DNA of 27,654 nt from the IMG/VR virus record IMGVR_UViG_3300037071_004025, positions 1-27,654 of that record; one strand, given 5' to 3'. This DNA is from a virus. Below the pieces are notes generated by a model that saw only the letters and a program-made list of their open reading frames with translations, searched no databases and was not told where the DNA came from. This document shows, piece by piece, positions 1 to 27,654 of this stretch; position 1 is the stretch's first letter, and every line of letters begins with the position of its first letter. The position numbers and the translations under genes are program-made.

Positions 1-2
1 AA

Positions 3-263
3 TCACTCCCACGGTGCAACCTGCCAATCGCCGTCGATCCTGCGGACGGCGTAGCCGGCGGCCTCGAGGTCCCGGAGGGCGCCGAGGAGTGCCTGCGGGG
101 TGTAGCCGAGGGCGCGGGCGAGGTCCCGCTCGTCGGACAGGGGATTAGTGGTCTCGGCGTGGAGGAGGACCAGGAGGCGGAAGGCGAACGGGCCGATGCG
201 CTGGTCGTGGAGGGCTGCGTCGGGGACGGCGGTGACGGGGAGGGGTGTCCGGGTGACGGTCAC
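3..263 (-). CDS. Small winged-helix-like protein
   Basis: An 86-residue protein starting at GTG 263. Residues 20-80 read as helix, helix, then a short beta wing: a GPFAFRLLVLLHAE helix, an ERDLARALGYTPQALLGAL helix-turn-helix-like part, and AGYAVRRIDGDWQV as the wing. This resembles the winged-helix domains of phage replication or regulatory proteins, so DNA binding is inferred. The GTG follows directly after the stop (TAG, 266-264) of a 16-codon ORF that carries the ribosome binding site; the gene has no good site of its own, so translation is probably coupled. It lies after the early operons. Its target and exact role are unknown. Confidence 0.7.
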   Translation of the reverse strand: MTVTRTPLPVTAVPDAALHDQRIGPFAFRLLVLLHAETTNPLSDERDLARALGYTPQALLGALRDLEAAGYAVRRIDGDWQVAPWE

Positions 264-314
264 CTAGATCACCCGGCCGTGTGATGCCGCGGTGTCGGTG
301 GTGCTCGATAGCAT
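264..314 (-). CDS. 16-residue leader ORF coupled to the winged-helix gene
   Basis: A short ORF (MLSSTTDTAASHGRVI) starts at ATG 314, four bases after GAAGGAG, the core of the ribosome binding module used ahead of other early genes here. Its TAG stop abuts the GTG of the next gene. It may be a leader peptide that delivers ribosomes to the downstream start, or a small protein. The short spacing between the site and the ATG is a weakness; the ribosome might instead initiate elsewhere. Confidence 0.4.
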   Translation of the reverse strand: MLSSTTDTAASHGRVI

Positions 315-342
315 GAGGCTCCTTCGTGAGGGAGGGCCACCT

Positions 343-385
343 GCCCCCCGGGTAGCCGTTAGCAGCGGCGATGACCCCGGGGGGC
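343..385 (-). terminator. Hairpin after the 411-1154 gene
   Basis: Perfect 10-bp inverted repeat GCCCCCCGGG (343-352) and CCCGGGGGGC (376-385), with a 23-base loop that can itself pair in part. It lies 26 bases past the stop of the upstream minus-strand gene. No U-tract follows, as is common for terminators of high-GC actinobacteria. A pause or RNA-stability element is possible. Confidence 0.45.
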
Positions 386-410
386 GGTTGCGTTTCGTGG
401 GGGGTTGACG

Positions 411-1154
411 TTACCGGCGGCGGTCCTTCGGCTCCTCGACGTCAACCGAGACGGTCTCCCGGTAGGTCTGTCCACCCCGGACGCGGCACTGTCCGAGGAC
501 GGCGGCGCGCTGGTCGTCCCCTGCCGCGGCCACCTTCCGGCGGAGCGCATCGACGGCGGTGGCCTTGAGCTTCGGGGAGGACAGGAGCCCGGCGAACCGG
601 GTGAGGGCGTCGGCGGCGATCTCCCGCGCCCACTCGCGGAGGACGGGCGTGAGCGCCTCGAGGTGCGCCACCCCCTCGGGGAGGGGCTGCCCCTCCTCCG
701 CAAGCTCGGCCAGGACCCCGAGGAGGGATGCCATGTCCCAGGTGTCCGCCCCGCTCGCGAACACGGGCTTGATGACGTACTCGTAGTCGCCGGCCGGCAC
801 GACCAGGCGACCCATCGGCACCCCGTCCTGCTCCCCTACGGCGGCGGACAGCTCCTCCGCGATCTCCTGCGCTGCCACCTTCGCGGCGTCGGAGTAGGCG
901 GTCGCGGTGCGGGTGAGGACGTCCTGCGCGTGCACCAGGCGACGGATGAGGTCGAACGTGTCCTCGGCGGCGACGACGCGGCCGCGCTCCTCCCGGAGGA
1001 CGGCGGCGGCGGCGCGGATGCCGGCCTCGAGCCCGGCCCGGAGCGCGGGCAGGTCCTCCTCGAGCATCTCGACGGACATGCCGCGGGTGAGGGCAAGCTC
1101 GGCCCCCCGCTCCTCGACGTTCTCGGTGCTGGTCTGCTGCTCGGTGCTGGTCAT
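411..1154 (-). CDS. Unknown early protein, 247 aa
   Basis: I do not recognise this 247-residue protein. It opens with a Thr/Ser/Glu-rich stretch, is mostly predicted helix (many Ala, Glu and Arg from residue 20 to 115), has a short strand-like centre (GRLVVPAGDYEYVIKPVF) and ends in a basic, Asp-containing tail. The ATG at 1154 follows ACCGAAGGAGCCGCACAGA, almost the same leader as SSB, which fixes the start. It is the second gene of an operon with the 104-residue Cys-rich protein, 46 bases upstream. No membrane segment or signal peptide is visible. The early location suggests a DNA-metabolism or host-takeover role, but that is only context. Confidence 0.75.
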   Translation of the reverse strand: MTSTEQQTSTENVEERGAELALTRGMSVEMLEEDLPALRAGLEAGIRAAAAVLREERGRVVAAEDTFDLIRRLVHAQDVLTRTATAYSDAAKVAAQEIAEELSAAVGEQDGVPMGRLVVPAGDYEYVIKPVFASGADTWDMASLLGVLAELAEEGQPLPEGVAHLEALTPVLREWAREIAADALTRFAGLLSSPKLKATAVDALRRKVAAAGDDQRAAVLGQCRVRGGQTYRETVSVDVEEPKDRRR

Positions 1155-1200
1155 TCTGTGCGGCTCCTTCGGTGGGTGTTTCGTGGTGTGACGGAACGGG

Positions 1201-1515
1201 TCAGGGCTCGACGTGCGGGCACTGCTCCGCGATCGTGGCCTCGACGTCGCCGCGGGCGGCGGTGGCCTGTCGGGCGAGGTTGAGGGCGTAGGCGTGCGAG
1301 TTCGCGGCACGGCGGGCGCGGAGGACCCGCATGCGGGCGTGCTCGTCGGCCTGCTGCGCGGCGTAGCGGGAGATCTCGAGGATCGCCCCGGGGCAGGTGC
1401 TGTCCTGCCCGGGGGGCCGGCCGTTGCACCCGTAGTGCGTGCAGGACTCGCCGGCCTCGGGATTGCAGGAGCACCCGGATCGACAGGTCGGACAGGGCGG
1501 GTTCGGGTCGGTCAT
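1201..1515 (-). CDS. Small Cys-rich, probable zinc-binding protein
   Basis: A 104-residue protein whose N-terminal 40 residues hold seven cysteines (CPTC at 9-12, then CSC, C, C and C with one His), a pattern expected of a metal-binding knuckle. The rest is helical (ISRYAAQQADEHARMRVL). ATG 1515 was chosen because GAGGAG lies eight bases upstream. A promoter-like element sits at 1563-1579, giving a predicted leader of about 41 bases, so unlike the cassette genes this mRNA is not leaderless. It is the first gene of its operon. The function is unknown; nucleic-acid or protein binding is a guess from the cysteines. Confidence 0.7.
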   Translation of the reverse strand: MTDPNPPCPTCRSGCSCNPEAGESCTHYGCNGRPPGQDSTCPGAILEISRYAAQQADEHARMRVLRARRAANSHAYALNLARQATAARGDVEATIAEQCPHVEP

Positions 1516-1562
1516 CGTGGCGGCTCCTCGAGGGTCGGGGACAGGTAGGTTTCGCTCCCCCG

Positions 1563-1579
1563 ATAATAGACACACCTAA
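1563..1579 (-). promoter_or_regulatory. Promoter with shared 17-bp element, early operon 2
   Basis: On the minus strand this reads TTAGGTGTGTCTATTAT. TATTAT is a good -10 hexamer. The preceding GTGTGTC block is shared with the promoters at 4433, 20420, 21023 and 21814. No -35 consensus is apparent at the usual distance. Confidence 0.7.
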
Positions 1580-1607
1580 TGACATGTCGGCACCCCGGAC
1601 ATGCGAG

Positions 1608-1644
1608 GAGCCCCTCTCCCCGGGGTCACGGGGGAGAGGGGCTC
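1608..1644 (-). terminator. Terminator of the recombination/SSB operon
   Basis: Perfect 14-bp stem GAGCCCCTCTCCCC (1608-1621) and GGGGAGAGGGGCTC (1631-1644) with a nine-base loop, about 60 bases past the SSB stop and about 30 bases before the next promoter. It separates two early transcription units. Confidence 0.75.
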
Positions 1645-1705
1645 ACGGGCGGTGCGCTGTCATCGGGGAAGGGTAGGGCGGACCCGGCGGTCCGTCACCC
1701 TCCGG

Positions 1706-2155
1706 TCAGAACGGAGGACCCCCGCCGGCCGCTGCACCGGCCGGCGTAGACCACGGGTCGTGCGCGGGGTCGTCCACCTGCCCGCCGGCCCGGCTCGCCT
1801 TCGTGATCTTCGCGGTCGCCCACTTGAGGGACGGGCACACGTCGTCGGCGGTGATCTCGAAGGACGTCCGCCGCTGCCCGTCCACCTCGTAGTTCCGCTG
1901 CGCGATGACCCCGGTGACGGACACCCGGGCACCCTTCGTGAGGGACTCCGCGACGTTCTCGGCCTGCTGCCTCCACACGTTGACGCGCCAGAACGATGCC
2001 TCGCCGTCCTTCCACTCCTGCGAGTCGCGGTCGTACTTGCGGGGGTTCGTGGCGATCGTGAAGTTCGCGACGGCGTGCCCGGCGGGGGTGAACCGGAGCT
2101 CGGGGTCTCCGGTGAGGGTCCCGATGACGGTGAGGGTGACGTCTCCCTGTGCCAT
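1706..2155 (-). CDS. ssb: Single-stranded DNA-binding protein
   Basis: A 149-residue SSB. It begins with the family's typical OB-fold start (VTLTVIGTLTGDPELRFTPAG), continues with VANFTIATN, FWRVNVWRQQAENVAESLTKG and VSVTGVIAQRNYE, and has the disordered Gly/Pro/Ala tail ending GGGPPF. That end matches the aromatic tip bacterial SSBs use to bind partner proteins, but lacks the usual acidic residues just before it. It coats ssDNA during phage replication and recombination, fitting its place last in an operon with an annealing protein. ATG 2155 overlaps the preceding stop by one base (TAATG); a strong AGGAG site lies inside the end of the preceding gene. Confidence 0.95.
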   Translation of the reverse strand: MAQGDVTLTVIGTLTGDPELRFTPAGHAVANFTIATNPRKYDRDSQEWKDGEASFWRVNVWRQQAENVAESLTKGARVSVTGVIAQRNYEVDGQRRTSFEITADDVCPSLKWATAKITKASRAGGQVDDPAHDPWSTPAGAAAGGGPPF

Positions 2156-2493
2156 TACTGTGCGGCTCCTTCGGTTGCGGTGAGCCGGGCGATAAGTCGC
2201 TCGGCCCCCTCGATTGTGATGAGCACCCCTGACAATCGGGGTTGCGCGTCGATGCCGAGCGCGACCAGGGCGCGGACGACGGGGGACACCCGCCGCATCG
2301 ACGTCCGGGCGTACTCGGCGCGGCGGGCGTCGGCGGCCTGCCGGTCCGCGGCCCGCTGCCGGGCGTTGTCGTGGGTGCCGCACATCCCGGAGGGGCGGGA
2401 GGCGCGGAACTGGCAGTGCCCCCCGGGGCCGGTGTGCTTGCAGGAGTAGCCGCCGGCCACCCGCTCCTCGTCGGAGATCTCCGCGGCGGTCAT
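2155..2493 (-). CDS. Small Cys/His-containing protein, 112 aa
   Basis: Not recognised by family. The N-terminal third holds CKHTGPGGHCQF and GMCGTHDNARQR, a Cys/His set suited to a zinc site (about residues 18-45). The middle is basic and Ala-rich helix, and the C-terminus reads VLITIEGAERLIARL. ATG 2493 overlaps the stop of the 23-residue peptide upstream (ATGA), and its own stop overlaps the SSB start, so translation is coupled along the operon. It could be a small DNA-binding or recombination accessory protein, from position only. Confidence 0.75.
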   Translation of the reverse strand: MTAAEISDEERVAGGYSCKHTGPGGHCQFRASRPSGMCGTHDNARQRAADRQAADARRAEYARTSMRRVSPVVRALVALGIDAQPRLSGVLITIEGAERLIARLTATEGAAQ

Positions 2494-2561
2494 CCGTGCC
2501 GGCTCCGCATCGCGTACAGGATGACCCCGGAGATCGCGACGGCGAGCGCGAGCCCGGTCAC
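2490..2561 (-). CDS. 23-residue single-pass membrane peptide
   Basis: A very short ORF, GTG 2561 to TGA 2490, encodes MTGLALAVAISGVILYAMRS plus RHG: one hydrophobic helix of about 17 residues with a positively charged C-terminus. It overlaps the upstream stop by GTGA and the downstream start by ATGA, the same four-base overlap style as other genes in this operon, which is the main reason to call it real. No separate ribosome binding site is seen. It might be a membrane micro-protein or merely a translational bridge between its neighbours. Confidence 0.55.
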   Translation of the reverse strand: MTGLALAVAISGVILYAMRSRHG

Positions 2562-3292
2562 TGGAACGCCGACCCGCGAGGACCCGGGCCGGTGCCCCCG
2601 GTGACACCAACCGAACGGGACACGGACTGCAACCCGGTCAACTGCTGCCGGAGGGTGTGCATCCCCTCCCGGGTCGTCCGGACCACCTGCCGAAGGACCA
2701 TCACCCGGGTCCACTCCTCCTGCACCTCGAGGAGCGCCCACGCGAGGCGCATCTTCTCGGAACGGCCCGGTGCCTCGATGAGCTTCCGGGCGTGCGCGAG
2801 TTCGTAGGCGACCTCGGCCTCCCGTAGCTCCTGCTCCTTCCCGGCTTGGAACTTCGCGCCGGAGTTGAGGCGGGCGATGTAGTCAAGGATCTCGTGCTCG
2901 ACGTCCTCGGGGGTGTACGGGCGCTGACCCGGCCCCCACGGGATGTGCCGGAGGACCCCCTGCCCGGAGTCCGGTGCGGCCGGCTCGATCTCCTTCGCCT
3001 GCGCCTCGGGGGTTGGCTCCTCGATGATCTCCGAGCACGTGGTGCAGATCTGTGTGCCGTCCTCGTCCCGGATGCGGTCGGCGGGGGAGTGTGGGCAGGC
3101 GTCCGGGTCATTGACGTGGACGATGCCGGTCTCGGCGTCCTCGACGTCCTGCCGTTCGGTCTCGCCTGCCAGGTCCTCGGCCTCCTGCTCCTCCTCGCAC
3201 CCGTCGCACAGGTCACGGGAGGAGAGGGTCTGCACCTCGTCCCCGCAACGTCCGCAGGTGCGGACGTCGGTGTCCTCCTCGGCCTCGGTCAT
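2558..3292 (-). CDS. Zinc-knuckle plus helical protein beside the annealing protein
   Basis: A 244-residue protein in three parts. A four-Cys knuckle (C13, C16, C29, C32) is followed by an acidic linker. A second Cys/His set has C66, H68, C83 and C86 (CPHS and CTTC). From about residue 125 to 225 comes a charged, probably coiled helical domain (KEQELREAEVAYELAHARKL). Helical proteins of this kind often sit beside ERF/RecT-type recombinases in actinophages; their function is not established. ATG 3292 overlaps the annealing-protein stop (ATGA). The N-terminal knuckles and its partner suggest an accessory role in single-strand annealing or DNA repair, as inference. Confidence 0.75.
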   Translation of the reverse strand: MTEAEEDTDVRTCGRCGDEVQTLSSRDLCDGCEEEQEAEDLAGETERQDVEDAETGIVHVNDPDACPHSPADRIRDEDGTQICTTCSEIIEEPTPEAQAKEIEPAAPDSGQGVLRHIPWGPGQRPYTPEDVEHEILDYIARLNSGAKFQAGKEQELREAEVAYELAHARKLIEAPGRSEKMRLAWALLEVQEEWTRVMVLRQVVRTTREGMHTLRQQLTGLQSVSRSVGVTGGTGPGPRGSAFQ

Positions 3293-4173
3293 CCCTGCTC
3301 ACCCCCTGCGCCGCCGGCCCCGGTGTCGCCGGCCTGCTCCTGCCGCTGGCGCTCCGCGGCCTGCTGCCGGAGGTACGCGAGCCGGCCCCGGAGCCGCTCC
3401 TCGAGGGTGACGGTCTGCCCGTCGATCTCCACGGGCACCTCGAGGATCTGCGCTGCCCGCTGGCGGACGTCCGCGAGGCACGGCTCATCGGGGCATTCGA
3501 GGGCGGCCTGCCAGGCGCGGCCGGCGCGGGTGCGCTGCTCCTCCGAGTAGGTGTCCTCGGGGACGGTGGCGTCCCCGTCGGGGGTGTCCTCGGTGGGGAT
3601 GCAGAACGCCTCGAGCATGGCGGTTTTGTAGGCCATGCTGTGCGCCTTCCCGCTGCTCTTGTCCCCGGAGTCCGCCCCCTCACCCCACGCGGACATGACC
3701 AGGGTGTCGCCGGCCGGCCCGTAGACGGTGAACTCGACGTGCAGGGCGACGGCGTACATCGACCCCCCGGACCGGGTGGTCCGGACGGGGTGGTCGATGC
3801 GCTCGAGGGTGCGGGGCAGGATCACGAGCCCGTGGCGGACCAGGATCGGCTGCAGGCGCTGCTGCACCTGCTCGATGCCGCGGAACCGGTACTTCTGCGG
3901 TCCCTCCTTGATCTCCCCCTCCTTCGCGATCGATCCCACCTCGGACATGGCGCGGGAGAACAGGACCACCACCGAGGTCCGGGGGTCGGGCTCGGCGGGG
4001 ATCTTCTCCTCGGCTGCGTCCGGGTCCTGTCCGTTCTCGGACAGGCGGGCGAGGCTCCGCTCGTTGAGTGCCTCGGCGGCGCGGACCACCTCGGACGGCT
4101 CCTCGGCGGTGCGGGGCCGCCCGCCGGGGGGCAGGGTGATCCCCTGGTCGTCGGCCCGCTTGCGAGGGGTCAC
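3289..4173 (-). CDS. ERF-family single-strand annealing protein
   Basis: A 294-residue ERF-superfamily recombinase. The conserved core spans about residues 66-196: SRAMSEVG, the KYRFRGIEQVQQRLQPIL segment (KYrgId-type motif), RHGLVILP, and the signature GEGADSGDKSSGKAHSMAYK followed by AFCIPTED. Such proteins anneal complementary ssDNA and promote phage recombination, usually with SSB and an exonuclease. The N-terminal 60 residues and the Gln/Gly-rich tail after 265 are low complexity. GTG 4173 overlaps the stop of the ribbon-helix-helix gene (GTGA). There is no spaced ribosome binding site, so expression probably depends on coupling. No exonuclease is seen in the window. Confidence 0.88.
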   Translation of the reverse strand: MTPRKRADDQGITLPPGGRPRTAEEPSEVVRAAEALNERSLARLSENGQDPDAAEEKIPAEPDPRTSVVVLFSRAMSEVGSIAKEGEIKEGPQKYRFRGIEQVQQRLQPILVRHGLVILPRTLERIDHPVRTTRSGGSMYAVALHVEFTVYGPAGDTLVMSAWGEGADSGDKSSGKAHSMAYKTAMLEAFCIPTEDTPDGDATVPEDTYSEEQRTRAGRAWQAALECPDEPCLADVRQRAAQILEVPVEIDGQTVTLEERLRGRLAYLRQQAAERQRQEQAGDTGAGGAGGEQG

Positions 4174-4379
4174 CTCCGGCCCCGGCGGATCGTGACCCGG
4201 CCGTCCGCGTAGGCGGCGACCAACTCGCGGAGGGCGGTCGTGAGGTCCTGCCCCTCCTCGGTGGCCTTCTCGGTGGCGCGGCGCTTGACGTCCTCGTCCA
4301 CGCGCAGCCACAGGCGGGCGGGGTTGTCCATGACCTTCGGTCGGCCGGCTGGCCGCTTCGTGGTGGTGGGTGTTGCCAT
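4170..4379 (-). CDS. Ribbon-helix-helix-type DNA-binding protein
   Basis: A 69-residue basic protein. RLWLRVDEDVKRRATEKA, then EGQDLTTALRELVAAYADGR, reads as a strand followed by two helices, the Arc/CopG ribbon-helix-helix plan, with a basic N-terminal arm (TKRPAGRPK). It is the first gene of the recombination operon, about 47 bases behind a good -10, with AGGAG nine bases before ATG 4379. An early regulator, perhaps of its own promoter, is the natural inference; the shared 17-bp promoter element is a candidate target but nothing shows this directly. Confidence 0.65.
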   Translation of the reverse strand: MATPTTTKRPAGRPKVMDNPARLWLRVDEDVKRRATEKATEEGQDLTTALRELVAAYADGRVTIRRGRR

Positions 4380-4432
4380 GGTGCTCGGCTCCTTCGGTAA
4401 GGCAGGCGGTACTGTGTGCCTGCTATCCCCCC

Positions 4433-4449
4433 ATAATAGACGCACGGAA
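4433..4449 (-). promoter_or_regulatory. Promoter with shared 17-bp element, recombination operon
   Basis: Minus strand TTCCGTGCGTCTATTAT, identical over 17 bases to the copy at 21023-21039. Predicted start of transcription is near 4426, giving a leader of about 47 bases with GAAGGAGCCG before ATG 4379. It lies back to back with the HNH gene promoter. Confidence 0.75.
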
Positions 4450-4455
4450 TAGGAT
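4450..4455 (+). promoter_or_regulatory. Probable -10 of the HNH gene
   Basis: TAGGAT lies exactly six bases before GTG 4462, the same spacing as the leaderless cassette genes, and touches the outer end of the opposing promoter element (4433-4449). No Shine-Dalgarno precedes the GTG. A leaderless HNH mRNA is inferred. Confidence 0.45.
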
Positions 4456-4461
4456 GCGCGA

Positions 4462-4818
4462 GTGCCTGGCATGCGCGAGCTTCGGGCCGCTGCGTTCGAG
4501 CGGGAGCAGGGCCGGTGCTTCGTGACGGGCCGGCCCCTCGACCCGGAGCGGTTCGAGCTCCACCACCGGATGCCCGGCGGCATGGGAGGACGGGGGGGCA
4601 GGGACGTCCTGTCCAACCTCATTGCGCTCCGCCCGGAGGTGCACAACCTCGGCGGGGGCAGCTCGGACACGGTGCACGGGTCGCCCACGTGGTCCCGGCC
4701 CCGGGGGTGGCTGCTGTCCTCGAGCGACGTCCGGTCGCCGGCCTCCCGGCCGCTGCTGCACTGGCACCTCGGGTGGGTGTTCCTCACCGAGGACGGGCAG
4801 ATAGTGCCCGTGACGTAA
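4462..4818 (+). CDS. HNH endonuclease
   Basis: The only plus-strand gene supported here: 118 residues from GTG 4462, or 115 from ATG 4471. The HNH motif is visible as ELHHRMPGG (first histidines), LSNLIALRPEVHN (Asn and the following helix) and a later VHGS. It then has SRPRGWLL and a C-terminal strand (GWVFLTEDGQIV) typical of small phage HNH proteins. It lacks the CxxC pairs of many HNH nucleases (CFVTGRP only). The role could be a homing-type or packaging-associated nuclease. It sits between the lysis end and the early genes, divergent from the recombination operon and convergent with the holin-like gene. Confidence 0.88.
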   Translation: MPGMRELRAAAFEREQGRCFVTGRPLDPERFELHHRMPGGMGGRGGRDVLSNLIALRPEVHNLGGGSSDTVHGSPTWSRPRGWLLSSSDVRSPASRPLLHWHLGWVFLTEDGQIVPVT

Positions 4819-4821
4819 GAC

Positions 4822-4850
4822 GACCCACCCGCTTCCCCGGCGGGTGGGTC
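4822..4850. terminator. Bidirectional terminator between HNH and late genes
   Basis: Perfect 11-bp stem GACCCACCCGC (4822-4832) and GCGGGTGGGTC (4840-4850), loop TTCCCCG. It lies three bases past the HNH stop and 26 bases past the holin-like stop on the other strand, so it can end transcription from both sides. Confidence 0.8.
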
Positions 4851-4876
4851 GATCACGGGGGACGGTAGCGCGTGCT

Positions 4877-5362
4877 CTAGCCCGGTTCGTTGCGGCGCGC
4901 CTGCCGATCCGCTTCGGTCTCGACGTCCTCGGGGTGTGCGTGCGCTGCGTAGCCGGGTGTGCGGAGATCCGGCGGCAGGGGGACCGGGGGGCGGACAGCG
5001 CGCCGCATCCGCGTCTCGGGGAAGGGGTCCGCCTCATAATCGTGGCCCGCGTGCCCGCCAGATCGGCCGGTGAGCGCCTGCGACGGGTCGGCCGGTGGTC
5101 CAGGGTCCGCGGGGGGGAGGACGTCGGGCAGGGGCGGCGACAGGGGGTCGTACTTGAGCCGCATGAGGTAGGAGAACAGGACGGTGAGGGCGGTCTTCGC
5201 GAGGAGGAGCCCGAGGAGCTTCCAATCGACGTCGCTCGAGGAGGAGACCACCTCGTAGCCGACCGCGCCGAGGGCGATGAGGACGTCCACGGCGAGGGAC
5301 TGCAGGAAGGTGCGGAGCGCACGATTCTGCGCGTCCTGCTTCGTGGCCAGGGTGGCGGTCAT
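4877..5362 (-). CDS. Two-TM membrane protein, probable holin
   Basis: A 161-residue protein with two membrane helices, about residues 19-39 (FLQSLAVDVLIALGAVGY) and 49-67 (LLGLLLAKTALTVLFSYLM), then a long Pro- and charge-rich tail to the C-terminus. Small two-TM proteins at the end of the tail/lysis region of actinophages usually act as holins, releasing the endolysin at the end of infection. The endolysin gene lies three genes upstream. GAGGAG sits well placed before ATG 5362. No family signature beyond topology is visible, so holin is by position and shape. Confidence 0.7.
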   Translation of the reverse strand: MTATLATKQDAQNRALRTFLQSLAVDVLIALGAVGYEVVSSSSDVDWKLLGLLLAKTALTVLFSYLMRLKYDPLSPPLPDVLPPADPGPPADPSQALTGRSGGHAGHDYEADPFPETRMRRAVRPPVPLPPDLRTPGYAAHAHPEDVETEADRQARRNEPG

Positions 5363-5371
5363 GGGCGCTCC

Positions 5372-5923
5372 TCAGTAGCGGGTGACGGCGAGGCGGCGGT
5401 AGGTGGCGATCCCATAGGGCGCTCCGGTGGTCGAGGAGTACGACAGGGCGTAGGCGGTCTGCACCCTGTACCAACCCACCTCGAGCCCGGTCACCACATC
5501 GAAGGTGGAGAACGCGCCCAGCTGGTTCATGCCCACCCCGTCGTCCTGCAGAGACGCCGACGCCTCGTAGGAGGGTGCGCGGACGATGGGGGCGGCGGCG
5601 AGGTCCTCCACCCCCGGGTCGAGGACGGGGCCGCGGACCTGAAACCCGGCGAACAGGGAGCATTTGTTCCCGTACACCTCGAACGATGCCCCGACGTCCA
5701 CCCGGAACCGTCCCCCCACCGAGAACAGGTCCACATTGGGGCCGGCCGTGGTGTTCCATCCGACCCCGCCCACGGTGGAGGCGGTGCCGGTGAGTGTGAC
5801 CGCCCCGGGGGTGGTCGCCGCTTCCGAGGTGCCCCCGACAGCTGCGGCCGCGACGAGTGACCGGACGGTCCCCTCGAGGTCCGCGATGCGCTGCTCGAGG
5901 GTGTCGGCCAGGATCTGCGCCAC
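5372..5923 (-). CDS. Minor tail protein with N-terminal coiled coil
   Basis: A 183-residue protein. Residues 3-27 (ILADTLEQRIADLEGTVRSL) form a short heptad-rich helix, followed by a Gly/Thr/Ser-rich beta-structured body (VDLFSVGGRFRVDVGASFEV and similar alternating strands). The coiled-coil plus beta body suggests a trimeric tail-tip or fibre component. GTG 5923 overlaps the preceding stop by one base (TAGTG), so it is co-translated with the upstream tail gene. Adsorption or decoration of the tail tip is inferred from place and composition. Confidence 0.65.
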   Translation of the reverse strand: MAQILADTLEQRIADLEGTVRSLVAAAAVGGTSEAATTPGAVTLTGTASTVGGVGWNTTAGPNVDLFSVGGRFRVDVGASFEVYGNKCSLFAGFQVRGPVLDPGVEDLAAAPIVRAPSYEASASLQDDGVGMNQLGAFSTFDVVTGLEVGWYRVQTAYALSYSSTTGAPYGIATYRRLAVTRY

Positions 5924-7149
5924 TACGCGGCCACCGTCCCCTGCACGTCGAGGGTCACCATCTCGGTCCTCCCCTGCTCCGCCGGCTCGATGGTGCGGCC
6001 GGTGAGTTGCCCCGTGATGGTCGCCGGCCGGCCGGTGGTGGTCTCCCCGACGCGGATGGTGATGTCGTCCCCGAGCCCGTAGGAGGTGACGACGGGGGCG
6101 AGGTCGCCGCGGACCTTGATCGCGGACAGGCGGATCTCCGACGCGGCCCCGGAGACCAGTGCCCCCTGTGCTTTCCCGTAGACGGTCTCGTAGGTGCGGT
6201 CATCGCCGGTGCTCGAGTTGAGGGACCCCTCCCACAGGGGATAGCCGGCGGCCCACTCGTTGTAGTTGACGGCGGTCGCACGGATCTGGTCCTCGCCGGT
6301 GCCCGCGCCCATGGCGGTGATCCTGTTCTTCACCGCGGATCCGTTCTCGGTGATGGTGAGGTCCTGCACGAATCCCCACCGCTGCCGGACGTCCTCCGGG
6401 TCGGAGGACCAGCGGAGATCGACGGGGGCGACCCGGCCCAGGCGCGGGTAGCCGAGATCCGCCCGGACCCGGAAAGACGTGAGATCTCCGGGGGTGCCCA
6501 TGAACGGGACGATCCGCCAGTCGAACCCGTCCTCGGACGACGCGAGTTCCGACAGTGCCTCGAGGACGGGCTTGAGGTCGCTTTCGAGGTAGGTGCGGTC
6601 CGCGAGGTTCCCCGACAGTGGCCCGGACAGGACCTCGAGGGGTGAGGTGTGCGGGGACGTCGGCGGATAGAACCCCGGGTCGGGGGTGTCCACGTAGGGC
6701 TGTTCGAGTCCGCGGTCGAGGAGCCGGCGGAAGATCTCCAACTTATCGACCTGCCGGAACGCAAGGGTGGGGGTGAGCCGGCTCTGCAGGTAGCCGGGCC
6801 AGGTGATCATGCTGATTTTCATGCCGCGGCCGGAGAGTGCCCGCTCGCGGCCCACCACGATCCCGGCCCACGGCACCTCGGAGGCGACCACACCGACCCC
6901 GGGGAGGATCTCCTGCCGTTCCGCCCAACAGCAGGAGCGGCGGGGGATCGTCGCCCCGAACGGGTCCCGCGCCCGCACCTGCTCGGAGGCGATGGGGATG
7001 ACCCCCGATCCGGCGGCCGGCCCGGACAGGACGTCCCCGAGGGACACCCCGGTCATGGGGAGGGTGGCGAGGAGGACCCCGAGCCGGAAGTCAGTGAAGT
7101 GGTATCTCCACCGGACCTGCCGGGGGCTGCCGGGCGGGGGAAGGGTCAT
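5923..7149 (-). CDS. Minor tail protein, tail-tip/baseplate type
   Basis: A 408-residue protein. The start (RYHFTDFRLGVLLATLPMTGVSLGDVLSG) matches the opening of minor tail proteins of Streptomyces-type siphoviruses, which resemble the hub (Tal/gp27-like) domain of the tail tip. Mid-protein helices (VDKLEIFRRLLDRGLE and a TYLESDLKPVLEALSEL segment) and the C-terminal beta domain (DDITIRVGETTTGRPATITG) fit the same architecture. ATG 7149 follows the endolysin stop by three bases. It probably forms part of the tail tip opened at infection. The hub assignment is inference. Confidence 0.75.
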   Translation of the reverse strand: MTLPPPGSPRQVRWRYHFTDFRLGVLLATLPMTGVSLGDVLSGPAAGSGVIPIASEQVRARDPFGATIPRRSCCWAERQEILPGVGVVASEVPWAGIVVGRERALSGRGMKISMITWPGYLQSRLTPTLAFRQVDKLEIFRRLLDRGLEQPYVDTPDPGFYPPTSPHTSPLEVLSGPLSGNLADRTYLESDLKPVLEALSELASSEDGFDWRIVPFMGTPGDLTSFRVRADLGYPRLGRVAPVDLRWSSDPEDVRQRWGFVQDLTITENGSAVKNRITAMGAGTGEDQIRATAVNYNEWAAGYPLWEGSLNSSTGDDRTYETVYGKAQGALVSGAASEIRLSAIKVRGDLAPVVTSYGLGDDITIRVGETTTGRPATITGQLTGRTIEPAEQGRTEMVTLDVQGTVAA

Positions 7150-7152
7150 CGG

Positions 7153-8037
7153 TCAGGCGGTGGGGGTGTCCAGCCCGCCGAGGACCCGGCGGACCGCCCG
7201 CTCGGCTGCGGCTTCGGCCTCCGCGGTGGTGAGTCCGTCCACCCCCTCGAGCTCGGAGACGATCGATGACACCAGCGGGCCGGCGAGGAGGGGGGCGAGG
7301 GAATGCGCGAGTGCCTGCTCGTCCACGTCGGCCCCCGCGAGGAGGGCGGGCAGTGCGCGCACCCGGTAGAGGATGGTGTCGCTCACGGGCATCCCCGGGT
7401 TCGGCCCGTTGGGGGCTGCGCCGATCGCGCCGAGCGCCCGCTCGATGTTGCGCAGGCGGAGATCCTGGTCGTCAGTGAGCACGTCGTCTCCTTGCTTGAG
7501 GTAGGCGGCCACGTCGGCGCGCCGCTGGGTCATGCTGACGGAGGGGTCCTGTTTGCGTCCGGTGGGGGTGGCCCACTCCTTATGGCCGCGCACCCGGTCG
7601 GGGGTGCGGCGGGTGACGACACACCACGCGGCCTCCCCGGCGACGATGAGCCGGGTCAGGGCGGGGGAGTAGGGCTCGGCCCCGGAGTTCGCTACCTCGA
7701 CGGCCATCGAGTAGCGGTTCCCCTGATTGGCGGGGACGTCCAGGAACGGGCCACCCACCCCGGCGTGCCAGGTGACCCCGGCGGCGACCAGGATCGCCTG
7801 CCCGTCCCGCGAGTAGACGAGCTGCGCGAGCTTCTGGTTCGTGACGTAAGCCAGGGCACCCCACGTACCGGACAGGATGGTCGAGGCGTCGTGGTGCTCG
7901 AGGAACATGCGGGTCGGGTCGTAGGGGGTCTTCGGTTCGGCGTCGCGGGTCTGCCAGCCGCCGGCCTCGAGGACGGTGAACCCCCACGACCGCATGAGGT
8001 CCCGCCAGGCGGCCAGTACCCCTACCTGTGTGCTCAC
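7153..8037 (-). CDS. N-acetylmuramoyl-L-alanine amidase endolysin
   Basis: A 294-residue lysin with an Amidase_2 (PGRP-like) domain at about residues 15-170. Probable zinc and catalytic residues are visible: H48/H49 in FLEHHDAS, H91 in GVTWHAGVG, the MAVEVANSG strand, and H152 plus D164 in GHKEWATPTGRKQDPS. It cleaves the amide bond between MurNAc and L-Ala in peptidoglycan. The C-terminal 110 residues have no recognised wall-binding repeat; they hold helical stretches (LRLRNIERALGAIG, ALAHSLAPLLAGPLVSSIV) that might multimerise or target the wall. GTG 8037 overlaps the previous stop (GTGA). It sits inside the tail module, so a tail-associated lysin is also possible. Confidence 0.9.
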   Translation of the reverse strand: MSTQVGVLAAWRDLMRSWGFTVLEAGGWQTRDAEPKTPYDPTRMFLEHHDASTILSGTWGALAYVTNQKLAQLVYSRDGQAILVAAGVTWHAGVGGPFLDVPANQGNRYSMAVEVANSGAEPYSPALTRLIVAGEAAWCVVTRRTPDRVRGHKEWATPTGRKQDPSVSMTQRRADVAAYLKQGDDVLTDDQDLRLRNIERALGAIGAAPNGPNPGMPVSDTILYRVRALPALLAGADVDEQALAHSLAPLLAGPLVSSIVSELEGVDGLTTAEAEAAAERAVRRVLGGLDTPTA

Positions 8038-8228
8038 TTCTCGGGTCCCCGTTCGGCGGCTTTCTCGGCGCGCAGGTCCTGCACGTCATCGAACAGGCCG
8101 GTGACCTGCCGGCCCTCGGCGTCGTACACGGGCGGCATGGTTTCGAGGGCGGTGAAGTAGTCGTCGTCGGTGAGTTCGTGGAGCCCACCCTCGCCGGTGC
8201 GCCTGTGCTTCTCCTCGGGTTCGGTCAC
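8034..8228 (-). CDS. Small charged protein before the endolysin
   Basis: A 64-residue, strongly charged protein, start GTG 8228 with AAAGGAT upstream. It has no cysteines or membrane segment. Its middle (DDDYFTALETMPPVYDAEGRQVTG) is acidic and its end (DVQDLRAEKAAERGPEK) helical. It overlaps the endolysin start by GTGA. Small charged proteins in this slot of actinophage genomes are of unknown function; a tail-tip or lysis accessory role is possible. Confidence 0.65.
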   Translation of the reverse strand: MTEPEEKHRRTGEGGLHELTDDDYFTALETMPPVYDAEGRQVTGLFDDVQDLRAEKAAERGPEK

Positions 8229-8262
8229 GAACCGATCCTTTCACGGGGGAACGAACGCAACG

Positions 8263-9393
8263 TCAGGCGATCTCGTATGAGGTGGTGAACTGCACGTAGT
8301 TGCCGGCGGTGGTCAGGTTCCACGTCGGGGAGGAGCCACCGGCCAGGGCGGCGGTGTTTGTGGGGTAAAGGAAATACATGCGGAAGGTGGCGGGGTCGGT
8401 GTTGTATTGCTCGTGATAGACAGCGCCGACCGCGGAGCCCCCGGCGTGGGCGACGAACGCGGCCCCGGAGGCGTTACCGATCCCGGCCTGCGGGTTGTTC
8501 GCCGCGGACGGCATGAGGTTCGTCGGGTAGCCGATGCGGATCGGCCCGTTCAGCCCGGCGTAGCTGGTCCCGGTCCCGAGCCGGAACATGACGTTGAGGT
8601 GCACCTGCCGGCCGGCTCGGCGGTAGCGGCCGATCCGGGTCGCTGACCCGTAGGTGATCTCCGCGAACGGTGGGGCGTTGGTCACCGACACGGTGGGGGT
8701 GTAGGTCTGCCAGCGGGTGTCGTACCACGCCCACCCGGCCCCGTCCCACACGGCTTCGGCGGCGGTGTCCTCCGCGAACGCCCGGAACCCGGGCCACAGG
8801 CGGGCGGTGGGGAGGGCGAGGACCGCGGCCTCGGTGGGCAGGGGGAGTACCCCTCCGCGGATGGTGGTGCGCGGCCGGTAGGGGGAGAGGGTGACGGTCT
8901 GCCCGGTCGGGGGGATGAGGAGCTCACCGAGGGCGAGGGAGTTCGCGAGGACACCGGGGAGGGCGGCGGCCTCGGAGGAGGCGGCGAGCGCCCCGTCAAG
9001 GATGTGCAGGCGCACCCGGTCGGTGGTCGCGGAGGAGGCGACCCCGGCGGTCTGTGAGTCGTTGACCTCGATGACGATGAGGGAGCGGCGGAACTGTGTA
9101 GCGGCCTGCGCTGTGACGGCCAGGGTGACGGCGGCGTCGTTGGTCACCACGTACTGCCCGGCGGTGAGGTCCTCGGTGTTCTGGACGACGGCCCGGAACG
9201 GCTGCACGGTGAGTTGCGTCGGGGACGGGAGCGCGAGTTCGCCCATGGTGTTCGCCGGCCCGGCGAGGACCCCGGCGACGGCGGCGACTCCCGCGCCGGG
9301 CATGAACACCGCGCCGAGGGAGGTGCGGAGGGTTCGGCCGGGGATGACCTGCCCGGCGGCTCCGAGCACGTAGGGCGGGGAGAGGACGGTCAC
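8263..9393 (-). CDS. Minor tail protein / candidate receptor-binding protein
   Basis: A 376-residue protein following the distal tail protein. The N-terminal half is Ala/Val-rich and beta-prone. Two similar ALA/PSPTQLTVQPFRAVVQN and PPTGQTVTLSPYRP segments hint at an internal repeat. WYDTRWQTYTPTVSV starts a C-terminal beta domain (VHLNVMFRLGTGTSY, IRIGYP, FRMYFLYPTN, VQFTTSYEIA) of the kind found at the ends of phage fibres and receptor-binding proteins. Start GTG 9393 lies seven bases past the previous stop. The host-recognition role is inferred from position and the distal beta domain. Confidence 0.75.
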   Translation of the reverse strand: MTVLSPPYVLGAAGQVIPGRTLRTSLGAVFMPGAGVAAVAGVLAGPANTMGELALPSPTQLTVQPFRAVVQNTEDLTAGQYVVTNDAAVTLAVTAQAATQFRRSLIVIEVNDSQTAGVASSATTDRVRLHILDGALAASSEAAALPGVLANSLALGELLIPPTGQTVTLSPYRPRTTIRGGVLPLPTEAAVLALPTARLWPGFRAFAEDTAAEAVWDGAGWAWYDTRWQTYTPTVSVTNAPPFAEITYGSATRIGRYRRAGRQVHLNVMFRLGTGTSYAGLNGPIRIGYPTNLMPSAANNPQAGIGNASGAAFVAHAGGSAVGAVYHEQYNTDPATFRMYFLYPTNTAALAGGSSPTWNLTTAGNYVQFTTSYEIA

Positions 9394-9400
9394 GGGGGGC

Positions 9401-10357
9401 TCACTTCCAGGTCGATGCGGTCAGGATCTCGAGGCGGGCGGTCTGGTCCTGCCCGCCCGTCCCGGAGCGGAGACGGATCTCGGTGCCGCCCCCGGAGATC
9501 TCCCCGGTGGCGGGGTCGACGGTGCCACCGGGGATGAGGGGGAACACTGAGCCGGCCCCCCAGGCGTCGTAGCGGTCGACCCCGTTGACGGTGGAGGTGC
9601 CGGCTGCGGTGTCTACGGTCCACACGTCGAACGCCCCGAGGTCGGCGGCGAGGGCAACGAACAGACCGTTCCCCAGCTGGATGCGGGGCCGGGGAATGGG
9701 GCCGGTGACGGTGTAGACGGCGTGAGCGTCCTCGTCGCCGTCGTTGGGAACCCGGGCGACGGTCTGCGCTGCCGTGCCCCCGGTGGACGTCCACGGCATG
9801 ACCGCGCCGGCCGCGCCCATCGGGTAGCCACCTTCCCCCCCGACCATGGGGAGGCGGACCGGACCGTAGGTGGTGGCTGCCCCGGTCCAGAAGGGGTCCT
9901 CGGCGATGAGGACGAACGCGAACTCGGCGGCCCGGTCGGTGAGCGCCCGCCAGCGGGGTTTCCCGGATGGCTTGACCCACAGGCCGCGGGCCGGCCCCGC
10001 GTTGAGGTCGGTGTACCGCTGGAAGCCGGGCACCGCGCCGAGGACGGCGGCGAGGTAGCGGCGGTGTGCTGCCTTGAGGGCGTCCCTCGAGGGGGCGGCG
10101 ACGGTGCCAGTAAAGGACAGGGCGCGGGGCTCGTAGGTGGGTTCACCGGAGTAGCCGCCGTGCCCGTCCTGCCGGGCGTCCATCGGGAGGGTCACCTCGG
10201 GGGCGTCGGACCCTTCGGGGGTGTCGGCGGCCCACGCGCACCCGAAGGCGTCCACGGCGTTGAGGGTGAGGAGGGGGGTAGCGGGATCTCCGAGGGCGTA
10301 CCGCTCGTCGTGCTCGGCGTAGAGCCACGTCCGGTCGTCCTGATAGAGCATCGTCAC
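9401..10357 (-). CDS. Distal tail / minor tail protein
   Basis: A 318-residue protein directly after the tape measure, the usual place of the distal tail protein (Dit or phage minor tail family). Features include VTLPMDARQDG with YEPRALSFTGTVAAPSRD, an AHRRYLAAVLGAVPGFQRY helix, and LIAEDPFWTGA, a phrase typical of Dit-like proteins. The C-terminal half is galectin-like beta (GNGLFVALAADLGAFDVWTV). GTG 10357 overlaps the tape-measure stop (GTGA) and has CAGGAG seven bases upstream; an in-frame upstream ATG at 10408 would overlap the tape measure more and lacks a site. Confidence 0.85.
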   Translation of the reverse strand: MTMLYQDDRTWLYAEHDERYALGDPATPLLTLNAVDAFGCAWAADTPEGSDAPEVTLPMDARQDGHGGYSGEPTYEPRALSFTGTVAAPSRDALKAAHRRYLAAVLGAVPGFQRYTDLNAGPARGLWVKPSGKPRWRALTDRAAEFAFVLIAEDPFWTGAATTYGPVRLPMVGGEGGYPMGAAGAVMPWTSTGGTAAQTVARVPNDGDEDAHAVYTVTGPIPRPRIQLGNGLFVALAADLGAFDVWTVDTAAGTSTVNGVDRYDAWGAGSVFPLIPGGTVDPATGEISGGGTEIRLRSGTGGQDQTARLEILTASTWK

Positions 10358-13203
10358 GGGAGGGCTCCTGCCGGCGCGGGGCGGGTGATGCCCGAGTTGA
10401 GGTTCCACACGACGGACTGCGTGACCCGGGCGGCGACCCCCGCGATCGGCTCGCCCGGTGCCTGATGGATGTGTTCCTCGATCGTGACGGGGCCGGCCTG
10501 CGTCGGTGCTGCCAGTGCGGTGCCTCCTCCGAGGCGACCGCCGGCCGCTGCCACGAGGAGCGCCGCGGCCCGGTCCCGGTCCTCGGGGGTGACCACGGTC
10601 TCGTCGTTGCGGAGGAGTGCGAGCCCCTGTCCCACGTTCCCGAAATCGACCACACCGCCGACGTGGAATGTGGGAATCTTCGGAACGTGCGGAATGTCGT
10701 CAAAGGGATTGACTAGGTTTACACCGTCGATGACAACATTGATGCCACCGATTACGGTGTTATTGATTCCGCGGATGACGGCATTGATCGCGCCCTTGAT
10801 TGCGCCACCGATGCCCTCGAACATTCCGCCGACGAAATCTGCGATGCCGGAGAAGATCCGGCCGATCCCGTCCTTGAGTCCCTGGAACCCGCCGGTGACC
10901 CCGCCGACGATGCGGGTGACGATCCCCGAGATCCCGGTCCACAGGGACGTCCAGATCCCGATAACGGTGGACACGAACCCGATGACGACGGACGCGACGG
11001 TCGAGGCGAACCCGATGAACGCCCCGATGATGGAGATGAGGACCCCGACGATGGGCATGATCGCGCCGATGAGGGTGGTGAACAGGCCGATCACGATGGG
11101 CAGGAACGGGAGGAGCGGGACGATCGCGGCCACCACCAATTGGATGATGACCATGACCAGTTGCAGGAGTGGGGGGATGAGGGGTGCGACCGCCTGCAGG
11201 ATCATGGCGATGAGGTTCGCGAGCATCGGCAGCAGCGGGAGGAGGGGGATGACCGCGGCCATGATGAGCTCGAGGAACACGTTGATGAGCGTGGGCAGGA
11301 TGGGGAGGATCGCCTGCAACGCGCCCATGAGCGCCCCGATGAGGACCTGCGCGATGGTCGAGAGCGCCTCCACCAGCGGGGGCAGGATCGGGAGGAGCGC
11401 CTGCAACGCGGTCGCCAGTGCCCCCGCGAACATGACGGCCACCTGACCGAGGACGTCCGCGATGACGGGCAGCACCGGGAGGACGGCCTGCAACGCCCCG
11501 GCGAAAGCCCCCGCGAGGGCGGTCGCCACCTGACCGATGACGGTGGCGATGACGGGGAGGACGGGTGCGATAGCGGCGAGTGCCTCCGCGAACGCCCCGG
11601 CGAGGACGGTGGCGATCTGCCCGATCGCGTCCACCAGGACGGGCAGGACGGGGGCGAGGGTGGTGAGGACGGACAGGAACGCCCCGGCGAGGACCGACGC
11701 CACCTGACCGATCGCCGCGACCAGTGGGGGGATGACGGGGGCCAACGCCTGGATGACGGTCACCAGGGTCGTCGCGAATAGGCCGGCGACCTGCCCGATG
11801 ATCGGCGCGAGCTGCGCGAGGACCGGCCCGATCTGCGCGAAAATGTCCGAGATCGCCGGCACCAGGGTTTGCAGGACGGTGACGATGACGGGGATGACGG
11901 CGGCCACCACATCGGCCCACCGGGTGAAATAGTCGATGATGAGGGGCAGGGCACCTTGCGCGAGTGAGGCGAGGAGATCCGAGAAGGACTGCAACCCTCC
12001 CCCACCACCGCCCCCACCGAACGCGACCTTGACGATCGCCCCGATGGTGGTGAACGCCCCGGACACCTGCTCGAGGATGGGACCGATGACCGGGGCGAGA
12101 CCCTCCCGGAGCCCGTCCCACATCGAGAACAGGGTCCCTTGCGTCTGGAACACGAACTCCCCCGCGCGGGTCGCGAGCCCCTGCAGGGAGTCCTCCGCGA
12201 GGAGCGCCGAGTTGCCGGCCCCGTCCACCAGCGACTCGCGGAAGATCGCCCCGAGGTCCCCGGCGGCCCCGGCGATCTGCCCGATCTGGAACGGGAGACC
12301 CGTGAGCCCCTGCGTGGCCTCGTTGACGGCGGCGTTCCCGTCAGAGAAGCCGAGCCGGAACATGTCCCCCACGGTGCCGAGGGCGTCCCCCACCCCGCCG
12401 AGTCCATCGGTGAGGTTGAGGAGGCGGGGCATGACGGAGCCGGTGATGATCCCGGCCGCGTTCGCCAGGGCGGGGACGAACAGTCCGCCGACGTTCGTGG
12501 ACAGGTCGGTCCACTGCGCGCCCATGATCCGCTGCTGATTCGCGAGCCCCTCGGACGTCCGCCCGAAGTCGCCCTGCTGTAGGGCGGTCTGCGCCATGAT
12601 GAGCGAGTAGGTCGCCTGCGCCTTCGCTGCCCCGGACAGCTCCTCGCCGGTCTTCGCGAGACCGAGCCGAACCGCCTCCTCCTCGATCGCCGCGGCGGAC
12701 AGCATGACCCCGAACCGGCGCAGCGGCTCGGTCTCCCCGATGAGCCCCGACCGGAGGGCGTCGAGCGCCTCCTGCGGGGTGGCGTTCCCAAACGATGCCA
12801 TGTCGGAGGCGGTGGTCACCAGCGACGTCGAGAGGTTCGCGGCCTCGGCGGAGCCGATGCCCATGCCACGGAACAGGGTGCCGAAAGAGCCCGCGGCCTC
12901 GAGTGCCTGATTGCGGGACTGTCCGAGGGCGGTCGAGGCGGTCGAGGCGAACTCCTCGATGAGCCCGGCGGAGTCCTCGAACACCACGCCGACCTTCGAC
13001 ACGTTCTCGCCGAGGTCTACGGCATCGGATACCGCGCCCTTGAGGAACGTCCCGATCGACACCGCGGCGAACGCGGCGGCGAAGAATCCCGCGGCCTTCT
13101 TCGCGACCCCGGGCATCCCCCGCGAGATCTCGTCGTCCGCCTCGCTGACGAACTTGTCCGCGACGGGGCGGAGCCGGACACCTGCGTCCCCGACCAGGAG
13201 CAC
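10354..13203 (-). CDS. Tape measure protein
   Basis: A 949-residue tail tape measure. The N-terminal third has the typical tape-measure core, with AFAAVSIGTFLKGAVSDAVD and the segments ENVSKVGVVFEDSAG and MASFGNATPQEALDALRSGL. The centre is very hydrophobic. Residues 487-631 are five tandem copies of a 29-residue unit (form LAPVLPVLVDAIGQIATVLAG plus eight), with further diverged copies after them. A Gly/Ile-rich amphipathic domain (GGMFEGIGGAIKGAINAVI) follows near residue 800. The protein sets tail length and is ejected with the DNA. GTG 13203 starts directly after the chaperone stop, with GGAGGAGG upstream. Confidence 0.96.
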   Translation of the reverse strand: MLLVGDAGVRLRPVADKFVSEADDEISRGMPGVAKKAAGFFAAAFAAVSIGTFLKGAVSDAVDLGENVSKVGVVFEDSAGLIEEFASTASTALGQSRNQALEAAGSFGTLFRGMGIGSAEAANLSTSLVTTASDMASFGNATPQEALDALRSGLIGETEPLRRFGVMLSAAAIEEEAVRLGLAKTGEELSGAAKAQATYSLIMAQTALQQGDFGRTSEGLANQQRIMGAQWTDLSTNVGGLFVPALANAAGIITGSVMPRLLNLTDGLGGVGDALGTVGDMFRLGFSDGNAAVNEATQGLTGLPFQIGQIAGAAGDLGAIFRESLVDGAGNSALLAEDSLQGLATRAGEFVFQTQGTLFSMWDGLREGLAPVIGPILEQVSGAFTTIGAIVKVAFGGGGGGGGLQSFSDLLASLAQGALPLIIDYFTRWADVVAAVIPVIVTVLQTLVPAISDIFAQIGPVLAQLAPIIGQVAGLFATTLVTVIQALAPVIPPLVAAIGQVASVLAGAFLSVLTTLAPVLPVLVDAIGQIATVLAGAFAEALAAIAPVLPVIATVIGQVATALAGAFAGALQAVLPVLPVIADVLGQVAVMFAGALATALQALLPILPPLVEALSTIAQVLIGALMGALQAILPILPTLINVFLELIMAAVIPLLPLLPMLANLIAMILQAVAPLIPPLLQLVMVIIQLVVAAIVPLLPFLPIVIGLFTTLIGAIMPIVGVLISIIGAFIGFASTVASVVIGFVSTVIGIWTSLWTGISGIVTRIVGGVTGGFQGLKDGIGRIFSGIADFVGGMFEGIGGAIKGAINAVIRGINNTVIGGINVVIDGVNLVNPFDDIPHVPKIPTFHVGGVVDFGNVGQGLALLRNDETVVTPEDRDRAAALLVAAAGGRLGGGTALAAPTQAGPVTIEEHIHQAPGEPIAGVAARVTQSVVWNLNSGITRPAPAGALP
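11311..11745 (-). repeat. Five 87-bp tandem repeats in the tape measure gene
   Basis: Units start at 11745, 11658, 11571, 11484 and 11397 (minus direction). The gly-gln-val/ile motif recurs at exactly 87-base steps (for example + strand ACCTGACCGA at 11441, 11528 and 11702, and ATCTGCCCGA at 11615). The repeat keeps the reading frame, so unit number could change tail length. Confidence 0.85.
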
Positions 13204-14054
13204 CTATCTACCTCCTCCGCCGGCGAGATCCGCTGCCCGCTGCATGCCGCGCTGATGCGAGGGGAGGAGCCCCCACGTCTCGCGGGCGGGTGCGTTGAGG
13301 CTGGCGAGGTGCTCGTCCAACCTGCCCACCGCCTCGAGGCGCTCCTTCGACATGTCCAGCGCGTAGGAGTAGATCACCGCGAGCCACTGAGTCGCGGGGA
13401 GCGCCTCGAGGTCGGTCAGCCCCTCGCGGGCCGCTTTGCCCGTGAGGTACGTCCGGCAGCTCGCCCAGAAGTCGTAGAGGGCTGCTGCCTCCTCGTAGGG
13501 CGGGAGGACGCACGACCCACCACGAACTGCGCGACCCCGGTGAGCGCCGAGAGGGGCACCCGCTTCGTCGGGTCGTCCATGAGGTAGGCGAACCTGCGCC
13601 GGCTCGAGCCGGCTTCGTGCTCGGGGTTGAGGAGGGTGAGGTCGGCCACCAGGTCGCCGTGCGGGTCCTCGTAGAGGGGCTGCCCGGTGGTCTCGTCCTT
13701 GACGATGTACCCGTCCTCGTCCATGGCGGGGAGGATCTCCCCCGTCTCGGGGTTCCGCTTCGGCTCCCACTCGGCGGAGATCCCGTCATCGTTGCGGAGG
13801 AGGGTGCCGAGGAGGTTCGCGATCGCGACCCCCTGCCGTAGCTGGTCGCGGGCGGACAGGACGGCCATGATCGCCCCGGCGTCCGCCTCGGTATGGATCT
13901 GGAACGCCTCCCGGTAGGACGGTTTCCCGTCCGGGTGCACCTCGAGCTTGACGGTCTCGTAGGACAGCGACGTCTCGACGCCGAACACGGGCACCCCGTC
14001 CTCATCGAGGACGGTGCCCGGGGGCAGGGCGGGGGAGGTGGCGGGTTGCGTCAC
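13204..14054 (-). CDS. Tail assembly chaperone fusion made by -1 frameshift
   Basis: The second chaperone product. After about residue 180 of the first chaperone, reading moves back one base into a frame that continues for 103 codons with well-formed protein: SCVLPPYEEAAALYDFWAS, TDLEALPATQWLAVIYSYAL and MSKERLEAVGRLDEHLASL. Upstream of that point this frame is Arg-rich noise, and downstream of it the original frame becomes noise. The change point is therefore near 13515-13523 (GTGGTGGGT in the mRNA). Slipping of a Gly tRNA from GGT to GGG would fit, giving a 283-residue product. Such paired chaperones guide tail tube assembly round the tape measure, which follows immediately. The exact slip codon is inferred. 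Confidence 0.8.
13416..14054 (-). CDS. Tail assembly chaperone, unshifted product
   Basis: The 212-residue first chaperone. It starts at GTG 14054 with GAGGAG eight bases upstream and begins MTQPATSPALPPGTVLDEDG. It contains VETSLSYETVKLEVHPDG, HTEADAGAIMAVLSARDQLR and RRFAYLMDDPTKRVPLSALTG, in keeping with helical tail chaperones located before the tape measure. The last 32 residues after AQFVVG are Arg/Ser-rich and probably carry no function of their own, since the frameshift product leaves this frame there. Its first codons (ATG/GTG ACG CAG/CAA) recall the MTQT starts of the cassette genes. Confidence 0.85.
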   Translation of the reverse strand: MTQPATSPALPPGTVLDEDGVPVFGVETSLSYETVKLEVHPDGKPSYREAFQIHTEADAGAIMAVLSARDQLRQGVAIANLLGTLLRNDDGISAEWEPKRNPETGEILPAMDEDGYIVKDETTGQPLYEDPHGDLVADLTLLNPEHEAGSSRRRFAYLMDDPTKRVPLSALTGVAQFVVGRASSRPTRRQQPSTTSGRAAGRTSRAKRPARG

Positions 14055-14129
14055 GGCAGGAACTCCTCGCGGTCGGGGACGCGGCGAGGTGGACGGTAGC
14101 GGGGCCGCTGCTCGAGTCCCGGGGCGGGC

Positions 14130-14200
14130 GGGTGGGGCGGGAGTCGAACCCGCCGGCCGGCTCGCGAGCCCAGGGCCACCGACCCCCACCGGGCCACCCC
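14130..14200 (-). tRNA. tRNA-like element, degraded or atypical
   Basis: Between the gp10-like gene and the chaperones, the minus strand holds a clear T-arm, GCGGG-TTCGACT-CCCGC, followed directly by CCCACCC. The last six of these pair with GGGTGG at the 5' end as an acceptor stem. A possible anticodon loop CTCGCGA (anticodon CGC, alanine) is flanked by stem halves with four of five pairs. The D-arm does not fold well, position 8 is C instead of U, one acceptor pair is a mismatch and no CCA is encoded. A worn tRNA relic or a fortuitous structure are the alternatives. Confidence 0.33.
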
Positions 14201-14202
14201 TG

Positions 14203-14538
14203 CTATCGGGCGGAGAACTTGAGGGCGTCCCGGAGGAAGGGGTTGCCGGCCCACCCGCGGGTGTTCCCTTCGTGGTGCGCGATCGAGTAGGGGACACCCT
14301 CGGTGACCACGAGGACGAACGGTCCCTGTCCGTCCGATCCCGGACGCTTGACGATTGACCGCTCGAGGGTGCGGGTGTCCTTCCCGACGAACCGGCGCGC
14401 CGCGGCTTGCACGTTGCTGGCCCGGCGATCGACGTCGTGCATGACGGGGCCCCCGGAGGAGCGGACGAACGCTGCGAGCTTGTCCGGATCGACGTGGACG
14501 TAGCTGTCGTCGTTGGATACCCGGCCCTTGACGACCAT
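14203..14538 (-). CDS. HK97 gp10-like head-tail/tail protein
   Basis: A 111-residue protein from ATG 14538, which overlaps the preceding stop (ATGA). Order of features: HVDPDKLAAFVRSSGGPVMH, RASNVQAAARRFVGKDTRTL with an ERSIVKR segment, VLVVTEGVPYSIAHHEGN and the C-terminal NPFLRDALKF. This is the pattern of the HK97 gp10 family: a helix, a strand with Y-A-xx-HEG, then a P-F-L-R-DAL end. These proteins act at the head-tail joint or early tail assembly. It follows the tail terminator-like gene as in many siphoviruses. Confidence 0.85.
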   Translation of the reverse strand: MVVKGRVSNDDSYVHVDPDKLAAFVRSSGGPVMHDVDRRASNVQAAARRFVGKDTRTLERSIVKRPGSDGQGPFVLVVTEGVPYSIAHHEGNTRGWAGNPFLRDALKFSAR

Positions 14539-15068
14539 CAGAGCAACTCGACCACGACGGTCACGGCGATCCCGGCGAGGTTTCCGGTCGGGCCGAGGAC
14601 CTCGACCAGGGGTACCTGCACGGGGGCGGGTTTGTGTCCTTCGGGGAGGAACCGGCCGCGGTGCTGCGCGTCGTTGACCATGGCGAGGACCTGCTCGACG
14701 TCGTGGAGGAGGGAGATCCCGTGCGCGGACAGGACCTCGGCGGACGGGGCCTCCCCCTCGTAGCCCATCTGCGGGGTCGGGCGCACCACCTGTAGCTCGA
14801 ACGACCCGGAGCGCATCATCTGCACGGATCGATTCCGGCCCCCCGGGGATTGCGTGATGGGGCCGGCGAGGTCCTGCCGCACCTGCAGGGCGCTCGAGGC
14901 GAACGCCACGGTGACCTGCCCGGCGTCGCAATCCCAGGCGACGGCGCGGGGGTCCCCGGCGGCGACGTAGCGCCGTTCGGGGAGTGGCTCCGCACCATGC
15001 GCCTCGTCGGCGTACCAGGCGACGACGGCGGCGAGGATCGCCTCCGCCGTGCCTGCGACAGCGAGCAC
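14538..15068 (-). CDS. Tail terminator-like protein
   Basis: A 176-residue protein starting at GTG 15068, one base after the SAP-domain gene's stop region. It reads AEAILAAVVAWYADEA, LPERRYVAAGDP, VAWDCDAGQVTVAF, SFELQVVRPTPQ, SAEVLSAHGISLLHDVEQVL and ends VEVLGPTGNLAGIAVTVVVEL. The order (helix, PERRYVA, WDC..TV, later helix, then GP.G...G..) matches the tail terminator-like proteins of Streptomyces siphoviruses. It would cap the tail tube and join it to the head. This is recognition by pattern, not by search. Confidence 0.72.
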   Translation of the reverse strand: MLAVAGTAEAILAAVVAWYADEAHGAEPLPERRYVAAGDPRAVAWDCDAGQVTVAFASSALQVRQDLAGPITQSPGGRNRSVQMMRSGSFELQVVRPTPQMGYEGEAPSAEVLSAHGISLLHDVEQVLAMVNDAQHRGRFLPEGHKPAPVQVPLVEVLGPTGNLAGIAVTVVVELL

Positions 15069-15071
15069 AGG

Positions 15072-15704
15072 TCAGCGCGCCCGGTTCCGGGCGGTGCTTC
15101 GGGTCGGCGTCGGAGCGGGGGTCTCGGTGGTGACGGGGGCGACGTCCTGCCCGGTGGTCACGGGGGCCGGCTCCTGCCCGACCGTGGCCGGCTGCTCCGC
15201 GCTGGCGGGGAGGGTGCCAGTGACGGTCTCGGGGGTGCCGTCCTGCCCGGTCACCTCCACCTGCGCGGCGTTTGCCTCGGTCACCTGCTCGTCGGTCGGT
15301 TCGCCGGCCACCTGCTCCTCCTCGGTCTGCTCCTCGCCGTCCCCTTCGAACTCCGCTCCGAGGAGGCGGGCGCGGAGGTTCTCGTTCGACCCGGACAGGG
15401 TGAGCCCCTCGGCGGCGGCGAGATCCCGCAGGGCGTCCTGCTTGAGATCCGCGAGGGCGGCGCGGATCTCCTCCTCGGTCCCCTCCGGCATCGTGAACCG
15501 GCGGCGGATCGTGTCGTTCCCCTGCGCCCGGATGGTCTGCACCCACCGGATCGCGTGGTCCTCCGACATGTCGTCGTAGCGGTCCTCGAGGTGATCCATC
15601 TGGTCCGCGTGGAGACCGACGCGGCGGAGCCGGTCCCGGGGGAACGCGGGACGGCGGGGGGCGTAGGGGTCGTGCAGGGCGCGCTCGCGGGTCGGGCTGC
15701 TCAT
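15072..15704 (-). CDS. SAP-domain structural/connector-region protein
   Basis: A 210-residue protein. Residues 90-116 (DALRDLAAAEGLTLSGSNEN and following LRARLL) form a SAP/Rho-N-like helix-extended loop-helix motif that usually binds nucleic acid. The N-terminal 90 residues are charged and helical (DQMDHLEDRYDDM, AIRWVQTIRAQGNDTIRRRF). The tail after 118 is acidic and Thr/Pro/Val-rich and ends basic (RSTARNRAR). A perfect AGGAGG precedes ATG 15704. It lies between the head-tail adaptor and tail terminator genes. DNA contact at the portal or connector is a reasonable inference, not shown. Confidence 0.72.
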   Translation of the reverse strand: MSSPTRERALHDPYAPRRPAFPRDRLRRVGLHADQMDHLEDRYDDMSEDHAIRWVQTIRAQGNDTIRRRFTMPEGTEEEIRAALADLKQDALRDLAAAEGLTLSGSNENLRARLLGAEFEGDGEEQTEEEQVAGEPTDEQVTEANAAQVEVTGQDGTPETVTGTLPASAEQPATVGQEPAPVTTGQDVAPVTTETPAPTPTRSTARNRAR

Positions 15705-15717
15705 CGTGGTCCTCCTG

Positions 15718-16431
15718 CTATCGGCTGGCGGTCGGAAGGTCGGGGGACCACACAGCGGCCCCCCGGACAGGCTGCGTGACGGCTGAGAGCCACAGGTCCA
15801 CGGTGTAGATCCCGGTGCGGTGCTTGTCCAGGTCCTGCCACCTGTCGAGGACGCCGATCGTGACCCCCTGCCGGATGACGGAGGTGACGCGGGAGGGAAG
15901 CCGGCAGGAGCTGTCGCCGGCCGCTGCCTTCCCGAGCTCGAGGGAGAGGGTGCGGGCGGCGAGGACCCCGCCGGCCGGCGGGAGGCACCCGGCGGAGTAG
16001 GTGACCTCGACCCCTCCCCCGCAGGCGAACCACCCGCGGCCGGAGGTGTCGAGGAGGTGCCCGTTCCGTCCGAGCCGGTACTCGCCCGGCGGGCGGGTGC
16101 GGCCGCGTTCCGTCACGGCGGAAACGTCGCGGGCGCAGGAGTCGGGGAGGATGAGGGTCGCGGGGTTACAGCACCCGAGGTTGTAGATCTCCCCCCCGAG
16201 GACGGCCGGAGACCAGGCGGGGTAGCCGGCCCCGCTGCCCGAGCCGCACCAGCAGGACGCGGACAGGGTGGCGGTGACCTCGCCGCAGTCGCCGGCCCAC
16301 CGCTGCCCCGACAGGTCGAACAGCACCTCGGAGGCGAACGCGGTGAGGAGATCCCAGGACACCCCCTCCGGCAGAACGGGGAGGGGGGTCCCGAGATCCT
16401 CCTCGGTCACCCAGGGGGCGCACGGACCCAT
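15718..16431 (-). CDS. Head-tail adaptor
   Basis: A 237-residue protein. WDLLTAFASEVLFDLSGQRW is the hallmark opening helix of actinophage head-tail adaptors (AAsevLyaLSGRqfpG). It is followed by GDCGEVTATLSASCWCG and a Cys-rich middle (GCCNPATLILPDSCARDVSA) with probable disulphide or metal pairs. Later strands include VEVTYSAGCLPPAGG, LARTLSLELGKAAAG and GVLDRWQDLDKHRTGI. The adaptor sits under the portal after DNA packaging. Start ATG 16431 has no strong ribosome binding site, so it may be translated by readthrough from the upstream gene, 23 bases away. Confidence 0.86.
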   Translation of the reverse strand: MGPCAPWVTEEDLGTPLPVLPEGVSWDLLTAFASEVLFDLSGQRWAGDCGEVTATLSASCWCGSGSGAGYPAWSPAVLGGEIYNLGCCNPATLILPDSCARDVSAVTERGRTRPPGEYRLGRNGHLLDTSGRGWFACGGGVEVTYSAGCLPPAGGVLAARTLSLELGKAAAGDSSCRLPSRVTSVIRQGVTIGVLDRWQDLDKHRTGIYTVDLWLSAVTQPVRGAAVWSPDLPTASR

Positions 16432-16454
16432 GACGGCAGGCTAGGCGACGACGG

Positions 16455-17114
16455 TCAGGCGGAGACGGCGATCGCCCCGGCGGTCGGGTCGGGGACGTCC
16501 GCGACCCGGAACCACTGGTAGACCGCGCCGCTGTCCTGCGTGAAGTCGCCGGCCGGCCCGTCCCCGAAGTTCTGGTTCTGGTTGCCGGTGCCCTCGAAGG
16601 CGGGGGCGAGGGCGTCGTTGGCCAGGGAGCGCCCGGACTGGCGGAGGAACAGGCGGGGGAACGCCCAGTGCATGTAGGGGAGCTGCGGGGCGTAGCCGCC
16701 GTCGAGGATCGCCGCGGAGAACGCCTCGACGGCGACCCCGTAGGGCATCGGGTCGGTGCCGGTCTCGGGTGCCTGATAGCCGATCGGCATGCCCTCGGCG
16801 TCCACGAACACGGTGCCGCCGGAGAGGAACTGCTCGAGCACGGGGTCCTCGGAGCAGATCTCCACGGAGTCCACGATCAGCCCCTTCACCTGCGGGGGTG
16901 CCTGATGGGAGAGGCAGACCCGGCCGGCCCCGTTCTTCCGCTCGATGCTGTCCCCCTCGGCGTAGTCGAGGTGAAAGTCGATCTTCACGAGGGCGTCGGT
17001 GACCAGCATCGCGCCCGGGCCGGTGGCGAACGCTCCGGTCTGCGTGAGCTTCGTGAGGCGCATCGCCAGGGCGTAGACGCTGCCTGCACCGTCGTAGGGC
17101 GCGGGAGAGGTCAT
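16455..17114 (-). CDS. Structural protein, candidate major tail protein
   Basis: A 219-residue protein starting at ATG 17114 behind GGAGGA. It reads VYALAMRLTKLTQTGAFATG, VTDALVKIDFHLDYAEGDSI, IERKNGAGRVCLSHQAPPQV and VEICSEDPVLEQFLSGGTVF, a set of strands with the E..D.IE.KN.AG..C motif found in actinophage tail-tube-like structural proteins. I know of this family mainly as the major tail (tube) protein, but here it lies before the head-tail adaptor instead of between tail terminator and chaperones. A capsid or connector role is possible. No other tail tube candidate is visible in the window. Confidence 0.6.
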   Translation of the reverse strand: MTSPAPYDGAGSVYALAMRLTKLTQTGAFATGPGAMLVTDALVKIDFHLDYAEGDSIERKNGAGRVCLSHQAPPQVKGLIVDSVEICSEDPVLEQFLSGGTVFVDAEGMPIGYQAPETGTDPMPYGVAVEAFSAAILDGGYAPQLPYMHWAFPRLFLRQSGRSLANDALAPAFEGTGNQNQNFGDGPAGDFTQDSGAVYQWFRVADVPDPTAGAIAVSA

Positions 17115-17117
17115 CGG

Positions 17118-17993
17118 TCAATCCTCCAGAGTGATCTGCACGGCGAACTGTGCGCACGGGTCGTAGTGGACAGCCACGGGGCGGTTGACCGCCTCGAGGT
17201 AGGTGTTCCGGGCGGTGTCGATCGCCGCGGTCTGTGAGCGGGCGACGTCCTCGATCGGCCCCCGGCGGACGACCACCAACCCGGTCCCGTAGAGCCAGGC
17301 GGAGCCGGCGGCGGCTGCTGCCGGTGCGGTGTCTGCGTCGGCGGCGGGGGCGACGTTCGGGTAGCCGGCCTCGAGGACCACCTGCGAGTCGCGGAGGGTG
17401 CGGCGCAGGTTTCCCTCGACCCGGACGGCGGAGATCTCCGCGAGCCGGCCGGACGCGGCGAGGGGGACGTGCAGGTAGGCCACCTGCCCCCGGAGGGCGT
17501 GCCCGAGTGCCTCCTCGAGCATGCCGAGCGCCCGGGCGGGTGCTGTCGGTCCCGTGGTGAGGACCTCGACCCGGCCGGCCTCCGCGAGGTAGGGGTTCGG
17601 CTGCTCCGACACCCCGGCGGTCACCTCGGCGCGGGTGACCTCGCCCGTGAGGAGTTCACGGCCGATCGCGTAGGACTCGACGGCCGCGAGCTGCCGGCGG
17701 AGTCGCTCGAGGATCGGCCCCCGGTCCCGGCCGTCGAGGGTGGTGCACCGCTCCTCGGCCTGCACGGTCCAGGGGGCGTAGTCGATCTGCCCCGGGCGCT
17801 CCTCGGTGTGATCGACGGAGGTGAGCCCGGCGGCGCATCCTCCGGGGATCGCCCGGTAGCCGCCGCACGCCTCGGGGGCGTAGGACATGCCGCGGACCCA
17901 GGAGCCCCCGTCCTCGTCGTCCAGGGTCGTGCGGGCGCTCGCGATGATCCCCACGGTCGGTGGGGCGGCGAACTGCGGAGCGACTGCTCCCAC
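17118..17993 (-). CDS. Structural protein following the major capsid gene
   Basis: A 291-residue protein, start GTG 17993 behind AGGAGG. It holds WTVQAEERCTTLDGRDRGP, LRRQLAAVESYAIGRELLTG, GMLEEALGHALRGQVAYLHV, and a C-terminal VHYDPCAQFAVQITLED. The phrase of a helix ending ESYAIGRELLTG resembles the ERxFWTG-type segment in a protein that follows the major capsid protein in related actinophages. Whether it is a second capsid subunit, a decoration or a connector protein I cannot tell. The centre (AADADTAPAAAAAGS) is a low-complexity linker. It follows a strong hairpin after the capsid gene, so its level may be lower than capsid. Confidence 0.68.
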   Translation of the reverse strand: MGAVAPQFAAPPTVGIIASARTTLDDEDGGSWVRGMSYAPEACGGYRAIPGGCAAGLTSVDHTEERPGQIDYAPWTVQAEERCTTLDGRDRGPILERLRRQLAAVESYAIGRELLTGEVTRAEVTAGVSEQPNPYLAEAGRVEVLTTGPTAPARALGMLEEALGHALRGQVAYLHVPLAASGRLAEISAVRVEGNLRRTLRDSQVVLEAGYPNVAPAADADTAPAAAAAGSAWLYGTGLVVVRRGPIEDVARSQTAAIDTARNTYLEAVNRPVAVHYDPCAQFAVQITLED

Positions 17994-18018
17994 GGTGTCC
18001 TCCTCGCTGGTCGGGGTG

Positions 18019-18063
18019 CGGTCCCTCCCCCCGTGGCCCCGACGACCGCGGGGGGAGGGACCG
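18019..18063 (-). terminator. Hairpin after the major capsid gene
   Basis: Stem GGTCCCTCCCCCCG (18020-18033) and CGGGGGGAGGGACC (18049-18062), perfect over 14 bp plus one flanking C-G pair (18019/18063), loop 15 bases, starting 19 bases past the capsid stop. It would end or damp transcription into the next gene; being partial would set a high capsid-to-connector ratio. Confidence 0.72.
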
Positions 18064-18081
18064 GACTAGGTGAGAGGAGGG

Positions 18082-19872
18082 TCAGTCCGCGAGAGCGGGG
18101 GCGACGGTCCCGACCACCGCGCCGGTCGGCTGCGCGCCGGCCACCACGCGCAGCGGCTCGACACCCCGGGAGGCGAGTCCCTCGAACTGCTCCGCGAAGG
18201 TCTTGTATTGATTCTGCGCGTTGAGGGTGGAGTCCCGGACCACGCCGAGGTCCAGGTTCCCGCCGTTGAGGTAGGTCCAGTCACCCTCAGACCAGATGAG
18301 CGACTCCACGGCGTCGGGGAAGCCGGGGAGGACACCGTTGTCCGGGGCGTCCGCGTAGAACTGTGCCGGCATGGCGACCTCGCCGGCCCCGGCGGTGGTG
18401 GCACCGCGGCCGTCGAGGTGCCAGGTGATGTTCACGTTCCGGCGGGCGAACCAGGCGTTGATCTCGGCGTCCGCGACGGCCAGGGCCTCGAGGTCGCCGG
18501 CCATGCCTCGGGTGAGGTCGGCGCGGATCATGTCCCGAGCCCACCGGGGGAGGACGTGCCGGAGGGGCACGGCGTCCTCGAGGCGGTGACGGTTCCGGAA
18601 GTAGGCGATCGTCTTATCCGCCATGACCAGGAGATCCCGGGCGGCGGACACGACTGCCGGGGAGGTGAGGGTCTTCGACCCGTTCGCGATCTTCGTCATC
18701 AGCCGGTTCTCGAGGAACCGGGCGTGCGCGATCTGCGTCGCCCGGATGTTCGCCGCGGTGCTCTCCGGGTCGAACCGGGCGGTGATGTTGGAGAACGTGA
18801 GGCAGAGGGGGATGCCCTCGATGTAGGCGGTGTCCATGTCGGGGCACCACACGGGGAGGCAGGGCTTCGGGTCCGGGTCGGCCACGGTGTCGTCGTTCTG
18901 CGCCTCGTCGTCCGCGAGGGTCCAGACGCGGAACCCGCCCTCGGGCTCGGAGTCCTGAAAGACGGGCGGGCGGCGGAACTGGATGCCGCCGCGGCTGGTC
19001 TGGAAGCCGAGCAGGGCGTCGCGGACGGGGCGGGCGGTCGAGCCGAGGACCTCGATGTCGTAGACGGTCTCGACGGGGGCGCAGAGACCGCCAGCGGCGA
19101 CGACGGCACCGCGGGCGCGCTGCACGTCGCCGGCCGCGACGATCGCCCGGGTGCTCGAGGCGGCGCGGATGCGCTGCCGGTTGAGGGCGGCGTCGTCGGT
19201 GAGGATCCGCTCGTCCGGATAGGTGGTCTGGATCGAGAGCACGGCGATCTTCTCGCCGTTCCCACCCTTGACCCCGGCGATCGACTGGCGGCGGCGGTCG
19301 AACGCCTCGACCAGGGGGTCCACGGAGTCGAACTGCTGCCCGGAGGAGATCCCGGACCCGAGGTCGGCCGCGGCCACGACCACCTGCCGGGCGCGGAGCG
19401 GCTCGGGCTGCCGGTCGCGGGAGCGGGCGGACTGGCGTCCGGTGCGGCGGGTCATCTCGCCCGGGCGGGGGAGGGGGGTGCCGGTGCCGCCGGCTCCTCG
19501 GCCGGAGGCGGTGACGGGCTCCCGGGTCTCGCCGGCCGGCTGCCCCTCGGCGTCGGCGTCCTCGCCGTCCCCGGAGTCGTCCCCGTCCTCGCCGTCCTCG
19601 TCGTTCTCGTCCTCCGGTCCCTCCCCGTTGATGCGGGCGAGGGCGGCGGCGGCGCGCTCCGCCTGCTGCGCGGCCTGCTCCTCGAGTTCGGTCTGCCGGC
19701 CGGTGAACTGGTCGAGCGCGTCCGCGAGGGAGGTGAGCTCATCGGCCACCTCCGGGGTGATCTCGACGTCCGCCAGCTCGCCGGCCCGCTCCCGGACCAG
19801 GGTGATCCCCTGCTCGAGCTCGGCGGCGGTCAGGTCGGCCAGGCGGGCCAGGAGTTCGGCGATCTCGTTCAC
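18082..19872 (-). CDS. Major capsid protein with fused N-terminal scaffold-like region
   Basis: A 596-residue protein. Residues 1-80 are helical and Glu/Ala-rich, followed by an acidic low-complexity stretch (about 83-112, mainly D and E), then a basic linker and the capsid core from about 145. Core landmarks are AGGLCAPVETVYDIEVLGS, RPVRDALLGFQTSRGGIQF, FRVWTLADDEAQND, PLCLTFSNITARFDPES, RLMTKIANGSKTLTS, KTIAYFRNRHRLEDAVPLRH and NLDLGVVRDSTLN. These match the HK97-fold major capsid proteins of Streptomyces-type siphoviruses. The N-terminal part probably acts as a fused scaffold removed by the protease. GTG 19872 has AGGGG upstream. It lies between two hairpins, so it could be its own transcription unit. 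Confidence 0.93.
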   Translation of the reverse strand: MNEIAELLARLADLTAAELEQGITLVRERAGELADVEITPEVADELTSLADALDQFTGRQTELEEQAAQQAERAAAALARINGEGPEDENDEDGEDGDDSGDGEDADAEGQPAGETREPVTASGRGAGGTGTPLPRPGEMTRRTGRQSARSRDRQPEPLRARQVVVAAADLGSGISSGQQFDSVDPLVEAFDRRRQSIAGVKGGNGEKIAVLSIQTTYPDERILTDDAALNRQRIRAASSTRAIVAAGDVQRARGAVVAAGGLCAPVETVYDIEVLGSTARPVRDALLGFQTSRGGIQFRRPPVFQDSEPEGGFRVWTLADDEAQNDDTVADPDPKPCLPVWCPDMDTAYIEGIPLCLTFSNITARFDPESTAANIRATQIAHARFLENRLMTKIANGSKTLTSPAVVSAARDLLVMADKTIAYFRNRHRLEDAVPLRHVLPRWARDMIRADLTRGMAGDLEALAVADAEINAWFARRNVNITWHLDGRGATTAGAGEVAMPAQFYADAPDNGVLPGFPDAVESLIWSEGDWTYLNGGNLDLGVVRDSTLNAQNQYKTFAEQFEGLASRGVEPLRVVAGAQPTGAVVGTVAPALAD

Positions 19873-20068
19873 GGGGGGTCCCCTCGGTTCGGTGGTCTGC
19901 TGCGGGTGCGACAGGGCGCGAGCCGTAGGACCGGGGCCTAGGGCCTCGCCGTGTCCCGTTCCGCCGGCCGCGCTAGGCGCTGCGCCGTGGTGCTCGAACA
20001 GGGGGGACGCTAACCCGCGGCGTCGTGGGGCGGGTGAGAGTCCCGGGGCAGGAGGGGCCAGGACATGC
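19873..20068 (-). other. Gene-free leader upstream of the major capsid gene
   Basis: 196 bases with no ORF of credible quality. It lies between the terminator at 20069-20105 and the capsid start, so a promoter is expected here. I see only weak -10-like words (TTAGCG near 20011, CCTAGC near 19973, CCTAGG near 19940) and no -35 match. The 17-bp element is absent. Confidence 0.4.
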
Positions 20069-20105
20069 CGCAGCCCCTGTCCCGGGGAAGGAGACAGGGG
20101 CTGCG
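20069..20105 (-). terminator. Terminator of cassette unit 4
   Basis: Perfect 13-bp stem CGCAGCCCCTGTC (20069-20081) and GACAGGGGCTGCG (20093-20105), 11-base loop, 20 bases past the stop of the 95-residue cassette gene. Confidence 0.75.
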
Positions 20106-20125
20106 AGATCGGGCGGGAGGAGCCG

Positions 20126-20413
20126 CTACGGGCGGACGACGGGCCGGTTCCACACCTGCGGGGTCCACCCGAGGATGACCCGCTCGGTGTCCGCGTGGTC
20201 GCATCCCTGGCAGTTGTCCCCGTTGAGGGGGTGGTCGCCGTCGAAGTAGTCCGCCTCGCGGATCTCCTCGCAGGAGTAGCAGCGGAGCCCGATGGTCTCG
20301 TCTTCCTCGGACCACGCCCAGGTGAGGGGGTCCGCGAACCGGCGGAACTCGACGGGGAGGACAGCGACGTCCTCGAGGGCGGTCAGGGTGGCGGGGTAGG
20401 TGGTCTGCGTCAT
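20126..20413 (-). CDS. Cassette gene 6, zinc-binding type, leaderless
   Basis: A 95-residue protein starting at ATG 20413, six bases after a TATTAT hexamer and with no Shine-Dalgarno, so its mRNA should be leaderless. It begins MTQTTYPATL. Cysteine pairs CYSC (45-48) and CQGC (68-71) bracket an acidic segment with DYFDGDHPLNG, a treble-clef or zinc-ribbon-like arrangement. Trp/Pro-rich ends follow (GWTPQVWNRPVV). It is alone in its unit, with a promoter at 20420 and a terminator at 20069-20105. I do not recognise the family; protein or nucleic-acid binding is inferred from the zinc pattern. Confidence 0.72.
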   Translation of the reverse strand: MTQTTYPATLTALEDVAVLPVEFRRFADPLTWAWSEEDETIGLRCYSCEEIREADYFDGDHPLNGDNCQGCDHADTERVILGWTPQVWNRPVVRP

Positions 20414-20419
20414 GCTCCC

Positions 20420-20436
20420 ATAATAGACACACGAAA
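20420..20436 (-). promoter_or_regulatory. Leaderless promoter of cassette unit 4
   Basis: Minus strand TTTCGTGTGTCTATTAT, then six bases, then ATG 20413. The predicted start of transcription is the A of the start codon. Its upstream end abuts the terminator of unit 3. Confidence 0.8.
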
Positions 20437-20462
20437 CCCCCCGGGTCCAGGTCCCGGGGGGT
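20436..20462 (-). terminator. Terminator of cassette unit 3
   Basis: Perfect 10-bp stem ACCCCCCGGG (20436-20445) and CCCGGGGGGT (20453-20462), seven-base loop, 15 bases past the stop of the 73-residue gene. On the minus strand it is followed by TTT and runs straight into the next promoter. Confidence 0.78.
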
Positions 20463-20477
20463 CGTGTCCGATCCGTT

Positions 20478-20699
20478 CTAGTAGCTCCGGTGCTCCGGGT
20501 GCTCCGCGTCCATGTGCTCATCGAGGAGTGCCTGCACCACCTGGCGGGCGGACGTCTCCGGGTCGTCGGCGTAGTCCGCGTCGGCCCGCACCTCGAACCA
20601 GGTGCACCCCACGGCGGGGCAGGTGCCCATGTGCCCGTAGCGGATTCCGTCCCGGTCGCGGGCGGGGCTCGGCTGCGCCCACCTCGAGGCGCTGCTCAC
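20478..20699 (-). CDS. Cassette gene 5, Cys2-His2-like small protein
   Basis: A 73-residue protein from GTG 20699, which overlaps the stop of the upstream gene (GTGA). The second half holds CPAVGC (27-32) and two or three histidines in ALLDEHMDAEHPEH (58-71), a long-loop Cys2/His2-like metal site. It pairs with the 106-residue gene in a two-gene unit. I do not recognise it; such small finger proteins are common accessory genes in actinophages. Confidence 0.7.
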   Translation of the reverse strand: MSSASRWAQPSPARDRDGIRYGHMGTCPAVGCTWFEVRADADYADDPETSARQVVQALLDEHMDAEHPEHRSY

Positions 20700-21016
20700 G
20701 GGAGGTCCACCGCGGACTCGCGGAGGTGCGCCTCGATGCCCCACCCGGTCGCGACGTCGAGGACGGTGCGGACGGTCGGGGACCCCTGCAGGGGGACCGG
20801 GACGTAGCCGGCCAGGTCCTCGACGGCGAGGCGGACGACGGTCGCGAGGTGCTCGGCGGCGCGGTCGTGACGGGTGAACAGGCGGAGGTGCGTGGAGGGG
20901 ATGCCGCGGCCGGAGACCAGGACAGCGAACACGGTCGGGGCCATGGTGAGCCCGGGGGCGTGCTCCTCGAGGACCTCGGCCAGGGTGGTCGGGATGAGGG
21001 GGGGGGTCTGCGTCAT
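20696..21016 (-). CDS. Cassette gene 4, leaderless, unknown
   Basis: A 106-residue protein from ATG 21016, exactly six bases after TATTAT, no Shine-Dalgarno. It begins MTQTPPLIPTTLAEVLEEHA. The body alternates strands and helices (VFAVLVSGRGIPSTHLRLFT, AAEHLATVVRLAVEDLAGYV, TVRTVLDVATGWGIEAHLR), a compact alpha/beta domain. There are no cysteines. It overlaps the zinc-finger gene and shares its promoter. I do not recognise the family. Its expression is probably early because its promoter is identical over 17 bases to that of the recombination operon. Confidence 0.72.
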   Translation of the reverse strand: MTQTPPLIPTTLAEVLEEHAPGLTMAPTVFAVLVSGRGIPSTHLRLFTRHDRAAEHLATVVRLAVEDLAGYVPVPLQGSPTVRTVLDVATGWGIEAHLRESAVDLP

Positions 21017-21022
21017 GCCCCG

Positions 21023-21039
21023 ATAATAGACGCACGGAA
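21023..21039 (-). promoter_or_regulatory. Leaderless promoter of cassette unit 3
   Basis: Minus strand TTCCGTGCGTCTATTAT, identical to the element at 4433-4449, then six bases and ATG 21016. No -35 consensus. Confidence 0.82.
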
Positions 21040-21062
21040 TGACAGAACGGCAGGGCGAAACG

Positions 21063-21108
21063 CGGAAGGGCTCGGACACCCACGGGGGGAGGTGTCCGAG
21101 CCCTTCCG
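21063..21108 (-). terminator. Terminator of cassette unit 2
   Basis: Longest hairpin of the window: GGAAGGGCTCGGACACC (21064-21080) and its exact complement (21091-21107) plus one flanking C-G pair, 10-base loop. It begins 19 bases past the HTH gene stop. Confidence 0.85.
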
Positions 21109-21126
21109 ACGCTACGCGCCCCGGGA

Positions 21127-21807
21127 TCACGCGGGGAGGGTGTAGGTGCCCATCTGCCCGCGCTTCGCCCCGGCGGTGTACGTGAGCCGGCTCGAGGCGG
21201 CGAGGCGCGACAGGGCCGGGGAGGCGACCTCGTGACCCCACCCGGTCGCGGCCTTGAGGCTCGCGATCGTGAGGGGACCCTCGCCGGCCATGCGGAGGAT
21301 GACGGCGATGCGCTGCTCCGCCGGCCCCTGCACGACCACGGGGGCGGGGGTGCGCTTCGCCTTCGCCCGGACCACCCCGTCCCGGCCGAGGGACGTCGTG
21401 ACGTCCTCGCACCCGGCCTCGGGGGTGCGGAGATCCGCGGCCACGGTCGACTTGTTGTAGCCCGACGCGGCCTCGATCGCCCGGGCGCTCATCTGGAACT
21501 CGCGGTGCAGCTTCCCGAACACCTCGCGGCGGGTCGCGGGGGCGAGGCGGAGCCGCTCGGCCCCGGCGAACTCGGTGCGGCAGTAGTCCTCCCACGTCGG
21601 GTAGCCGAGAGCCCGCCACGCCTGCCCGGCGTAGGCGCGGCCGAGACCGTCCCACGCGACGGACAGGGCGAGGCGGATCGTGTCGGTGAGGACGCGGGCG
21701 TCCTCACCGGACAGGAGCGCGCCGGGCTGCTCGGCCTCGAGGATCTCCCCCTCGAGGACCTCGGCGGTCGCGGGGACCAGGGACAGGTGGGTAGCGGTCT
21801 GCGTCAT
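21127..21807 (-). CDS. Helix-turn-helix DNA-binding protein, leaderless
   Basis: A 226-residue protein from ATG 21807. After an acidic N-terminus (MTQTATHLSL onward) comes AWRALGYPTWEDYCRTEFAG, the typical opening of actinophage HTH proteins. Then LRLAPATRREVFGKLH and a helix-turn-helix at about 105-127 (SARAIEAASGYNKSTVAADL) follow, then a basic linker and a C-terminal winged helix (about 164-224, TIASLKAATGWGHEVASPAL, RGQMGTYTLPA). ParB-like or transcription regulator functions fit; no partner is visible. Start was chosen because the -10 lies six bases upstream and the ATGACGCAGACC start matches the other cassette genes; a much longer in-frame reading upstream is rejected. Confidence 0.8.
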   Translation of the reverse strand: MTQTATHLSLVPATAEVLEGEILEAEQPGALLSGEDARVLTDTIRLALSVAWDGLGRAYAGQAWRALGYPTWEDYCRTEFAGAERLRLAPATRREVFGKLHREFQMSARAIEAASGYNKSTVAADLRTPEAGCEDVTTSLGRDGVVRAKAKRTPAPVVVQGPAEQRIAVILRMAGEGPLTIASLKAATGWGHEVASPALSRLAASSRLTYTAGAKRGQMGTYTLPA

Positions 21808-21813
21808 GGGGAG

Positions 21814-21830
21814 AATACTGACACACGAAA
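21814..21830 (-). promoter_or_regulatory. Variant leaderless promoter of the HTH gene
   Basis: Minus strand TTTCGTGTGTCAGTATT, then six bases and ATG 21807. The upstream 11 bases match the shared element but the -10 is AGTATT instead of TATTAT, or TATTCT if shifted by two bases. It may be a weaker version. Confidence 0.6.
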
Positions 21831-21860
21831 CCCTGTCCGGGCAGTGTCCGATCGGCGTGG

Positions 21861-22070
21861 TCACGACGGGATCTCGAGACCGGGGCAGCAGTTGCGGACG
21901 GCGTAGCGGGCGAACCTGCCGTGCGGGCAGCGGAGCGCCGGCCCGAGGGACACGTAGGAGGACCCCTCCGCCCGGGCGGGCGGAGGGGTGAGGGTGTCGA
22001 GGAGGGCGTAGACCCGGGGGCACTCGGCGGTGGCGAACCGGCCGTGCGGGTCGCGGGGCTGCTCGCTCAC
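21861..22070 (-). CDS. Cassette gene 2, duplicated HGRFA motif
   Basis: A 69-residue protein from GTG 22070, overlapping the previous stop (GTGA). It holds two copies of a PHGRFA motif, at DPHGRFATAECPRV (about 7-20) and CPHGRFARYAVRNC (about 48-61), each with nearby cysteines (C17, C48, C61, C62), perhaps two halves of one metal site. Between them lies a Pro/Ala linker. The family is not recognised. It shares a unit with the 97-residue gene. Confidence 0.65.
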   Translation of the reverse strand: MSEQPRDPHGRFATAECPRVYALLDTLTPPPARAEGSSYVSLGPALRCPHGRFARYAVRNCCPGLEIPS

Positions 22071-22360
22071 GCGGTCCACTCCGCCCGGAGGGTGCGGTTG
22101 AGGGCGGCGGCGGCGCGGCCCGGGGTGCCGTGCTCCTCGATGAGGTCGCGGGCCGTCCCGGGGAGGATGAGGGGGATGAGGGTGCCGTCGTCCTCCCCGA
22201 GGTCCTCCCCCTCGATGGTCTGGAACACCTCGAGGCGGGCGAGGTACAGCGCCGGCCCGGTGGAGTAGTCCGCGAGGTCGAGGACGACGGTGCCGAGGAG
22301 GCGGGTCGCCGCGGCCGCGAGGGTAGCGGCGGTGACACGGGGGGTGCTGGTCTGCGTCAT
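22067..22360 (-). CDS. Cassette gene 1, unknown
   Basis: A 97-residue protein from ATG 22360 that begins MTQTSTPRVT. It is Ala/Leu-rich: helix AATLAAAATRLLGTVVLDLA, strand ALYLARLEVFQTIEGED, acidic turn, LIPLILPGTARDLIEEHG and helix AAAALNRTLRAEW. There is no signal peptide or membrane span. CGTTAT lies six bases before the ATG, a weak -10 without the upstream half of the shared element. The product is not recognised. Confidence 0.7.
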   Translation of the reverse strand: MTQTSTPRVTAATLAAAATRLLGTVVLDLADYSTGPALYLARLEVFQTIEGEDLGEDDGTLIPLILPGTARDLIEEHGTPGRAAAALNRTLRAEWTA

Positions 22361-22366
22361 ACCCCC

Positions 22367-22372
22367 ATAACG
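22367..22372 (-). promoter_or_regulatory. Weak -10 of cassette unit 1
   Basis: Minus strand CGTTAT, six bases before ATG 22360. The spacing matches the other leaderless starts but the upstream GTGYGTC block is missing, so this is the least certain of the set. Confidence 0.4.
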
Positions 22373-22520
22373 GCCGATTCGGGCCGGAGCTTTAGCGGGG
22401 GGAGCGGATCTCCCCCATCCGGGGGGTGTCCGGCTCTGGACAGTCCGGCGGGCGCTTGAGTCCCCCGTAGGGGAGGGCTACCGCGCCGGCTGCCGGCCAC
22501 ACCGTACCGCGGACATGGAG

Positions 22521-22564
22521 CGGCCCCCGCCCGGCTGTTATGACGCAGACCGGGGCGGGGGCCG
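22521..22564 (-). terminator. Terminator after the capsid protease gene
   Basis: Perfect 12-bp stem CGGCCCCCGCCC (22521-22532) and GGGCGGGGGCCG (22553-22564), loop 20 bases, about 74 bases past the protease stop. It isolates the cassette from the head genes. Confidence 0.7.
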
Positions 22565-22637
22565 CCGTGAGGTGCCAGACCCCGGCGGGCGTGTCCCGGG
22601 TGACCCGGGCCGCGGGGGAGGCAACCTGCCGTCGAGT

Positions 22638-24377
22638 CTAGCCGGCTCGCCGGCCGATGCCGATGCGCTCGAGGGCGAGTCGCGCCCGCAGCTTGTCCAC
22701 GGGGGCCATGCGCTTCGCGACCTCGCGGGCGATGATCTCCTCCACCCGGTCAGACTGGCGGACAGGAGCCGAGGCGACCCCGGCGGCGACGACGGCGCGG
22801 AGCCGGCCCGACGCGGCGACAGCGTGCGGGCGCTCGACGGGGAACCCGGGGACGTTGCAGGCGAGGAGCCCGACCAGGCGCATCCCCCCATCCCAGATCG
22901 GCTCGCGCCAGTCGCCGGAGAGCTTCGCGGCCTGCAACTCGCGGACGGTCTCGGGGGACACCCCGGGCCGCACTGCTCCGTTGAGCCAGAATCCGAACTC
23001 GTCCTCGCCTACCCGGACGTCCGCTGCCGCGGTGCCCGTGTTGTCGTAGTGCTCCTTCGCGGCCCACGCCGAGACCCGGGGGTCGGTGGAGGCGTGCCCG
23101 GTCCCGAGGGTGATCTGCCCGACCGAGACCAGGGACCCCTCCGCGGTGCGGACCGCTCCGAGGTGGAACATCGGGTATTCGCCGTCCGGGGATGCCAACT
23201 CCTCCGGGGTCAGGCAAATCCCCTGCATGCCGGTGTGGCAGGTGCCGCGGAGGGCGTAGTGCCCGAAGATCCGCCCCTCCTCGGTGAGGGTGAGGGGGGT
23301 CGGGCCGTCGAAGTTCGGCGGGTCGAACCAGGCGGCGGGCGGGGCCAGGGGGCCCCCGCCGGAGGCGACGACGGCGCGGCCGGCCTGCTCGTCGTCGCAG
23401 GAGGTGCACCCGGTCCCCTCCACGATCCGGACGGGGCGCATCCCGACCTCGGCGAACCGTGCTCGAGCTGCCGCGCCGGAGGCGACGACGGCGAGGGACG
23501 CGGCCTCCGCCGGCTCCGGGACGGCCGGCGTTCCGTCCGTGACGTTTCCCTCGGCATCGGTGACCCGGCCGGTCATCTCGATGTAGGCACCGGGGAAGGC
23601 GGGGAACGGGCAGATGGTCGCACCCATGAGGGCACCCTGCGTGACGCGCTCCCGGCCGTCGAGGGGCCACCCGTCCTCATCGACCTCGGTTATCTCGATC
23701 TCCGAGCGTGCCTCGGACATGTCCACCGAGAGCCCGCGGAGGACCCCGGTCTCGACGTAGGTGCGGGTGCTCGCTGCCTCCTCGGTGTCGGAGACCACCC
23801 ACCCGCCGAGCCGCCACGCGAACACCCCGGCCCCGTAGGGCTGCCCGGTCTCGGGGTTCGTGGTGCTGCTCGCGTCGAACCGTTCGGCGGTGTCGATCCG
23901 GCCGGCGGTGACGGCGGCGTCGTGCCCACCCCACCCGCCGTCGGGGTTGCGGCGCATCGCCATGAGGGTCCAGGGGAGGGCGCGCCGGCCGATCCCGCCG
24001 GGCTCGAAGTAGCGGTTATCGGCGGTGAGCCACCCCTCGAGGAAGGACACGGGCATCGTGAACTCGGCCGCGTTCGGGGGCGGGGGTAGCTCGGTGTCCA
24101 CGGGGGTCCGCTCCGCTGGCGGGGGGTTGCCGGGGAGCACCTCGTCGGACACGACGATCCCGAGGTCGTTCGGCTCCACCTCGTCGTCGTCCTCATCGTC
24201 CTCCGCGAGGGCGACCCGGAGCCGCTCCACGTCCTCCTCGGACAGTTCGACGGTGCCGGCTGCGAGGCGCTCGAGGAGGGTCGGGCCGTCCGCGACGACG
24301 GCGCGCCACCTGCCGGCCTCGAACCGTCCGAACCGGGACAGCGTGTCCCCAGGGTTGTCCACGGGCTGTGCATCCAT
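22638..24377 (-). CDS. Capsid maturation protease
   Basis: A 579-residue protein from ATG 24377 behind GAGGA. The protease part lies at about 105-230: GHDAAVTAGRID (H152) and LRGLSVDMSE (S217) are the likely catalytic residues of the actinophage head protease family. The second half is a conserved partner domain: IFGHYALRGTCHTGMQGICL, SVGQITLGTGHAST, HYDNTGTAAADVRVGED, SGDWREPIW and LACNVPGFPVERP. This half-pattern is characteristic of Streptomyces-type phage protease genes and may be a structural or scaffold part. The protein cleaves the capsid protein's N-terminal region during head maturation. It lies between portal and capsid, as expected. Confidence 0.9.
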   Translation of the reverse strand: MDAQPVDNPGDTLSRFGRFEAGRWRAVVADGPTLLERLAAGTVELSEEDVERLRVALAEDDEDDDEVEPNDLGIVVSDEVLPGNPPPAERTPVDTELPPPPNAAEFTMPVSFLEGWLTADNRYFEPGGIGRRALPWTLMAMRRNPDGGWGGHDAAVTAGRIDTAERFDASSTTNPETGQPYGAGVFAWRLGGWVVSDTEEAASTRTYVETGVLRGLSVDMSEARSEIEITEVDEDGWPLDGRERVTQGALMGATICPFPAFPGAYIEMTGRVTDAEGNVTDGTPAVPEPAEAASLAVVASGAAARARFAEVGMRPVRIVEGTGCTSCDDEQAGRAVVASGGGPLAPPAAWFDPPNFDGPTPLTLTEEGRIFGHYALRGTCHTGMQGICLTPEELASPDGEYPMFHLGAVRTAEGSLVSVGQITLGTGHASTDPRVSAWAAKEHYDNTGTAAADVRVGEDEFGFWLNGAVRPGVSPETVRELQAAKLSGDWREPIWDGGMRLVGLLACNVPGFPVERPHAVAASGRLRAVVAAGVASAPVRQSDRVEEIIAREVAKRMAPVDKLRARLALERIGIGRRAG

Positions 24378-24382
24378 CGGGG

Positions 24383-24586
24383 TCAGTCCTCCTCGGGCGG
24401 GCCGTACAGGTCGTTTCGGCGGGTGAGCACATAGCCGCGCACCCATAGGAGCCGGTTCTCGGATCCGGACGGGTAGACGTCGAGGACAGCGCGAGAGTCG
24501 AGCCCCGCCTGATAGGCGGCGACCCCGGCGTCGAACGCCTCGATCTGCGCCGGGGACGGCTGCGGGACCGGTCCTGCGCTGGTCAT
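24383..24586 (-). CDS. Small Rmf/CrpP-like protein
   Basis: A 67-residue protein whose ATG 24586 overlaps the portal stop (ATGA). The pattern AFDAGVAAYQAGLDSRAV, then YPSGSENRLLWVRGYVL with RR, recalls the ribosome modulation factor/CrpP family (A..G..A...G.......NPY......W..G+). Ribosome or enzyme binding would be expected from that family, but this short match is not proof. Its place between portal and protease is translationally coupled to head genes. The N-terminal 12 residues are Pro-rich. Confidence 0.6.
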   Translation of the reverse strand: MTSAGPVPQPSPAQIEAFDAGVAAYQAGLDSRAVLDVYPSGSENRLLWVRGYVLTRRNDLYGPPEED

Positions 24587-27500
24587 CGCCGGCCTCCTCG
24601 GTGCTCGGTGCGGTCCCGGTTGATCCTGCCGTTCTCGGCGGCGTGCTTCGCTGCCCGCTCCGCGAACGCGGGGGACCCGGTGCGGGCGTAGTAGAACTCG
24701 GTCCAGGTCATGCGCCGGTTCGTCTCGAGGTAGCCGAGCAACTCCTCCGACCCGTAGCGGTAAAGCTGATCGACGGGGCCGGTGAGGAGCGCCCGGGTGG
24801 AGACACCGCGGGACCTGCCGCGGTCGTTCGTGAGGTTGCCGCGGGTAGCCTCCTCCGCCTCGAGCATGAATGTCTCGTACCAGAGGGCGTACTCCTCCTG
24901 TACCTGCGCCCGGGACGGCCCGCTCTCGTCGGTGAGCCCGATCACGGAGTGCGTGTGCGGCCGGCCCCCGACCCGGTTGTGCGTGAGCCCGGGGACACCG
25001 TTGCGGGCGGCGAAGTCGTCCACGGCCCGGCGGACCTCGTTGAGGTCGGGGTCCTCCTCGAGGAGTCCGCGCTCCTCGAGGTGCTGCAGTTCGCCGGCCT
25101 CGTACTCCTCCCACTGCTCGTACTGCTCGAAGCGGCGCAGCTCCCGGGGGTCGCCGTCCGAGATCCGCAGGGACATGTGCTCGACCAGGTTGTCGTGCTG
25201 CTCCGGTGTGAGCTTCGAGAGGTAGGAGTAGGTGAGCCGGTAGGGCACCCCGGCCTCGTCCTTCGCCGGCCGGCGGGCGGCGGTGCGCTTCGTTGCGGCC
25301 TTCTCGACGGGCCGCGCCGGGGGGGCGTCGTCTCCCCGGTAGGGGACGGTCGGGGCGACAGTGCGGCGGCGGGGCCCCTGCTGCGCTGCCACCTCGCGGG
25401 CGGCGTCGGTGGCCCGACCGCCGGCCAGGTCCCCGATCTCGTCGGCCACGTCGCGCTGCCGGATGCCGTCCGACCAGACGGGCATGTAGTCGCAGTGGCA
25501 TCCCTTGTGGTCCCCGGGGGCCATGCTGCCCCCGATCCACTCGGCCCCGGTGCCGGTGGTGTCGAGCTCCGGTGCCCCCCACGTCGGGAACCGCACCCCG
25601 TCGAGGCGCTGATGCGGGAGGAACGGGCGGGTCGAGATCCCGTAGGCCCACTCGTAGTGGTCGATCTCCGATCCCTGGCCGCGCATGAAGTCGGACAGCA
25701 GCTCCCCGGTTCCGAGCCCCCCGACGCCGCGGTTCCGCGCCCCGGGGAGACCGTCGCGGGTGAGCCCGCCGATCGCGGTGTGCAAGCCTCCGGCGGTGGC
25801 GAGCGCGCCCCGGACCAGGGACGGGTTCACGAGGGAGTTCGGGATCTCCCCCCGGTCGGGGATGTCGGGGTCGCCGTCGTAGAGGTGCTGCTCCGCGACG
25901 TCCCCGAGCCCGGTCTGCAGGAACTCCCACCCGGCCTCGATGCCGTCCCGGAAGGCGAGGTTCAGTTCACCGACCAGGCGGCGGATCTCCTCGGTGTTGG
26001 AGTCCGCGCCGAGGAGGCGGACGCAGGTGGCGATCGCGTCCTCGCTGGCGGCGGTCGTCCACTCGACGTACTGCGTGCGGAGGCGGGCGTACTCGTCCGC
26101 GAGGAGTTCGGCCTCGTCCAGACCGAGGGCGGCGACGACGGCCGGTCCGAGGGTGCCGGCGACCTGCTGCCCGGGGATGCCGGCGATGCGCTCCCGGTAG
26201 ACCGATGCGGTGGCGGAGCGGGTGGCGGCGGAGCGGACACGGTTGCCGGCCCGCTCGAGGACCCGGGCGAGGGCGGCGTCGCATGCCCCGACCAGGCGCT
26301 CCCGGAGTGCTCGGTCGATCTCCATGAGCCGGCGGGATAGGCGGATCTGCTCCTCGGTCGGTTCGGTGGTGGCCGCGGAGGTGACAGCGCGGGGGGAGAT
26401 CCCGAGCCGGGCGAGGGCGGAGGCGGCGCGGGTCGCTGCCGGCTGCTCGATCGCGGGCGGGCCGTCCTCGTCCGGTTCGGTCTCGGGGACGCGCTCCGAG
26501 TCCACGCGGGTCGGCTGCCCGAACGCGCCCCCGGACGTCTCGGGGGGGCCGATGAACGGAAGCTCGGGGAGGTCGAGCGCGGCCATGACTGCGGTCGGGT
26601 CGAACCCGGTGAGTATGAGGGTCTGCGCGGTGGTCGAGAGGGTGGACAGTTCGGCGGGGGTGCGGCCGGTCTCGCCCACCTCCTCGTCGGCGCGGGGGTC
26701 CTGCACCAGGTTCGACGGGTCGTACCAGATGACGACGCGGGAGACGATCGGCCAGGGGAACCCCATCGTGAGGAGGGTCGCCCGCAGATAGCCCACGGTG
26801 AGGGCGGCGCAGGAGGCGGCGACGATCGGCTCGACGTGGTGTGTCCAGGTGGCGAGGTCGATCTGCCAGGCGGTCCAGTGGTTGACGTCCGCGAGCCCGG
26901 TGATGATCTCCGGGGGGACGTCGAGTCCGGTCGCGAGGCGGCGCAGTGCCTTCTCCTCGGTGATCTCGGCGTCCTTCGTCATCGGACGGTCGAGGGTGAC
27001 GTGCCGGATCTCTTTCAGGTCCTCGCGGTCGCCACGGAGCATGAGGGGGACGACAGCGGAGGGGGCGGACTCGTCCCCGATCGGGGTGACCATGGCGAGG
27101 GTGAGGTCAGCCATGACCTTCGACGCTTTCGAGTCGGACTCGTCGCCCATCCCATCGCCGGCCGCGTAGGAGTCGGCGGTCTGCCCGGTGCCGGGCTGCG
27201 GGGAGGCGCTGCCGGTGATGATCCCGTTCGGCATGAGGAGGACACCGTTGCCGGCGATCCGGTTTCGGAGGGCGGCGCGCCTGCTCCGGCCGGCGAGGAG
27301 GATCTCCTCGCAGGTGTCCAGGAGCGCCCGCATCGGGGAGTCGGGCCACTCGGAGAACTGCGGGTGCGGGCACCACAGGCGGGCGACGTAGGCGTCGTCG
27401 GGGAGTCGCCGGCCTGTCTCGAGGGACGTCGTGGCGACGGTGCTCGAGACCAGGAAATACCCCTCGTCGGTGATCCGCAGCTCGTCCATGCTGCGGATCG

Positions 27501-27654
27501 ACCACTCCTCGCGGCCGGTCTCCGGGTCGGTGAACCCGAGGAGGTAGCACTCGCCCACGGTCTCGAAGTTCTGCACGACGGGGGACAGGATGACCCCGTG
27601 CCCGGCAGCGTCCCCGGTGAGCCGGTCGAGCGCGGCCTGCGCTGCCTCCCGGAT
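24583..27654 (-). CDS. Portal protein fused to MuF-like domain, 5' end outside window
   Basis: The frame is open to the right edge, so the start lies beyond it; about 1,023 residues are visible. The portal core includes GVLLMPNGIITGS and LDVPPEIITGLADVNHWTAW with HHVEP, a typical actinophage portal segment for the ring that DNA is packaged through. Near residue 385 (numbered from the in-frame GTG at 27576) a second part starts: a long helical region, then STRPFLPHQRL and HKGCHCDYMPVW, the Cys/His end of MuF-like minor head proteins. The final 290 residues are charged, helical and unrecognised. One ORF carries both portal and MuF parts, in contrast to the usual two genes. Terminase is presumably upstream. 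Confidence 0.88.
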   Translation of the reverse strand: MREAAQAALDRLTGDAAGHGVILSPVVQNFETVGECYLLGFTDPETGREEWSIRSMDELRITDEGYFLVSSTVATTSLETGRRLPDDAYVARLWCPHPQFSEWPDSPMRALLDTCEEILLAGRSRRAALRNRIAGNGVLLMPNGIITGSASPQPGTGQTADSYAAGDGMGDESDSKASKVMADLTLAMVTPIGDESAPSAVVPLMLRGDREDLKEIRHVTLDRPMTKDAEITEEKALRRLATGLDVPPEIITGLADVNHWTAWQIDLATWTHHVEPIVAASCAALTVGYLRATLLTMGFPWPIVSRVVIWYDPSNLVQDPRADEEVGETGRTPAELSTLSTTAQTLILTGFDPTAVMAALDLPELPFIGPPETSGGAFGQPTRVDSERVPETEPDEDGPPAIEQPAATRAASALARLGISPRAVTSAATTEPTEEQIRLSRRLMEIDRALRERLVGACDAALARVLERAGNRVRSAATRSATASVYRERIAGIPGQQVAGTLGPAVVAALGLDEAELLADEYARLRTQYVEWTTAASEDAIATCVRLLGADSNTEEIRRLVGELNLAFRDGIEAGWEFLQTGLGDVAEQHLYDGDPDIPDRGEIPNSLVNPSLVRGALATAGGLHTAIGGLTRDGLPGARNRGVGGLGTGELLSDFMRGQGSEIDHYEWAYGISTRPFLPHQRLDGVRFPTWGAPELDTTGTGAEWIGGSMAPGDHKGCHCDYMPVWSDGIRQRDVADEIGDLAGGRATDAAREVAAQQGPRRRTVAPTVPYRGDDAPPARPVEKAATKRTAARRPAKDEAGVPYRLTYSYLSKLTPEQHDNLVEHMSLRISDGDPRELRRFEQYEQWEEYEAGELQHLEERGLLEEDPDLNEVRRAVDDFAARNGVPGLTHNRVGGRPHTHSVIGLTDESGPSRAQVQEEYALWYETFMLEAEEATRGNLTNDRGRSRGVSTRALLTGPVDQLYRYGSEELLGYLETNRRMTWTEFYYARTGSPAFAERAAKHAAENGRINRDRTEHRGGRR

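Follow-up and report, generated by a model that had tools for sequence, protein, structure and literature searches.

Between its protease and capsid genes this phage appears to carry a moron-like island: early-class genes that can be exchanged, lodged within the late capsid operon. We give this reading a probability of roughly 0.7. Four self-contained transcription units, each with a promoter and a putative leaderless start module ahead of one or two small genes, and usually with a hairpin, would have been inserted here into the late operon. Related phages keep the position of the island but fill it with other genes, which suggests a loading dock where infection-helper genes are exchanged.

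Layout and Borders of the Island

The window (the whole stretch analysed, 27,654 nucleotides of IMG/VR record IMGVR_UViG_3300037071_004025) belongs to an uncultivated, high-GC phage. Six small genes, all on the minus strand, occupy the 2,765-bp gap between the protease region and a scaffold-capsid fusion gene (Table 1) and are arranged as four units (p1-p2, p3, p4-p5 and p6). The protease region is 34-36% identical to annotated capsid maturation proteases, and the relatives of the fusion gene are annotated as major capsid. Gene calling with a codon-usage model that had been trained on the structural genes recovered all six open reading frames, with an alternative start for p2 and p5; the arrangement given in a preliminary description of this DNA is hence confirmed. 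GTGA overlaps join p2 to its upstream neighbor p1 and p5 to p4. A base composition unlike the surroundings, common in morons but not obligatory, is not found here: GC content is 0.737 in the island and 0.716-0.727 around it, so composition shows no sign of recent import. Megablast of the DNA against known phages gave no match.

Hairpins follow three of the four units, and another precedes the first, in keeping with the preliminary description; none was found 3' of p2 (z +0.5). Some of these hairpins are candidate terminators. Clear T-runs are absent, and a terminator scan found 0 terminators, so that the insulation from late transcription suggested in the preliminary description is a tentative reading.

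Table 1. Features of the island, its borders and related promoter sites in the window
Feature	Position	Strand	Basis or remark
Capsid maturation protease region (phrog_859 / phrog_18402)	22638..24446	(-)	right border of the island; PHROG E 3e-70
Hairpin after protease, candidate terminator	22519..22566	(-)	RNA fold -41.6 kcal/mol, z -6.4; no T-run
Unit 1 start module	22349..22376	(-)	degenerate -10 (GTTATG) + ATGACGCAGACC; repeat family D1
p1, 97 aa	22067..22360	(-)	ORF + codon model
p2, 69 aa, CPHGRFARYAVRNCC motif	21861..22070	(-)	ORF
Unit 2 start module	21796..21831	(-)	GTTTCGTGTGTCAGTATTCTCCCC + ATGACGCAGACC
p3, 226 aa, predicted helix-turn-helix + C-terminal winged helix	21127..21807	(-)	ORF + structure model
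Perfect 18-bp hairpin after p3, candidate terminator	21063..21108	(-)	inverted repeat I6; z -6.0
Unit 3 start module	21005..21040	(-)	ATTCCGTGCGTCTATTATCGGGGC + ATGACGCAGACC
p4, 106 aa, predicted helical at low confidence	20696..21016	(-)	ORF + codon model
p5, 73 aa	20478..20699	(-)	ORF
Hairpin after p5	20437..20461	(-)	z -2.8; 3' side extends into p6 promoter (GGGGGGTTTCGTGTGTCTATTAT)
Unit 4 start module	20402..20437	(-)	GTTTCGTGTGTCTATTATGGGAGC + ATGACGCAGACC
p6, 95 aa, CxxC...CxxC (possible zinc site)	20126..20413	(-)	ORF + codon model
Hairpin after p6, candidate terminator	20068..20106	(-)	z -4.2
Scaffold-capsid fusion gene (phrog_777 major head protein)	18082..19872	(-)	left border of the island; E 4e-82
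Promoter core GTGCGTCTATTAT	4433..4445	(-)	upstream of early operon (Erf-like annealing protein, SSB)
Promoter core GTGTGTCTATTAT	1563..1575	(-)	upstream of an early operon

A Shared Promoter and Start Module

The first gene of every unit opens with the same 12 bases, ATGACGCAGACC, which encode MTQT. The modules form one 38-nt repeat family (D1) with four copies at 100, 87, 71 and 63% identity. Exact copies of ATGACGCAGAC coincide with the four unit starts, and with one mismatch allowed seven copies were found in the window where about one is expected. Simulated sequences contained any 12-mer at four copies in 2 of 2000 runs. The -10 elements are TATTAT, 6 nt 5' of p4 and p6, and TATTCT, 4 nt 5' of p3; p1 has a weak, degenerate copy only. 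These are the three clear elements and the weak one that had been noticed before.

Leaderless genes of Actinobacteria carry TANNNT some 10-12 bp ahead of the start codon and have no Shine-Dalgarno (SD) sequence (PMC3160421). TANNNT without SD is present at p3, p4 and p6 and at four units on L040 and L048, two contigs included in the comparison; p1 is without a good TANNNT. Since the -10 hexamer lies 4-6 nt upstream of the start in three units, the island mRNAs are probably leaderless. Their 5' ends would fall at or next to the ATG, and the fixed, AC/CA-rich first 12 bases may serve as the signal at which leaderless translation begins. The same 12-base start stands downstream of a different promoter in L014, an apparently unrelated phage, and this reuse fits a role in translation.

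The promoter core GTGYGTCTANNAT has four sites in the window (1563, 4433, 20420 and 21023) and 0 in the reversed control. Promoter sites are restricted to early regions and the island, with none at the head or tail genes of the window. The ATGACGCAGACC start occurs in 8 of 57 called genes, and all eight have the promoter within 30 nt upstream and no SD match; the promoter is present in 1 of the 49 genes that begin otherwise (Fisher P 5e-9). The preliminary description held that starts and promoters of the units match each other and those of the early genes. The unit starts are indeed alike and the promoters match those of the early genes in the window, but the MTQT start is absent from these early genes; early genes with this start lie on two near-identical contigs reaching past the window. 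Relatives show comparable patterns: several of their islands have lineage-specific early promoters, the modules GGAACNACC..GGAAGGACC and TTGACACCCAC occur in the island as well as beyond the late region (control 0), and the leaderless module of the closest relative, G025, recurs in its island, in a second gap and in the 40-46 kb region. These motif distributions support a promoter class common to the island and early genes, in this phage as in its relatives. Because the island promoter is the phage's own early-class promoter, transcription with the early operons is expected; the island genes would then be read alongside them, ahead of and independently of the late mRNA.

The modules might instead be operators or recombination sites of a dedicated system, their promoter-like look being secondary. 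The repeat of 36-38 bp continues into coding sequence at the nucleotide level, the post-protease hairpin contains ATGACGCAGAC in exact inverse copy at 22540-22550, the promoter spacers of relatives contain CCCAC...GTGGG or CCCC...GGGG repeats with an operator-like look, and swap breakpoints (see below) coincide with module edges. We nevertheless consider this the least probable of the alternatives, given that the modules sit directly at start codons with a -10, as in leaderless genes (PMC3160421), that L014 places the 12-base start behind another promoter, and that no recombinase gene was seen linked to the modules.

Proteins Encoded by the Island

Searches of all six proteins against Pfam, NCBIfam and PADLOC returned nothing above cut-offs. 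The anti-defense functions conjectured in the preliminary description found no counterpart among known defense and anti-defense families, and its remark that no product has a nameable function holds for p1, p2, p4, p5 and p6, which gave no functional lead in these searches, but not for p3. By its structure model, p3 is a two-domain DNA-binding protein. The AlphaFold2 model (pLDDT 75) has a confident helix-turn-helix and a confident winged helix; its structure matches are winged-helix domains with TM up to 0.89 (target-normalised), none with E <0.001, and the sequence matches phrog_29861 (E 1e-9). Members of this family occur in early lytic operons of temperate actinophages. The preliminary description suggested that p3 could be the regulator; its family is not a known repressor family. 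Pattern matches to p3 were found in bacterial genomes, with no relative confirmed there.

Among the other products, p1 shares 69% amino acid identity with a gene of another phage contig (L191) sited in a different gap, and p2 is 52% identical to the open reading frame adjoining that p1 homologue. A search for relatives of p6 found none. We claim no fold for p4, whose model is of low confidence (pLDDT 50). Homology between p3 and p4, hinted at by the DNA repeat, was rejected (BLASTP E 0.013, one pair only).

In temperate phages, relatives of p3 adjoin repressor, excise or integrase genes. A DNA-binding protein of this kind, in units with their own promoters like those of classic morons, could belong to a lysogeny or immunity module in which the genes are expressed from the prophage and p3 is the repressor, as with lambdoid morons. 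This is unlikely in our judgment. The relatives of p3 stand in an early lytic operon next to a repressor gene, and are therefore not the repressor itself. The families named in the window and the searched parts of L040 and L048 concern recombination, replication, methyltransferase and structural functions; no integrase was named among these searched genes of an incomplete genome. If p1 to p6 are early-class island genes, as we favor, their products would most likely be small early host-takeover or counter-defense proteins, with p3 as a DNA-binding regulator.

Insertion Site and Gene Exchange

The protease-capsid gap is short (83-256 bp) in 34 relatives, almost all of them more distant, and 2.6-6.7 kb long in the 15 closest ones measured. 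In G025, the closest relative (capsid 48%), the gap is 6.6 kb. The window belongs to a capsid clade of 41 rows (support 100/99). All measurable members of this clade but one have an island: 16 of 17 contain 2.6-6.7 kb of largely different genes. The genes flanking the island are thus adjacent in relatives, with the empty state mostly in more distant ones. These gap sizes support repeated use of the site for insertion within this clade. The capsid 5' end, used as a direct query for other strains, returned nothing.

Island gene content is not conserved across relatives, whereas the head genes are. Clustering of the 158 island proteins gave 97 clusters, of which 70 consist of a single protein, and p1 to p6 have no match in the islands of the 15 relatives. 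Many island genes of relatives lie on the opposite strand with their own promoters. Larger islands of relatives also carry genes of the collagen-like tail, tail, GDSL-lipase and decoration-like types, which may be late genes; the site therefore takes more than early genes. The repeatedly loaded docking site proposed earlier is supported in part, by the clade-wide insertion site, the unit swaps and the shared early promoter class; in some relatives the cargo extends to tail-like and decoration-like genes.

Such genes, present in some relatives' islands, would also suit a reading in which p1 to p6 belong to the ordinary late gene set, as scaffold helpers, decoration or minor head proteins, and are transcribed by readthrough from the protease, with incidental promoters and hairpins. 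The common strand of island and late genes and the missing T-runs of the hairpins point the same way. This reading seems rather unlikely in view of a promoter class otherwise limited to early regions, the opposite orientation and own promoters of many island genes in relatives, their variable content beside conserved head genes, and the inversion of p1-p2-p3 in another gap of the closest relative. In G025, the homologues of these three genes lie on the opposite strand in the connector gap of the late operon, which is 148 bp in the window; the DNA similarity of the p1 homologue begins just past the 12-base start module. A tRNA as the insertion site in the connector gap was rejected (ARAGORN none; Rfam only a sub-threshold tRNA-like match).

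Comparison of the interval in relatives, proposed in the preliminary description, revealed a swap in the close pair L076/L079. Their flanks are 94% and 98% identical, and two units stand in place of one. At the ATG, identity falls from about 1.0 to about 0.25; it is back at the TTGACA promoter of the next unit, placing the breakpoints at the start module and just 5' of the next promoter. This precise swap was observed in relatives with a different module, not in the strain of the window, and the two near-identical contigs do not span the island. The alignment supports the conclusion that genes swap as units between conserved start modules. An apparent alternative p1 allele on L040 was rejected as an assembly artefact: its mismatches are concentrated in the terminal ~80 bp of the contig, where Illumina-adapter sequence is also present (TCCGATCT ... 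AGATCGGAAGAG).

For the moron-like island, we propose that recombination in or close to the conserved start modules, and at unit ends, adds, removes and exchanges units. Recombination at module edges would let gene bodies turn over while position and regulatory module stay. More tentatively, the promoter-start module may be a plug that combines transcription, leaderless translation and exchange homology; any small open reading frame behind ATGACGCAGACC would be early at once, and the gap would be a dedicated, clade-wide counter-defense loading dock in which each lineage has its own plug.

Comparison with Known Systems

A moron is an accessory gene between genes that are adjacent in relatives, with its own promoter and an apparent terminator; it is lineage-specific and expressed apart from the late program, for example in the prophage. 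We use the term as it is applied to morons of lambdoid phages (PMC7067206). The island genes share the position and the lineage-specific content and, by sequence, the promoter, with modules recognizable at 4 of 4 units, one of them weak; as candidate terminators they have hairpins after three of the four units, all without T-runs. Unlike lambdoid morons, they form four tandem units that share the early promoter of the phage itself and one fixed, putatively leaderless start, at a site reused across the whole clade and with a composition that matches the phage.

In cluster K mycobacteriophages and cluster EF Microbacterium phages, too, many small genes from different families have a short repeat in common at their starts, described as a conserved ~13-bp sequence 3-7 bp before the start (PMC3203893, PMC7302621). 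In cluster K this start-associated sequence takes the ribosome-binding position and occurs only in the non-structural half (PMC3203893). The window module, in contrast, is built from a -10, the start codon and the next three codons; it is without an SD and occurs inside the late operon. A repeat in the position of start-associated sequences is not seen in the window modules but exists in L064, L076, L079 and L109, and relatives' modules with GGGAAGGACC before the ATG resemble the cluster EF motif GGGAAAGGACCCC (PMC7302621). According to the same paper's passage on cluster EC Microbacterium phages, an 18-bp motif there likewise marks non-structural genes and small genes among structural ones, one of them between MuF and protease (PMC7302621). 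That motif differs in sequence and lies 21-30 bp upstream of the start, before the ribosome-binding site, with no leaderless start; the passage describes no evidence of swaps (PMC7302621). Arthrobacter cluster AL phages such as Laroye have eight genes inserted between protease and major capsid, for which the pertinent section describes no shared promoter module (PMC5513430). Anti-defense genes of archaeal viruses offer a further parallel: there, a single conserved early regulatory sequence governs many small orphan genes (PMC11065993). That class is marked by genes that are switched on as soon as infection begins and counteract a defense system (PMC11065993). The island likewise has such a sequence before several small orphan genes. 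The two differ in that those viruses infect archaeal hosts and that function was tested there for some genes, while the island is known from sequence.

Conclusions

Small phage genes without an assigned function lie mostly in early regions, where accessory and essential genes are hard to tell apart. The island collects such genes at a fixed position within an otherwise conserved late operon. Its promoter and 12-base start tag provide a sequence signature for the same regulon genome-wide, by which candidate host-takeover or counter-defense genes of actinophages may be picked out from regulatory sequence, as in archaeal viruses. The island would also offer a natural case of single-gene exchange among phages that leaves virion assembly undisturbed.

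Genomic setting of the six genes

The window spans one whole IMG/VR virus record (27,654 bp), with nearly all genes on the minus strand. Read from the right end, these encode a portal-MuF fusion, a protease, six small proteins (p1 to p6), a scaffold-capsid fusion, connector and tail proteins, an endolysin, an Erf-like annealing protein and an SSB. The first is a single 997-aa ORF with portal and MuF-like head morphogenesis domains apparently fused. A megablast search against known phages returned no match to the window; the top matches to its capsid are ca. 40% identical and come from Arthrobacter, Microbacterium and Gordonia phages.

Positions of structural genes, island genes and early-operon promoters in the window
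Feature	Position	Strand	Remark
Portal-MuF fusion	24583-27576	-	
Protease	22638-24446	-	
p1	22067-22360	-	
p2	21861-22070	-	
p3	21127-21807	-	
p4	20696-21016	-	
p5	20478-20699	-	
p6	20126-20413	-	
Scaffold-capsid fusion	18082-19872	-	
Promoter core	4433-4445	-	before early operon
Promoter core	1563-1575	-	before early operon

All six ORFs proposed in the preliminary description were confirmed, and a gene caller based on codon usage, with the structural genes as training set, found 6 of 6. The proposed four units (p1-p2, p3, p4-p5 and p6) also held, each opening with the identical 12 bases ATGACGCAGACC (protein start MTQT). The upstream element reads GTGYGTCTATTAT at p4 and p6, GTGTGTCAGTATTCT at p3, and is degenerate at p1. 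Together, -10 element and 12-mer form a start module, a repeat family of four 38-nt copies with 63-100% identity. The distance from -10 to ATG is 4-6 nt at p3, p4 and p6. Leaderless genes, common in Actinobacteria, are reported to be recognisable by TANNNT located some 10-12 bp before the start codon (PMC3160421), and CA repeats immediately downstream of the start boost leaderless translation (PMC9031893). ACGCAGACC would be compatible with such strengthening. Hairpins, as proposed, occur before p1 and after p3, p5 and p6 (z-scores -2.8 to -6.4), all without a clear T-run. Within the hairpin after the protease, the plus strand contains an exact copy of ATGACGCAGAC (22540-22550), which could be chance, what is left of a unit in inverted orientation, or a site where a protein binds.

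For p1, p2, p4, p5 and p6, an HMM search stayed below every family cut-off, and comparison with annotated phages gave no match. A helix-turn-helix and, at the C-terminus, a winged helix are predicted for p3; the latter resembles domains of the Zalpha, ArsR and MarR types (target-normalised TM up to 0.89, none with an E-value <0.001). In temperate phages, relatives of p3 are the leading genes of early lytic operons, with excise, repressor or ParB-like genes as neighbours.

A probable early promoter class

The preliminary description matched the island promoters with those of early genes, and the same core does precede two early operons. In the window it is limited to p4, p6, 4433-4445 and 1563-1575, with a variant at p3. 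Judged by sequence, the island promoter class is probably early. A plus-strand HNH-endonuclease-like ORF (4471-4818) lies between lysis and early genes, adjoining the promoter at 4433-4445.

Two contigs derive from phages near-identical to that of the window: L048 (14,785 bp) matches the window at 100% identity across 12,495 bp, and L040 (14,153 bp) at 99.7% across 5,318 bp, its observed differences falling within an adapter-bearing end (Illumina adapter at 1-120, where alleles are unreliable). They extend the genome and contain four further ATGACGCAGACC units, located near genes for replication (DnaC-like loader) and for DNA methyltransferases. Among 57 called genes, the promoter is present and an SD match absent in 8 of 8 with the 12-mer, versus a promoter in 1 of 49 without it (Fisher P 5e-9). 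The early region of L040 carries two DNA methyltransferase genes (7853-8686 and 12788-13522), the second directly 3' of an MTQT unit. In L014, a phage contig of GC 0.73 without matches to window proteins, five called genes open with ATGACGCAGAC and have another repeated promoter upstream (TTGACACTGTTGACA...CATACT); the identical leaderless start may here be of independent origin or spread.

Island distribution and gene turnover

We measured the protease-capsid gap in 53 relatives where both genes were found. It spans 83-256 bp in 34 of them; two more have 460 and 677 bp, another two 1.8 and 2.1 kb, and the remaining 15, at 2.6-6.7 kb, all belong to the window's own clade (41 rows of the capsid tree, support 100/99). 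Counting the window, 16 of the 17 measurable clade members contain an island; the exception is L129 (gap 130 bp). Placing these labels on the capsid tree takes three changes or more, so the island may have been gained or lost more than once. The site is an insertion hotspot. A distant relative, L127, has a 1.8-kb insertion between protease and capsid (402-2189) with collagen-like and membrane-protein-like ORFs; its sister L126 is without it (gap 124 bp).

Clustering of the 158 proteins encoded in the islands of the window and of 15 relatives gave 97 clusters, 70 of them singletons, and p1-p6 found no match in the relatives' islands. The sole near-universal gene, a small CxxC zinc-ribbon-like one, occurs in 13 of these 15 islands (L062-L079, L109, L128 and others) and has no recognisable copy in the window. 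Few functions were found there: collagen-like tail, tail, GDSL lipase, decoration-like and HNH proteins, and a single weak PADLOC match.

Comparing this interval between related phages for gene swaps, as suggested at the outset, uncovered one natural swap. Between flanks 94% and 97.7% identical, L076 carries two units in 687 bp and L079 one unrelated unit in 518 bp. Identity drops from ~1.0 to ~0.25 at the start codon, just past the common promoter and leader, and returns at TTGACA of the next unit. L109 contains both unit kinds in series, one of each.

GGAACNACC..GGAAGGACC start modules occur in six relatives (L064, L076, L079, L109, L067 and L074) at 2-3 per island, most others lying in distant genome clusters; a reversed control gave 0. 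In the first four, TTGACACCCAC promoters precede many of these modules; their islands also show CCCAC...GTGGG or CCCAC...GGGG inverted repeats in the spacer that separates -35 from -10, resembling operators of one regulator. L078 has another leaderless promoter, with two copies in the island and a third elsewhere. Relatives deploy different modules in the same manner.

A relocated gene block

The search with p1 gave one match, a 69% identical gene in G025 (53,502 bp), the closest relative, whose capsid is 48% identical to that of the window. The p2 homologue there is 52% identical, and that of p3 29% (hhalign probability 97.6 vs the p3 family). The three lie next to one another in a gap flanked by two connector genes and are read in the direction opposite to that of the late genes; in the window, the corresponding connector genes are 148 bp apart. 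DNA similarity at p1 starts ~17 nt into the gene, past ATGACGCAGACC; the body of the gene and its start module therefore differ in their history. G025 has its own leaderless module, GTACTTCCCCC...CCGTGYATATAAT then ATG, which occurs in the connector gap, in the 40-46 kb region and in the island of its 6.6-kb protease-capsid gap. In the window's connector gap, minus strand 14131-14190 holds an acceptor and T-arm resembling those of a tRNA (GGCGGGTTCGACTCCCGCC); ARAGORN does not call it and its Rfam hit is sub-threshold. It is possibly a degraded tRNA or attachment-site relic.

Mechanism and precedents

We propose a moron-like island in which early-class units sit in a late operon and would be exchanged at conserved start modules. 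Morons, accessory genes with their own promoter and apparent terminator, are the known precedent for the island, and start-associated sequences (PMC3203893, PMC7302621) for the repeated module. The motif of cluster EC extends to genes lodged among the structural ones (PMC7302621), and Arthrobacter phage Laroye has eight genes between protease and capsid (PMC5513430). As far as these sources go, the following is new here: several units share a putative leaderless promoter-plus-start module; in the swap, the breakpoints coincide with the module; one late-operon site is reused throughout the clade, each lineage having its own modules; and a block of three genes has been relocated. Since a common early regulatory sequence has been able to flag counter-defence genes (PMC11065993), it is a reasonable and testable guess that the island products may be counter-defence proteins.
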